Virus record (IMG/VR): IMGVR_UViG_3300005577_000013
Location: 1-43,478 of that record
DNA: 43,478 nucleotides
Source: a virus
Direction: 5' to 3' (one strand)
In this document: one piece after another, positions 1-43,478 of the stretch
Position numbering within the stretch: position 1 is the first letter of the stretch
How the letters are laid out: every line of letters begins with the position of its first letter
The notes under the pieces: generated by a model
The model's input: the letters and a program-made list of their open reading frames with translations, nothing else
Told to the model about the DNA's origin: nothing
Database searches by the model: none
Made by a program: the position numbers and the translations under genes

Positions 1-60
1 GCTCGCGGGCCAGCACCGTCCTTACCTGGTCGAGGTGGTTCCTGTAGATGTGCGCGTCGC
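1..60. repeat. 60-bp direct repeat of the window's last 60 bases
   Basis: Bases 1-60 are identical to 43419-43478. The repeat lies inside the ThyA-family gene, and the reading frame is continuous only when the two copies are merged. That indicates a circular or circularly permuted molecule with an assembly overlap, not a true 60-bp genomic terminal repeat. Confidence 0.97.
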
Positions 61-772
61 CGAGCTGGAAGACCAGGCGGCCGGGCGACATGAGCGTCTC
101 CTTGGCCAGCAATCGCTGCAGCAGGGCGTAGCCGGCGACGTCGAACGGCAGTCCGAGGAACAGGTCCACCGAACGCATGTCGACGCGCAGGTCGAGGTAC
201 AGGTCGTTCATGAGGCCCTGCCTGACGTAGCACTGGAACAGCACGTGGCACGGCGGCAGGCACATCTGGTCCAGCTCGCCGGGGTTCCAGGCCGTGACCA
301 GGTGGCGCCGGCCAAACGGATCGGCACTCAGGTCGTGTACCAGGCCCTTGAGCTGATCAGTGATCTTGAAGGCAGGCGCGTTGCCAGACAGCGCTTCCTT
401 CAGGCCGTCACCATGCGGCAGCGGAAGGTACGACCGCCACCGCCGCCACTGCACGCCGTAGATGCGGCCGAGCCATCCGGCAGCCTGCTTGTCGCCCCTG
501 GACGTCCAGTAGTCGGCCGTGCCGTTGCCGTCCCAGATCGAACAGCCGACCGAGTGGAACTGGTCGAGCGTGTCGAACCCGTGGAGGAAGGCTGACAGCT
601 CCGCCTTGACGCTTTCGAAGAACAGCTTCTTCGTGGTGAAGGCCGGGAACGATGTGCTGTTGTCGAACACCACCTGTGCCCCGAACACCGACAGCGTGCC
701 GACGCCGGTGCGGTCAGGCCGCTCCTCCCCGTGCTCCAGCACCCGCCGGAGGATCTTGTGCCATTCCTTCAT
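1..772 (-). CDS. Thymidylate synthase / dCMP hydroxymethylase family enzyme (5' part; continues at 43294-43478)
   Basis: This is the start and most of a 298-residue enzyme that crosses the circle junction; the remainder lies at 43294-43478. The ATG at 772 overlaps the upstream stop as ATGA. ThyA-family landmarks are visible: RTGVGT near the N-terminus, the nucleophile C175 in LPPCHVLFQ, MRSVD (phosphate Arg), GDAHIYRNH and a C-terminal HPAVKAPMNV. The residue that pairs with the pyrimidine ring, Asn177 in E. coli ThyA (LPFN), is Asp here (D211 in LPFD). T4 dCMP hydroxymethylase has Asp179 at this position. Family membership is certain. dCMP rather than dUMP as substrate, and methyl or hydroxymethyl transfer to C5 from methylene-tetrahydrofolate, are inferences. 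No gene symbol is given because thyA may be wrong. Confidence 0.93.
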   Translation of the reverse strand, partial: MKEWHKILRRVLEHGEERPDRTGVGTLSVFGAQVVFDNSTSFPAFTTKKLFFESVKAELSAFLHGFDTLDQFHSVGCSIWDGNGTADYWTSRGDKQAAGWLGRIYGVQWRRWRSYLPLPHGDGLKEALSGNAPAFKITDQLKGLVHDLSADPFGRRHLVTAWNPGELDQMCLPPCHVLFQCYVRQGLMNDLYLDLRVDMRSVDLFLGLPFDVAGYALLQRLLAKETLMSPGRLVFQLGDAHIYRNHLDQVRTVLARE

Positions 773-1020
773 TCTGCTTCCCTCACGAGTCTTTCAATGA
801 AGGCGATGAGCTTGACGCGTGCCAGCTCGGCCTCCGCTTCGATGATCGGAATGTCGGAGGGGTCGCCTCCGCCTTTCCACGAGTCGGCCACCTGCGCATC
901 GACGTGCTTCTTGATGAGCTCGCTAAGCTGGGCGGCCATTGGGCGACTCAGGCCGTGGACCACCTGAATGGTCTTTGCCGGCTTTGTCGCCACGGCCATA
1001 CCGTCTTGGCGGCGTCTCAC
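769..1020 (-). CDS. Small hypothetical protein (83 aa)
   Basis: No family recognised. The GTG start at 1020 overlaps the stop of the upstream DUF1599 gene as GTGA and has a GGGGAG ribosome-binding site 8 bases upstream. An ATG seven codons later (999) is poorer. The stop overlaps the ThyA-family start as ATGA, so the gene sits translationally coupled between the two nucleotide-metabolism genes. The protein looks helical and soluble, with a long acidic/hydrophobic C-terminal helix (EAEAELARVKLIAFIERLV). No Cys or transmembrane segment is visible. Confidence 0.75.
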   Translation of the reverse strand: MRRRQDGMAVATKPAKTIQVVHGLSRPMAAQLSELIKKHVDAQVADSWKGGGDPSDIPIIEAEAELARVKLIAFIERLVREAE

Positions 1021-1541
1021 TTCAGGTCTCCCCGGTCCATGCGCTCCACCAGGAAGGACGCGTAGTTGATGAGGTCCAGCGCCGTGTCGCGCAGGCCTTC
1101 GAAGTTCGGCTCGCCGCCGGCCTGCTGCTTCCGCACGAGGCTCACGGCCCGCTGCGCCTTGACGTGCAGCATGTGGACGTACGACGCCAGCCCAAACGGG
1201 AAGTAAGAGTCGCGGTCGGCCTCGAGGGCGGCGTTGGCCGACAGCCGGTTGCCCGCGGGTTGGTTGTAGTCCTGGCTCTTCTGGATCACCAGCAGCTGCG
1301 CGTCGGCCACCGCGCCGGTCGTACCGCCGCGGCGGGAGAGCTCGGCCAGCAGAGCCTTGGATTCGATCGCCCGTACGTCATAGGCTTCGACCGACGGGTG
1401 CTTTGTCTTGAGTACCCAGAGCAGGTCTTCCACCGGCGCGTCGAGCAGCTCGACCGCCACGGTACGGGGAGCCGGCGGGAAAGGCGGCGAAGCTGCACCT
1501 ACATTACTGTTCATCAGTTGATCTCCCAAAAGTCTTGTCAT
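1017..1541 (-). CDS. DUF1599 / Nmad1-like nucleotide-modification-associated protein
   Basis: The C-terminal half (about residues 70-165) has the look of DUF1599: a QKSQDYN-type motif, an FPFG segment, then helices reading KAQRAVSLV and GLRDTALDLINYASFLVE. DUF1599 was named nucleotide modification associated domain 1 because it occurs beside base-modifying enzymes in phages; its biochemistry is unsettled. The N-terminal 60 residues are Pro/Ala-rich and unassigned. An ATG at 1541 has GGAG 7 bases upstream. An ATG at 1514 with GGGAG 8 bases upstream is an equally good start, and would give a shorter N-terminus. A hairpin at 1560-1584 lies just upstream. The gene is followed, through one small gene, by the ThyA-family enzyme with the Asn-to-Asp change. 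Confidence 0.6.
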   Translation of the reverse strand: MTRLLGDQLMNSNVGAASPPFPPAPRTVAVELLDAPVEDLLWVLKTKHPSVEAYDVRAIESKALLAELSRRGGTTGAVADAQLLVIQKSQDYNQPAGNRLSANAALEADRDSYFPFGLASYVHMLHVKAQRAVSLVRKQQAGGEPNFEGLRDTALDLINYASFLVERMDRGDLK

Positions 1542-1559
1542 CTTCACTCTCCAAGTAAA

Positions 1560-1584
1560 GATCTAGGCGCTGCGCGCCTAGATC
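1560..1584 (-). promoter_or_regulatory. Perfect 11-bp hairpin in the leader of the DUF1599 gene
   Basis: GATCTAGGCGC (1560-1570) pairs perfectly with GCGCCTAGATC (1574-1584) around a 3-base loop. It lies between the stop of the 78-aa gene and the Shine-Dalgarno sequence of the DUF1599 gene. In the leftward transcript it is followed by TTTACTTGGAG, so there is no real U-tract. A weak terminator, an RNA-processing site, a translational switch or a protein-binding palindrome are all possible. Confidence 0.7.
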
Positions 1585-1590
1585 AACAGT

Positions 1591-1827
1591 TCACTTCAGC
1601 CGGCCTGATGCGCGGAGCTTCGAGCGGTACCACGACACGGTCTTCGCAGAGGTGTTCGACTCCGGGAACCGTTGATGGACGGCCGCGACGATCTGGTCGG
1701 TGGTCTTGCCCTTGATGAGCAGGCCGTCGACCAGGGCGCCGATGCCGGCCGCCGGTTTCGGGTCCGTCGACCGTCGCAGCGGGTGGCCGCGGTCGGTCGA
1801 TCGACGGAGGGGATGCTTGCTTGCCAT
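1591..1827 (-). CDS. Small basic protein with GIGA...WYR C-terminal domain (78 aa)
   Basis: The last ~52 residues (GIGALVDGLL...TVSWYRSKLRASGRLK) are clearly related to the C-terminal end of the neighbouring protein at 1872-2690 (GIGAFCMDLI...SIAWYRNKLKSEG). They share FP, TSA and WYR-KL motifs at the same spacing. The N-terminus contains two copies of HPLRRSTD written with mostly different codons. The ATG at 1827 has AGGAG 8 bases upstream, and a 12-bp palindrome (TCCCTCGAGGGA, 1851-1862) lies in its leader. The WYR-KL domain is seen in many phage proteins of unknown role. A small nucleic-acid-binding protein is a reasonable guess from its charge. Confidence 0.75.
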   Translation of the reverse strand: MASKHPLRRSTDRGHPLRRSTDPKPAAGIGALVDGLLIKGKTTDQIVAAVHQRFPESNTSAKTVSWYRSKLRASGRLK

Positions 1828-1871
1828 GTCGTGTGCTCCTAGGTTTGCCCTCCCTCGAGGGACGAACCCGA

Positions 1872-2690
1872 TCAGGCGATGGCGCCCTCGGATTTCAGCT
1901 TGTTGCGATACCAGGCGATCGAGGCCGCAGAGGTCTTGGCGCCAGGGAACTTCTTGAGGGCTTGCGACAGCACGTCCTCATTGGAGATCTCGCCCTTCTT
2001 GGCCTTGATCAGGTCCATGCAGAAAGCGCCGATGCCGGGGCCGCGGGGCTTGACGTCGCCTGCCACCTTGTCCGCTTTCTTGAACAGGGCCTTGCTGGCG
2101 CTGGTCTTCGTCTCGCCGGCCTTGGGACGCTTCGACTTTTCCGAGGCCTCGGGCTTCTCGGCCTTCAGCTTTGCCAGACGCTTCTCGGCGGCCTCGACGC
2201 TCTTGGCCTTGTTCTCCTTCTGCTTTTCCGTCGGCTGGACGGTCTCGCCGCCCAAGGCGGCGACGCGCTGCATTGCCTCGGCCTTGGACTTGAACTTCTT
2301 GACCTCGGGCTTGCCGTTGGCCTTGGCCAGGTCGTTGTACACGGCCATCAGCTGGTCGAGCGTCATGGCGTTGAGGTCGGTGGTCTTCACGGTGGACATG
2401 AGATAGGTCTCCAAAAGGATGTTGACGACGCCGTCTTCCGGCAGGTAAGCGCTGCGGTTGAGCTCGAGGAGACGCAGCGCCGCCGCCCCCACGGGTTTTT
2501 CCAGTGCGGACGGGAACATCCGCTCGAACGACTGCGTCCCTCCCTCGTTCTTGACGAGGCCGCTGGGACTGAACGAGAGCCACCGAGACTTCTCACGTCT
2601 GACGTCGCGATGGTACTCTAAAGCGATCCGACGTTGACCGTCGATGCGCAATCGCGCACTCGGCACGTCGACTTCCGCGGAAGTTTCCAC
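1872..2690 (-). CDS. Phage protein with AYN and GIGA...WYR domains; probable internal second start
   Basis: The open frame encodes 272 residues from a GTG at 2690 that has AGGAG 8 bases upstream. An internal ATG at 2399 (residue 98) has its own GGAG 9 bases upstream and begins MSTVKTTDLNAMTLDQLMAVYNDLAK, which looks like a natural N-terminus. A full-length protein and a 175-aa short form may both be made. From residue 98 the order is a helical AVYNDLAKANGKPVKKF-type domain, a Lys/Glu/Ala-rich linker (about 150-205), and a C-terminal GIGA...WYRNKLKSEG domain shared with the next gene. Residues 1-97 have no recognised family. No enzyme motif is seen; a DNA-associated role is only a guess. Confidence 0.7.
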   Translation of the reverse strand: METSAEVDVPSARLRIDGQRRIALEYHRDVRREKSRWLSFSPSGLVKNEGGTQSFERMFPSALEKPVGAAALRLLELNRSAYLPEDGVVNILLETYLMSTVKTTDLNAMTLDQLMAVYNDLAKANGKPEVKKFKSKAEAMQRVAALGGETVQPTEKQKENKAKSVEAAEKRLAKLKAEKPEASEKSKRPKAGETKTSASKALFKKADKVAGDVKPRGPGIGAFCMDLIKAKKGEISNEDVLSQALKKFPGAKTSAASIAWYRNKLKSEGAIA

Positions 2691-2729
2691 GATGGGTGCT
2701 CCTGTTTGGCGTCAAAGGCGCCGTAGGTT

Positions 2730-2954
2730 TTACAGAACGCCGACGGACTCGACGGTCCGCACGAGGGCCTCGACGCTGGAGAAGCGCACGAAGCTATGTC
2801 CGTCGCAGATGCGGATCTGCCCGAAGCCGTCCTCGCTAACGGTCACGACGTCGGCACCGCTCTGGTAGGTGAACGACGGACGCTGGCATCCGAGCGCCTT
2901 GAGGCTCGTCAGCGCGACGGCGACGCGCCTCATCTGCATGATGGGTATGTCCAT
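2730..2954 (-). CDS. Small hypothetical protein (74 aa)
   Basis: Unrecognised. The ATG at 2954 follows one base after the upstream TAA stop, and AAGGTG within that gene's end serves as ribosome-binding site. The predicted fold is mixed, with alternating strands (SFTYQSGADVVTVSEDG, QIRICDGHSFVRF) ending in a helix, suggesting a small beta-rich soluble protein. No metal-binding cluster or membrane segment is visible. Confidence 0.7.
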   Translation of the reverse strand: MDIPIMQMRRVAVALTSLKALGCQRPSFTYQSGADVVTVSEDGFGQIRICDGHSFVRFSSVEALVRTVESVGVL

Positions 2955-2955
2955 G

Positions 2956-3297
2956 TTAGTTCACCTTCTTTGCACGCTTGCGCTTGACGGGCTCGAACGG
3001 CTTGGGCTCGAGGTCCTGCCAGTCGTGCACTTTGAGTATTTCGCCTGCGGCCATCAGGCCTTCTAGATACTTGGAGTTGAAGCCGCCTTCGCAGCCGACT
3101 TCCGTCGTCGCCGCCCATTCGGCGTCGGGCCGTCCAGACTCGTTGAGGATCTCCGTCACTTTGTACAGACAGGCGCCGTTGGGCAGCACTTGGTACACTT
3201 CCGCCTTCACGACGTACTTGTGGCAGATCTTCTCAGGGTTGGCATTGTCACTGTAGTAGCGCCTGATCGCCTTCGTGATGATCTTAGGGACTCTCAT
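2956..3297 (-). CDS. Hypothetical protein (113 aa)
   Basis: Unrecognised. The start is the ATG at 3297 (MRVPKIITKAIRRYY), which overlaps the upstream stop as ATGA. The open frame extends further upstream but only as a shadow of the 97-aa gene. The protein has a basic start, a central beta-rich segment (YVVKAEVYQVLPNGACLYKVTEI) and a strongly basic tail (KPFEPVKRKRAKKVN). The tail would suit nucleic-acid contact, but nothing proves it. Confidence 0.7.
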   Translation of the reverse strand: MRVPKIITKAIRRYYSDNANPEKICHKYVVKAEVYQVLPNGACLYKVTEILNESGRPDAEWAATTEVGCEGGFNSKYLEGLMAAGEILKVHDWQDLEPKPFEPVKRKRAKKVN

Positions 3298-3587
3298 TGC
3301 GTCATCTCCTTGAGCGTCAGCACGCGAGGCGCCTCTTCCCAGATGCGACCGTTGAAGGAAACGCGCGCCAGCACGCGCCTGTCGGAGAAAGACTTGACGA
3401 CAAGGCCGCAGTTCTTCTTGAGGTCCGACATGCAAAGGTCTTCTTCTACGATGACCTTGCGCAGTGCTTGTGACGCTTCGCTCAGGCTTTGGCACACAAA
3501 GGTCTGTGAGCCGCGGCGTCCTGCCACAGAGACGACCAGCACGCACGTCTCTTGTTGGGCTGCCTGTTCAGCAGTGATCTCGTTCAT
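3294..3587 (-). CDS. Hypothetical protein (97 aa), first gene after an internal promoter
   Basis: Unrecognised. The ATG at 3587 is preceded by GGAG placed inside a small RNA hairpin (3590-3607), so translation may be structure-controlled. The protein has an N-terminal beta strand (TCVLVVSVAGRRG), helices and a second strand-rich part (GLVVKSFSDRRVLARVSFNGRIW). The gene heads a run of small genes (97, 113 and 74 aa, then the 272-aa AYN/WYR protein) downstream of a promoter at 3636-3664. Confidence 0.75.
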   Translation of the reverse strand: MNEITAEQAAQQETCVLVVSVAGRRGSQTFVCQSLSEASQALRKVIVEEDLCMSDLKKNCGLVVKSFSDRRVLARVSFNGRIWEEAPRVLTLKEMTQ

Positions 3588-3589
3588 GT

Positions 3590-3626
3590 CTGACTCCGCT
3601 CAGTCAGCAAACAGTTATTTGTTTGC
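3590..3626 (-). promoter_or_regulatory. Two adjoining leader hairpins, one holding the ribosome-binding site
   Basis: In leftward sense, GCAAACA pairs with TGTTTGC (3620-3626 with 3607-3613, loop of 6) and CTGACT pairs with AGTCAG (3602-3607 with 3590-3595, loop of 6). The second stem-loop contains the GGAG of the 97-aa gene and ends 2 bases before its ATG. With the promoter at 3636-3664 the two hairpins occupy almost the whole predicted leader of about 40 nt. This geometry is typical of translational operators. The regulator is unknown. Confidence 0.6.
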
Positions 3627-3635
3627 GTTGGATAG

Positions 3636-3664
3636 ATATTAGGTCGGAGTCCCAGTGCTGGGAA
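3636..3664 (-). promoter_or_regulatory. Sigma70-like promoter with a dyad over the -35
   Basis: Reading leftward, the -35 box is TTCCCA (3664-3659), the spacer is 17 bp and the -10 box is TAATAT (3641-3636). A dyad, TCCCAG-N2-CTGGGA (3650-3663), covers the -35. Its CCAG/CTGG half-sites match the CCAGCTGG found beside the other promoters, but with 2 extra bases between halves. It lies in the 103-bp gap between the SNF2 helicase and the 97-aa gene. Confidence 0.55.
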
Positions 3665-3690
3665 TGGCCTGTTGCATCTGTTGCAAGTAT

Positions 3691-5289
3691 CTATTTGCGG
3701 ACCTTGGCAAGCCTCAACGCCCGGCGTCGACGGAGCGTGTACTCCGCCAGTGCCTGCCCCACCGCCTTCTGGGTCCTGTCCTTCTTTGACGACCGTCGCA
3801 GCGTGATCTCGTCGACCGTGTCCTTCGCCACTATGAGATGGGAAAAAACGGTCGACGCCTGGTTGCCGGAGCGGCGGAGGCGCGCGATGGTCTGGTCGTA
3901 TTGCTCGCGGTCCTCCACCAGGGAGAACCAGGCGATGTGGCAGGCGTTTGAGCCCTGCATGTTCAGGCCATGTGACATGGAACCCGGATGCACCAACAAC
4001 AGAGGCGTCTTGCCGGCATTCCAGTTGGTCACAATCTTCTTGCGAGCGGCATCCGTCGTACCGCCGCCGAACACCGGTGCCTTCGGAAACGCCTTGCGAA
4101 GCTGCTCCAGGTCGTGGCCGTACCAGTAAGCCACCATCAGCTGCTGGCCGTTGAGCTCTTCGAACAGGTCCTGCACCGCCTCGACCTTGGCGCCGTGCAG
4201 CAGGAACCAGTCCCGCTTGCCCTTGATCGGGATGCCGGTCTCCTCGTCCACCTTGACCGCGTCGTACAGACCACCTCCGACGACCTGCTTGCACTTGCCG
4301 TGAGCCACGCCGCCGTTCAGGGCCGCCACCCCCACCTCGTCGATCTCGGTGAAGAAGTCGTCCTCGATCTCGTCGTAGACCTTGCGGGCATCCGGAGGCA
4401 GCACCACCTTGACCACATTCTCCACCAGCTCCGGCAGCTTGACGTAGTCCTTGGGGTCTAGGCGGTAGGTGAAGCGCTCGATGGCCTTCATGATCCGGTC
4501 GAAGCCGTCGTCCTTCAGCTCGTAGGTGAACCCTCCGTAGCCGGTGGGGTAGAAGTACTCCCTGCGGTAGTGTGTAATGTACGCGCCCAGCGAGTAGCCG
4601 CCGTCGATCAGGTACATGATCCCGTAGAGGTCCATCAGCGACTTCGGTGAGAAAGTACCGGTGGCGCCGTAGACGCGGTCGACCTTCTCGCGCGCCTCCT
4701 TGAGGATCTTGAAGGTGAGCGAGTTGGTGTTGCGCGCCTTGCTGATCTCGTCGATGGCCAGGATGTTGGCGTCGATCCGCCGCAGGTTGTCGAAGCCGAG
4801 GGTGACTTTGACCTTACCCGACTTTGCCGACACCAGCTTCTCGCACTGGAAGAACCAGGGCAGCTGGGCGAAGCTGAGCATGTAGATGTCAGCGCCGGCG
4901 TCGAGCAGGCTTTCCTTCTTTGGCCCGGTCAGGTTGACCACCTTCAGGTCGTTGAAGTCGGCCCACTTGGCCACCTCCTCGGCCCACGTGATCGCGCACA
5001 CCTGAGGCGGCGCCACCACCAGCATTGACCTTGCGAACCTTCGCTTTCGCAGGACCTTGAACGCGGCCAGCATGATCGACGTCTTGCGCAGGCCCGGATC
5101 CAGAAACAAGCCGGCACTTCCGTTCTGGACGAGGAACTTCGCCGCGTCGAGCTGGTAGGGTGCCGGCTCCCACGGGATTGGCCCATTGGTAGACGGCTCG
5201 GTGCCGGACGAGCTCTGCCTTGCGGGCCTCGATGGCTTCGAGGATGGCCGCCTTGGCTTCTGCGGCAACAGTGTGGACTTGGACTTCAT
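3691..5289 (-). CDS. SNF2-family superfamily 2 DNA helicase/translocase (532 aa)
   Basis: This is a double-stranded-DNA-dependent ATPase of the SNF2/DEAD group that phages often encode beside a VRR-NUC nuclease. Motifs in order: an APYQLDAAKFL Q-motif-like start (about residue 43), motif I LDPGLRKTS (63-71, with Arg where most families have Gly), motif Ia VVAPPQV, motif II AIDEIS (D180-E181), motif III GATGTF, and in the second domain motifs ending in a QTIARLRRSGNQ-type motif VI. The ATG at 5289 lies inside the VRR-NUC frame. The first ~36 residues are a Ser/Pro/Arg-rich stretch written over that nuclease in the +1 frame. A role in replication or recombination is likely from the neighbours. 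Confidence 0.9.
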   Translation of the reverse strand: MKSKSTLLPQKPRRPSSKPSRPARQSSSGTEPSTNGPIPWEPAPYQLDAAKFLVQNGSAGLFLDPGLRKTSIMLAAFKVLRKRRFARSMLVVAPPQVCAITWAEEVAKWADFNDLKVVNLTGPKKESLLDAGADIYMLSFAQLPWFFQCEKLVSAKSGKVKVTLGFDNLRRIDANILAIDEISKARNTNSLTFKILKEAREKVDRVYGATGTFSPKSLMDLYGIMYLIDGGYSLGAYITHYRREYFYPTGYGGFTYELKDDGFDRIMKAIERFTYRLDPKDYVKLPELVENVVKVVLPPDARKVYDEIEDDFFTEIDEVGVAALNGGVAHGKCKQVVGGGLYDAVKVDEETGIPIKGKRDWFLLHGAKVEAVQDLFEELNGQQLMVAYWYGHDLEQLRKAFPKAPVFGGGTTDAARKKIVTNWNAGKTPLLLVHPGSMSHGLNMQGSNACHIAWFSLVEDREQYDQTIARLRRSGNQASTVFSHLIVAKDTVDEITLRRSSKKDRTQKAVGQALAEYTLRRRRALRLAKVRK

Positions 5290-5515
5290 AGCCTTGCTCT
5301 CTCAGTACGCGGTGGGTCTCAAGCTGCAGCGGCCCCGGCGTCTCGCCCGGTGCCTTGAACTCGATGAGCAGGGGGCGCAGCGGCAGCCAGTAGACGTTGT
5401 CCGGCCACCCCTTGCGCCCCCTCAGGTTCATCTTTGTCCGCAGCATCGGCCAGCGGAGGTCGTACCACGAGTTGGTCTCGTTCTCCGCCACCAGTTCTCG
5501 CTGCGCCCAGGCCAT
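4889..5515 (-). CDS. VRR-NUC domain nuclease (about the first 105 residues are real)
   Basis: Residues 1-105 form a VRR-NUC fold, a Holliday-junction-resolvase-like PD-(D/E)XK nuclease. GRKGWPDNVYWLP supplies the Asp (PD), LLIEFKAPG supplies the E-x-K, and PLQLETHRVLREQGYEV supplies the trailing Gln. Phages use such enzymes as structure-specific nucleases, usually next to an SNF2 helicase as here. The frame stays open to 4889 (208 aa), but from about residue 105 it runs antiphase through conserved helicase sequence and reads as low-complexity Arg/Gly. Either the protein has a noncoding-like tail, or a +1 frame change joins it to the helicase. The ATG at 5515 follows the upstream TGA by one base. 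Confidence 0.8.
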   Translation of the reverse strand: MAWAQRELVAENETNSWYDLRWPMLRTKMNLRGRKGWPDNVYWLPLRPLLIEFKAPGETPGPLQLETHRVLREQGYEVQVHTVAAEAKAAILEAIEARKAELVRHRAVYQWANPVGAGTLPARRGEVPRPERKCRLVSGSGPAQDVDHAGRVQGPAKAKVRKVNAGGGAASGVRDHVGRGGGQVGRLQRPEGGQPDRAKEGKPARRRR

Positions 5516-5516
5516 G

Positions 5517-6014
5517 TCAGCTCTGAGGCATCAAGTCGTAGATGCTGTAGGCCCCGTCTGTGGCCTCTAGCCAGTACACCGGCTTGCCGTGCTGGTGGGC
5601 ATACATGATCTCGCTGTTGGTTGACTCGCCGGTGTAGAAGCCCTTGTTCAGGACCACCACGACGTCGGCAAGGTCGATCTTCCGCTTGTGCAGCACGTCC
5701 AGCTCGGCCTTCTCCTCCGGCGAGATGTCGGAGAACAGGCCTTGCGCTCGCTCCTCCGGCGTAGCACGGGAGAAGTGTCCGACGGACAGGACGATGTAGC
5801 CGGCCAGCGTCAGGTCGGCGTTGGCCTTCTCAAATTCCTCCTTGAACCGGGTGCTGCCGCACAGCACGGCCACCTTGGGCATCTCGGTCGAAGCCTCCAT
5901 GGCCCGCGCCGCGTTGGCCACGGCATTGAGGTGGTCGCCCATGTCGTGCTTCGACACGACGAGCCAGGCGAGCGTGCGGGCCAGCAGGTTCTGGGCGTAC
6001 TTGGGTGCTTTCAT
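5517..6014 (-). CDS. Nucleoside 2-deoxyribosyltransferase-like protein (165 aa)
   Basis: Residues 46-160 show the fold of the nucleoside 2-deoxyribosyltransferase superfamily: VAVLCGSTRFKEEFEKAN (phosphate/sugar loop), a central LHKRKIDLADVVVVLNKGFYTGESTNSEIMYAHQHGKPV with the family's Asp and Glu residues, and a closing strand. Relatives exchange or cleave the base-sugar bond of (deoxy)nucleosides or nucleotides. The 45-residue helical N-terminus is additional. AAGGAG 7 bases before the ATG at 6014 supports this start. In this nucleotide-metabolism context it could recycle host nucleotides. Substrate and reaction cannot be read from the sequence. Confidence 0.75.
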   Translation of the reverse strand: MKAPKYAQNLLARTLAWLVVSKHDMGDHLNAVANAARAMEASTEMPKVAVLCGSTRFKEEFEKANADLTLAGYIVLSVGHFSRATPEERAQGLFSDISPEEKAELDVLHKRKIDLADVVVVLNKGFYTGESTNSEIMYAHQHGKPVYWLEATDGAYSIYDLMPQS

Positions 6015-6048
6015 GTGTCTCTCCTTCTTTGGTTGGACGGGCTACGGA

Positions 6049-6768
6049 TCAGAACTTGCAGGGGCCGCCCTTGCCCTTGCTGAACGGGCACCAAGTGCAG
6101 GCCTTGCCCGGCTTCTCCTTGAACGTGCGGTCCTTCAGCAGCAAGGAGACGTTCTTCTCCCACAGCTTCTTGAGCGCGGGGATGTCCTTGCGCGTGTAGA
6201 CCTTCGGCACATCCGGCCGCTGCACGCCTTGGTCCAGGTACCACAGCTGCACCTCGACCTCGTCAACGTCCGGGAACAGCAACAGGCCGCTCAGGGCGTA
6301 GAGGGACAGCTGCTCGAGGTGGTCGTCGTTGAGCTTGCCGGTCTTGTAGTCGATCACGACCAGGCGCGTGCCGTCGGGCGATTCCACCGAATGCATGTAC
6401 CACGCGTCGATGATCTGGCGGCACCAGGCGGCCTTATCGAACCAGTCGACCTTGTTCCAGTTCTTGTCAAAGGCCACCTGCTGTTCGCAAGCCAGCGTGG
6501 CCCGGTGCTTTTGCAGGACGCGGAACTCCTCTTCGAAGGTGGCCAGCTCCGCCGGGCACTTGGTCTTGGCGGTCTTCTGAGCGAACGTCTGGCACATCTC
6601 GTGGATGGCCGAGCCGCGGATCAGTGCCGGCGACGTGGTCTTCTCGGCGATCTTCTTGATGTGCTTGTAGAAGGCCTGCTTGGGGCACTTGCGGTAGTCG
6701 TTCAGCCGGGAGAAGCTCCAGGCCAGGAAGTGAGTCGGGCCTGCGACGGCCTTGGGTGCGACGGGCAT
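6049..6768 (-). CDS. Cas4/RecB-like PD-(D/E)XK exonuclease with Fe-S-type cysteines (239 aa)
   Basis: A phage recombination nuclease of the RecB/Cas4/AddB C-terminal type. Visible: Ser-rich start and SRLNDYRKCPKQAFY (C28), IRGSAIHEM (H56), VVIDYKTGK (D140, K142), a following LEQLSLYAL helix (Q153, Y157), and a C-terminal C224-x2-C227-x9-C237. C28 with the three late cysteines matches the four that hold a 4Fe-4S cluster in Cas4 and AddB. The ATG at 6768 lies between small genes. It probably resects DNA ends with the phage helicase. There is no sign of cas1 or a CRISPR array, so an adaptation role is not supported. Confidence 0.88.
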   Translation of the reverse strand: MPVAPKAVAGPTHFLAWSFSRLNDYRKCPKQAFYKHIKKIAEKTTSPALIRGSAIHEMCQTFAQKTAKTKCPAELATFEEEFRVLQKHRATLACEQQVAFDKNWNKVDWFDKAAWCRQIIDAWYMHSVESPDGTRLVVIDYKTGKLNDDHLEQLSLYALSGLLLFPDVDEVEVQLWYLDQGVQRPDVPKVYTRKDIPALKKLWEKNVSLLLKDRTFKEKPGKACTWCPFSKGKGGPCKF

Positions 6769-6769
6769 G

Positions 6770-6988
6770 TCAATTCCTTTTGATGTCAGGGAGAGCGCTC
6801 ACGTAGGAAGCCTTAGTACTCCACAGAGCCCCACAGGCGAGGCACTTGCACAGGCTGTAATCGGAGTACTCGCCGCCACAATGCCTCAGCTTGGAGAAGG
6901 TAGAGTAATGCCGATTGCGTCGCAGCACCACCCATTTACGGGCGGACAACGTCACCTTCCGTTCGGGACATTGGCAGGCGGTGCTCAT
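6770..6988 (-). CDS. Small zinc-ribbon-like protein (72 aa)
   Basis: The start is the ATG at 6988, overlapping the DNA polymerase stop as ATGA. Any longer frame lies within the polymerase. Six cysteines occur as C5-x-C7, C37 and C47-x-C49-x2-C52 (LCKCLACGALW), spacing that suits one zinc site. The rest is basic (KWVVLRRNRHYSTFSKLRHCGG). Small Zn proteins translated directly after phage polymerases are often nucleic-acid binding or host-takeover factors. The role here is unknown. Confidence 0.75.
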   Translation of the reverse strand: MSTACQCPERKVTLSARKWVVLRRNRHYSTFSKLRHCGGEYSDYSLCKCLACGALWSTKASYVSALPDIKRN

Positions 6989-8949
6989 GCTGCGCTCCTG
7001 TAGAGAGACTTGTTGGCGGAGTACCGCGGCTCCTCGAACTTCTTCAGCCGGCCCCATGCGTCGCCCATCGAGGCCTCGCTGAGCATCGGCACATCGAACT
7101 CGATGGAGGCCATGACATCGCGGAGCAGCAGGAGCTCGTTCTTCATGGCCTTAGTCGGCGCGGAGATGTTGATCTCGTCGTGGACCGTGACGCGGAAGCG
7201 GCCGTGCTTCTTGGCCTCGTGATAGCGGATGATGGCCTCCTTCGTGCAGTCGGCCGACGAGCCCTGGACCAGGTAGTTGATGAGCTTGTATTCGAACGAC
7301 TGGACGCGGCCGTATTCGCTGGAGTACTTCGGCGGCTCAACGTAGTACTGCCTACCGCCCCAGGTGCGCATCGCCTCGCCGGACTTGCCAATCGCGGTCA
7401 GGTCATCGATGAGCGCCTTCAGGCCAGGGAACATGCCGAGGTAGGCCGCCTTGAGCCGCTTCGCCGTGGCGACGTCGACGCCCAGTCGTTCGGCCAGCGA
7501 GCCCAAGCCCATGCCGTAGATCAGCCCGAAGCCGATGGTCTTCATCTGGTCACGGTTGGTGTCGATGCCCTCGTTCAGCATCATCTTCGTGGCCGTGACA
7601 TGCACGTCCATGTACGGGTCTTCACGGTACTGCTCCAGCAGCTCGCCGTCCTCGAAGTGGCCGAGGACACGAAGCTCCTGCTGCGAGTAGTCCCGCTTTC
7701 CCCACACGTGACCCTTGTCGGGTAGCGTGTAGTTCCGCACCACCGGTAGCTCTGGCAAGCCGGCATAGGCCGGGTGCTCGTACTTGCCGGCCTTCTCCAT
7801 GAAGGGCTTGGGCACGTTCATGAACCGTGACGCCGACAGCCGTCCCGTCCGCGCGCCGGCGCCCTGCTGCCGCACCTGGTTCCACGAAGGGTGCACCCGC
7901 GCCTGGCCGGTCTTGAGCGCAAACTCCTCCGACTCTTTGAGCCAGGGCAGCAGGAAGGTGTTCTTGGCGGTGGCCAGCTTCGACCGGTACTGCAGCACGC
8001 CGAGCACCTTCTTGTCCTTCACGGCGCCGATGATGGAGTCCTTGGCCGTGGAGCGCTTACCGGTGGGCGTTAGCATGAAACCGTCGGGGTCGGCCTTCTT
8101 CGCCTTGATCAGGGCGTTCGCCAGTTCCTCGTCGGAGTCCACGTTCAGGGTCTTGGCCTTCAGCATGCGGCGCAGCCAGTCGTCGGCCTGGTCCATCGCG
8201 CCGCCGGAGAACATTGACGGTTCCCCGAACTTCTCCGCGTCGCTGTAGGCGCCGTATTTCTTGGCGTCGGCCCGCAGCAAGGCGAGGTCGGTGGCGATGC
8301 CCTCCTTCTCATTCTCCATCAGCACCGGCAGCAGCCGCTGTTCACGCTGGTAGGCCTTCAGCATGCCTCGCTCCACCACCTCGGGATAGCAGTGGAGGAA
8401 CAGCTTCTTGGTACGCAGCGTGTCGCCGTTGGCGTACTTGCCGACCATCTTGCCCGGCGCCAGGTGGATGAACTCGCCGGCGTTCTTGCGGGTCTTGGGC
8501 ATCAGCTTCTGCGCGATGGCCCACTCGCGGATGGCGTCTTGCTCCTCGGGCTGCATGCCCAGCAAGTCCTCGGCCGCGCCCTTCAGGTCGAGCCGGTTGC
8601 TGTACGGGTCCACCAGGAAGAGCAGGTACATGGTCTCATGCACACGCTCCCAGGGGAGCATCGGCAGGCCGCACCGCTCGACCGCGACTCGCACGTCGAA
8701 CTTGGCATGGTGGCAAAGGATCGGCAGGCCGCCGGACCACACCTGCTTCAGGGCCCGGATGCCGTCCTCCCTGGTGCAGTTGTTCTCGCTCGGGTGGCCC
8801 CAGGCGTAATACTTGCCGCCGCGTTCCCCAGGGAGCATGATGGACACGCCGACCGGCTCCGGCGGATACGACGGTCCGTTCTCGATGGGCTTCGTCTCGA
8901 AGTCCACCACGGCCACGTCGGGGACCTTAACCTTTGACGATCGGGGCAT
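6985..8949 (-). CDS. Family A DNA polymerase with 3'-5' exonuclease (654 aa)
   Basis: The replicative polymerase. Exonuclease domain: Exo I VVDFETKP (D16, E18), Exo II CHHAKFD (D85) and Exo III YANGD (Y172, D176). Polymerase domain: motif A KRDYSQQELR (D420), motif B RDQMKTIGFGLIYG (R466, K470, F474, Y478), and motif C VTVHDEI (H590, D591, E592). All catalytic residues for proofreading and synthesis are present. There is no 5'-3' exonuclease domain, as usual for phage enzymes. Motif A has Gln where DYSQIELR is common. The ATG at 8949 has GGAG 7 bases upstream and overlaps the preceding gene by 23 bp. An in-frame ATG at 9000 lacks support. Confidence 0.97.
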   Translation of the reverse strand: MPRSSKVKVPDVAVVDFETKPIENGPSYPPEPVGVSIMLPGERGGKYYAWGHPSENNCTREDGIRALKQVWSGGLPILCHHAKFDVRVAVERCGLPMLPWERVHETMYLLFLVDPYSNRLDLKGAAEDLLGMQPEEQDAIREWAIAQKLMPKTRKNAGEFIHLAPGKMVGKYANGDTLRTKKLFLHCYPEVVERGMLKAYQREQRLLPVLMENEKEGIATDLALLRADAKKYGAYSDAEKFGEPSMFSGGAMDQADDWLRRMLKAKTLNVDSDEELANALIKAKKADPDGFMLTPTGKRSTAKDSIIGAVKDKKVLGVLQYRSKLATAKNTFLLPWLKESEEFALKTGQARVHPSWNQVRQQGAGARTGRLSASRFMNVPKPFMEKAGKYEHPAYAGLPELPVVRNYTLPDKGHVWGKRDYSQQELRVLGHFEDGELLEQYREDPYMDVHVTATKMMLNEGIDTNRDQMKTIGFGLIYGMGLGSLAERLGVDVATAKRLKAAYLGMFPGLKALIDDLTAIGKSGEAMRTWGGRQYYVEPPKYSSEYGRVQSFEYKLINYLVQGSSADCTKEAIIRYHEAKKHGRFRVTVHDEINISAPTKAMKNELLLLRDVMASIEFDVPMLSEASMGDAWGRLKKFEEPRYSANKSLYRSAA

Positions 8950-9199
8950 GACGCGACTCCACTGAGAGGCCGAGCGGCGGGTGGGTATGGCCCCACACAA
9001 ACAGCATGATCGGCTTGCCGGCCAGGATGCTGGCGATTTCCTCTTGGTCAGGCTGCCAGAAGGTCACCAGCCCTGGCTCGGGCCGGCCCTCGTCGCCAAA
9101 GTCCGTGCGGGTGATGAACAGCGGCGTGCACTCCTCGTGAGGCACGCCCGGCGGCGCCGGCAGGACGTCGTTGTTTGAGATGTGCTGGATGTTCTTCAT
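8927..9199 (-). CDS. Conserved small phage protein, HPPL motif (90 aa)
   Basis: Starts at the ATG at 9199, overlapping the upstream stop as ATGA. The pattern FWQPDQEEIASILAGKPIMLFVWGHTHPPLGLSVE resembles a small protein found in many phages next to replication genes (typically FWxPTPEELxxLNAGxxVxLxVxGxxHPPV). Its function is not known to me. It ends 23 bp inside the DNA polymerase gene, suggesting translational coupling to it. Confidence 0.78.
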   Translation of the reverse strand: MKNIQHISNNDVLPAPPGVPHEECTPLFITRTDFGDEGRPEPGLVTFWQPDQEEIASILAGKPIMLFVWGHTHPPLGLSVESRHAPIVKG

Positions 9200-9426
9200 A
9201 CCGCCGCTCCCTTGAGCAGCTCGGCCCGTTCGCGCTGGGCGCGCATCTTGTTGTACCTGGCATGGATGCGCAGCAGGTACTGGACCCGGCGCTTGCCGCC
9301 GCGCTCGAGGTTGAGCAGTGCCTGGGCGATGTCCTCCGGTGCGCCGCGAAGGAACTCGTTCAGTGTCGCCCAGCTCTCGAGGGCATCGGCGCAAGCCGCG
9401 TACTGGTCGGACTGTTTCTTGGCCAT
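9196..9426 (-). CDS. Small helical phage protein (76 aa)
   Basis: A highly charged, all-helical protein: an N-terminal acidic helix (YAACADALESWATLNEFLR) and a basic helix (KRRVQYLLRIHARYNKMRAQRERAELL). No known domain is recognised. The ATG at 9426 has a perfect GGAGG. It heads the polymerase cluster (this gene, the 90-aa gene, polymerase, Zn-ribbon protein), each coupled to the next by overlap. A polymerase accessory role is possible but purely contextual. Confidence 0.75.
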   Translation of the reverse strand: MAKKQSDQYAACADALESWATLNEFLRGAPEDIAQALLNLERGGKRRVQYLLRIHARYNKMRAQRERAELLKGAAV

Positions 9427-9478
9427 GCGGCCTCCTTGTGTATGTGCCGGTTACGCCGTCCGGCGGCCTTCAGCGGGC

Positions 9479-9507
9479 CCGTGCAGCCGAGGAGGGAAGC
9501 TGCACGG
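9479..9507 (-). terminator. Perfect 9-bp hairpin without U-tract in a 124-bp gap
   Basis: CCGTGCAGC (9507-9499 in leftward sense) pairs with GCTGCACGG (9487-9479) around an 11-base loop rich in C and T. No T run follows in the leftward direction, so this is at best a weak or factor-dependent terminator, or an mRNA-stabilising end for the SSB-like gene. I see no promoter or small gene in the rest of 9427-9550. Confidence 0.4.
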
Positions 9508-9550
9508 TCTGACGCCCTGGTCTAGGCCCGATTCGGCTGGGAGGCCGGGA

Positions 9551-10411
9551 TCAGTACTTCCGCGCGGCGGGCTTCACGGCCTTCTTGGCCGGCGCCGCCT
9601 TGATCGGGATGGTACGGCCCTTGCCACGGGCGGGCGGGGCGTCGTCGAACACCGGGTAGGCCTCGCGCGGCTTGCGCTCTTCCTTGTCCGACAGGTCGAT
9701 CAGTGCACCGAAGACGGCGTTCTTCTCGACCTCTTCCTTGGCGACGAAGTCGATCGTGTAGGTCTCGCCGCTGGGCGTCACGGAGATGGTGGTGACGTAT
9801 TCGATGAAGTGCTTGTCGCCCAGGTCGTTGACGTAGCCCTTCCAGCTCTTGCCGGAGGTGACCGGCAGCTTCGCGTAGATCACCTCGGCCTTGGCCAGCG
9901 TCTCCTCGGACTCGAGGGCGTCGGCCGCGACGAAGGCCAGCGACACGACGTTCTTGCACGCCTTGCCGCGGCCGGTGTCCGCGCTGCCCCACTCGTTGTG
10001 CGGGCAGTCGGCGCAGCGACCGGTCTCGGACTGCACGTCGCCCTCACGGCCCTTGAAGTGGGCCCGGACGTCCGGGCCCATGTTTTCGTCGTCGCCATCC
10101 GGGCTGCCAAACGCATAGCACTTCGGGCTGGCCGGGTTGTTGGGGTCGTAGCGGCCCGAGAAGTAGTTGTTCTCGTTCGTGGCCATCAGCACCACGATGT
10201 CCAGCTCGCCGCCGGGGATCACGCCGCCCTGGTAGGTCAGCTTGCCGCCCTTGAAGGACAGCGTGTTCTTCGACCCGCCGCCGATCGCCGCGGCGACCTT
10301 CTTAGCGGCAGTGGCCTTGGCGGCCAGCTTCTCGTCCCACTTCACCAGGGCGGTCCCGGTGGTCTTCTTCGCCGGTGCGGGCGCAGCGGCTTTGGCAGTC
10401 TTCGTGGCCAT
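9551..10411 (-). CDS. Conserved phage protein with CxxC...GKACKN motif, candidate single-stranded DNA-binding protein (286 aa)
   Basis: After an Ala/Lys-rich N-terminus the protein has a GGELDIVVLMATNENNYFSGRYDP strand region, then CADCPHNEWGSADTGRGKACKN (about residues 133-154). This Cys motif occurs in a family of phage proteins found beside replication genes and sometimes labelled ssDNA-binding. Beta-rich sequence follows (GYVNDLGDKHFIEYVTTISVTPSGETYTIDFVAK), with a Pro/Lys-rich tail. The beta-rich core and basic termini suit an SSB-like role, but no OB-fold signature is decisive. It lies downstream of the 193-aa protein with which such genes often pair. Confidence 0.6.
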   Translation of the reverse strand: MATKTAKAAAPAPAKKTTGTALVKWDEKLAAKATAAKKVAAAIGGGSKNTLSFKGGKLTYQGGVIPGGELDIVVLMATNENNYFSGRYDPNNPASPKCYAFGSPDGDDENMGPDVRAHFKGREGDVQSETGRCADCPHNEWGSADTGRGKACKNVVSLAFVAADALESEETLAKAEVIYAKLPVTSGKSWKGYVNDLGDKHFIEYVTTISVTPSGETYTIDFVAKEEVEKNAVFGALIDLSDKEERKPREAYPVFDDAPPARGKGRTIPIKAAPAKKAVKPAARKY

Positions 10412-10444
10412 GGCGTTCCTTCTGAGTTTCGTTCGGTATTGGGT

Positions 10445-10621
10445 TTACTTGCAGGCCGCGGAGGACGCGGCGCAAGCGGTGACAGGCGTGCCGACGTGCT
10501 CGTCTTCGCCGTCGTCTCCCCCGCCTCCGCATCCGGCGAGCAGGCCCGCCAGGCAGAAGGCAAAGATGACGCAGAGCGCGATCCGCACGAGCCAGAGGCC
10601 CTTGGAGTTTCCGTCGTTCAT
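10445..10621 (-). CDS. Small phage lipoprotein (58 aa)
   Basis: The ATG at 10621 has GGAG 6 bases upstream; the frame ends in TAA at 10445. The protein begins MNDGNSKGLWLVRIALCVIF and continues AFCLAGLLAGCGGGG. That is a short positive n-region, a hydrophobic core and an LLAGC lipobox with C31 as the lipidated residue. The mature part is only 28 residues (Gly, Asp/Glu, then VTACAASSAACK with two more Cys). The D-rich sequence after the Cys favours outer-membrane sorting poorly; location is not predictable. Phage lipoproteins of this size include superinfection-exclusion proteins and spanin o-subunits, but this one lies in the early leftward operon between DNA-metabolism genes. Confidence 0.85.
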   Translation of the reverse strand: MNDGNSKGLWLVRIALCVIFAFCLAGLLAGCGGGGDDGEDEHVGTPVTACAASSAACK

Positions 10622-10662
10622 GTGTGTCTCCGGCTGTGTTGCCGAGGTGCCTGCTGGTCCGG

Positions 10663-11244
10663 TCAGAGCTTGTTGACGGACAGCGACTTGGTGTTGAACT
10701 TGCCGACGCCGGGCACGACCTTGCCGTCGTCCCAGAGCGTCTTGATGTGGTCGGTGTTCAGCGCACGGCCGAGGATGGCAAAGGCCTCGTCGGGATTGGC
10801 GCCCTTGACCTTCTTGAGCCGGGCGTACTCGGCGACCACGTGGGCGTAGATCTTGGTCCAGTCGTCGGCCTGCGGCGCGACGCCCTTCTTGATCGACACG
10901 CGGACCAGCTTGCCGGAGACGCCGGTGGCGTCGGACGCAGGGAGCTGCTCGATGAGGTGTTCGCGGAGGATGGCTTCGTCGGCCTTGAAGCCTTCGACCT
11001 TATCCTTGATGGACCGCTCCACGTCAAGGCGAGACTCGCGGGTGGTGAAGTAGAGGTCGGCCGCGGCGGCGACGGTCTTCGGGATCTTGACCGGCTTGCG
11101 GGCAATCTTCCGATTCACAGCGGCCTTGCCAGAGGGCTTCTTGAGCAGAGCTTCGTCGACGACTCTCTCGAGCATCTTCGAGCCTGCTTTTGCAGCGGGG
11201 GAACGGGCGTACTTCTTTGCCGGGACGGCGGCTTTGGTGGCCAT
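10663..11244 (-). CDS. Conserved phage protein, Gam/Gp157-like pattern (193 aa)
   Basis: Residues 60-170 contain a long helix (TTRESRLDVERSIKDKVEGFKADEAILREHLIEQLP), then ATGVSGKLVRVSIKKGVAPQADDWTKIYAHV and a helical end. This helix-then-GKL(V/A)RV pattern recurs in phage proteins beside SSB-like and recombination genes. It resembles Gam/Gp157-type coiled-coil proteins, which bind DNA ends or recombinases, but I cannot assign it. The N-terminal 55 residues are Lys/Ala/Pro-rich. It is the first gene after the promoter at 11313-11349; the ATG at 11244 follows a leader of about 60 bases. Confidence 0.65.
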   Translation of the reverse strand: MATKAAVPAKKYARSPAAKAGSKMLERVVDEALLKKPSGKAAVNRKIARKPVKIPKTVAAAADLYFTTRESRLDVERSIKDKVEGFKADEAILREHLIEQLPASDATGVSGKLVRVSIKKGVAPQADDWTKIYAHVVAEYARLKKVKGANPDEAFAILGRALNTDHIKTLWDDGKVVPGVGKFNTKSLSVNKL

Positions 11245-11312
11245 GGGCCTTCTCCTGTTAGTTGCGATGCGCGAAGCTACGGGTGGCGCCGCCCGAAGGC
11301 AGCACGGTCGAG

Positions 11313-11349
11313 ATATTAGCCGACAGTTTCCGGCTTGTAACCCAGCTGG
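11313..11349 (-). promoter_or_regulatory. Promoter with CCAGCTGG against the -35
   Basis: In leftward sense: CCAGCTGG palindrome (11349-11342), -35 GTTACA (11341-11336), a 17-bp spacer, and -10 TAATAT (11318-11313). It lies immediately after the ligase stop and drives the 193-aa, lipoprotein and SSB-like genes, perhaps on into the polymerase cluster. The architecture is the same as at 15807-15843, 18290-18326 and, rightward, 18747-18783. Confidence 0.7.
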
Positions 11350-11350
11350 C

Positions 11351-12265
11351 TCAGACGTCGAGCCGGATGCACTTGAAGGTGGGGTGGCGGGGCAGCCGAT
11401 CGGTGCCGTAGGGCATGTACTTGTAGGTGATGATCTTCCCCACGATGTCGCGCGGCTCCTGCCAGTAGTGCGCGGCCTCCGCCGCCGTCATCGTGCCCGT
11501 GGCCACCCTGATCTCGGCACGGGTGGAGAGGTCCATGCACACCAGGGTGCCGACCGCGCCGCTGGGCATCAGACCCTCCTTCGAGGTGGAGCGCTTGATG
11601 CCGCCGTCGCCGCGACGCACGGCCTCGTTGCCGTTCACCGAACCCTGCACCAGGTCGACGACCACGGCCTCTGCATCGTCCCATCGCTTGCACTTGAAAA
11701 TGGACGCCTCCTTGAGCGTGGCCCGGCCGAACTTGTACGGCGCGCGCGGGTCGCGGAGCATCATCCCTTCGTATCCGCTGTTGATGCAGCACAGCTCGTA
11801 CTCGGCCGCGTCCTTGGCGCTTCGCAGAATGCTCTGCGGCAGCGGCACGACGCAGATGCGACGGAGCCCTTTAGTGAACTCGTGCACACGTCTGGCCGCG
11901 TTGCCGAAACGCTGCTCAAAGGGCAGGTCAGCGCGACTGTAGTCGTCAAAGACGTACCAAGTGAACTCGGGCGATCCCTCGCGCGCCATCACGGCCTTCG
12001 TGCGCTTCAGGACGTTCTCGCCATTGGGCAGGCCCACCACGATCTCGCCGTCCAGGCCGTCCAGCCACCGGCCGGTCATCACCTTGTTCAGGTTGACGTT
12101 CGGGAACGGGCTCATGGTAGAGGTCCAGATCCTGCCGGCGTGGCCCATGCACCGCTGGCCGTCGATCTTTGGGCTGCCGAGCAGCGGGTAGTGCAGCGCC
12201 TCGAAGTCGGACACGGACTCGGTCGGTGCCTTCATCGGACGGATGACTTGGGTTGCAACGGTCAT
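11351..12265 (-). CDS. ATP-dependent DNA ligase (304 aa)
   Basis: Seals nicks during replication and recombination through a Lys-AMP intermediate. Motif I is SPKIDGQR (K33, D35, G36), motif III LDGEIVVG (E73), motif IIIa TWYVFDDY, motif IV YEGMMLRDP (E165, G166) and motif V FKCKRW (K190, K192). A C-terminal OB-fold domain with a C-terminal GKIITYKYMPYGT...PTFKCIRLDV follows. The size is typical of compact phage ligases. The ATG at 12265 overlaps the previous stop as ATGA and has GGAG 6 bases upstream. The longer open frame overlaps that gene and is not used. Confidence 0.95.
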   Translation of the reverse strand: MTVATQVIRPMKAPTESVSDFEALHYPLLGSPKIDGQRCMGHAGRIWTSTMSPFPNVNLNKVMTGRWLDGLDGEIVVGLPNGENVLKRTKAVMAREGSPEFTWYVFDDYSRADLPFEQRFGNAARRVHEFTKGLRRICVVPLPQSILRSAKDAAEYELCCINSGYEGMMLRDPRAPYKFGRATLKEASIFKCKRWDDAEAVVVDLVQGSVNGNEAVRRGDGGIKRSTSKEGLMPSGAVGTLVCMDLSTRAEIRVATGTMTAAEAAHYWQEPRDIVGKIITYKYMPYGTDRLPRHPTFKCIRLDV

Positions 12266-12567
12266 GATGCGCTCCATGGCCGCACCGTGTGGTGGACCTG
12301 AGGGTAGCGGGCTGCAGACCAAGTCTGCAGGATCGGCGATGGCCAGTTGCTGCAGAGGGCCGCGGCAGCGACGTGCGTGAGGGTCGGTACGTGCTCCTCG
12401 AGGATGCGGCACTGCTGACGCTCGGCTTCTGTCATGACGGGCGGCACCGGCACGACGTAGGCTTGCATCAGGTTGACAAAGTCAGGCGCATTGTCAAGCC
12501 CGTTTTCTTTGGCCAGCCTCAGCATGGTCATAAAGCCGTGCGGCGGGTGAAGGTTGTCTGCTCTCAT
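12262..12567 (-). CDS. Hypothetical protein (101 aa)
   Basis: Unrecognised. The ATG at 12567 overlaps the upstream stop and its own stop overlaps the ligase start, both as ATGA. The protein is helical with a Pro/Val segment in the middle (AYVVPVPPVMTEAERQQCRILEEHV) and His/Trp-rich end. No catalytic motif is visible. Coupling suggests it is made in step with the ligase. Confidence 0.7.
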   Translation of the reverse strand: MRADNLHPPHGFMTMLRLAKENGLDNAPDFVNLMQAYVVPVPPVMTEAERQQCRILEEHVPTLTHVAAAALCSNWPSPILQTWSAARYPQVHHTVRPWSAS

Positions 12568-12782
12568 GGTTGAGCTCCTCGCAGCCTCTCGGCCACATAG
12601 TCCACCTGGTCTGCGTGGGCGCACGTCACCGCTGCCCACTTCTCAAGACGCTCCGAGGTGGCCGGCGTCGTCTCGATCTCCGTCGCCAAGAGGTTCAGAG
12701 CCGTGGCCTGCGCCCGCAGCGACCTGACCGCCTGTGCAGCCCTCTCGTCCAGCGCCTTGATGGCGCCATCGATGTTGGCCAC
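12564..12782 (-). CDS. Small helical hypothetical protein (72 aa)
   Basis: Starts with GTG at 12782, GGAGG 5 bases upstream, just after the exonuclease stop (one base between). Almost entirely helical with heptad-like spacing (IDGAIKALDERAAQAVRSLRAQATALNLLATEIE), so a small coiled-coil protein is likely. Function unknown. Confidence 0.7.
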   Translation of the reverse strand: MANIDGAIKALDERAAQAVRSLRAQATALNLLATEIETTPATSERLEKWAAVTCAHADQVDYVAERLRGAQP

Positions 12783-12783
12783 T

Positions 12784-13377
12784 TCAGCCTCCGCGGATGT
12801 GGCGGTAGATCGCCATCACGTGCTCGGCCTGGTTGCGGGCATCTTCGAGCGCGTTGTGCGCCGCGCCGGCCCGCATCGGCACCTTGGGCACCTTGGCGTT
12901 CAGCTTGCGGATGGTGCGCAGGCTGTGGTTGTTCCAGAACTTCCAGGGCAGCGTGCGGTTGGCCAGCCCGGCGGCGTGCTCGAGGATGACGAAGTCGAAC
13001 TCCGGCCCGTTGGACCAGACCTCGGTCTTGCCCTTCGTCGTGCTGTCCTCGCGGCTCACGACGAACTTGGAGAACTCGTCCAGCACCTTGCCGATGCCTT
13101 TGGACTTCTTCACGTTGCCTGAGTCCGACAGCACCTGGCGGGCCTCGGCCGACTGCTTGCCCCACCAGGCCACGGTGTCGGGGTCGGCGGTCAGGCCCAA
13201 GTCGAGCTGCGACCTCTGGCTGGCCACCATGTAGAACTCGTCGGTGATCTCGAGCTTCACGGTGTCGAAGATCACCGCCCCCACGCTGAGGACTACGCAC
13301 CCGGGCTTCGTGCCCAGGGTTTCCAGGTCGAACATGACCTCGTAGTTGGCGGAACGTGCGATCGGCGGCTTGGGCAT
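12784..13377 (-). CDS. DnaQ-like 3'-5' exonuclease, Rv2179c-like (197 aa)
   Basis: The first Exo motif is VMFDLETLG (D17, E19). Later come the AWWGKQSAEARQVL segment, EVWSNGPEFDFVILEHA (Exo II with its Asp), WNNHSLRTIRKL, and Exo III AHNALEDARNQAEH (His and Asp). The order and the WW-QS block match the Rv2179c-like 3'-5' exoribonuclease/DexA group of DEDDh nucleases found in many phages. Likely jobs are degrading host nucleic acid or trimming ends; RNA versus DNA preference is not evident. A hairpin terminator lies immediately upstream (13401-13431), though no promoter is obvious between it and this gene. Confidence 0.88.
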   Translation of the reverse strand: MPKPPIARSANYEVMFDLETLGTKPGCVVLSVGAVIFDTVKLEITDEFYMVASQRSQLDLGLTADPDTVAWWGKQSAEARQVLSDSGNVKKSKGIGKVLDEFSKFVVSREDSTTKGKTEVWSNGPEFDFVILEHAAGLANRTLPWKFWNNHSLRTIRKLNAKVPKVPMRAGAAHNALEDARNQAEHVMAIYRHIRGG

Positions 13378-13400
13378 GTCGCCCTCCTTCTGTATTGGAA

Positions 13401-13431
13401 ATGAAAAGGCCCGCGCCTGGTAGCGCGGGCC
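13401..13431 (-). terminator. Rho-independent terminator, leftward
   Basis: GGCCCGCGC (13408-13416) and GCGCGGGCC (13423-13431) form a perfect 9-bp stem with a 6-base loop. In leftward sense it is followed by TTTTCATTT. It ends the transcript carrying the 63-aa gene and the tRNA, at least partly, before the exonuclease-ligase genes. Confidence 0.8.
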
Positions 13432-13459
13432 GGCAGCGAAGTCCCTCGGGACGCGTCGG

Positions 13460-13651
13460 TCAGGCCGGCGCGGCGATGGCCTCGTTCACGGCACGCTTGA
13501 TGTCGTACTGCTGGCGCACCGCGATGCCTTCGGGCCAGGCCACGTTGGCCACGGCCTTCTTCACGCGGGCACGTTCCGTCTTCAGCGCGGCCGCGACCGC
13601 CTTGTCCACCTTCGCCTGGGTCTTGTCGACCGCTTCTTCCTTCTTCGCCAT
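13460..13651 (-). CDS. Small Lys/Ala-rich protein (63 aa)
   Basis: The ATG at 13651 (MAKKEEAVDKTQAKVDKAVAA) is preceded by GGAG. Longer in-frame sequence runs into the tRNA and is not coding. Helical and highly charged, with alternating Lys/Ala repeats like a short coiled coil, then YDIKRAVNEAIAAPA. Unknown function; the composition is reminiscent of small DNA-associated proteins. Confidence 0.7.
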   Translation of the reverse strand: MAKKEEAVDKTQAKVDKAVAAALKTERARVKKAVANVAWPEGIAVRQQYDIKRAVNEAIAAPA

Positions 13652-13719
13652 GGTGTGCTCCTTTGCATTGGCGGACCGTCCTTCGGCACCGTGCCGGGCG
13701 TTCGGTCTTGGCCCTATCT

Positions 13720-13801
13720 TGGTGATCACGGCAGGATTCGAACCTGCAAACGGCGTTCCCCTGTGGGGATTAGCCGTGCCTTGCCATTCAGCCACGTGAT
13801 C
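13720..13801 (-). tRNA. tRNA with encoded CCA and an abnormal anticodon arm
   Basis: Leftward, the acceptor GATCACG pairs with CGTGATC, followed by discriminator A and an encoded CCA. The D-arm (GCT...GGC with GG in the loop and A14) and T-arm (GCAGG-TTCGAAT-CCTGC) are canonical. The anticodon region is not: ACGGC pairs with GCCGT around an 18-base loop, inside which TCCCC and GGGGA can pair around ACA. No placement gives a 5-bp stem with a 7-base loop and U33, so I assign no amino acid. Total length is 82 nt including CCA. It may be a tRNA with an insertion, a decoy, or a pseudogene whose ends are under selection. Confidence 0.8.
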
Positions 13802-13806
13802 TGCGT

Positions 13807-14082
13807 TCAGTCGGGCGCGTTGCCTTCGTCGTGCTGCGCCTGGTCCAGGTCCTGCCGCGTCTCTTCGTCGACGGCTTCCTGCACGGCGGTCGGCTTCTCG
13901 ATCTCGTACATGCTGATGATCCCGCCTTCGGACCCGCCGTAGATCTCCAGGGTGACTTCTTCGTCGTCCTTGAGGATGATCACGCCGGGTTCCGTGCTGG
14001 ACGGGTTGGCCCGTGTGATGCGCAGGTTGTGCATGCTGGGCAGTTTCTTGATCGTCACCTCAGTGACCGTATGGATCGTCAT
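13807..14082 (-). CDS. Hypothetical acidic protein (91 aa)
   Basis: The ATG at 14082 has GGAG 7 bases upstream. The sequence is beta-rich in the first two thirds (VTEVTIKKLPSMHNLRI, GVIILKDDEEVTLEIYGG) with a very acidic helical tail (EEEDQ-rich, ending EGNAPD). No family recognised. It lies between the two tRNA-type elements. Confidence 0.7.
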   Translation of the reverse strand: MTIHTVTEVTIKKLPSMHNLRITRANPSSTEPGVIILKDDEEVTLEIYGGSEGGIISMYEIEKPTAVQEAVDEETRQDLDQAQHDEGNAPD

Positions 14083-14104
14083 GTCGTTCTCCAGTTTGAT
14101 CTAA

Positions 14105-14163
14105 CGCGGGGTCGTCGGCATCGAACCGACGGCGGCCACCTCGCCCCTACGCGAGACCCCGCG
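14105..14163 (-). ncRNA. tRNA-like element lacking a normal anticodon arm
   Basis: In leftward sense CGCGGGGTC pairs perfectly with GACCCCGCG (9 bp) like an extended acceptor stem. Directly 5' of the 3' strand is a perfect T-arm, GTCGG-TTCGATG-CCGAC. Between acceptor and T-arm there are only a TCGC/GCGA hairpin (D-arm-like) and about ten bases that can form at most a 3-bp stem. No CCA is encoded. It is a degenerate tRNA or tRNA mimic. The rest of the gap up to 14207 is C/G-rich with no feature I can support. Confidence 0.6.
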
Positions 14164-14207
14164 GCAGGCCGGCCGGTGACCCCACCAACCCCACCTGCCT
14201 GCTCGGT

Positions 14208-14423
14208 TCAGCCCTTGATGGCGTGTTCGTTGAGGAACTCGATGACGCCGGCCTTGCTGTAGGCGATCTCAAGCTCGTCGTGCTTGACCTCCTTGGCCTT
14301 GATGCCCAGGTCGTCGACCAGCGTCGCCTTGTGCTCGCGCACCTGGGCCATGCTGCCGGCCCACCGGACTTCCTTGCCGCCGGTCTTGGGGTTCGGCGCC
14401 ACCACCTTGTAGATGTTGCTCAT
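14208..14423 (-). CDS. Hypothetical protein (71 aa)
   Basis: The ATG at 14423 (MSNIYKVVAPNPKTGGKEVRW) overlaps the stop of the J-domain gene as ATGA. Compact alpha/beta sequence with an N-terminal strand, a helix (MAQVREHKATLVDDLGI) and a C-terminal helix (AGVIEFLNEHAI). No known family. Coupled to the J-domain protein. Confidence 0.72.
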   Translation of the reverse strand: MSNIYKVVAPNPKTGGKEVRWAGSMAQVREHKATLVDDLGIKAKEVKHDELEIAYSKAGVIEFLNEHAIKG

Positions 14424-14785
14424 GTCTTTCTCACTCTCTTGTCGGAGCGGCCGACCCCGTTGCAGGCGCCGCAGATGTGGGCCACGCGGACCCGGATGCT
14501 CTTCTGCTCGTACGTGCAGCCCTTGCCCTTGCAAGGTTCGCACACCGGCCGCAGGAGGGCCACTTCTTTGTCGTAGGCCGCACGGCGCTTGACGTCGCCG
14601 AGCACGGCCCAGGCCTGGCTGGCCATGGCGAAGCTGTCGGCCCGCGCCTTCTGCTCCTGCTCGTTCAGCCCGACGTTCCGGTCGGGATGCAGCTTTGAGG
14701 CCTTGGCCTTCCAGGCGTCCTTGACCTCCTCCTGGGTGGAGGACCTATGGACGCCGAGCCACTCGTAATGGGTGAGGCGGCTCAC
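14420..14785 (-). CDS. J-domain (DnaJ-like) protein with zinc motifs (121 aa)
   Basis: Residues 1-73 are a J-domain: THYEWLGV helix I, EEVKDAWKAKASKLHPDRN with the HPD triad (H33-P34-D35), helix III ending RRAAYDKE. Then two Zn motifs, C82-EP-C85-KGKG and C105-GA-C108-NGVG, as in a DnaJ zinc finger reduced to one pair. J-domains stimulate the host DnaK ATPase, so this protein probably recruits the host chaperone to a phage process such as replication-complex remodelling. The ATG at 14785 overlaps the upstream stop. The upstream gene ends in a matching DnaJ-type Zn motif. Confidence 0.9.
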   Translation of the reverse strand: MSRLTHYEWLGVHRSSTQEEVKDAWKAKASKLHPDRNVGLNEQEQKARADSFAMASQAWAVLGDVKRRAAYDKEVALLRPVCEPCKGKGCTYEQKSIRVRVAHICGACNGVGRSDKRVRKT

Positions 14786-15756
14786 GACCCATCTCCGTCA
14801 CAGTCGGGGCACTCGATCTCCTCTTCCACGTTCAGGTGGTTGAGCGTCAGCACCTTGCCCGTGGCGTTGCAGGTCGTGCAGCCTGGCAGCGCATCCGCCG
14901 GAGGACGCGGGCCGCCATTCTTTGCAGCGGTCTCAAACTCTTTGATCTCCTCGCAGTCGCACACACCAGTCTCTTCAGCCGGGTGCACCACGTTGCAGGC
15001 AGGATGGTGGCCATGCAGGAAGGCAGCCAATCCTGCAGTTACGCGTGCCTCGGCCTCCTTGGTCGGATGCTGCAGGTCAGGGTCCTTGTGCCCAGTCATG
15101 CAGTACAGCGACTTGGGCTCGCCGCACTGAGTGCACTGGTCGTTGTCGCCGCTGACTGTGCGGACCGCATGCATCGGGCCGTCTGCAGGCGACGCAACCC
15201 AGCGCGTCTCGACCAGCCTGCCGTCCACCATGCGCATGTCCAGGCCGGCGCTGTCGCCCAGCAGCACCATCTTCCTCTCGGTGCGCGCACCTTCGGCCCG
15301 GGTGATCATGCCCTTCAGCCGCTCCTTTCCCTCGAGCGTCTCCACCAGGTGCTCGAGCGGAGGCACGAAGGCCTCGGCACCGAGGTGGGCGTAATCCATG
15401 TTGCGCCGCCGCGAGAGGAACTCTTCAACCGCGTGCGTGCCCTGGTCGTCCATCATGTCGGCGCCCGGCACGTCGCGGAAGGACAGGCCGTCGGCAGCGA
15501 CCACGGGCGGTGGCGTCCAGCCCAGCGACACGAGAGCCCTGTGCAGCTCGTCTTCGATCTTGGAGTTCAGGTTGTAGACGCTGGTGATGCCCATCGTCTT
15601 CACCACGACTGCGAGGCCCATCGCCTCGGCGCAGATCTTCGCGTAGCCGCGCCACTTCTCCTTCAACGCCTCGGGCTTGTCGTCCCAGGTAGTGACCACT
15701 TCGTATACGGCGGCTCTCAATGCCTGGGCGCCCTTGTCTATCTGTTCGGGGGTCAT
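14782..15756 (-). CDS. Unknown protein with C-terminal DnaJ-type zinc motif (324 aa)
   Basis: No whole-length family recognised. Residues 1-80 are helical, 120-200 mixed. From about 205 there are scattered Cys pairs (CTQCGEPKSLYC; ACNVVH...CDCEE), and the end has GCTTCNATG...ECPDCDGDG, two CxxCxGxG repeats exactly as in the DnaJ zinc finger. The next gene is a J-domain protein with the same motif, so the two may form one chaperone-like complex. The ATG at 15756 has AGGAG 8 bases upstream. It is the first gene after the promoter at 15807-15843. Confidence 0.75.
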   Translation of the reverse strand: MTPEQIDKGAQALRAAVYEVVTTWDDKPEALKEKWRGYAKICAEAMGLAVVVKTMGITSVYNLNSKIEDELHRALVSLGWTPPPVVAADGLSFRDVPGADMMDDQGTHAVEEFLSRRRNMDYAHLGAEAFVPPLEHLVETLEGKERLKGMITRAEGARTERKMVLLGDSAGLDMRMVDGRLVETRWVASPADGPMHAVRTVSGDNDQCTQCGEPKSLYCMTGHKDPDLQHPTKEAEARVTAGLAAFLHGHHPACNVVHPAEETGVCDCEEIKEFETAAKNGGPRPPADALPGCTTCNATGKVLTLNHLNVEEEIECPDCDGDGS

Positions 15757-15806
15757 GTCGTGTTCTCCTGTCGTCGCTCAAGCGGCCGTGCCTGAACGTC
15801 GAACGG

Positions 15807-15843
15807 ATTTAAGCGCGCCGTCCGAGCGGCGTAAACCAGCTGG
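15807..15843 (-). promoter_or_regulatory. Promoter with CCAGCTGG against the -35
   Basis: In leftward sense: CCAGCTGG (15843-15836), -35 TTTACG (15835-15830), a 17-bp spacer, and -10 TTAAAT (15812-15807). It sits just after the primase-helicase stop and would drive the 324-aa gene, J-domain gene and the tRNA region. Confidence 0.68.
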
Positions 15844-15856
15844 CGCTCGATCGACG

Positions 15857-17989
15857 TTAGCCGAACTTCTTGGCCTTGGCGGAGCACCGGGTGGCTGCGT
15901 AGTGCTCGGAGCACTTCGGGCCGGACTCCTTCAGCCACGTGTCGGCGTTTCGCACGACGAACAGCCTTTGCTGGCCCTTCGGCGTGTGCAGCGGCATGCC
16001 CTTGTACGCCTGCCCGAAGCCCGCCCGCTTCATCTCCCTCGAGACCGCCGACATCGTCACGCCCTTCCGCTCCTCCGGGTCGTACACCCGCAGCAGGTCG
16101 CGCGAGGACCACAGGTCGCCTGACAGCTTCGCGTCGCCGAGCACCAGCGTCTCGTCCGGCGACCGCTTCAGCCCGATGATCCACCCGCCCAGGGCAGAGC
16201 TCGAGTCCTCCGCCATCGCGCCTTTGGCCTCGGTCCACGGCGCCGGGTCGCTCGGCTCCATGTCGCCAAGGTCCAGCTCGAGCAGATGGTGGAACAGCGC
16301 TGCCTTCCCCTCGCCGTCCAGCCAGGCGAAGTACTCGGCCACCTGCGCCTTCGTCATCTTGGCTGAGGCCGGCACCTCCCACACGAAGTTCCGCCGGTTG
16401 TTGTCGTCCAGGAAGAAGGCGTCGGGCCGGTTCGAGGTGAACAGGTAGTTTAGCACGTCCCGCAGCTCGTACGAGGGCACGTACTTCTTGTCGATGCGGA
16501 TCTTCTCCTGGGTGATGATGACCTTGAGCCGCTCCGCGTGCTTCCGGTTCTCGTGGCCGGTCACGTCGTCGCCGAGCACGAACTGCTTGCCGATCACCCA
16601 CTCGTTGCGGCCGTCGCCGAGCTCCTTGTCGGTGAGCAGCGTGTAGTTCTGCCCATAGATCCGGCCCATGGTGGTGCCGATCAACGACTTGCCCGTGCCC
16701 TCCTCCGCGCCCCAGAGCAGGACGCAGCTGAACATCTTGACCCCGGGCCTCTGCAGCGGCATGGCCAGCCACCGCTCAAACCAGGCTGCCATCTCCGTAT
16801 CCGCACCAAACAGCCGCTTCAGGTGGTCACGCCACGGCTTGATGGACCCCTTCTTCGGTTCGCAGCCCCACCCGCGCCAGGTGTTGAGGCGCATGTCCTC
16901 GGTCACCTTGGGCAAGCCCGGCTCGTAGGCCATCGCGGCCAGCTCGTAGCGGTGCTCCCACTCCAGCCACGCCTGCGCCGCCTTCTTCTTGACCATCCGC
17001 TCCACCGGCGCGCCGTCCTTGGTGAAGCTCATGGTCACGTCGTGGTAGTGCCTGTTGGCGTACGCGTGGCCGGTGAAGTCGCTGGACCGCATCTGGAAGC
17101 CGTCCTCCATCCGCACCACGATGCCTGGGTCGCGGACGTAGGCCACCTCGGAGTTGAGGTCATGCAGCGCGGCGCTCGAGGCATAGGTCTTGGCTTCCGC
17201 CAGACACCCCAGCGCAGCCTCAGCCCCTTCGGCCACGATCATGTCGTCGATGCCCTGTTTCTCCCCGTCCTCGGAGGGCGGCACCTCGGCAATGCGCGGT
17301 ATCGCGCCCAGGGCTTGCAGCTCGCGGGCCAGCTCGTTGCGCGCCGCGATGACCATGTGGTTGGTGTGGGCGTCGCTGTCGTAGGCGATCACTACGTCCC
17401 GGTCCTTCCAATCGATGAGGTAGAAGTCCTGGATCAGGGGCAGCTTGCGCTTGTTGCTCTTGAACGAGTACACGCCACCCAGGCCGATGCAGGCCAGTCC
17501 CGCCTTGCAGACCGCGGCCGCCTTCTTCTCGCCCTCGGTGATCACGATCCCCGTCGTGACGTCCTTCGCTGCCTCCATCCAATCCACCTGCGGTGGGAAG
17601 TACAGCTCCGGCATGGTGTCTCCGGTCTGAACGTACCGCAAGGCCTTCTTCTCGGCCTTGACCTGCATGGAGGTGCGGGTGTCCTCGAGGTATCGCCAGC
17701 GACGAAACTTCGTCGGCTCGCCCTTGATGTCCAGGTAGGGTATGACGTAAGACTGGAATACTGGGAGACCGAGCAGCTGCAGCTCGTCCAGGTCGCCAGG
17801 CTGCAGGCGCATGGCAGCGGCGTCCTCCGGCCCCAGGCCCGAGCGCTTGAGGTCACCGAGCATAAGGTCGAGTAGAGGATCATCGGACTTCCTTCTCCGG
17901 ATCGGCGTCTTGATGGCGGGCTTCTTCGCCGGCTTGACTGCGTCGCTAGGGCCCGCGGCGGTCGGCTTGCGGGGCTTAGGACTTGGCAT
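15857..17989 (-). CDS. Primase-helicase: Toprim (DUF3854-like) plus SF3-type (DUF5906-like) helicase (710 aa)
   Basis: The replication initiator-type protein. After a Lys/Pro-rich N-terminus, residues 145-260 form a Toprim-like domain: IVITEGEKKA (E153), GLGGVYSF, VVIAYDSDAHTN (D204, D206), then GIDDMI. The C-terminal half is an SF3-like helicase: LLWGAEEGTGKSLIG (Walker A, 427-435), FVLGDDVTGHENRKHAERLKVIIT (Walker B and following), and YLFTSNRPDAFFLDDNNRRNFVWEV (sensor and Arg finger region). A winged-helix-like end with Cys pairs follows. The combination occurs in phages lacking a T7-type gp4. The ATG at 17989 overlaps the stop of the next upstream gene by 14 bp. Confidence 0.9.
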   Translation of the reverse strand: MPSPKPRKPTAAGPSDAVKPAKKPAIKTPIRRRKSDDPLLDLMLGDLKRSGLGPEDAAAMRLQPGDLDELQLLGLPVFQSYVIPYLDIKGEPTKFRRWRYLEDTRTSMQVKAEKKALRYVQTGDTMPELYFPPQVDWMEAAKDVTTGIVITEGEKKAAAVCKAGLACIGLGGVYSFKSNKRKLPLIQDFYLIDWKDRDVVIAYDSDAHTNHMVIAARNELARELQALGAIPRIAEVPPSEDGEKQGIDDMIVAEGAEAALGCLAEAKTYASSAALHDLNSEVAYVRDPGIVVRMEDGFQMRSSDFTGHAYANRHYHDVTMSFTKDGAPVERMVKKKAAQAWLEWEHRYELAAMAYEPGLPKVTEDMRLNTWRGWGCEPKKGSIKPWRDHLKRLFGADTEMAAWFERWLAMPLQRPGVKMFSCVLLWGAEEGTGKSLIGTTMGRIYGQNYTLLTDKELGDGRNEWVIGKQFVLGDDVTGHENRKHAERLKVIITQEKIRIDKKYVPSYELRDVLNYLFTSNRPDAFFLDDNNRRNFVWEVPASAKMTKAQVAEYFAWLDGEGKAALFHHLLELDLGDMEPSDPAPWTEAKGAMAEDSSSALGGWIIGLKRSPDETLVLGDAKLSGDLWSSRDLLRVYDPEERKGVTMSAVSREMKRAGFGQAYKGMPLHTPKGQQRLFVVRNADTWLKESGPKCSEHYAATRCSAKAKKFG

Positions 17990-18260
17990 TCTTGAAGGCC
18001 TCCAGCTGTGACTCGACGTGCTTGGAGTAATGCTCCAATGCGGCTGTGATGAAGGCGGACTTGGAGCGGTACCCCTTCGGCCTACGCTCGTCCAGCCATG
18101 CGGCCGCGAACGCGGCGCCTCGCGACCTGGCCAGGTCCATGCCGCGGCCGCCGATGCAGGGGTCCTGCATCGCCTTCATGCACGCGGCATTGGCCTCGGC
18201 CATCAGTCGGTCGGCCTTGGCCAATACCTCCTCGGGCGCGGAAAAGCATACTGTCGACAT
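17976..18260 (-). CDS. First leftward gene; possible ribbon-helix-helix protein (94 aa)
   Basis: The ATG at 18260 has AGGAG 6 bases upstream and lies about 25 bases after the predicted transcription start. An in-frame upstream ATG at 18290 falls in the promoter and is rejected. The N-terminus STVCFSAPEEVLAKADRLMAEA looks like the strand and first helix of a ribbon-helix-helix repressor, and GYRSKSAFITAALEHYSKH looks like its turn and second helix. They are separated by about 40 extra residues. It could be a regulator of the promoters that share CCAGCTGG, but the long insertion makes this tentative. It overlaps the primase-helicase start. Confidence 0.75.
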   Translation of the reverse strand: MSTVCFSAPEEVLAKADRLMAEANAACMKAMQDPCIGGRGMDLARSRGAAFAAAWLDERRPKGYRSKSAFITAALEHYSKHVESQLEAFKNAKS

Positions 18261-18289
18261 CTTGTGCTCCTCTCGGTCGGAAGGCTGCA

Positions 18290-18326
18290 ATCGTACTTTC
18301 GGCCGATTTCAATGTAAACCAGTCGG
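18290..18326 (-). promoter_or_regulatory. Main leftward promoter
   Basis: In leftward sense: CCGACTGG (18326-18319, a 6/8 match to CCAGCTGG), -35 TTTACA (18318-18313), a 17-bp spacer, and -10 TACGAT (18295-18290). The TTTACA box differs from TTGACA at one base. It reads into the 94-aa gene and the primase-helicase. Confidence 0.75.
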
Positions 18327-18386
18327 TGCTCGGAGACACTCTGCACGTAGAGCGCAGCCCGAGGCGCAGAGAGACAAAGGCAAGAG

Positions 18387-18401
18387 AATCAAGCACTTAG
18401 G
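18387..18401 (+). repeat. Left arm of a 15-bp perfect inverted repeat
   Basis: AATCAAGCACTTAGG. Its exact reverse complement is at 18656-18670. The arms are 254 bp apart and enclose the AT-rich core. Confidence 0.97.
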
Positions 18402-18655
18402 TCCGGATTTCTACGCGCCTTCATCTGCACATCAGTGTCCAGCCTTTATAGACCGAGGAGTATCTGTATTAACTTATCTTGCACATATCAATCTATATGT
18501 AGAATAGTAGAAGAGTAAAGAATGAATCCTAACTCGTTGATTTCATTGGATTTTTCGCCTCTTCGAAAATTTATTTTCCCAGCCAACATGTGCAGAGAAC
18601 GGCTCAATTGAGTAGTAATTCGACGCCATCGAAAGAGGCCCAGGCGGGAGATCAC

Positions 18656-18670
18656 CCTAAGTGCTTGATT
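18656..18670 (-). repeat. Right arm of the 15-bp perfect inverted repeat
   Basis: CCTAAGTGCTTGATT, the exact reverse complement of 18387-18401. It is immediately followed by the compound dyad at 18675-18704. Confidence 0.97.
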
Positions 18671-18674
18671 TACC

Positions 18675-18704
18675 TCCGCAATAATCCAGCTGGTAAGTTG
18701 CGGA
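18675..18704. promoter_or_regulatory. 30-bp compound dyad centred on CCAGCTGG
   Basis: TCCGCAA, 4 bases, CCAGCTGG, 4 bases, TTGCGGA: the outer heptamers are perfect reverse complements, the inner octamer is a perfect palindrome, and both share one centre. The same octamer abuts the -35 of the phage promoters, but here neither side has a good -35/-10 pair at the usual spacing. It therefore looks like a protein-binding site rather than a promoter. Confidence 0.7.
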
Positions 18705-18746
18705 AATTGAGGCTTCCGCCGAATCCGTCGTGATTCCGGGCCATTT

Positions 18747-18783
18747 CGAGCTGGGTTACAAGGTCCGGGCACGAAGGCAGAAT
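18747..18783 (+). promoter_or_regulatory. Main rightward (structural-gene) promoter
   Basis: CGAGCTGG (18747-18754, a 7/8 match to CCAGCTGG), -35 GTTACA (18755-18760), a 17-bp spacer, and -10 CAGAAT (18778-18783). Transcription would begin at about 18789-18792, at or next to the ATG of the first structural gene, predicting a leaderless mRNA. Confidence 0.62.
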
Positions 18784-18791
18784 TCCAACCC

Positions 18792-19394
18792 ATGAAACAA
18801 GCCCAGCCCAAGCCCCAATCCCCAGCGAAGGCCCCAGCTGGGAAGAAGGCGCCTACCTCCAAGCGCCGCGACCCCAGCACCTACGGCTTCAAGAAGGGCG
18901 ACCCCAAGACGGTCGAGGCCGCCAAGAAGGGCGCCCAGATGGGAGGTCGTCCGCTCGGCGTCACGAACATGATCAGCGAGGCGAAGCGCCGCTGGCTCAA
19001 CATCACGGGGATGAGCCCGCTGGACTTCCTCACGGCCGTGTACCGCGACCAGCTGTACGACGACTACGAGGTCGAGGTGGTCGACGAGAAGAAGGGCGTG
19101 GTCAAGGTGTTCCCCCGCCTGGACCCCGTCACCGGGCAAGTGCTGGCTAAGAAGATCCCGGTGGAGCTGGACAAGCGGATTGCCGCCGCTACGGCAGCCG
19201 CGCCCTACGTGCACCGCAAGCGCCCGATCGGCATCGACGGCGGGGATGGCAAGCCCATCAGCTTCATCAGCGCCGACCGGCTGGCCAACCTCTCGAACGA
19301 AGAGCTGGCGAAGCTGCTCGAGGTGATGGGCAAGCTGGGGGTCGGGGCGGAGTTCGAGGGCCACCAGCCGGTGGTCAGCCGGTTCGAGGACTGA
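18792..19394 (+). CDS. Terminase small subunit-like protein (200 aa)
   Basis: Residues 1-50 are a Lys/Pro-rich arm with GFKKGDPKT and GGRPLG. Then come helices reading TGMSPLDFLTAVYRDQL and LDKRIAAATAAAPYVHRKRPIG, the TPLDFML...RIAAA-AAPYVH pattern of phage small-terminase-like proteins. It sits right before the large terminase, separated only by a 94-aa gene. It would recognise packaging sites (pac) and load the large subunit. The ATG at 18792 has no Shine-Dalgarno sequence and lies at the predicted transcription start, so translation may be leaderless. The C-terminus (LSNEELAKLLEVMGKL) probably contacts the large subunit. Confidence 0.8.
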   Translation: MKQAQPKPQSPAKAPAGKKAPTSKRRDPSTYGFKKGDPKTVEAAKKGAQMGGRPLGVTNMISEAKRRWLNITGMSPLDFLTAVYRDQLYDDYEVEVVDEKKGVVKVFPRLDPVTGQVLAKKIPVELDKRIAAATAAAPYVHRKRPIGIDGGDGKPISFISADRLANLSNEELAKLLEVMGKLGVGAEFEGHQPVVSRFED

Positions 19395-19414
19395 CGAGCA
19401 ACCTGGAGAGCACC

Positions 19415-19699
19415 ATGTGGGCAGTTGACACTGGGTTCCACGCCGACCGCGTCGCCTGTGGCGAGGCCCTCATGCGCCTGTCGCAGAGGCAGTTCGCCGG
19501 CAAGCACTGCCCCGACGACGGCGGCCGAGGTGCCACGCCCCGCAACCTGTACCAGGCCTACTGTGCCCTGGCCGAGCCGGCGCCGGCCGACGCGCGGGCG
19601 TTCTGGTGCTACTGCTACGGCGGTCCCGACGGCTGGACGGTCAAGGTGCACTGGGCCACGCCCGGCCACGAGGCGCAGCAGGTGAGGCACCTGGCGTGA
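19415..19699 (+). CDS. Hypothetical protein between the terminase subunits (94 aa)
   Basis: The ATG at 19415 has GGAGAG 5 bases upstream, and the stop overlaps the large terminase GTG. Aromatic and Cys-rich (C16, C33, C50, C65, C67 by eye) with YCALAEPAPADARAFWCYCYGGPDGW. Unknown; the Cys/His content would allow a metal site. Codon use and position support a real gene. Confidence 0.7.
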   Translation: MWAVDTGFHADRVACGEALMRLSQRQFAGKHCPDDGGRGATPRNLYQAYCALAEPAPADARAFWCYCYGGPDGWTVKVHWATPGHEAQQVRHLA

Positions 19700-21141
19700 G
19701 GCAGGCGACGCATCAAGGCCTGGACCTGCAGGTCGCAGCAGAGCTCATCCGCCGCTGCGGGTCGGCCGACGCCCTGCGTGAGCTCCTCGAGGAGGAGATG
19801 GAGCGCCGCCGCTGCGACTGGTCGGCCAACGCGCGCCCCAACCAGCACCTGCCCCTGGGCGAGTGGGTGAACTGGCTCATCCTCGCGGGCCGCGGCTTCG
19901 GCAAGACGCGCACCGGCGCCGAGACCGTCCGGCACTGGATCAGCGCGGGCCACCGGTACGTCAACCTGATCGGCGCCACGACCGACGACGCGCGGGACAT
20001 CATGATCGAGGGTGAGTCCGGCATCCTGGCCTGCTGCCCCCGCGACGAGCGCCCCGAGTACAAGGCCTACCAGCGCAAGCTGGTCTGGCCCAACGGCGCG
20101 GTCTCCCTGATCTTCACCGCCGACGAGCCGGAGCGCCTCCGCGGCAAGCAGCACTCCAAGCTGTGGGCGGACGAGCTTTGCGCCTGGCGCTACCCCGAGG
20201 CATGGGACCAGGCTACCTTCGGCCTGCGCCTCGGCCGCGAGCCCCAGGCCGTGATCACGACCACGCCGAAGCCGACGAAGCTGCTCAAGGAAATCGCCTC
20301 CGACCCCGCGACCGTCGTGACCAAGGGATCGACATACGACAACCGGAGCAACCTCGCCAAGGCGTTCTTCGACAAGGTCATCAAGAAGTATGAGGGCACG
20401 CGCCTGGGACGCCAGGAGCTGAACGCCGAGATCCTGGACGACAACCCCAACGCCCTGTGGCAGCGGGCGCAGATCGACGGCACCCGCGTCGCCTCGGTCC
20501 CGCCGCACGTGACGATCGAGCGGATCGTGGTGGCCATCGACCCGGCCGTGACGTCCAACGTGAACTCGGACCTGACAGGCATCGTGGTGGCGGGCAAGGG
20601 CAGCGACAGCCACCTGTACGTCTTCGCGGACGCCTCGCAGGTCCAGGCCACGCCCACGGTCTGGGCCACCGCCGCGATCGTCCAGTTCAACACCTGGCAG
20701 GCGGACTCGATCGTCGGCGAGGTGAACAATGGCGGCGACCTGGTGGAGACCGCGATCCGGGCCGTGGACGACCCCGAGAAGGGCGCCAAGGGCGAGAACG
20801 TGCCGTTCAAGTCGGTGCGAGCCTCGCGCGGTAAGACCAAGCGCGCCGAGCCCATCGCCATGTTCTGGGAACAGGGACGCGCGCACATGGTCGGCACGTT
20901 CCCCGAGCTCGAGGACCAGATGTGCGAGTGGGACCCGACGATCGAGGACGACAAGCAGCCCAGCCCCGACCGCATGGACGCTCTGGTCTGGGCCGGACAC
21001 GAGCTGATGGAGCCGGGCACCACCGGCCTGATCGGACACTACGCCAAGGAGGTCGAGAAGGCCCGCGGCGAGAAGAAGGGCGCTCCGCCCGCAGAGACGC
21101 ACGGACCGAGCAACCTCATGAACGCACTAGGAGGCCACTGA
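19696..21141 (+). CDS. terL: Terminase large subunit (481 aa)
   Basis: The packaging motor and headful nuclease. ATPase: Walker A LAGRGFGKTRTG (about 63-72), Walker B region KLWADELCAW with the catalytic Glu, and coupling motif VITTTPKPT. Nuclease (RNase H fold): VVAIDPAVTS (first Asp), GEVNNGGDLV, and PSPDRMDALVWAG (last Asp). The family is the Terminase_6-type enzyme of pac phages. The start is GTG at 19696, overlapping the previous stop as GTGA, with GAGG 10-12 bases upstream. A longer frame from 19606 overlaps that gene and has no support. Circularly permuted ends fit a headful mechanism. Confidence 0.95.
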   Translation: MRQATHQGLDLQVAAELIRRCGSADALRELLEEEMERRRCDWSANARPNQHLPLGEWVNWLILAGRGFGKTRTGAETVRHWISAGHRYVNLIGATTDDARDIMIEGESGILACCPRDERPEYKAYQRKLVWPNGAVSLIFTADEPERLRGKQHSKLWADELCAWRYPEAWDQATFGLRLGREPQAVITTTPKPTKLLKEIASDPATVVTKGSTYDNRSNLAKAFFDKVIKKYEGTRLGRQELNAEILDDNPNALWQRAQIDGTRVASVPPHVTIERIVVAIDPAVTSNVNSDLTGIVVAGKGSDSHLYVFADASQVQATPTVWATAAIVQFNTWQADSIVGEVNNGGDLVETAIRAVDDPEKGAKGENVPFKSVRASRGKTKRAEPIAMFWEQGRAHMVGTFPELEDQMCEWDPTIEDDKQPSPDRMDALVWAGHELMEPGTTGLIGHYAKEVEKARGEKKGAPPAETHGPSNLMNALGGH

Positions 21142-21142
21142 C

Positions 21143-22726
21143 ATGGCGAAGCGATACCGTCTCCCCCTCTACGCCCAGACCGTCAACGTGCCTTCTGGCC
21201 GGGTCGACGCCACGCCCGACGGCTGGCTGACACCGAAGGACGCCAACCAGGGCACCGAGCTCGAGGCCCTGGGCGCCATGCTCGACGACACCGACACGCC
21301 GGCCATCCCCGGCCCGGTGACCTACGTCGACGGCGCGCTGATGGACCCGCAGGGCAACCAGATCACCGTGGCCGCGGCCTCCGGTGTGCAAGCCCGGCGC
21401 CTGGTGCTGATGGGCGACTCGCTCAAGGCGCTGGAGTGCTGCCTGCCCACCGCGGACACGCCGATCTACGGCAGCCCGTTCTCGGTGCCGCAGTCGCAGT
21501 TCAACCCGCGCGGCGCGATCAACTGGCTCAACGCCATGTGCGGCCAGCCCTGGACCCTGGTCGGCGCGCGCGGCGTGTCCGGCGAGAACTCCATCCAGAT
21601 CCGCGCGCGGTGGAACGACGTGGTTGCCGACAACCCGGACGATGTCTTCATGGACGCCGGCCGCAACGACGTGACGCAGCTGACGACCACGTACTCCAAC
21701 AACGTGGCCTTGTGCTTCAGTACCGTGGTGACCAACGTGACCTGGATGTGGGACCAGGCCGCAAAGAAAGGCGTCCGCGTCTTCTACGAGTCGATCTCGC
21801 CGAAGCAGACAAGCTCCGGCGAAGGCACGCCCGAGAACACCCTGGTCGTGCGTCTCAACACCGAGCTGAAGCGCCTGGCCACGCAGCGCAAGAACGTGGT
21901 CTTCATCGACACGTTCTCGGTGCTGGTCGACCCGACGATTTTCCAGGGCTACGCGATCGCCTCCCTGTATGTCGACACCACGCACTGGGCCACCGGCGGC
22001 GCGGTCGTGCAGGCCCTGCTCTTCGTGGCCATGGTCTCGAAGTACGTCACGCCGAACCCGACCCTGGTGTCCAGCCAGAACGACTGCTTCCAGAAGGACA
22101 CGTCCAGCTCGAACGTGCTCTCCGCCACGCAGGGCCTGATGCAGGGCACGACGGACTCCGCCGTGGGCACCGGCACCGCCGGCACGAAGCAGGCATCGAT
22201 GACCGTCAGCCGCGTGGCAGGCTCCGGCACCGCCACCTACTCGGTCGTGGCCCGTGGCCCGGTCGCGGCGCCGATCGGTGACGGCGTGACGCAGCGTGGC
22301 AACGCCCTGCGTCAGGTCATCGCCTCCGCGGTCGCCGGCGAGATCCACCAGATCTCCCTGCCCGTCACGTCAGGCCCGACGCTGGCGCAGCTCGTCGCCG
22401 GTTCGTTCCTGCAGGGCGAGTCGCTAGTGCAGGTGTCCGGCTCGTCTGGTCTGATCAGCGTGGCCTGTGAGGTGGTGATCGCCTACACCGGCGGCTCCCC
22501 GACCGGCCCGACCCGCTCGCGCACGCTGTACCCGGTCGTGACCACGTTCGACGGCACGGACACCCTGAGCTACACGGCGCAGCTCAAGACGCCACCCGTG
22601 CAGATCCCGGCCAACGCCTCGGCGCTGACGAGCATCACGATCAACTGGTACGCCTTCTTCAGCAAGGCCGGCGGCGCCACGATCGACTACTCGTGCGCCT
22701 CCATCCGTAAGGTGACCGCACCGTGA
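21143..22726 (+). CDS. SGNH/GDSL hydrolase, probable virion esterase (527 aa)
   Basis: Block I is VLMGDSL (S93), block III AGRND (G173, N175) and block V VDTTHW (D278, H281), so the Ser-Asp-His triad and oxyanion residues of the SGNH fold are present between about 85 and 290. Residues 1-80 resemble a phage structural N-terminus with a DPQGNQI strand turn. Residues 310-527 are Ser/Thr/Gly/Val-rich beta sequence typical of tail appendages. The enzyme probably deacetylates or cleaves a surface polysaccharide during adsorption. Its position, between terminase and portal, is unusual. GGAGG precedes the ATG. Confidence 0.85.
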   Translation: MAKRYRLPLYAQTVNVPSGRVDATPDGWLTPKDANQGTELEALGAMLDDTDTPAIPGPVTYVDGALMDPQGNQITVAAASGVQARRLVLMGDSLKALECCLPTADTPIYGSPFSVPQSQFNPRGAINWLNAMCGQPWTLVGARGVSGENSIQIRARWNDVVADNPDDVFMDAGRNDVTQLTTTYSNNVALCFSTVVTNVTWMWDQAAKKGVRVFYESISPKQTSSGEGTPENTLVVRLNTELKRLATQRKNVVFIDTFSVLVDPTIFQGYAIASLYVDTTHWATGGAVVQALLFVAMVSKYVTPNPTLVSSQNDCFQKDTSSSNVLSATQGLMQGTTDSAVGTGTAGTKQASMTVSRVAGSGTATYSVVARGPVAAPIGDGVTQRGNALRQVIASAVAGEIHQISLPVTSGPTLAQLVAGSFLQGESLVQVSGSSGLISVACEVVIAYTGGSPTGPTRSRTLYPVVTTFDGTDTLSYTAQLKTPPVQIPANASALTSITINWYAFFSKAGGATIDYSCASIRKVTAP

Positions 22727-25008
22727 AGACACCAATCGACCCGTCCGTCATCGCCCAGGCGGTGCAGGGAGTCGTCCGGAACGTCGGCCAGTGGGCGATG
22801 GGCTGGTTCGGCCCAGGTGCGCCCATCGAGCCGGTCGTCGGGCCCAAGCAGGAGGACGGCGTCCGCGGACGCCAGTTCGACTACCCCGTCTACGTCAACA
22901 CGCGCATCTCTGCCCGCGACGGCGAGGGCGTGACGTTCGAGCAGATGCGGGCGCTGGCCGATGGCTACGACTTCCTGCGACTCATCATCGAGCGCCGCAA
23001 GGACCAGATGTCCAAGCTGCGCTGGACCTTCGGCTTGAAGCCGGAGATCGAGAAGCAAAAGGTCGCCGAGGAGCGTGTCGCCAAGGCCCAGGAACGTCAG
23101 GACAACGAGGTCAAGCGCCGCGCCGCGAAGAAGGCGAAGCCCGCCGTCCCGGCCGCCGAGGGCGAGGAGCCCGTGCCGACAGACGACGACCCGGCACTGG
23201 ACGAGCCGCTGCCGGACGTGCCCGAGGTGCCGAAGGAGGACCCGCGCATCGCGCAGCTGCGTGACTTCTTCGCTTTCCCCGACCAGGAAAACGACTGGGA
23301 GACGTGGCTGCGCATGCTGCTCGAGGACATGCTCGTCATCGACGCGGCCACGCTCTACCCGCGCATGACCCTGGGCGGCGACCTCTTCTCGATGGAGCCA
23401 GTGGACGGCTCGACGGTCAAGCGCCTGCTCGACGAGACCGGCCGCACGCCAATCCCGCCGCAGCCCGCCTACCAGCAGATCCTCAAGGGCCTGCCGGCGG
23501 TGGACTACAACCGGGACGAGCTGCTGTACAAGCCGCGGAACAAGCGCACCAACAAGCTCTACGGCATGAGCCCCGTCGAGCAGATCATCATGACGGTGAA
23601 CATCGCGCTGCGCCGTCAGGTCCACCAGCTCCAGTTCTACACCGAGGGCAACGTGCCCGAGATGCTGTTCGGCGTGCCCGACACGTGGAACCCGGACCAG
23701 ATCAAGAAGTTCCAGGAGTGGTGGGACACCTTGCTGGCCGGCAACACGGCCGAGCGCCGCCATGCCAAGTTCGTGCCCGGCGGCGTCAAGCCCTTCCTCA
23801 CCAAGGAGGGCGCGCTGAAAGACGACATGGACGAGTGGCTGGCCCGCATCGTTTGCTTTGCCTTCTCCATCGACCCGACGCCGTTCGTCAAGCAGCAGAA
23901 CCGCGCCACGGCCGAGAGCTCCATGAGCCAGGCACTGTCCGAGGGCCTGATGCCGGTCATGAACTGGACCAAGAACCTGGTCGACATGATCGTGTGGAAG
24001 TACTTCGGCTTCACAGACCTCGAGTTCAAGTGGGAGAAGACAGACGACACCGACCCGAAGGTGCAGTCGGAGATCCTGACGTCCTACGTCGAGAAGAAGA
24101 TCATGACCGACGACGAGGCCCGCGAGCAGCTCGGCATGGACCCGAAGACCGAGCACCAGCGCTCGCAGGAGAAGGCGGCTATGCCGGTCGCGCCTCCGGG
24201 CTTCGGCGGCGGGCCGGACGCGGAGGGCCAGGAACCGGGAAAAGCGCAGGGCGCGCCGCTGGACAAGGCGGCGCGCCCGAAGAAGCGGCCAAAGCAGCTC
24301 GACCGGGACCGCAAGGGGCTCGTCAAGCCTCGCGCGGCGGTGCAGGAGGCCTTCGCAAAGGCGCTCTCGGCTACCATGTCCGCGGCTGCGTCTGCGCTGC
24401 GTGCGTCCCCGGCCGAGGTGGTGAAGGCGTCGGCCACGCCGAAACAGCGGGCGGAGTCGATCGTGGCTAAGGTGGACCTCACCGCAGTGGCACGCGCCTC
24501 CGCCGTGGTCTCCTCGGCCCTGGAGGGAGGCTTTGCCGAAGGCTTCAAGGCCGCCGGCGCGCAGGTCAAGGCGCGGTTCGACAAGGACCAGCTCGATCAG
24601 GCCAACGAGCGGGCCGTCGAGTGGGCCCAGGAACGCTCTGCGGCGCTGATCAAGGACGTCGAGGACGCCACGCGTGACATGCTGCAGTCCCACATCGCCG
24701 CTGCGATGGAGGCCGGTGCCACAAACGACGAGATCGCCGACTCGCTGGCCGAGTTTTACGGCTTTTCGGAGGAACGGGCCGAGACCATCGCGCGCACGGA
24801 GACGGCGGCGGCCGACGTGCAGGGCAACCTGGACGCCTACGCCGAGTCCGGTCTGGTCGACGAGGTCGAGTGGATCGACCAGGGCGGCGCGTGCGACATC
24901 TGCAACTCGCTGGCCGGCACCACCGCGCCGATCGGCGGCACGTTCGAGGGCGGGTACATGGTGCCCGCCCACCCGAACTGCGAGTGTGACGTGCTGCCGG
25001 TGATCTGA
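22723..25008 (+). CDS. Portal protein fused to a MuF-type domain (761 aa)
   Basis: Residues 1-480 are an HK97-type portal: WLRMLLEDMLVIDAATLYP, ELLYKPRNKRTNKLYGMSPVEQIIMTVNIALRRQ and FAFSIDPTPFVKQQNRATAESS. A charged Pro/Ala linker (about 105-165) is inserted early. After a Pro/Lys-rich hinge (about 490-535) the C-terminus is an SPP1 gp7/MuF domain: FYGFSEERAETIARTET, DEVEWIDQGGACDICNSLAG, and VPAHPNCECDVLPVI with its Cys/His set. The portal forms the packaging vertex; MuF domains are head-morphogenesis proteins often carried inside the capsid. The GTG at 22723 overlaps the previous stop. The fusion makes the two stoichiometric. Confidence 0.93.
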   Translation: MKTPIDPSVIAQAVQGVVRNVGQWAMGWFGPGAPIEPVVGPKQEDGVRGRQFDYPVYVNTRISARDGEGVTFEQMRALADGYDFLRLIIERRKDQMSKLRWTFGLKPEIEKQKVAEERVAKAQERQDNEVKRRAAKKAKPAVPAAEGEEPVPTDDDPALDEPLPDVPEVPKEDPRIAQLRDFFAFPDQENDWETWLRMLLEDMLVIDAATLYPRMTLGGDLFSMEPVDGSTVKRLLDETGRTPIPPQPAYQQILKGLPAVDYNRDELLYKPRNKRTNKLYGMSPVEQIIMTVNIALRRQVHQLQFYTEGNVPEMLFGVPDTWNPDQIKKFQEWWDTLLAGNTAERRHAKFVPGGVKPFLTKEGALKDDMDEWLARIVCFAFSIDPTPFVKQQNRATAESSMSQALSEGLMPVMNWTKNLVDMIVWKYFGFTDLEFKWEKTDDTDPKVQSEILTSYVEKKIMTDDEAREQLGMDPKTEHQRSQEKAAMPVAPPGFGGGPDAEGQEPGKAQGAPLDKAARPKKRPKQLDRDRKGLVKPRAAVQEAFAKALSATMSAAASALRASPAEVVKASATPKQRAESIVAKVDLTAVARASAVVSSALEGGFAEGFKAAGAQVKARFDKDQLDQANERAVEWAQERSAALIKDVEDATRDMLQSHIAAAMEAGATNDEIADSLAEFYGFSEERAETIARTETAAADVQGNLDAYAESGLVDEVEWIDQGGACDICNSLAGTTAPIGGTFEGGYMVPAHPNCECDVLPVI

Positions 25009-25018
25009 GGAGACGACC

Positions 25019-26536
25019 ATGCCAAGAAAGGAATCAGGCCAGTTCGACTCGAAGGACCCCGTCAAGGACGTGTCCGGTCGCGCCGACGACCCGCGCGTGA
25101 TCGCTGCCCGCAAGGCAGGCGCCGGGCAGGTCGCCTACGCGTTCCACAGCGTTGCCGAGGCACGGGCCTTCTCGGCAAAGTCTTCTGACCTCTCGCCCAT
25201 GGCCGCTCCAGGCGGCTCTCACCACGTGGTAGTCCACGCAACGAAGGTCCCGGCCCTGGAGGCGTCGGGCTACACACTCAGCAAAGGAGCGACCGTGAAA
25301 CTGAAGCGCAAAATCCAAATGTACGCGCCGATCATGAAGACCGAGAAGCAGGACGACGGCACCATCAAGGTGTGGGGCTACGCCTCGTCCGATTCGAAGG
25401 ACGCAGACGGCGAAACCATCACCTCGAAGGCCATGAAGGCCGCCCTGCCGGACTACCTGAAGTTCGGCGCCGTCCGCGAGATGCACGACGCCACCAAGGC
25501 GGCAGGCACCGCCATCGAGGCGGAGGTACAAGAAGACGGCAAGACCTGGTTCGGCGCCCACGTGGTCGATCCGGTCGCCGTCCTGAAAGTCGAGACCGGT
25601 ACCTACAAGGGCTTCTCCATCGGTGGCCGCGTCACCGAGCGGGACTCCATGAACAAGGCGCAGATCAACGCGCTGAACCTCTTCGAGGTCTCGCTGGTCG
25701 ACCGCCCGTGCAATCCGGACGCGGTCATCACCGTCATGAAGCGCGAGGCCAGCCCCGAGGACGACGTCGCCGAGCTGGCCGAGATCCTCGATGAGGGCAC
25801 GGTCACACCGGCCATGCTGCTCAAGGCCGCCGCGTCGCTCCTCGAGAAGGCCGAGAAGGAAGATGCTGAAGAGGACGACAAGGACCCGAAGGACGACGGC
25901 GAGAAGCCCGAAGACGACAAGGAGCCGAAGGATGGCAAGACGACCGAGGAAAAGGATCCCGCCGAGAAGTCTGCCACCGTCGGCGACCTGCGCAAGGGCA
26001 TGTATGAGGTCGGCCGCATGGCCGAGATCCTGCTGTCGCTCGCCTACATCTGCGAGAGCGCCGAGTACGAGGCCGGCTACGAGGGCGACAACAGCCCCGT
26101 GCCCGCCGCGCTCAAGGCCTGGATCGCCTCCGGCGCCGAGGTGTTCCGCTCCATGGCCGCCGAGGAGGTCGACGAGCTGGTCGCCTGCCTGAGCAAGGCC
26201 AAGAAGACGGACGGCCTGGAGAAGTCGGCCAAGGGCCTGACCTCCGAGGCCGTCGAAGAGATGATCGCGAAGGCCATCAAGCCGGTGACCGACGCGCTCG
26301 AGAAGAGCACCGCAGAAAAGGCGGAGCTCCAGACGAAGGTGGACGAACTGTCGAAGCGCGCCGCGCCCGGCAAGGCGTTCCTCAACGCCGTGGCCCTCAC
26401 CAAGGGCACGGATTCCGTGACGCCCGCAGACGGCGTGACCAAGGCGGAGGTGCCTCCCGCCGAGGGTACGCAGGAACGGGTGCTCTGGGAGATCAAGAAG
26501 TCCCATCGCAACCCGACCGGCCAAGGCCTCGCCTGA
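25019..26536 (+). CDS. Prohead protease (XkdF-like) fused to scaffold-like region (505 aa)
   Basis: An N-terminal 90-residue segment of unknown role precedes the protease (about 100-245): VWGYASSDSKDADGE, VREMHD (H156, likely catalytic), GTYKGFSIGGRVTE (S200, nucleophile) and LFEVSLVDRPCNPDAVITVMK. This is the pattern of XkdF/prohead serine proteases. Residues 280-330 are an extreme Lys/Asp/Glu run, followed by helices and a coiled coil (KPVTDALEKSTAEKAELQTKVDEL), as in scaffolds. One polypeptide would template the capsid and then digest itself and the scaffold. The ATG at 25019 has GGAG upstream. Confidence 0.85.
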   Translation: MPRKESGQFDSKDPVKDVSGRADDPRVIAARKAGAGQVAYAFHSVAEARAFSAKSSDLSPMAAPGGSHHVVVHATKVPALEASGYTLSKGATVKLKRKIQMYAPIMKTEKQDDGTIKVWGYASSDSKDADGETITSKAMKAALPDYLKFGAVREMHDATKAAGTAIEAEVQEDGKTWFGAHVVDPVAVLKVETGTYKGFSIGGRVTERDSMNKAQINALNLFEVSLVDRPCNPDAVITVMKREASPEDDVAELAEILDEGTVTPAMLLKAAASLLEKAEKEDAEEDDKDPKDDGEKPEDDKEPKDGKTTEEKDPAEKSATVGDLRKGMYEVGRMAEILLSLAYICESAEYEAGYEGDNSPVPAALKAWIASGAEVFRSMAAEEVDELVACLSKAKKTDGLEKSAKGLTSEAVEEMIAKAIKPVTDALEKSTAEKAELQTKVDELSKRAAPGKAFLNAVALTKGTDSVTPADGVTKAEVPPAEGTQERVLWEIKKSHRNPTGQGLA

Positions 26537-26598
26537 GCTGAGACCCATCAACCTCTAACCGCCATTACGGCAACAGACCCTTCTTACAGGAGCAAGAT

Positions 26599-28239
26599 AT
26601 GCGAAGCAAGTACCTGAACTCGAGCGCCCTGGTCCTCATGGCCATGGTCGGCGTGGCACTCGGCGCCGTCGCCCAGATCTTCATCGGCGGCCTGACTGCC
26701 GAGCACATCGGTGGCCTCGTGCTGGCCAACGCCGTCATCCCCGGCCTCACGAAGGAGACCCTCGACCTGGTCAAGTCCTCGTTTGGCGCGCCCAACGTCG
26801 GCGTGGACGTGGTCAACAAGACCGTCAGTCAAGCGTCGAACATCGTCGCCTATGACCTGCAGGCTCCCGCCAAGAACCTGTACCCGGTGAACACGCCGAT
26901 CCGCAACCGTCTGCCGCGCGTGAGCGGCGGCGGCGGCACCGCGACAAACTGGAAGGCCATCAACTCGATCGCCGGCTCGGGCTTCGACGCGATGGGCTGG
27001 GTCGCTGAGGGTCAGCGCACCCCGCGCATGAGCTACGTGGCGGTCGACCGGTCGGCGTCCTACAAGACGATCGGCGAGGAAGACGCGATCACCTTCGAGG
27101 CCCGCAACGCGGGCGTCAACTTCGAGGACATCCGCGCGACCGGCTCGATGCGCGTCCTGCAGAAGATGATGCTGAAGGAAGAGAACGCCCTGTTGATGGG
27201 CAACAGCTCCGTCAACCTGGGCACGCCGGCCACGCCGACCCTGGCGGCCGCCGGCACCGGTGCCACGCTGCCCGCCGCGACCTACTCCGTGATCGCCGTC
27301 GCGCTGACCGGCGAAGGCTACCGCGGCGCCAACCTGGCGACCGGCATCCCGACCTCGCAGACCCTGACGGGTGCGGACGGCCAGACCTACGTCCTGAACG
27401 GCGGTTCGTCGAACAAGTCGACCGCCGCCACGCAGGCCGTGACCCTGGGCCAGACACTGTCCGCCTCGGTCACCGCGATCGTCGGCGCGCTGGGCTATGC
27501 CTGGTTCGTCGGCACCGCGGGCAACGAGCGTCTGGAGGCCATCACGACCATCAACAGCGCCACGTTCGCCGCGCCGCTGGCAGGCACCGGCCAGACCGCC
27601 GCGTCCGTCGCCGCGTCCGACAAGTCGGCCAACAGTCTGGCGTTCGACGGCCTGCTGTACTCGGCCCTCAAGGCCGGCTCCGGCGCCTACGTGCGCGTGC
27701 TGCCCACCGGCGTGGCCGGCATCGGCACCAAGCTGACGGCCTCTGGCCGCGGCACGGTGGTCGAGATCGACACGATGATGAAGGCCATGTGGGACTCGGC
27801 GCAGGTCTCCGTCTCGGTGATCTACGTCAACGCCCAGGAGATCCAGACCCTGACCAACCTGGCGCTGACCGGTCCGTCGAGCTCGCCGCTGCTGCAGATC
27901 TTCACCGATCCCAACACCGGCTACGCGAACCTGATGGCCGGCGGCGTGATCGGCTGGTACTTCAACCCGTTCACTCAGGGCGGCGGCGTGAAGGTGCCCA
28001 TCAAGATCCACCCGTCGCTGCCGCCGGGCACGATCCTCGGATGGGCCGAGGACCTGCCGGCGCAGTACCAGTCCAACAACGTGCCGAACGTGGCCGAAGT
28101 GAAGTTCCGCCAGGACTACTACCAGATCGACTGGCCGCTGCGCACGCGCATGTGGGAGTTCGGCGTCTACGCCGACGAGGTCCTGGCTGTGTACGCGCCC
28201 TTCGCGATGGGTGTCATCACCAACATCGCACCGGGCTGA
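26599..28239 (+). CDS. Major capsid protein with an inserted domain (546 aa)
   Basis: Position after protease/scaffold, size, and a very strong AGGAG support this. The core reads as an HK97-fold phage capsid: GWVAEGQRTPRMSY, a SYKTIGEEDAITFEA strand, and at the end NNVPNVAEVKFRQDYYQIDWPLRTRMWEFGVYADEVLAVYAPFAMG. Between about 215 and 320 is a Thr/Ala/Gly-rich Ig/Fn3-like insertion (ATYSVIAVALTGEGYRG...), likely surface-exposed. The N-terminus contains a long hydrophobic stretch (SALVLMAMVGVALGAVAQIFI), unusual for a capsid protein. That part may be removed by the prohead protease. A terminator follows at 28278-28306. Confidence 0.88.
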   Translation: MRSKYLNSSALVLMAMVGVALGAVAQIFIGGLTAEHIGGLVLANAVIPGLTKETLDLVKSSFGAPNVGVDVVNKTVSQASNIVAYDLQAPAKNLYPVNTPIRNRLPRVSGGGGTATNWKAINSIAGSGFDAMGWVAEGQRTPRMSYVAVDRSASYKTIGEEDAITFEARNAGVNFEDIRATGSMRVLQKMMLKEENALLMGNSSVNLGTPATPTLAAAGTGATLPAATYSVIAVALTGEGYRGANLATGIPTSQTLTGADGQTYVLNGGSSNKSTAATQAVTLGQTLSASVTAIVGALGYAWFVGTAGNERLEAITTINSATFAAPLAGTGQTAASVAASDKSANSLAFDGLLYSALKAGSGAYVRVLPTGVAGIGTKLTASGRGTVVEIDTMMKAMWDSAQVSVSVIYVNAQEIQTLTNLALTGPSSSPLLQIFTDPNTGYANLMAGGVIGWYFNPFTQGGGVKVPIKIHPSLPPGTILGWAEDLPAQYQSNNVPNVAEVKFRQDYYQIDWPLRTRMWEFGVYADEVLAVYAPFAMGVITNIAPG

Positions 28240-28277
28240 TCCGAGTGTCTCCGGCGGTTTGACGAGAGCCGCCTTGA

Positions 28278-28306
28278 ACCCGGGGCTTCGGTCCCGGGTC
28301 TTTTTT
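28278..28306 (+). terminator. Rho-independent terminator with TTCG tetraloop after the capsid gene
   Basis: ACCCGGGGC (28278-28286), TTCG, GTCCCGGGT (28291-28299) form a 9-bp stem (one G-T pair), then C and six Ts (28301-28306). It is a textbook terminator in the middle of the structural operon and should lower the transcription of tail genes relative to capsid. The gap to the next start (28326) is short. Confidence 0.93.
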
Positions 28307-28325
28307 GAAGGACAAGGAGATAGAG

Positions 28326-28604
28326 ATGAGCAACAGCAACAAGCAGGCCGCCGAGAAGGCTGCCAAGGAAGCCGCCGAGAAGGCAGCGCAAGAGGCGGCT
28401 GCACAGGCTGCCAGGGATGGCGAGTCCGAGACCGCCGTCGTCAGCACCGTCGTGAAGATGCTGGCGCCCGAAGGCGGCACCGGTATCTCCATCGACGGGG
28501 TCAGCTACGAGGTGGACGAGAAGGGCATCGTCGAGATCCCGTCCCACCTCGTGGGCAACGCGCTGGCTCACGGGTTCGAACCCGCGAAGCCGGCTACGAA
28601 GTGA
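28326..28604 (+). CDS. Small Ala/Lys/Glu-coiled-coil protein after the capsid gene (92 aa)
   Basis: The ATG at 28326 has AAGGAG 6 bases upstream. Residues 5-30 are a KAAKEAAEKAAQEAAAQAA helix. The C-terminus (GISIDGVSYEVDEKGIVEIPSHLVGNALAHGF) is a small beta domain found in phage proteins just downstream of the capsid gene. The next protein carries a similar G-x-x-x-G...GI...P...GF block. A head-decoration or head-tail accessory role is plausible but unproven. Confidence 0.72.
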   Translation: MSNSNKQAAEKAAKEAAEKAAQEAAAQAARDGESETAVVSTVVKMLAPEGGTGISIDGVSYEVDEKGIVEIPSHLVGNALAHGFEPAKPATK

Positions 28605-28611
28605 GGCCGCC

Positions 28612-28911
28612 ATGAGCGAAGAGACCAAGAACCCGATGAAGCACTTCAAGGCCCCGGACGACCTGGCCGCCACGCAGGGCCTCTGGCTCGGCGGGGCCTG
28701 GTTCCCGTTCAAGGCCGGCATCCTGGCGCTCCCGGACGACGGCGGCACCCATGAGGCGCTGCTGCCGCCCGGCTTCGTCCGCGTCGCAGGACCCCAGGTC
28801 CCGGGTGCGGAGGCCCCGGCCGTCCTGGAACAGCCCGTCGCTCCGAAGGATCAACCGAAGGCCGGAAAACGCGCCGGGGGAGATTCTGGCGAGCCGACGG
28901 CTGCTTCCTGA
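28612..28911 (+). CDS. Small head-region protein, distant paralog of the previous one (99 aa)
   Basis: GLWLGGAWFPFKAGILALPDDGG...LLPPGF repeats the pattern of the preceding protein (GISIDGVSYEVDEKGIVEIP...LAHGF), suggesting an old duplication. The C-terminal 30 residues are Pro/Ala/Lys-rich and flexible. The ATG at 28612 follows the previous stop by 7 bases, with GAGG upstream. Role unknown; structural by position. Confidence 0.7.
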   Translation: MSEETKNPMKHFKAPDDLAATQGLWLGGAWFPFKAGILALPDDGGTHEALLPPGFVRVAGPQVPGAEAPAVLEQPVAPKDQPKAGKRAGGDSGEPTAAS

Positions 28912-28932
28912 GCCTCTTCGAAGGAGAAAACC

Positions 28933-29487
28933 GTGACCGTACTGACCACGCTGGCCGACGTGAAGGCCTGGCTTCAGATCCCCAGCAGCGTGACGAAGGA
29001 CGACGCGCTGCTGACGCGGCTCATCGCCGCGGCGTCCGAGGCCATTGAGTCCTACTGCAACATCTCTTTCTCGGTGCAGGCCTACTCACACGTGGTCAAC
29101 GGTCACGGCGGCGATCAGATCGTCCCGAGCAAGAGCCCCATCGTGGCCGTGTCGCAGGTGCAGGTGGACTGGCGGGACGTGCCGGCCTCGCCCGGGTCCG
29201 GGCTGCCCGGCTACATCTTTGACGAGACCACCATCACGCTGTTCGGCTACGCCTTCACGCGGGCGAAGGCCAACGTGAAGCTTGCGTACACGGCTGGTTA
29301 CCAGACGGTGCCGGCCGACATCGCACAGGCATGCGTCGAGACGGTCGGCCTGCGGTACAAGGAGCTCGACCGCATTGGCATGGTCAGCAAGCAGTTGGCA
29401 GGCGAGGTCATCACCTTTTCGCAGCGTGACTTCTCCAACGCCACAACGACCGTCCTCAACAACCGTCGTAACGTGGTGCCGGTGTGA
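28933..29487 (+). CDS. Head-tail connector, HK97 gp6-like (184 aa)
   Basis: TTLADVKAWLQIPSSVTKDDALLTRLIAAASEAIESYCN is the diagnostic N-terminus of gp6-like connector proteins that ring the portal. The middle is beta-rich (SPIVAVSQVQV), then NVKLAYTAGYQTVPADIAQACVETVGLRYKELDRIG. The GTG at 28933 has AAGGAG 6 bases upstream. Codes for the adaptor that binds beneath the portal. Confidence 0.88.
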   Translation: MTVLTTLADVKAWLQIPSSVTKDDALLTRLIAAASEAIESYCNISFSVQAYSHVVNGHGGDQIVPSKSPIVAVSQVQVDWRDVPASPGSGLPGYIFDETTITLFGYAFTRAKANVKLAYTAGYQTVPADIAQACVETVGLRYKELDRIGMVSKQLAGEVITFSQRDFSNATTTVLNNRRNVVPV

Positions 29488-29945
29488 TCGAGGGTCGCGT
29501 CACAGGCTCCGGCGGGCCGCTGCTGGCCCGCGTACCTGTCTTCCGTGCACAACTGACCGAGACTGTCGGCCGGCTCATGCTGCGGCTGGTCCGCCGCGTG
29601 AAGCTGAAGCTGTCGGACGACGTGCTGAACGTCAAGACGGGCCGCCTGCGCCGGTCCATCAACGGCCGCATGACCGGCCAAGGCACCGCGGAGGTCAGCG
29701 CGTTCGTCGGTACCAACGTGCCATACGGCCGCACCCATGAGTACGGCGGCGACGTCACGGTGAAGGAGCACCTGCGCCTGGTAAAGCAGGCGTTCGGCAA
29801 GCAGCTCAAAACGCCGGTGTGGCAGACCGTTCGGTCCCACACCGTCCACTATCCCGAGCGGTCCTTTCTCCGCTCGGCCCTGAACGAGATGCGCGGCGAG
29901 ATCAAGGAAGAGCTCTCCCGCGCGGTCAAAGGAGGCCGCCGATGA
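29484..29945 (+). CDS. Tail completion protein, HK97 gp10-like (153 aa)
   Basis: The motif VKTGRLRRSINGRM, then AFVGTNVPYGRTHEYGGDVTV and PERSFLRSALNEMRGEI, matches HK97-gp10-like minor tail/neck proteins. GTG at 29484 overlaps the connector stop as GTGA. It probably acts with the next protein in closing the head-tail joint. Confidence 0.85.
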   Translation: MIEGRVTGSGGPLLARVPVFRAQLTETVGRLMLRLVRRVKLKLSDDVLNVKTGRLRRSINGRMTGQGTAEVSAFVGTNVPYGRTHEYGGDVTVKEHLRLVKQAFGKQLKTPVWQTVRSHTVHYPERSFLRSALNEMRGEIKEELSRAVKGGRR

Positions 29946-30379
29946 ACCCGCCACGCGAGACCGTCTGGGCCGCGTTGTTCCAACTGTTTTCGACAAAGCT
30001 TCCCGCGGCCGGTTTTGCGGTGGTCGAACGCCGCCTGAAGCACTGGAACGACGTGCCGGCCATCCAGCAGCCGTATTTTTGCCAGGCGCAGACCGGCGAG
30101 AACATAGTGCAGGAGCGAGGCAAGCCGCCCGTCTACCTGCTGCGCGGCGACCTGTACCTGTACGCCCGGACCGACGGCAACCTCGACCCCGGTCCGGTCA
30201 TCAACCCTCTGATGGACGCCGTCGAGGCGGCGATCAAACCGTCAGGCCTTGAAGAGGTGCAGACGCTCGGTGGCCTGGTCCACTGGTGTCGCATCGAAGG
30301 CGACGTAGAGACGGACGAGGGCACCCTCGGCCCGCAGAGCGTCGCCATCATCCCCATCGTCATCTGTCTAGGAGGCTAA
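29942..30379 (+). CDS. Tail terminator-like protein (145 aa)
   Basis: The ATG at 29942 overlaps the gp10-like stop as ATGA. The start (TVWAALFQLFSTKLPAAGFAVVERRLKHWNDVPAIQQPYF), a PPVYLLRGDLYLYART middle strand and the ending resemble lambda gpU / HK97 gp11-type tail terminators, and the gene sits exactly before the tail tube. These proteins cap the tail tube. Assignment rests on both context and pattern. Confidence 0.7.
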   Translation: MNPPRETVWAALFQLFSTKLPAAGFAVVERRLKHWNDVPAIQQPYFCQAQTGENIVQERGKPPVYLLRGDLYLYARTDGNLDPGPVINPLMDAVEAAIKPSGLEEVQTLGGLVHWCRIEGDVETDEGTLGPQSVAIIPIVICLGG

Positions 30380-30383
30380 CGCC

Positions 30384-31154
30384 ATGTCCCAGTACATCTT
30401 CGGCGCCGGTTCCATCTGGGGCACTCCCCTGGTGGACGCAGCCGGCAACGCCATCGCGAACGGCACACCCGTTCAACTGCTGACGTCCCAGGAAATCGGC
30501 ATGGACGAGAGCTTCGAGTCGAAGAAGCTCTACGGCCAGAACCAGTTTCCCGTGGACGTCGGCCGCGGCAAAGGCAACCTGAACGTCAAGGCAAAGTTCG
30601 CGCAGGTGAACGCGCTGGCCGTCAGCTCGCTCTACTTCGGCCAGTCGCTGGTCGCCGGGCTGCGGTCCATCAAGACCGACCTGATCGGCACGCCCATCCC
30701 GACCACGCCGTTCACCATCACCGTGACGCCGCCGAACACCGGCACGTTCGTGAACGACCTGGGCGTGCGCGACCAGAACGGCCTGCCGATGACCAAGGTC
30801 GCGTCCGGTCCGACCACCGGCCAGTACTCGCTGTCCGGCGCGGTCTACACCTTCGCCGCGGCCGACACCGGCAAGACGGTCTTCATCAGCTACAGCTACT
30901 CGGCCACCACCGGCACCGCGGTCGGCGCCGGCACCATGACCATCAAGAACCTGGCCATGGGCGCCGCGCCGATCCTGCGCCTGGACGTCTTCTTCCAGAA
31001 GAACGGCAAGGACTTCTGCACGACGTACCCGAACGCCATGGCGACGAAGCTCGGCTGGCAGTCCAAGCTCGACGACTACATGGTGCCCGAGGTCGAGTTC
31101 GACGCCTTCGCGGACGCCGCGGGCAACGTGATGTACCGCAGCTTCTCCGAGTGA
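30384..31154 (+). CDS. Major tail tube protein (256 aa)
   Basis: Beta-rich, beginning MSQYIFGAGSIWGTPLVDAAG and including QEIGMDESFESKKLYGQNQFPVDVGRGKGNLNVKAKFAQVN, as in phage tail tube monomers. Ends with DDYMVPEVEFDAFADAAGNVMYRSFSE. A central segment (about 110-195) has Ig-like Thr/Gly-rich sequence and may be a decorating insertion. Position between terminator and chaperones is standard. Confidence 0.88.
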   Translation: MSQYIFGAGSIWGTPLVDAAGNAIANGTPVQLLTSQEIGMDESFESKKLYGQNQFPVDVGRGKGNLNVKAKFAQVNALAVSSLYFGQSLVAGLRSIKTDLIGTPIPTTPFTITVTPPNTGTFVNDLGVRDQNGLPMTKVASGPTTGQYSLSGAVYTFAAADTGKTVFISYSYSATTGTAVGAGTMTIKNLAMGAAPILRLDVFFQKNGKDFCTTYPNAMATKLGWQSKLDDYMVPEVEFDAFADAAGNVMYRSFSE

Positions 31155-31195
31155 TCGGGAAGCGGCTCTGAAAACAAACCGCCGGAGAACAGAAC

Positions 31196-31573
31196 ATGAG
31201 TAACGAAAGCGTCAAGGTCAAAGGCATCGAGCTCGAGCTCGGCGACCGCAAGCTGGTCGTGCCGCCACTCAACTTCAAGGCCCTGCAGTCATTCAAGGAA
31301 CGGCTGCAGGGCTTCGAGGCCACCGCTCAGTCGGTCAGCTCGGTGGACATGGGGCTCGTCATCGACGTGCTCCACTCCGCCCTTCGCCGCAACTACCCGG
31401 ACGACTCGCCCTCGGCCGTGTCCCGGGACTTCCTCGAGGAGTGGGTCGATGTCGGCAACATGATGGACCTGATGCAGGCCACCATGGACGTCGGCGGCCT
31501 GGTCCGCAAGGAAATCGAGATGAAGGCCGCGTCGACGGACCCTTCGACTGGGACGAGCTCTACGGCCTCTTGA
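31196..31573 (+). CDS. Tail assembly chaperone, gpG-like (125 aa)
   Basis: Lies between the tail tube and the tape measure as in lambda. Helical with a beta start (KVKGIELELGDRKLVVPPLNFKALQSF). The zero frame ends in a low-complexity TDPSTGTSSTAS. The -1 frame instead continues FDWDELYGLL..., giving a gpGT-like fusion that ends at 31803. In phages the two products bind the tape measure before tube assembly. Confidence 0.82.
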   Translation: MSNESVKVKGIELELGDRKLVVPPLNFKALQSFKERLQGFEATAQSVSSVDMGLVIDVLHSALRRNYPDDSPSAVSRDFLEEWVDVGNMMDLMQATMDVGGLVRKEIEMKAASTDPSTGTSSTAS

Positions 31574-31803
31574 TCACGACGACGGGGTGGACGTGGGAGT
31601 ACGTGGACGAGTGCATGGACCTGCGGCGGCTGCAGGGCTTCATGCGGGCATGGGCAAACGCCCCGCCGGTCCACGTCTCCGTGAGGGCGCTGTTCGCCTC
31701 GTCAGAGGGTTCGTCCCAGGGCAGCCGGCCAGATCAAGACGGCGGCGTAGAAGCGATGCTGGAGTCGCTGCCGGCCATGCCGCTGCAGGTACCTAAGCTT
31801 TAA
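31540..31803 (+). CDS. Frameshifted T-domain of the tail chaperone (gpGT-like extension)
   Basis: Read in the -1 frame relative to the 125-aa chaperone, this gives PFDWDELYGLLITTTGWTWEYVDECMDLRRLQGFMRAWANAPP and ends KL* 11 bases before the tape measure ATG. No start codon with ribosome-binding site is seen, so it is expected only as an extension. Zero-frame GAC CCT TCG (31538-31546) becomes CCC TTC at 31540-31545; tRNA-Pro can re-pair on CCC. That is a weak slippery site, so the exact shift point is uncertain. Confidence 0.72.
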   Translation, partial: PFDWDELYGLLITTTGWTWEYVDECMDLRRLQGFMRAWANAPPVHVSVRALFASSEGSSQGSRPDQDGGVEAMLESLPAMPLQVPKL

Positions 31804-31814
31804 AGGAGAGGCCC

Positions 31815-34079
31815 ATGGCCACCAAGGAAGACGGCGTCGAGGTAGAGATCACCGGCAAAAGCGACCAGGTAGAGGCCGCGATGAAGGCCGCCGCTGATGC
31901 CGTCAACGGTGGCGTCGGCAAGATCAAAGGCGCCTTCGATGAACTCGGAGGCGCCTTTAGCAAAATCAACGGGATGTTCGTGGCGCTGGCCGGCATCGCG
32001 GCTGGCGGCAAGTTCTTCAAGGACGCCATCTCCGAGAGCAACAAACTCACCGGCGAAACGATGAAGCTGTCCAAGCAGCTCGACATCACGGCCGAAGAGG
32101 CAGGCGTCCTGAACACCGCGCTGGGCGACATCTACTCGGACTCCGACACCTACATCGGCGCCTATCAGAAGTTCGCCTCCCAGCTGCGCAAGAACGAGGA
32201 CGGCCTGCGCGCCATGGGCCTTGAGACGCGTGACGCTGCCGGGCACCTGCGCAATGCCAACGACGTGTTCCAGGAGGCCATCAAGCTGCCGACGCAGTAC
32301 AAGGCCGGCCTCGACCAGCAGATCGCGGCACAGAAGCTCTTCGGCAAGTCCGTGGACGACGTGATGAAGCTGCAGAAGCTGAACAATGACGTCCTCGATC
32401 AGGCACGCCAGAAGAACGAGGAGCTCGGCCTCACCATCACGCAGCAGAACGTCGAGGCCTCCAAGGAGTACAAGGCCGCGATGAACGATCTCGGCGACGT
32501 GATGACCGCCGTGCAGAAGACGGTCGGCGACGCCGTCATGCCGGTGTTCACCGAGCTTGCCAACTACCTGGCGTCTACCGGCCCCTACGTCGTGGCCGTC
32601 TTCAAGGGCGCCATGACCGGCCTGCTGCTGGTCTTCCGCTCGGTGCAGGCCGTGGTGAAGACGGTGGCCGCGGTCATCTTCGAGTTCATCAGCGGCACCA
32701 TCGATCAGGTCGGCAACCTCAGCGACCTGATCAGCGCCGTGCTGTCAGGCAACTTCTCCAAGGCCGCCGAGTCTGCCGTGCGCATGAAGGACCGCATCGT
32801 CACGGCCTTCAGGAACGTGAAGGACGCGGCGGTCGAGAACTTCGGCGCGGCCGGCGAGGCGTTCGGCGCAGACCTCGAACGCGTGTGGGGCCCAAAGGTC
32901 GCGTCTACGTCCAAACCGAAGGGCGGCGCGAAGCAGCTCGGAGACCTGAAGGACCAGAAGGAGGACAAGGAGCTTCCGAAGGTGGACGCCGAGCTGGCAG
33001 CCGCCAAGCTCAAGTACGCCATGGAGAACGACCTGCGCGAGATGAGCAAGGCGCAGGAGCTGGCCACCTTCGAGGAGCTGGTGGCGAAGCACGACCTCTC
33101 CGAGAAGGAGAAGGTGGTCGCCACGAAGCGCGCCACCGAGATGAAACTGGCCGTGCTGCGCGACGAGCGCCAGCAGATCATCGACCTCTCCGAGGAAGCA
33201 ATCGAGGCCTACAAGCAGCAGCGCCTGGACGCCGTGGAGTCCGATCGCATGGCCGCACGGCTCAAGGCGGACACGGCGCAGATCACGGCGCAGGAGCTTC
33301 TGCAGATCGAGCAGCAGCTCGAGGACCAGCGCTACCAGATCGTCCGCGACGCGGTGCAGGCCCGACTCGCTGTGCTGGCCCAGGACCCGACCAAGAACGT
33401 CGTCGCGCTGCAGAAGCTCAACGACGAGCTGGCCGCGGTCGAGCGTGAACACCAGCTCAAGGTCAAGGGCATCCAGGCCGAATCGCAGCGCGAGCAGCTC
33501 AAGGACTACCAGAGCCTGTTCGACGGCATCGGCAACTCGTTTGGCGGCGTCGTGAAGGGCATCGTCAGCGGCACCATGTCCATGTCCGGCGCCGTGAAGT
33601 CGCTGTTCTCTGGGCTTCTCAGCTCGGTGGCCGGATTCCTCGGCCAGATGATTGCCAAGAAGGTCGCGGCCTGGGCTGCCGAAAAGGCGCTTGCCGCCGG
33701 CACCATCGCCACCAACGCGGCGGTCGCGGGCTCCGGCGCCGCGGCCTCGCAGGCCATGATCCCGATCGCGGGTCCAGGGCTTGCGCTTGCTGCCATGGCC
33801 GCCATCTTTGCCGCCGTCATGGGTCTGGGCGGCAAGGGCAGCAGCTCGGTGCCGTCAGCCCGTAATGGCTTCGACATCCCGTCCGGCCTCAACCCGCTCA
33901 CGCAGCTCCACGAGGAAGAGATGGTGCTGCCGAAGGAGCAGGCCGACGTCATCCGCGGCATGGACGCCAGCAACCAACAGCCGATCATCATCCCCACCAC
34001 CGGCGGCGACTTCATCCACAAGGACCAGCTAGCCTCGCTGCTCCGGAAGCTCGGCCGCGACTTCGCATACACGAGGTGA
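31815..34079 (+). CDS. Tape measure protein (754 aa)
   Basis: A long, mostly helical protein that sets tail length. N-terminus: EVEITGKSDQVEAAMKAAADAVNGGVGKIKGAFDELG. Centre: hydrophobic helices (PYVVAVFKGAMTGLLLVFRSVQAVVKTVAAVIF) and a long charged coiled coil (about 385-560). C-terminus: Gly/Ala membrane-active stretches, then ARNGFDIPSGLNPLTQLHEEEMVLPKEQADVIRGM, a common ending of such proteins. AAGGAG precedes the ATG. At roughly 1.5 A per residue it predicts a tail near 110 nm. Confidence 0.92.
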   Translation: MATKEDGVEVEITGKSDQVEAAMKAAADAVNGGVGKIKGAFDELGGAFSKINGMFVALAGIAAGGKFFKDAISESNKLTGETMKLSKQLDITAEEAGVLNTALGDIYSDSDTYIGAYQKFASQLRKNEDGLRAMGLETRDAAGHLRNANDVFQEAIKLPTQYKAGLDQQIAAQKLFGKSVDDVMKLQKLNNDVLDQARQKNEELGLTITQQNVEASKEYKAAMNDLGDVMTAVQKTVGDAVMPVFTELANYLASTGPYVVAVFKGAMTGLLLVFRSVQAVVKTVAAVIFEFISGTIDQVGNLSDLISAVLSGNFSKAAESAVRMKDRIVTAFRNVKDAAVENFGAAGEAFGADLERVWGPKVASTSKPKGGAKQLGDLKDQKEDKELPKVDAELAAAKLKYAMENDLREMSKAQELATFEELVAKHDLSEKEKVVATKRATEMKLAVLRDERQQIIDLSEEAIEAYKQQRLDAVESDRMAARLKADTAQITAQELLQIEQQLEDQRYQIVRDAVQARLAVLAQDPTKNVVALQKLNDELAAVEREHQLKVKGIQAESQREQLKDYQSLFDGIGNSFGGVVKGIVSGTMSMSGAVKSLFSGLLSSVAGFLGQMIAKKVAAWAAEKALAAGTIATNAAVAGSGAAASQAMIPIAGPGLALAAMAAIFAAVMGLGGKGSSSVPSARNGFDIPSGLNPLTQLHEEEMVLPKEQADVIRGMDASNQQPIIIPTTGGDFIHKDQLASLLRKLGRDFAYTR

Positions 34080-34082
34080 CCA

Positions 34083-35273
34083 ATGAGCGACCAACTCTAC
34101 CCCGACCTGCCGGGCCTCGCCTGGCCGGTCACGCGCGCGCCGCAATGGAAGACGACCGTGCAGACGACGCCATCGCTGCGCGAGTTCCGCACTTCGTCCG
34201 TCCTGAACCCGGTGCACGAGCTGACGCTCAAGTACGAGTTCCTCCGCCAGCGCGCAAACCTGCCGGAGTTCCAACGGCTGTTCGACTTCTATGCATCCCA
34301 TCGCGGGGACTTCGACACGTTCCTCTTCAACGACAAGACGGACAACACGGTGGCGCTGCAGCGGCTGGCCGTGGGTACCGGCGCCGTGTCGCAGTTCCAA
34401 CTCGGACGCTGGCTGACCGACACGCCATACAACATCGCCACCAGCACGGAAGACCTTTCCGTCTCGCCGAGCTGGGCGCTGCAGGGACTGTCGACCGTCG
34501 GTAGCACCGCCGCGTACGATGGGCTGCAGTATGCTACGCAGCTGGCCGAAGACACTAGCACGGGGCTGCATCGCATCCGCAGCAACACTGGCACGTTCAA
34601 CCCGGCGTTGAGCCTGCTCTGGTCGGTAGACGTGAAGGCCGGCACCAGGACAGACGTGGTGCTGGCGCTGCTGGATGGCGACAATACGTCCAATGTCGGC
34701 ATCAGGTTCAACCTGCTGACCGGCGTGGCCACGCAGCAGTTCATCGCAGGCTCCGCGAGCGTCGCCGGCTTCTACATGGAGCCGCTTGGCAACGGGTGGT
34801 TCAGGTGCTCCGTCGTGGCCACGGCCGGGGCCAACAACGCACTGGCAGGTCAGCAGTGCCAGGTACGTCTGGCCCTCACCGACGGCACCACCAGCTACAC
34901 CGGTGCGGGCGCCGGCAGCTACGTCTTTGTCGCCCGTCCGATGATGATGCCGACGACGCTGCCAAAGCCGTACGTCAGGAATACCAGCAGCGCAGCGCTG
35001 TACCCACGGCTAGAGCCAGTATATGCGCCGATCGGCGCCCTGACGTTTTTCTCCGGCACCTTCGGCACCGGCTGGTCTTCCATCACGCCGACCAGCGTCT
35101 CGTCCACCGGCCTCGTCACGCTGTCTGCGCCGCTGGCTGCCGGCTCCACCTTGCTGTGGTCAGGCAGCTACTACTGGCGCTGCCGGTTCGCAGACCCCAA
35201 CCTTTCCATCGAACAGTTCATGAGCCGCTTCTGGCAGCTCGGACGCGTCAAGCTGAGGACCTGGAAGCCATGA
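34083..35273 (+). CDS. DUF2460 distal tail protein with carbohydrate-binding-like insertion (396 aa)
   Basis: The N-terminal 95 residues (PVTRAPQWKTTVQTTPSLREFRTSSVLNPVHELTLKYEFLR...FQRLFDFYASHRGDFDTFLFND) and the very end (RFWQLGRVKLRTWKP) are the DUF2460 family, which forms the distal tail ring. Between about 150 and 295 is a beta-sandwich-like insertion with NPALSLLWSVDVKAGTRTDVV, GFYMEPLGNGWFRCSVVATA and SYVFVARPMMM, as in phage carbohydrate-binding modules. The insertion may help in attachment to the host envelope. Confidence 0.85.
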   Translation: MSDQLYPDLPGLAWPVTRAPQWKTTVQTTPSLREFRTSSVLNPVHELTLKYEFLRQRANLPEFQRLFDFYASHRGDFDTFLFNDKTDNTVALQRLAVGTGAVSQFQLGRWLTDTPYNIATSTEDLSVSPSWALQGLSTVGSTAAYDGLQYATQLAEDTSTGLHRIRSNTGTFNPALSLLWSVDVKAGTRTDVVLALLDGDNTSNVGIRFNLLTGVATQQFIAGSASVAGFYMEPLGNGWFRCSVVATAGANNALAGQQCQVRLALTDGTTSYTGAGAGSYVFVARPMMMPTTLPKPYVRNTSSAALYPRLEPVYAPIGALTFFSGTFGTGWSSITPTSVSSTGLVTLSAPLAAGSTLLWSGSYYWRCRFADPNLSIEQFMSRFWQLGRVKLRTWKP

Positions 35274-36169
35274 AAGTACCCACTTGGGAACCGTCGCCCG
35301 GAAACCTCGTCGCCTGGTTGCTCAACAACCAGCAGGCGACGCCGGTCGACCTCTACACCATCACGCTGCAGAGCGGCACCGTGCTCCGGTACTCTGGAGC
35401 AGACACGGCCGTCACGGTGAACGGCCTGACCTTTGCGCTCGGGCCGAGCATGCGTCGCAACCGACTGTCGCAGGTCATCGGCATCCGCGTCTCCACCATG
35501 TCCCTGGATGTGGCCGCCACGGCGGACGACGTATTCAACTCCGACGAGAACTGGCTCAGTGCCATGGCAAAAGGCTACCTCGACGGCGCCACGGTGTACC
35601 TCGAGCGTGGGTTCTTCGACGACTCGCTGACGTGCCAAGGCACCGTGCCGGTATTCTACGGTCGGGTCGGCGAGGTCTCTGCCGGCCGCAGCGGAGGCAA
35701 GATCGAGGTGCGGTCCCACTCGGAGCTGCTCGACGTCATGGTGCCCACCGACGTGTTCCAGCCCGGCTGCCGCAACATGCTGTTCGATCCGATCTGCGGC
35801 CTCAGCAAGGCGGCGTCGACCTTCGCAGGCACCACCAATGCCGCGGCCGACGCCAACAACCTGACGCTGACCACGACGTCGGCCGCCATCATCGCCTTGG
35901 CAAACGGGTGGGCGAACCTCGGCCAGATCGTCTTCACGTCCGGCCCTCTGACTGGGACCGCGCGGACCGTCCGGCAGCACACGGTGTCCGGCGGCGTTGC
36001 CACCATCGTGCTGGTCTACCAGACACCCGGCGCGTGGGCTTCCGGTACGACGTTCAACCTGATCGCCGGCTGCAACAAGGTCTTCGCCGGTGACTGCCTG
36101 AACAAGTTCAACAACCAGGCGAAGTTCCGTGGCGAGCCGTTCGTCCCTCCGCCGGAGTCGGTGACGTGA
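35270..36169 (+). CDS. DUF2163-type tail protein (299 aa)
   Basis: The ATG at 35270 overlaps the previous stop as ATGA; the longer open frame upstream is a shadow. MSLDVAATADDVFN, ATVYLERGFFDD, FYGRVGEVSAGRSGGKIEVRSHSELLDVMVP, PGCRNMLFDPICGL and GCNKVFAGDCLNKFNNQAKFRGEPFVP are the hallmarks of this family, including paired cysteines. It belongs to the DUF2460-DUF2163-NlpC/P60-J tail-tip module of gene-transfer-agent-like siphoviruses and builds the tip. Confidence 0.9.
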   Translation: MKVPTWEPSPGNLVAWLLNNQQATPVDLYTITLQSGTVLRYSGADTAVTVNGLTFALGPSMRRNRLSQVIGIRVSTMSLDVAATADDVFNSDENWLSAMAKGYLDGATVYLERGFFDDSLTCQGTVPVFYGRVGEVSAGRSGGKIEVRSHSELLDVMVPTDVFQPGCRNMLFDPICGLSKAASTFAGTTNAAADANNLTLTTTSAAIIALANGWANLGQIVFTSGPLTGTARTVRQHTVSGGVATIVLVYQTPGAWASGTTFNLIAGCNKVFAGDCLNKFNNQAKFRGEPFVPPPESVT

Positions 36170-36579
36170 GCCGCGACCTCGTGGCTGCCGAGGCCCGCTC
36201 CTGGCTCGGCACGCCGTACCACCACCACGCACGGGTCAAGGGCGTGGGCGTGGACTGCGCCCAGATCCTGGCCGCCGTGTTCGAGGCCGCAGACATGGTG
36301 CCGCACCTCGACCTTGGCCAGTACGCGCCGCAGTGGCACCTGCACCGGTCCGAGGAGCTGTACATCGGATGGCTGGTCAGGGTCGGCGCCAGGCGCGTGG
36401 ACGTGCCGGCCAAGGGCGACGTCGGCGTGTGGCGGTTCGGCCGCGTCTTCAGCCACGGCGGCATCTTCGTGGAAGACACGCTCATCGTCCACTCCTACAT
36501 CAACCAGGGCGTGATCCTGACGTCGACGACCGAAGACCCTCTCGTCGGCCGCGAAGCCCAATACTGGAGCCTCTTCTAA
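36166..36579 (+). CDS. NlpC/P60 tail-tip peptidase (137 aa)
   Basis: Catalytic C31 in VGVDCAQIL, H97 in FSHGGIF and H109 in IVHSY form the papain-like site of NlpC/P60 enzymes. WLGTPYHHHARVKG is the typical start. It likely cleaves peptidoglycan peptide stems at infection, or processes the tip. GTG at 36166 overlaps the previous stop as GTGA. Confidence 0.92.
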   Translation: MSRDLVAAEARSWLGTPYHHHARVKGVGVDCAQILAAVFEAADMVPHLDLGQYAPQWHLHRSEELYIGWLVRVGARRVDVPAKGDVGVWRFGRVFSHGGIFVEDTLIVHSYINQGVILTSTTEDPLVGREAQYWSLF

Positions 36580-36580
36580 C

Positions 36581-39500
36581 ATGGCAGGCAGCAAGACCAT
36601 CTCGACCTCGGCCACCAAGCTCGAGGCATTCCAGCTCCAGAGCTCGGCCTACGGCGTCACCATCCCCGTTGTCGGCGGCGTGGCCCGCGTGTCCGGCAAC
36701 CTGATGGACTACGTAGGCTTCAAGGCCATTCCTCACACGTCCACGACCAGCGCCGGTGGCAAGGGCGGCGGCGTGAAGCAGAAGAGCACGACCTACACCT
36801 ACCAGGTCGGCGCCATCATGGGCATCTGCCAGGGCCCCATCGGCATGGTCTCCCGCATCTGGAAGGGCAAGGCCGTGTACACCGGCGGTTGGGCCCCGGC
36901 CAACGTGTCACAGGCCAACGAGACGTACAACGTGCCCGGCTCTGGTGCCATGAACTACACGATGGCACAGGCGGCCACGGCGATCGGTGCGCCGGTGGTC
37001 TTTGCCGCTTACGTGTCCCGCCTGTTCCCGCTGGTCATCCTTGCGCGAGACGTAGACTACGCGCTGAACGGCGGCGTGATCACGGTGCTGCTCGACAAGT
37101 GGCGCGGCAAGACGCTGAAGGTGCAGTACTCCTACGGCGTTGGCTCGCCAAACCTGTCGCCGCTGACGCAGCTCGGCTTGTCGCTGTCCAACGGTTCCGT
37201 GCCGCAGAGCCCGCCGAGTTGGGTCACCGCCTCCTACCCTACCCGTGCCGTCGGTGACCCTGGCGTCGCGTACGTCCACGCCTCCGCCTACGACCTCGGT
37301 GAGAGCGCCACCATCGACAACCACAGCTTCGAGGTGCAGGGCTTCGGCGCTTACAAGTACGGCTCGTCGCTGCCCGACTGCAACCTGGCCGAGTTCATCT
37401 GCGACGTCCTGAGCTCAGGCCGGTATGGCGCGCGCATGCCGGCTGACACCATCGACGCCACAGAATGGGTGACGTACGTCCAAGCCAAGGGCCTGTTGAT
37501 GTCGCCGGTGCTGGACCGGCAGGTGCGGGCCGCCGAGCTCGTGGAGGAGGCTTGCCGCCTGACCAACAGCGCCGCGGTGTGGTCCATCAAGCAGCTTCGC
37601 ATCGTCCCCTATGCGGATCAGGCGGTGACCGGCAACGGCGCCACCTACACACCGAACACGACGCCGGTCTACAGCCTCAACGACGACAGTTGGCTTCAGG
37701 ACGGCACGTCCGATCCGCTGAACTGGACCCGCAAGCTGCCGAGCGACCGGTTCAACCACGTGCGAGTCCAATACAACGACCGGAACAACTACTACAACAA
37801 GAGCATCTCGGAGGCCACCGACGACGCCGACATCTCCGTCAACGGCAAGCGGTCCATGGACATTGTGGACGCGCCGTGGATCTGCTCGCCGGACGTCGCC
37901 CGCATGGTCGCGCAGCTCCTCATGCAACGCAGCCTGACCATCAGCGGCAAGGGCAAGATCAAGCTGCCGTGGGCCTTTTGCCTGCTCGAGCCGATGGACC
38001 TGGTGAACGTCACGGATGCCGTGCTGAAGATGAGCAACCAGACTGTCCGCATCACCGAGGTGGGCGAAGACGAAGACGGCCAGCTCGAGGTGTCCCTGGA
38101 AGAGTGGCCGCTCGGCATCGCCTCCCCGGTGCAATACCTCGGGCAGAACTCCACCGGCTACCTGCACGACTACGCTGCCGATCCAGGCAGCGTCACCAAC
38201 CTCGGCATCATCGAGGCACCGGTGGAGCTGGCGCCGGAGACGGGTCTGGCCCTGTACTGCGCGCCGACTTCCACCAACCCTAATTGGGGCGGGTGCCGCG
38301 TATGGCTCAGCCTGGACGGCGTGACGTACGTCGAGAAGGCAGTACTGTACGGTCCGTCTCGTTTTGGCTTTACCAACGGCGCCATCAATGCCGTGACGGG
38401 CACCGTGGCCATTGACAACCTGACGCCTAATACCCAGATCAACAGCGGGTCTGCCGGCGACGCAGTGGCGAACACCACCCTGGTGGCGGTTGGCACCTCC
38501 ACGGCAGACACTGAGTACATGTCTTACCAGACGGCCACGCTCACTGGGCCCGGGGCTTACACGCTCACCGGCGTGCTGCGTGGCAGGTACGGCTCGGCGG
38601 CGCAGTCGCACCCGGATAACTCCGCCTTCATCCGCATCGACGACGCTGTGGCCAACAGCGGCCCGCTCACCCTGGATTACATCGGCAAGACCGTCTACTT
38701 CAAGACCACCAGCTTCAACATCTACGGCCTGCAGGAACAGGCGTTGTCTTCGGTTGGTGCCGTGCCGTACACCATTGCCGGCTACATGGTGAAGCTGCCG
38801 CCGCCGGACGTAGCCGGTCTTGCCGTGTCCGCGCGGCAGAGCGGGCAGTACATCTCGTGGAACGACCCGCTGATCGGCGACTGGGCATATACGGAGCTGC
38901 GCCTCGGCACCGTGTGGTCCAGCGGCGTGGTCATCGCCAAGGTGAAGGCGTCCAACTACAACTGGGACATCACCGACATGCAGAACAACACCGGCATCAT
39001 GGCCAAGCACGTCGACACCCTGGGCAACTACAGCACCGGCACCGCGCAGGTGTTCGCCAACACGCCGCGACGGTTTGACCGGGTGATCGCTCGCGGTAGC
39101 GTGGACTCCACTGCGCCGGCCAGCGCAGGCATCTACAACCCGCAGGCCGGCGTCCCACGGCGCACCGCGTCCAGAAGCTACAACCTGTCGATCATCGACC
39201 GCACCACGGGTGCCGACACGTTCTTCAGCTCCTACGACGTGTTTGGCAACCCGGCCGAGGCTGCGCGACTGGCCGGCGACCTGAACAGCCTCACGGCCAA
39301 CTACGCCTTCCTGCTGTACACCTTCGACGAGCCTCAAGGCAACCGCATGGGAGGCGGGCTGCCGGCCGCCATCTATGCCAACGGAGGCAGCCCGTCTATC
39401 TTCGGCTCGCAGAACTTCCGGTACCGCGGTGCGTACCTGCTGGCCGGCGTCGGCAAGCAGGGCCAAGGTAAAGGGTACGAGGCCTTCGGCGGCGCCGTGG

Positions 39501-40054
39501 ACAACGACACCAATGCGTGGTGCGAGGCCACCATGGTGATCAACATCAACGGCATCGTGGAGATCACCGGCGCAGGCGGCAAGGTGGTCACCATCGGCAC
39601 GCAGACCATGGAGTACAACGCCGCCACGCAGGTCGCGGTCGCACGTGGCACCGGTCCCACGGCCATCACCGGACTCGCCGGCATCCCGAACAACTACGGC
39701 CGATACACCCAGCTGCTGAGCATCACGCTGACCCCGTCGGCCATCGACGGCACCACGTCTCTGGACGTGCTGTTGACGGCCAAGGTCAGCACTTCCATCA
39801 ACAACTCTGCAGGCGCCGTCGGCCAAGAGTCCAACATGCTGCTCGGTGACGCTGCGGCCTTCAATGGCCAGAGCGAGCTGTTCGTCGGTAACGTGCCTGC
39901 CGGCGGCAGCAACACGTTTGGCAACACGGCGTCCATCCAGGTGCCGGTGACGGCCAACACTTCTTACACCTTCGGCCTGTGGGTCAACAAGAACACGGGC
40001 CAACCGGTGAACAGCTACAACTACGAGCTTCGCGCAGAGGTGATCAAGCGATGA
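36581..40054 (+). CDS. Tail tip / host-attachment protein J (1157 aa)
   Basis: The N-terminal ~600 residues are J/gene-transfer-agent gp15-like: YGVTIPVVGGVARVSGN, QVGAIMGICQGPIGMVSRIW, then AEFICDVLSSGRYGARMPADTIDATEWVTY and NWTRKLPSDRFNHVRVQYNDRNNYYN. A fibronectin-III-like unit covers about 740-828 (DVAGLAVSARQSGQYISWND...). Residues 830-1157 are the likely receptor-binding part, with repeated Gly/Thr/Asn strands (ATMVININGIVEITGAGG). It completes the central tip and determines host range. Confidence 0.92.
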   Translation: MAGSKTISTSATKLEAFQLQSSAYGVTIPVVGGVARVSGNLMDYVGFKAIPHTSTTSAGGKGGGVKQKSTTYTYQVGAIMGICQGPIGMVSRIWKGKAVYTGGWAPANVSQANETYNVPGSGAMNYTMAQAATAIGAPVVFAAYVSRLFPLVILARDVDYALNGGVITVLLDKWRGKTLKVQYSYGVGSPNLSPLTQLGLSLSNGSVPQSPPSWVTASYPTRAVGDPGVAYVHASAYDLGESATIDNHSFEVQGFGAYKYGSSLPDCNLAEFICDVLSSGRYGARMPADTIDATEWVTYVQAKGLLMSPVLDRQVRAAELVEEACRLTNSAAVWSIKQLRIVPYADQAVTGNGATYTPNTTPVYSLNDDSWLQDGTSDPLNWTRKLPSDRFNHVRVQYNDRNNYYNKSISEATDDADISVNGKRSMDIVDAPWICSPDVARMVAQLLMQRSLTISGKGKIKLPWAFCLLEPMDLVNVTDAVLKMSNQTVRITEVGEDEDGQLEVSLEEWPLGIASPVQYLGQNSTGYLHDYAADPGSVTNLGIIEAPVELAPETGLALYCAPTSTNPNWGGCRVWLSLDGVTYVEKAVLYGPSRFGFTNGAINAVTGTVAIDNLTPNTQINSGSAGDAVANTTLVAVGTSTADTEYMSYQTATLTGPGAYTLTGVLRGRYGSAAQSHPDNSAFIRIDDAVANSGPLTLDYIGKTVYFKTTSFNIYGLQEQALSSVGAVPYTIAGYMVKLPPPDVAGLAVSARQSGQYISWNDPLIGDWAYTELRLGTVWSSGVVIAKVKASNYNWDITDMQNNTGIMAKHVDTLGNYSTGTAQVFANTPRRFDRVIARGSVDSTAPASAGIYNPQAGVPRRTASRSYNLSIIDRTTGADTFFSSYDVFGNPAEAARLAGDLNSLTANYAFLLYTFDEPQGNRMGGGLPAAIYANGGSPSIFGSQNFRYRGAYLLAGVGKQGQGKGYEAFGGAVDNDTNAWCEATMVININGIVEITGAGGKVVTIGTQTMEYNAATQVAVARGTGPTAITGLAGIPNNYGRYTQLLSITLTPSAIDGTTSLDVLLTAKVSTSINNSAGAVGQESNMLLGDAAAFNGQSELFVGNVPAGGSNTFGNTASIQVPVTANTSYTFGLWVNKNTGQPVNSYNYELRAEVIKR

Positions 40055-40503
40055 ACTACTTTGAATTCTACGCGGCGACAGGCCGCTTCTCCGGCCGTTC
40101 CTGGACCGGCATCGAGGCGCCGGAGCAGGGGCTGGCGGAAGGCTGTGCGGTGCTGGCCACCGAGTCGATCTCCGTGTTCGGCAAGCGCGCCGTACTCCGC
40201 GGCACGGCCTACGTGCTGGAAGACTGCGCCCGTGTTCCGCCGCAGTCCGACGACCCGTGCTTCGAGTTCGTGGACGACGGCTCGGGCACCTGGTCCGTCC
40301 AGAAGACCGACCTGTGGTACGACCGCGAGGGGCGCAGCTACCGCGAGCGCCTCATGACCGAGGTCGGCAACCGTCAGCTCCGGGCCATGCGGCTCGGCGT
40401 GCAGCTCACGGCCGAGGAGTCCGCATACGTGCAGGCCCTGGCCGACGTCACCGGCCAGGAAGGCTGGCCGAGGGAGGTGTCGTGGCCGACGCGGCCGTGG
40501 TGA
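40051..40503 (+). CDS. Tail-fibre assembly chaperone-like protein (150 aa)
   Basis: The ATG at 40051 overlaps the J stop as ATGA. The C-terminal QLTAEESAYVQALADVTGQEGWPREVSWPTRPW matches the Y-x-QALRDIT-Q-GFP-x-x-V-WP-RP ending of phage tail assembly chaperones (APC type). The first 90 residues are beta-rich and include a Trp/Tyr segment (GTWSVQKTDLWYDREGRSYRERL). Probably helps fold or attach the tip protein. Confidence 0.72.
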   Translation: MNYFEFYAATGRFSGRSWTGIEAPEQGLAEGCAVLATESISVFGKRAVLRGTAYVLEDCARVPPQSDDPCFEFVDDGSGTWSVQKTDLWYDREGRSYRERLMTEVGNRQLRAMRLGVQLTAEESAYVQALADVTGQEGWPREVSWPTRPW

Positions 40504-40541
40504 ACTGAACACAGACAGTCGTTGGGGAAGAAGGAGGAAAC

Positions 40542-40835
40542 ATGGAACCTACGGGGCGCACCAACCGGGCCCGGTACGATCGGACCGTATCGCTGGGCAA
40601 CATTCTGACCGTGGTCAGCATGCTTGCCGGGCTGGTCACGATGTACAGCCAGTTCAAGTCGGAGATGGCCACCATGCAGGTGACCATCCTGACGCAGCAG
40701 CGCGAGGCCGACCGGCAGCGCGAACAGCTCCAGCAGCTCCGGCAGGAGGTGCGGGACGACATCAGGGAGATCCGGTCCGACCAGCGTCGGATCGCTGATT
40801 CCCTCGAGCGGGTGACCGCAGGAAAGGGGCACTGA
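40542..40835 (+). CDS. Single-TM, coiled-coil lysis accessory protein (97 aa)
   Basis: One transmembrane segment (SLGNILTVVSMLAGLVTMYSQF, about 17-38) is followed by a long charged coiled coil (EMATMQVTILTQQREADRQREQLQQLRQEVRDDI...). The gene lies directly before the endolysin with a very strong AAGGAGG. It could be a pinholin-like or antiholin protein, or an i-spanin. Lack of a recognisable partner inside it leaves the role open. Confidence 0.65.
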   Translation: MEPTGRTNRARYDRTVSLGNILTVVSMLAGLVTMYSQFKSEMATMQVTILTQQREADRQREQLQQLRQEVRDDIREIRSDQRRIADSLERVTAGKGH

Positions 40836-40836
40836 C

Positions 40837-41382
40837 ATGAACAGCAGCATCGAGCAGAAGATCGCCGACCTGGTGTCCAGGGAAGGCGAGTACTCCGACG
40901 ATCCCGCCGACAAGGGCGGGCCCACCAGGTGGGGGGTCACCGAGAAGGCCGCGCGCGCCGCCGGCTACACGGGCAGCATGCGGGACTACCCTCTGTCGTC
41001 CGCCAAGGAACTGTTCGCCGTGAGGTACTGGTACGAGCCGCGGTTCTCCGAGGTCGACAGGCTCAGCCCCTACCTGGCCGAAGAACTGTTCGACACCGGC
41101 GTGAACATGGGCACGGCGACGGCGGTACGGTTCCTGCAGCGCGCCCTGAACGCGCTGGACACCACCGGCCCGGGCCTGAAGGCGGACGGCCAGATCGGAC
41201 TGGCCACGCTGGCGGCACTGAAGGCCTACTCCGACGCACGCGGCATCGATGGCCTGAAGGTGCTGACGCGGTGCTGCGACGCGCAGCAGGCCGTCCGGTA
41301 CCTCGAGATCGTCGAGGGCGACCCGAAGCAGAAGCGCTTCGCCTACGGCTGGCTCCGCGCCAGGACGGGAGACCTGCGATGA
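40837..41382 (+). CDS. Endolysin, GH108 muramidase (181 aa)
   Basis: REGEYSDDPADKGGPTRWGVTEKAAR (E16 catalytic) is the GH108 signature. RYWYEPRFSEVDRLSPYLAEELFDTGVNMGTATAVRFLQRALNAL and GQIGLATLAALKAY form the C-terminal PG-binding-3 part. It cleaves the MurNAc-GlcNAc bond at the end of infection. No signal peptide is seen, so it depends on a holin. It starts one base after the previous TGA. Confidence 0.95.
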   Translation: MNSSIEQKIADLVSREGEYSDDPADKGGPTRWGVTEKAARAAGYTGSMRDYPLSSAKELFAVRYWYEPRFSEVDRLSPYLAEELFDTGVNMGTATAVRFLQRALNALDTTGPGLKADGQIGLATLAALKAYSDARGIDGLKVLTRCCDAQQAVRYLEIVEGDPKQKRFAYGWLRARTGDLR

Positions 41383-41978
41383 GCTTCGACTGGAAGAAGG
41401 CGCTCGGCACCGTTGCCCCGGTGCTCGCCGGCCTGGTGGGCGGGCCGATCGGCGTGGTGGCATCGGCCGGGGCCAAGGTGGTGGCGCAGGCCCTCGGCGT
41501 GCCGGAAGACGAGGCCTCCATCTCGGCCGCGCTGCAGGCTGGCCTCACGCCGGAGCAGCGGTCAGCCCTGATCGCCGCGGACGCTGACCTGAAGAAGGCG
41601 CAGCTCGCGGCCCAGGTGCGGTACCGCGAGCTGGAGTCCGAAGACAGGAAGCAGGAGATGCTGGACGTGCAGGACGCCCGGTCGCGCAACGCCGGCACGG
41701 TCGGCATCCTGCGCCTGGGCTACTTCATCAACGCGGCCAGCTACTTCTGCGTCGCCCTGGTGCTGGCGGCCAGCTTCTGGCTGATGGGCTCGTCCACCGA
41801 GCTTAAGGTCGACCCGGGCATCGCGGCCATGCTGGGAGGCATCGTGGGCTCCGCGGTGCAGTGGCTGCTGCTCAACGCGTCCCAGGCCAACGGCTTCTTC
41901 TTCGGGTCCAGCCCGGCCACCCGGGCCGCGGCCACCAAGGTCGGGGAGGCGGCGTCCAGGTTGCCGCTGAGACAGTAG
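41379..41978 (+). CDS. Holin-like membrane protein, 3TM_holin type (199 aa)
   Basis: The ATG at 41379 overlaps the endolysin stop as ATGA. An N-terminal hydrophobic Gly/Ala stretch (VAPVLAGLVGGPIGVVASAGAKVVAQALGV), a charged central coiled coil and two C-terminal segments (YFINAASYFCVALVLAASFWLM and GIAAMLGGIVGSAVQWLLL) match the 3TM holin family. With the single-TM protein before the endolysin, this gives a three-gene lysis cassette. Which of the two is the holin is uncertain. Confidence 0.78.
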   Translation: MSFDWKKALGTVAPVLAGLVGGPIGVVASAGAKVVAQALGVPEDEASISAALQAGLTPEQRSALIAADADLKKAQLAAQVRYRELESEDRKQEMLDVQDARSRNAGTVGILRLGYFINAASYFCVALVLAASFWLMGSSTELKVDPGIAAMLGGIVGSAVQWLLLNASQANGFFFGSSPATRAAATKVGEAASRLPLRQ

Positions 41979-41992
41979 GCCGCGCCACAAAG

Positions 41993-42014
41993 AAGGGCTC
42001 CCTTGGGAGCCCTT
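41993..42014. terminator. Shared bidirectional terminator between convergent units
   Basis: AAGGGCTCC and GGAGCCCTT form a 9-bp stem around CTTG. T-rich sequence (TTTGTCATTT) follows rightward, and TTTGTGG follows leftward. It lies 14 bases after the rightward TAG and 3 bases beyond the leftward dCMP deaminase stop, so it can serve both. Confidence 0.85.
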
Positions 42015-42016
42015 TG

Positions 42017-42547
42017 TCATTTCTTCGAGGCGTACGGCGTGCCTCGATACTTTAGCTCCCAGGGAAGATCGTGGTTGGACCGTGGCAGCCTTTCGACCGT
42101 CCTTCCGGTGCCGCGCCACAGCTCCATCGGGGCAAGGTCCGTGTGCTCCTCCAGGAAGACGATCCTGGTGCACATGGTGCCGAGCAGCAGCTTCGTGCAG
42201 GCCTTGCACGGCGAGAGCGTCACGTAGGCCGTGACGATCAGGTCCGGCTCCCTGCACTGCACCAGGGCGTTCTGCTCCGCGTGGATGGCCTCGCAGCTGT
42301 CCTGGCCTGGCGGCAGGTCGTGGCCCTTGCAGGCATGCGGGAAGTACTGCAGCTCGCCTGGCCTGGCAATGCCAAAGCCTTCGTTGCAGTGAGGCTGTCC
42401 GCGGGCGACGCCGTTATAGCCGACCGACAGCACGCGGCCATGGGCGTCGGCCAGGACGCAGCCCACCCCGCGACGGATGCAGGTGGTCCTGAGGGCCGCC
42501 ACCGCCGCCAGCGACATCAGGTACTCGTCGAGGGATGGGCGGCTCAC
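42017..42547 (-). CDS. dCMP deaminase (176 aa)
   Basis: Converts dCMP to dUMP. The Zn site is CEAIHAEQNAL (H89, E91) and LSPCKACTKLL (C114, C117). GVGCVLADAHGRVLSVGYNG gives the family start. An insertion (HCNEGFGIARPGELQYFPHACKGHDLPPGQD) adds Cys/His typical of phage dCMP deaminases that bind a second Zn. Last gene of the leftward unit, just downstream of the MazG-like gene. In a phage with a dCMP-modifying ThyA homolog it competes for the same substrate or provides dUMP for dTMP. Confidence 0.93.
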   Translation of the reverse strand: MSRPSLDEYLMSLAAVAALRTTCIRRGVGCVLADAHGRVLSVGYNGVARGQPHCNEGFGIARPGELQYFPHACKGHDLPPGQDSCEAIHAEQNALVQCREPDLIVTAYVTLSPCKACTKLLLGTMCTRIVFLEEHTDLAPMELWRGTGRTVERLPRSNHDLPWELKYRGTPYASKK

Positions 42548-42549
42548 GG

Positions 42550-43257
42550 TCAGAGCCCCTCGGCCGGCTTCACAGTGCCGGGGTCAACGCCGTAGACGAA
42601 CGCGCGCTGCGCCCGTTCCAGGTCCGTCTGTTCGGCAGACGCCGGGCGCGGGCCGTAGACCAACGCCCGGTCCGCCGTGACGAAGGTGGGCACCGGCTTG
42701 CCATCGTCCGGCCGCACCAGGTCGCCGTGGTCCGGCGCCTTCCAGCCTTCCGGCTTGACGACGTCCAGCGTCGACTTGCGGGTGGAACGGGCGTCGTATG
42801 CACTGCTGGCCCGCACCTTCCGCATGTTCGCGTCCTGCACGCGGTCCCAGCCCTGCTGCCACGGCAGGCCCATCATATGCGCCGTGCCAAAGGCGACGTA
42901 GGCCAGGTCAAGCAGGGCGTCGAACGCCTTGTTCAGGTCGCCGTCCAAATAGGCCTCGCCGAACTCGTCCAGCTCCTCCTGCAGGAACCGGGTGCGAAAC
43001 TGCATGGCCTGCAGGTCCAGCCACGCGGGCACCGGAGAGGTCGGCACGTCGAACTTGAAGTGGAAGTCGGTGACGTCGTCGAAGTTGGACTGGCTGAGGC
43101 GGCCGATCGATGCTTCGGCCACGTTGTGTGCCTCGATCGGGTCGCCATTGGCATGACAGAAACCGTTGCAGGACAGGCAAGCGGCGATGCGGCGGGAATA
43201 GGCGGCAAGCTCGCCGTCGGGCAACGGGCCGCGGTTGATGCGAACGAGGAAGTGCAT
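42550..43257 (-). CDS. MazG-like/HisE-like all-alpha NTP pyrophosphohydrolase (235 aa)
   Basis: The core (about 85-170) has FLQEELDEFGEAYLDGDLNKAFDALLDLAYVAFGTAH, with metal-binding E94/E95/E98 and D113/D117, followed by NMRKVRA...STLDVVKPEGW, as in phage phosphoribosyl-ATP/MazG-type enzymes. They hydrolyse (d)NTPs to (d)NMP; the T4 dCTPase gp56 is in the same structural superfamily. The N-terminus has a Cys cluster (C27-x2-C30-x3-C34) of unknown use. AAGGAG precedes the ATG at 43257. It lies immediately downstream of the ThyA-family gene. Confidence 0.85.
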   Translation of the reverse strand: MHFLVRINRGPLPDGELAAYSRRIAACLSCNGFCHANGDPIEAHNVAEASIGRLSQSNFDDVTDFHFKFDVPTSPVPAWLDLQAMQFRTRFLQEELDEFGEAYLDGDLNKAFDALLDLAYVAFGTAHMMGLPWQQGWDRVQDANMRKVRASSAYDARSTRKSTLDVVKPEGWKAPDHGDLVRPDDGKPVPTFVTADRALVYGPRPASAEQTDLERAQRAFVYGVDPGTVKPAEGL

Positions 43258-43293
43258 GTGTGCTCCTTGGAGTGGTGGTGTGTCCGACCTGCG

Positions 43294-43478
43294 TCAGACG
43301 TTCATGGGCGCCTTGACGGCGGGGTGGTGCGCGTAGTCCACCAGCGAGGCGTGGTGGGGCTTGAAGTTGAAGGGCGACGTCTCCTCTTCGTCGAAGCGGA
43401 GCTGAGGCGGGTCGAAGGGCTCGCGGGCCAGCACCGTCCTTACCTGGTCGAGGTGGTTCCTGTAGATGTGCGCGTCGC
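43294..43478 (-). CDS. C-terminal part of the ThyA-family enzyme (continues from 1-772)
   Basis: Once the 60-bp overlap is merged, this gives the final residues: RTVLAREPFDPPQLRF, an acidic stretch, SPFNFKPHHASLVDYAHHPAVKAPMNV and TGA at 43294. HPxVKAPMxV is the family C-terminus that closes over the folate. The full protein is 298 residues. Confidence 0.93.
   Translation of the reverse strand, partial: DAHIYRNHLDQVRTVLAREPFDPPQLRFDEEETSPFNFKPHHASLVDYAHHPAVKAPMNV
43419..43478. repeat. Second copy of the 60-bp terminal overlap
   Basis: Identical to bases 1-60; see that entry. Confidence 0.97.

Follow-up and report, generated by a model that had tools for sequence, protein, structure and literature searches.

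The IMG/VR virus record IMGVR_UViG_3300005577_000013 (43,478 nucleotides, analysed over its whole length and referred to here as the window) encodes a thymidylate synthase (TS)-like protein, and the question raised by this locus is which pyrimidine nucleotide the enzyme accepts and what product it makes. The translation of positions 772 to 2 (minus strand) matches the thymidylate synthase family, PF00303, with an E-value of 2.4e-70 and a score of 237.2 bits, above the curated cut-off of 24.3, which places the protein in the thymidylate synthase superfamily. Codons 1–257 occupy positions 1–772 (minus strand; start codon at 772), and the 3' end of the gene, with residues 258–298, including the tail KAPMNV, and the stop codon, is located at 43294–43418 (minus strand). 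A terminal direct repeat of 60 bp (positions 1–60 and 43419–43478, identical; no strand applies) closes the contig as a circle, and the open reading frame read across the junction encodes a full-length protein of 298 amino acids ending in HPAVKAPMNV. The gene is not truncated; its apparent break results from the contig ends falling inside the gene. A megablast search started with positions 15100–40000 of the window found no relative among GenBank phages.

The original prediction pointed to a change of the TS motif LPFN to LPFD, with the catalytic residues intact, and both observations are confirmed in the translation. The altered residue, Asp211 (codon 140–142, minus strand; GTC on the plus strand, GAC on the minus strand), aligns with Asn177 of Escherichia coli TS and with Asp179 of the T4 dCMP hydroxymethylase, so that the Asn by which dUMP-specific TS is recognized (position 177 in E. 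coli TS numbering) is Asp here. The catalytic Cys175 (in PPCH; codon 248–250, minus strand) and the motifs MRSVD and GDAHIY are all unaltered.

The Asp is present in 18 of the 167 non-identical loci compared, which cluster on the tree, and Asn in the other 149; all eight of the nearest IMG/VR relatives (L003–L009 and L028, about 48–60% identity) carry Asp as well. Because of this distribution, Asp211 is neither a one-off nor a sequencing error. A genome scan turned up chromosomal enzymes of the ordinary Asn type plus a single locus of the Asp type (L129); it did not indicate a host. The penultimate tail residue (codon 43300–43302 in the window) is Asn or Ser in 18 of 18 Asp-type loci and mostly Ala in the Asn-type ones, and possibly represents a co-varying feature of dCMP methylases. 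In one of the relatives, L028 (9086–10477), the TS gene has an in-frame insert of about 170 residues that separates the N-terminal from the C-terminal part of TS; by eye, it resembles a homing-endonuclease-type domain and is a candidate intein or in-frame intron. A second viral TS-like group (L021 and L023–L027) carries the motif LPSD, has Phe at position 147 and a TS-like tail, and shows Leu at the position that precedes the catalytic Cys by three residues (hereinafter Cys-3); in most of these loci, genes for a pyrophosphohydrolase and a DUF1599-like protein adjoin the TS gene; these proteins are candidates for additional dCMP methylases.

Analysis of the genomic context reveals three genes with predicted roles in nucleotide metabolism or modification. 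Across the junction, the TS-like gene is followed by the genes for a MazG/PRA-PH-type nucleotide pyrophosphohydrolase, predicted to convert dCTP to dCMP (42550–43257, minus strand; PF01503, E-value 1.2e-11, 45.3 bits against a cut-off of 21.3), in which the metal-site acidic residues E95, E98, D113 and D117 are invariant, and for a protein of the dCMP deaminase family (42017–42547, minus strand; PF00383, E-value 2.9e-17; PHROG 174), which aligns with dCMP deaminases over the zinc-binding motifs HAE and PCxxC and the allosteric motif GYNG. Two genes upstream of the TS-like gene is a gene for a protein similar to nucleotide-modification-associated domain 1 (DUF1599, Nmad1; 1017–1547, minus strand; PHROG 18404). 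The match of this protein to the Pfam DUF1599 profile is weak (E-value 0.024; 15.4 bits, below the curated cut-off of 25), and a fold search with its structural model (pLDDT 62) returned no significant match. A further protein, encoded at 5517–6014 (minus strand), weakly matches DUF4406 and proteins like nucleoside 2-deoxyribosyltransferase and might act on nucleotides.

This neighborhood tracks the Asp. In counts that treat related phages as separate loci, the MazG/PRA-PH gene adjoins 16 of 17 Asp-type viral TS loci and the Nmad1-like gene 11 of 17 (profile searches), and the deaminase gene 12 of 17 (tblastn), compared to 0 of 70 Asn-type loci for each of the three; anywhere in the record, PRA-PH is found in all 7 records of the Asp type and in 1 of the 13 of the Asn type. 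The independent Asp/Asn pairs, namely one on supported branches, which goes in the expected direction, and four on the best tree, are too few for significance. The neighbors agree with the co-occurrence network of MetaGPA, in which TS, PRA-PH and dCMP deaminase domains occur together in cytosine-modified contigs, and the two residues most strongly linked to cytosine modification of phage contigs are those at positions 177 (Asp) and 147 (PMC8670742). The window resembles the MetaGPA loci in Asp177 and in the two co-occurring domains but differs from them in retaining His at position 147, the other top differential residue; also in contrast to the MetaGPA contigs, no carbamoyltransferase was found among the window genes scanned.

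The enzyme might still be a thymidylate synthase that methylates dUMP and merely tolerates the Asp. Most of its other tabulated active-site residues are indeed TS-like in the alignment, including His147 (E. coli TS numbering), which is kept in dUMP enzymes and altered in the dCMP enzymes of the T4 and Xp12 types. However, Asp is the fixed state throughout a divergent clade and goes together with nucleotide-modification neighbors, and the equivalent substitution in TS favors dCMP and leads to its methylation, at least in the literature as cited in PMC8670742, so that a dUMP enzyme appears highly improbable. Given that the Asp occupies the established U/C switch, is kept throughout the clade and co-occurs with a nucleotide-modification operon, the originally proposed dCMP substrate is well supported as a prediction from sequence comparison.

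Whether a methyl or a hydroxymethyl group would be added to dCMP was left open in the original prediction, which drew a parallel with T4. The T4 signature of hydroxymethylation consists of Asp at Cys-3 and a nearby Ser/Tyr pair, along with the missing C-terminal tail, and replacement of this Asp in T4 (D145N) abolishes activity (PMC6400193). In the alignment, Asp at Cys-3 is found in SPO1 (a dUMP hydroxymethylase), T4, Xp15, AXL3, PW916, ctUtU524 and HTVC200P, whereas the window enzyme (Leu172, codon 257–259, minus strand) and E. coli TS have Leu, and the DLP4-type enzymes have Asn. As in T4, the TS tail is missing in SPO1. The third element of the signature places Ser or Thr two positions ahead of the catalytic Tyr; in the present alignment, the T4 Ser falls outside that column. 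The TS-like enzymes of AXL3 (L031), PW916 (L032) and ctUtU524 (L033), which carry Asp at both position 177 and Cys-3, are predicted to be dCMP hydroxymethylases.

Under the T4 parallel, the window enzyme would be a gp42-like dCMP hydroxymethylase that supplies 5-hydroxymethyl-dCMP for DNA. The two proteins share the TS family, the catalytic Cys and Asp at the U/C switch (177/179), and the hydroxymethylase-type phages AXL3 and Xp15 likewise have neighboring genes for a pyrophosphohydrolase and a deaminase; the deaminase, therefore, is no guide to the product. The window enzyme, however, has neither Asp nor Glu at Cys-3 and keeps the TS tail, compared to Asp145, Thr147 and no C-terminal tail in gp42, and in a maximum-likelihood tree of 68 rows, it falls in the E. 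coli TS branch, away from T4, Xp15, SPO1 and AXL3. Accordingly, of the T4 parallel, the part that concerns dCMP stands, and T4-like hydroxymethylation is unlikely. Because of Leu172 at Cys-3 and the retained tail, 5-methyl-dCMP is favored over 5-hydroxymethyl-dCMP as the predicted product.

Closer parallels for a dCMP methylase appear to be offered by the engineered Asn-to-Asp mutants of TS and by phage Xp12. Since it retains His147, the window enzyme resembles the mutants N177D (E. coli) and N229D (Lactobacillus casei), in which a single specificity site is changed in an ordinary TS background, and is unlike the T4- and Xp12-type enzymes; it differs from the mutants in that its Asp is natural and fixed in a clade and its penultimate tail residue belongs to the Asn/Ser type instead of the usual Ala. 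A modest model of the window enzyme (pLDDT 68) has the PDB entry 1njc (N229D with dCMP) among its best structural hits. As for Xp12, 5-methylcytosine replaces all cytosine in its DNA, and a folate-dependent dCMP methyltransferase is induced in infected cells (PMC8543423).

In our comparisons, the Xp12 type is represented by its close relatives DLP4 and AXL1, in which the genes for the pyrophosphohydrolase, TS, deaminase and dihydrofolate reductase (DHFR) are consecutive. The module of these phages (Bosavirus/Pamexvirus: Xp12, AXL1, DLP4, PaMx28) and the window share the pyrophosphohydrolase, the Nmad1-like domain, the TS-like enzyme and the deaminase, and the DLP4 and AXL1 enzymes, like that of the window, have Asp at the U/C switch without Asp at Cys-3. 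The DLP4 pyrophosphohydrolase is a fusion, its N-terminal half matching the window product of 42550–43257 at 37% and its C-terminal half that of 1017–1547 at 45%; hence two genes in the window correspond to one fused protein in the Xp12 relatives. The relatives also encode DHFR, which was not found in the window.

The TS-like enzymes themselves, in contrast, belong to different lineages. The window enzyme is part of an 11-row, all-Asp clade of enzymes from uncultivated phages (support 95/88) inside the branch with E. coli TS, whereas the Xp12-type group forms a separate branch (support 100/100) and shows Asn at Cys-3 and Pro147 and lacks the TS-like KAPxxV tail; in the window, Leu and His occupy these two positions and the tail is retained. 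Forcing the window clade and the Xp12 type into one clade is weakly rejected (AU test, p 0.04); the AU test does not reject one common origin of all Asp enzymes that carry the tail (p 0.12). The separation of the window clade from the Xp12 type on the tree, together with the former test, suggests that Asp was gained separately in the window clade, and the window enzyme apparently represents a lineage separate from both the T4 and the Xp12 enzymes.

Taken together, these observations are best compatible with a dCMP C5-methylase that evolved in the ordinary TS branch; probably, the resulting 5-methyl-dCTP enters the phage DNA and possibly also yields thymidylate by deamination. From the observed sequence, conservation, gene neighborhood and phylogenetic place, we infer the enzymatic steps and the DNA content as follows. 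Cys175 would attack C6 of dCMP, and Asp211, which replaces the Asn of TS, would read the amino/N3 edge of cytosine. The one-carbon unit would come from methylene-tetrahydrofolate (THF) and the hydride from THF, in a pocket shut by the C-terminal tail, giving 5-methyl-dCMP and dihydrofolate (DHF). The MazG-type enzyme would cleave dCTP, both supplying dCMP and lowering the amount of unmodified dCTP; 5-methyl-dCMP would be phosphorylated, probably by host kinases, and then take the place of dC in phage DNA, which should thereby resist many cytosine-sensitive nucleases. The deaminase would divert some of the dCMP, or of the 5-methyl-dC nucleotides, to thymidylate.

In searches of the window, no second ThyA or ThyX, no DNA-C5 methyltransferase, no DHFR and no gene of the dTMP kinase (thymidylate kinase) family were found; the regeneration of THF from DHF and the kinase step on 5-methyl-dCMP would therefore be left to the host or to unrecognized genes. 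A search for Tet/JBP gave no match in the window and none in the controls either, so that this negative result carries no weight. The window also contains a single tRNA gene (13720–13801, minus strand), identified by ARAGORN as tRNA-Cys with the unusual anticodon ACA and matched in Rfam as well, and, between the terminase and portal genes, a gene for a protein with a GDSL-type lipase/acylhydrolase domain (21143–22726, plus strand).

The deaminase allows a different fate for the methylated nucleotide, namely that 5-methyl-dCMP is only an intermediate that is deaminated to dTMP, leaving ordinary cytosine in the DNA. The deaminase gene adjoins or lies near the TS gene across most of the clade, searches of the window gave no other TS, and the deaminase family acts on 5-methyl-dCMP, the Xp12 enzyme being reported to convert 5-methyl-dCTP to dTTP (PMC12088426). 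The Xp12 deaminase reportedly contacts the 5-methyl group through an aromatic residue, W128, which the window protein shares; it is also present in hydroxymethylase-type phages, so it is not discriminating. A purely intermediate role, however, leaves the pyrophosphohydrolase and the Nmad1-like gene unexplained, and Xp12 combines deamination with full substitution by 5-methylcytosine, which makes this fate quite unlikely compared with incorporation of the methylated nucleotide into the DNA.

The kind of pathway predicted here is already known from Xp12, and the window enzyme would be a variant thereof. It is conceivable, albeit doubtful, that in this clade, separately from the T4 and Xp12 enzyme lineages, an ordinary TS altered at essentially one specificity residue took over the Xp12-type role, such that the phage obtains its cytosine, as 5-methylcytosine, and part of its thymine, by deamination of a 5-methyl-dC nucleotide, via a common methylated precursor. 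If the proposed reading is true, cytosine-methylated phage DNA arose more than once through re-tuning of TS at the very residue altered in laboratory mutants, and the partner enzymes stayed the same across the separate origins. The comparison also yields a sequence rule, in which residue 177 would determine the choice of the base, and the Cys-3 residue together with the tail, whether methyl or hydroxymethyl is added; such a rule could predict modified DNA in uncultivated phages whose enzyme is called thyA by automatic annotation.

Follow-up and report, generated by a model that had tools for sequence, protein, structure and literature searches.

Phages that share a primase/DNA polymerase I module carry a class of sigma70-type promoters in which the -35 element is spelled (G)TTTAC(A/G), not TTGACA, at 17-bp spacing from the -10 box. 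The widely conserved and unexpected element in these promoters is a T at the third position of the -35 hexamer, where G would be usual. The best explanation is probably that promoters meant for the host sigma70 enzyme have been respelled for DNA that contains modified cytosine. The analysis began from a 43,478-bp stretch, IMG/VR virus record IMGVR_UViG_3300005577_000013 (the window), which has four putative promoters of this kind and one further candidate:

11313..11349, minus strand: promoter P1; CCAGCTGG at 11349-11342, -35 GTTACA at 11341-11336, 17-bp spacer, -10 TAATAT at 11318-11313; downstream are a 193-aa gene (10663-11244), an SSB-like gene and PolA
15807..15843, minus strand: promoter P2; CCAGCTGG at 15843-15836, -35 TTTACG at 15835-15830, 17-bp spacer, -10 TTAAAT at 15812-15807; downstream is a 324-aa gene (14782-15756)
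18290..18326, minus strand: promoter P3; CCGACTGG at 18326-18319, -35 TTTACA at 18318-18313, 17-bp spacer, -10 TACGAT at 18295-18290; downstream are a 94-aa gene and the primase
18747..18783, plus strand: promoter P4; CGAGCTGG at 18747-18754, -35 GTTACA at 18755-18760, 17-bp spacer, -10 CAGAAT at 18778-18783; downstream are structural genes (18792 onward)
18490..18519, minus strand: candidate further promoter, on weaker evidence; TTTACT, 18-bp spacer, TAGATT, in an AT-rich gap and without the octamer

The initial annotation had described P1-P4 as a single promoter family with 17-bp spacing, serving both a leftward early module and a rightward structural module. This holds: each site lies where it was placed, between called genes, and the octamer beside the -35 box matches at 8/8 positions in P1 and P2, 6/8 in P3 and 7/8 in P4. 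With hexamers 17 bp apart at four intergenic sites, P1-P4 look like real sigma70-type promoters; a strict TTGACA/TATAAT scan is passed by P3 alone. Two search patterns were derived from P1-P4 themselves and their counts are thus descriptive: [GT]TTAC[AG]-N17-NNNNAT has exactly four matches on both strands of the window, namely P1-P4, and CTGG[GT]TTAC[AG]-N21-AT also has four, against 0.0000 expected in 300 resamplings of noncoding sequence. All four sites fall within the 2,518 bases called noncoding, an approximate figure, as the calls come from a simple codon-usage script. An independent check was made with a weight matrix built from 76 promoters of relatives, the window being left out. P3 ranks first (20.8) and P1 third (10.5), where 20 shuffles gave maxima of about 10, and P2 and P4 rank 17th (4.7) and 29th (2.0, the weakest of the four); there is outside support for P3 and P1, and P2 and P4 are supported weakly. 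A transcript from P4 would be almost leaderless, since the -10 box ends 8 bp before the ATG. The candidate at 18490..18519 ranks second in the matrix, and Stenotrophomonas phage AXL3 and Pseudoxanthomonas phage PW916 have TTTACT-N17-TACTAT or TAGTAT 94-95 bp upstream of a leftward gene.

How widespread is this spelling? No close DNA relatives of the window were found by megablast or by a single-primase pattern in IMG/VR, and relatives were collected through TerL, capsid and four-primase alignment. Two genes in the window identify the shared module:

15857..17989, minus strand: primase (DUF3854/DUF5906), marker of the module common to AXL3, PW916 and MW202621
6985..8949, minus strand: DNA polymerase I-type gene, 42-43% to AXL3, PW916 and MW202621

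AXL3 and PW916 have the module and gene order of the window, with TTTAC[AG]-N17/18-TANNNT before early genes; they differ in lacking CCAGCTGG and in a rightward promoter that by eye looks like TTCTCA-N17-TAGAGT. A census of hexamers located 17 bp before TANNNT, with no preselection of the -35, was taken over 777 upstream gaps of relatives, the window excluded. It gave TTTACA 75 times (0.47 expected), TTTACG 18, TGTACA 14 and TTTACT 12 times, and TTGACA not once; T thus stands for G at -35 position 3. In the gaps of 12 genomes the first three bases are TTT in 52 cases, TTC in one and TTG or TTA in none (0.25-0.35 expected each), and the TTTAC[AG] pattern in these genomes is noncoding in 54 cases vs one coding. 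Eighty loci sampled by their dCMP-type gene, partly on the same contigs, have 51 TTTACA (0.24 expected) and no TTGACA. By comparison, structural relatives, sampled at 160 loci, have no excess of TTTAC (2 vs 1.43 expected); an apparent 17 TTGAC and 7 TTTAC there, counted at 16-18 bp with duplicates in, fell to 4 and 2 after de-duplication at 17 bp, which leaves that set without a strong promoter class.

Compared with canonical TTGACA-N17-TATAAT, the architecture, spacing and -10 box of the window promoters are the same, and the difference is T at -35 position 3. The class is T[TG]TAC[AG] at 17 bp with no TTGAC; P2 and P3 carry TTTAC and P1 and P4 the GTTAC variant, and the window gaps contain no TTGAC. 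GTTACA is rare in the family, with one occurrence in the 777 gaps and one each in L168 and L169, the two nearest relatives by primase. The relatives' consensus is A-rich upstream and then TG|TTTACA, with A at -9, -8 and -5, T at -2 and G at -1; the window keeps G at -1 in 4/4 sites, and its GC-rich octamer replaces the A-rich part. The position-3 T was already contained in the (G/T)TTAC(A/G) of the initial annotation, where it went unremarked.

Three further genes of the window would supply the predicted altered cytosine:

2..772, minus strand: thymidylate-synthase homologue, truncated at the contig end; Asp (LPFDV) aligned to the synthase Asn (dvagyall vs NIASYAIL)
42017..42547, minus strand: dCMP deaminase orthologue, clustering with the AXL3 dCMP deaminase in 12/12 genomes
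42550..43257, minus strand: MazG-like nucleotide pyrophosphohydrolase (phrog_671 and ortholog cluster)

An Asn-to-Asp change turns Lactobacillus casei thymidylate synthase into a dCMP methylase. From the Asp at this position the window homologue, searched as translation 2-769 (lacking one codon at the called start), is predicted to be a dCMP (hydroxy)methylase. The best PDB match of the AXL3 homologue is a CMP 5-hydroxymethylase, and AXL3 DNA is described as resisting 35/37 restriction enzymes, the two that cut having AT-only sites (PMC7504290). Asp-type module genomes (n = 17) have 93 T[TG]TAC and no TTGAC, and Asn-type genomes (n = 11) have 11 and one; at least two such promoters are present in 16/17 Asp-type vs 3/11 Asn-type genomes (Fisher p 4e-4, the genomes not being independent). 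The only Asp-type genome to fall short, G024, contains two copies of TTTACA-N18-CATAAT, and one Asn-type genome, G018, has four TTTACA promoters. Modified thymine was the first chemistry considered, a PW916 gene being labelled deoxyuridylate hydroxymethyltransferase. It was dropped for Asp-type phages in view of four findings: the Asp itself, the AXL3 match to a CMP 5-hydroxymethylase, the restriction data and the absence of a 5-hmdU kinase from 9/9 Asp-type phages tested.

The TTTAC -35 of T4 early promoters is described in older literature and was derived afresh in this analysis. Like the relatives' class, these promoters have T at position 3, 17-bp spacing and TANNNT, with no TTGAC. T4, RB69, 44RR, Acj9 and Ac42, in which a second synthase homologue is present, have 171 T[TG]TAC and no TTGAC; RB43, KVP40, RB49, Aeh1 and S-PM2, without the dCMP-type gene, have 17 and 103. 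Acinetobacter phage 133 has a single synthase, which bears Asp (LGKPFD), and 12 T[TG]TAC with no TTGAC. Pooled, the six T4-likes with dCMP-type genes stand at 183:0 and the five without at 17:103, phage 133 having been put in the Asp group only after its residue was inspected. In Aeh1, which lacks a complete second homologue, eight TTTAC stand beside 26 TTGAC. Tequatrovirus and the other T4-likes with a dCMP hydroxymethylase share a dCMP-type synthase homologue with the window phage, their genomes being otherwise unrelated. Two unrelated Asp-type phages follow suit: AB434P2 (TTTAC 10, TTGAC 1) and MW202510 (6 and 0 in 20 kb). Another, DSL-LC01, has neither box in 60 kb and 19 gaps. Pelagibacter phage HTVC200P, whose dCMP-type gene is 45% related, shows no TTTAC excess genome-wide (3/6, control 5/5); its record classes it as an Autographivirus, and it is counted neither for nor against. 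The TTTAC spelling therefore recurs in unrelated dCMP-type phages, and is missing or rare in T4-likes without a dCMP-type homologue. T4 early promoters differ from those of the window in being A-rich upstream, where the window has its GC-rich CCAGCTGG-like octamer, and the window has GTTACA at 2/4 -35 boxes and a modification that is predicted.

That the same swap occurs in unrelated phages with predicted or known altered cytosine suggests that respelling keeps the host enzyme reading altered DNA. The position-3 pair of the -35 is read by sigma region 4 in the major groove. Phage cytosine would carry a group on carbon 5, supplied via the Asp-type synthase homologue, the dCMP deaminase and the pyrophosphohydrolase. 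The G at position 3 of TTGACA would then pair with a cytosine whose major-groove group meets the reading by region 4; changing G:C to T:A at this position (-33) would take away the modified C and hence the obstacle, and the TTTAC promoters could be read by host RNA polymerase carrying its usual sigma factor. The effect would be specific to position 3, as C at position 5 of the -35 is retained. In T4, major-groove contacts of polymerase are described as obscured by modification, and the GATT middle promoters as silenced by modification 'opposite the G' (PMC2988021). Those middle promoters resemble the present case in having an altered -35 region on modified DNA; they differ in having a MotA box with its centre at -30 and in depending on MotA/AsiA (PMC2988021), whereas the window box lies at -35 spacing. 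Against the mechanism, 5-hydroxymethylcytosine is said to be tolerated by Escherichia coli polymerase and 5-glucosyl-hmC DNA still to be transcribed (introduction of a 2024 paper, PMC11550810); also, two of the four window promoters are GTTACA, and P2 and P4 score low in the family matrix. A literature search, with subscription papers outside its coverage, found no paper tying TTTAC -35 boxes to modified cytosine.

Could the shared module instead encode the reader? A small sigma factor, a sigma-appropriating protein or an activator, co-inherited with the promoter, might recognize TTTAC. Several small function-unassigned proteins do occur in 12/12 genomes, e.g. a 76-aa protein at 9196-9426 of the window, and two families have a C-terminal domain that by eye gives the impression of a helix-turn-helix. 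Such a factor is doubtful, however, as the spelling is also present in T4-likes, AB434P2 and MW202510, and a search for the module primase, run without a positive control, gave no match in phage 133, AB434P2 or MW202510. Within the T4-likes the spelling changes in step with the dCMP-type gene, and T4 early promoters, according to PMC6070864, require no phage factor.

The initial annotation had proposed that one dimeric regulator, binding the palindrome CCAGCTGG beside the -35, controls all four promoters. The octamer does adjoin the -35 at 4/4 sites, with 29/32 letters matching, and an additional exact copy sits in the intergenic region of P4:

18675..18704: imperfect 30-bp dyad, TCCGCAA...CCAGCTGG...TTGCGGA, upstream of P4

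Only in this dyad might the octamer lie at the middle of an operator. Counted against expectation, as had been proposed, the octamer alone is not rare: the window has four exact copies vs 1.63 expected, and at least four arise in 31/300 resamplings. Off the promoters there is one exact copy in coding sequence (18834) and the one in the dyad (18686); equal frequency within genes, which would have told against the regulator, does not apply to exact copies (3/4 noncoding), but the 51 copies with at most one mismatch are scattered along the window. Relatives have the same module and the same promoters without the octamer, which was rejected as a conserved feature. It is absent in exact form from L168 and L169, where one promoter reads GCAGG|GTTACA-N17-TATAAT or TATGAT. 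An exact CTGG[GT]TTAC[AG] has six matches in 166 sequences (2.03 Mb) besides the window and its copies L001 and L002, none visibly promoter-like. The half-sites in P1-P4 are unequally kept (near half CTGG 16/16 letters, far half 13/16), so that conservation of both halves across sites and relatives is not seen. The G before the -35 is a general promoter trait, present in 54/81 promoters of relatives and in 70/89 T4/RB69 promoters (which also have A at -5 in 71/89). With CTGG invariant, the far half variable and the last G general, a dimeric operator at the octamer is unlikely. Eight bp is also short for most dimeric helix-turn-helix sites, and control of all four promoters by such a regulator appears improbable. 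In this one lineage, CCAGCTGG most likely serves as a GC-rich local extension of the promoter (CTGG|[GT]TTAC[AG]), not as an operator. An inherited or host-driven TTTAC, with a host housekeeping sigma that favours TTTACA and modification irrelevant, is very improbable: TTTACA is a natural -35 variant, as in the lac promoter (PMC2613000), but T4 and RB69 differ completely from RB43 and RB49, with all four recorded as Escherichia phages, and the 160 structural-relative loci lack the excess.

Respelling for modified cytosine, the preferred reading, has a counter-case. A clean Asp/Asn split of promoter spelling fails, as Asn-type phages of another lineage, many marine-looking, use TTTACT (41 vs 1.43 expected; TTGAC 2 vs 1.0). 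A 5-hmdU DNA kinase, which predicts thymine modification, is present in 3/3 of these phages tested, and cytosine modification thus cannot be the sole route to T at position 3. Genes for 7-deazaguanine were considered as a reason for TTTACT and set aside, QueC not being found in 12/12 records, six of them of the TTTACT lineage. TG and TC steps are reported as preferred for hypermodification (PMC6449724), and neither strand of TTTACT has either step. Might there be a general code in base-modified phages, the -35 being respelled so that no modified base occupies the sigma-contacted position 3? This is possible, if tentative and somewhat short of an even chance. Under such a code, predicted cytosine modification would go with TTTACA/G or TGTACA, thymine hypermodification with TTTACT, and unmodified relatives with TTGACA.

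If the promoter code is true, the chemistry of phage DNA could be predicted from sequence by way of the -35 spelling, and host polymerase working on modified DNA would separate phage from host promoters without a phage protein. If respelling for modified cytosine is true, DNA modification, usually viewed only as restriction armour, would also dictate how phage promoters are spelled, and the steering of host polymerase without a phage factor would be explained. The modified DNA of uncultured phages would become predictable from promoter spelling, and the long-standing oddity of the T4 early -35 box would turn into one instance of a rule with more than one origin.

The window is a linear 43,478-base virus record from IMG/VR, with replication genes leftward and structural genes rightward.

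Features of the window
1591-1827 and 1872-2690 (-): repeated C-terminal domain, multi-copy in module phages; GKTNxEVWxxIKxxFxLDDSKKHYPTWYRxxMKRKG in relatives; PHROG 17205, function unassigned
9196-9426 (-): 76-aa protein adjoining PolA; orthologs in 12/12 genomes; no match in Pfam and PHROG searches
11313-11349 (-): promoter P1
13431-13408 (-): strong terminator-like hairpin in the leftward module, 10 pairs then TTTTCATTTC; genes past it would depend on read-through or on a further promoter
13720-13801 (-): tRNA-Cys by ARAGORN, anticodon ACA, odd for Cys
15807-15843 (-): promoter P2
18290-18326 (-): promoter P3
18387-18401 and 18656-18670: perfect 15-nt inverted repeat (AATCAAGCACTTAGG) bracketing an AT-rich 254 bp in an otherwise GC-rich genome; together a candidate replication origin
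18675-18704: 30-bp dyad with CCAGCTGG in its centre
18747-18783 (+): promoter P4
leftward genes (-): helicase, exonucleases, PolA-type polymerase, ligase, DnaJ-domain protein, primase
18792 onward (+): terminase, portal, capsid, tape measure, tail

The closest annotated phages are Stenotrophomonas phage AXL3, Pseudoxanthomonas phage PW916 and the uncultured siphovirus MW202621 (primase 39-40%, polymerase 42-43%), which have the window's gene layout and share its replication genes (the module). By primase, the loci L168 and L169 are closer still (51-52%).

The initial annotation described four promoters of one design, and all four sites are confirmed with the sequence and spacing it gave. The pattern [GT]TTAC[AG]-N17-NNNNAT has four matches in the window, P1-P4, all noncoding, but it was derived from these same sites, so independent support is what counts. 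A weight matrix built from 76 relatives' promoters ranks P3 first, P1 third, P2 17th and P4 29th in the whole window, and relatives carry TTTAC boxes at the same 17 bp spacing; a single promoter family is supported. To what extent is the design general? Gaps upstream of genes were collected from 80 IMG/VR loci found by a primase-alignment search and from fuller genomes, and every hexamer 17 bp before TANNNT was counted in 777 de-duplicated gaps, the window excluded. TTTACA came top (75 vs 0.47 expected), followed, in order of count against expectation, by TTTACG (18), TGTACA (14) and TTTACT (12); TTGACA was absent at this spacing from the 777 gaps and GTTACA occurred once. The peak is confined to 17 bp, weakly 18 bp, with a small one of 12 at 12 bp spacing. 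In the gaps of 12 genomes, position 3 of the -35 box (G in TTGACA) is T 52 times and never G. Upstream of the box, the letters that relatives prefer are A (-9, -8, -5), T (-2) and G (-1).

Is the palindromic octamer ahead of the -35, as first proposed, the site of a dimeric regulator? These eight bases are similar in P1 to P4, and something must maintain that likeness. Of the octamer's two halves, the one adjoining the -35 is invariant (16/16 letters), the far one less so (13/16); by eye, CCAGCTGG was not seen ahead of relatives' boxes among 132 unique TTT promoters (two from the window), and a search of L168 and L169 for the exact octamer found none. One L168 promoter, GCAGG directly before GTTACA-N17-TATAAT, precedes a tRNA-like stretch, and its L169 counterpart has TATGAT. 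A dimeric operator is therefore unlikely, and what is conserved is the -35 box rather than the octamer; from the invariant near half and the octamer-free L168/L169 promoter we infer that CTGG followed directly by [GT]TTAC[AG] is an extended -35 of the window's lineage. The 30-bp dyad, with its central CCAGCTGG, may still serve as an operator. A TTGTGATCACAA palindrome lies at a comparable location, upstream of the rightward genes, in AXL3 and PW916 (L166 1-203; L167 18099-19870).

Asn at the dUMP-specificity position marks thymidylate synthase. All 12 genomes encode a homologue of this enzyme, a dCMP deaminase and a MazG-type pyrophosphohydrolase, and the homologue has Asp in place of Asn (PYDVF or PYDAF in relatives, LPFDV in the window). 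For AXL3 its best match among solved structures is CMP 5-hydroxymethylase. Of the 37 restriction enzymes tried on AXL3 DNA, just 2 cut it, each at a site made up of A and T alone, and the AXL3 authors concluded that its G or C may be modified (PMC7504290). Together these lines make it very likely that these phages swap cytosine for a 5-substituted cytosine, a prediction here, as T4 does. The 5-hmdU DNA kinase, which marks thymine hypermodification, occurs in 7/7 tested Asn-type genomes and is absent from 9/9 tested Asp-type genomes or phages, window included.

Does the -35 spelling follow this residue? Sixteen further genomes with the same primase were sorted by it, giving 17 Asp-type genomes with the first 12. 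These hold 93 T[TG]TAC (74 + 19) and no TTGAC, and the 11 Asn-type genomes hold 11 and 1; for some of the 11 the residue was taken from the protein sequence itself, at its GAN...H motif, where the profile alignment had a gap. Across the samples as a whole, genomes of one family are not independent, and several contigs occur in both the primase and dCMP-gene sets (e.g. L220, L314). The one Asp-type genome without a match, G024, has two TTTACA-N18-CATAAT sites outside the -10 pattern used; the Asn-type G018 is an exception, with four TTTACA promoters.

T4-like phages have much biology in common and a variable dCMP enzyme. A second synthase homologue was found in T4, RB69, 44RR, Acj9 and Ac42 and not in RB43, KVP40, RB49, 133 or S-PM2; Aeh1 gave a weak 63-residue match under the cut-off.

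TTTAC + TGTAC : TTGAC in gaps, 16-18 bp spacing
With second homologue: T4 32:0, RB69 43:0, 44RR 32:0, Acj9 32:0, Ac42 32:0
Without full second homologue: RB43 3:16, KVP40 5:20, RB49 0:30, Aeh1 8:26, S-PM2 1:11

Phage 133 (12:0) ran contrary to the initial sorting and was moved post hoc to the Asp group, its sole synthase being of the window's Asp type (LGKPFD). In this Acinetobacter phage (L554) the Asn-to-Asp change sits in an otherwise synthase-like protein; it is a natural version of a change that reportedly converts a synthase to a dCMP methylase. T4 and RB69 early-strand promoters of this type have G at -1 (70/89) and A at -5 (71/89), like the module siphovirus family. In two further unrelated Asp-type phages, TTTAC and TTGAC number 10 and 1 (Agathobaculum phage AB434P2) and 6 and 0 (podovirus MW202510). 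The Asp-type DSL-LC01 has 0 and 0 in 60 kb, the apparently Asn-type Montesquieu has 1 and 0, and T5 is 4:4 on the combined count, with 23 TTGCT. The AB434P2 (L557) homologue is reported to contain one in-frame TGA.

How might spelling and chemistry be connected? At T4 early promoters, host polymerase is described as sufficient and phage factors as unnecessary (PMC6070864, PMC2988021). T4 modification adds a bulky major-groove substituent and hides contacts polymerase needs, and GATT middle promoters are silenced by cytosine modification opposite a G (PMC2988021); the T4-like pf16, reportedly without hydroxymethylase, has TTGACA as its authors' promoter consensus (PMC5587285). By analogy, the simplest reading is that host sigma70 would read the window promoters, as in T4, and that respelling position 3 would leave no modified cytosine opposite a base read by sigma. 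C kept at position 5 and G allowed at position 2 (TGTAC) argue for an effect specific to position and against G and C being avoided in general.

Against an exclusive tie to cytosine stand 80 separate Asn-type loci, many of them AT-rich and marine-looking, where TTTACT occurs 41 times (1.43 expected) and TTGAC twice (1.0 expected). Three of three tested genomes of this TTTACT-using set (G026, G028, G030) carry the 5-hmdU DNA kinase, and one locus, L438, also has a TET-associated glycosyltransferase domain; a search of ten of the set for the module primase, run without a positive control, gave no match. T at position 3 is thus not unique to predicted C-modification. Marine-looking Asn-type loci (L425, L438, L413 and others) repeat promoters of the form CC, TTTACT, TT...TATGCT several times per 20 kb. 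The kinase is described as preferring TG and TC steps (PMC6449724); TTGAC contains TG, and TTTACT has neither step on either strand. A common rule is possible, whereby position 3 of the -35 is kept free of a modified base in phages with predicted C- or T-modification alike. Also on the contrary side, hmC itself is reported to be tolerated in vitro by E. coli polymerase (PMC11550810). The finding that merits a test is that the -35 spelling tracks the predicted DNA chemistry.
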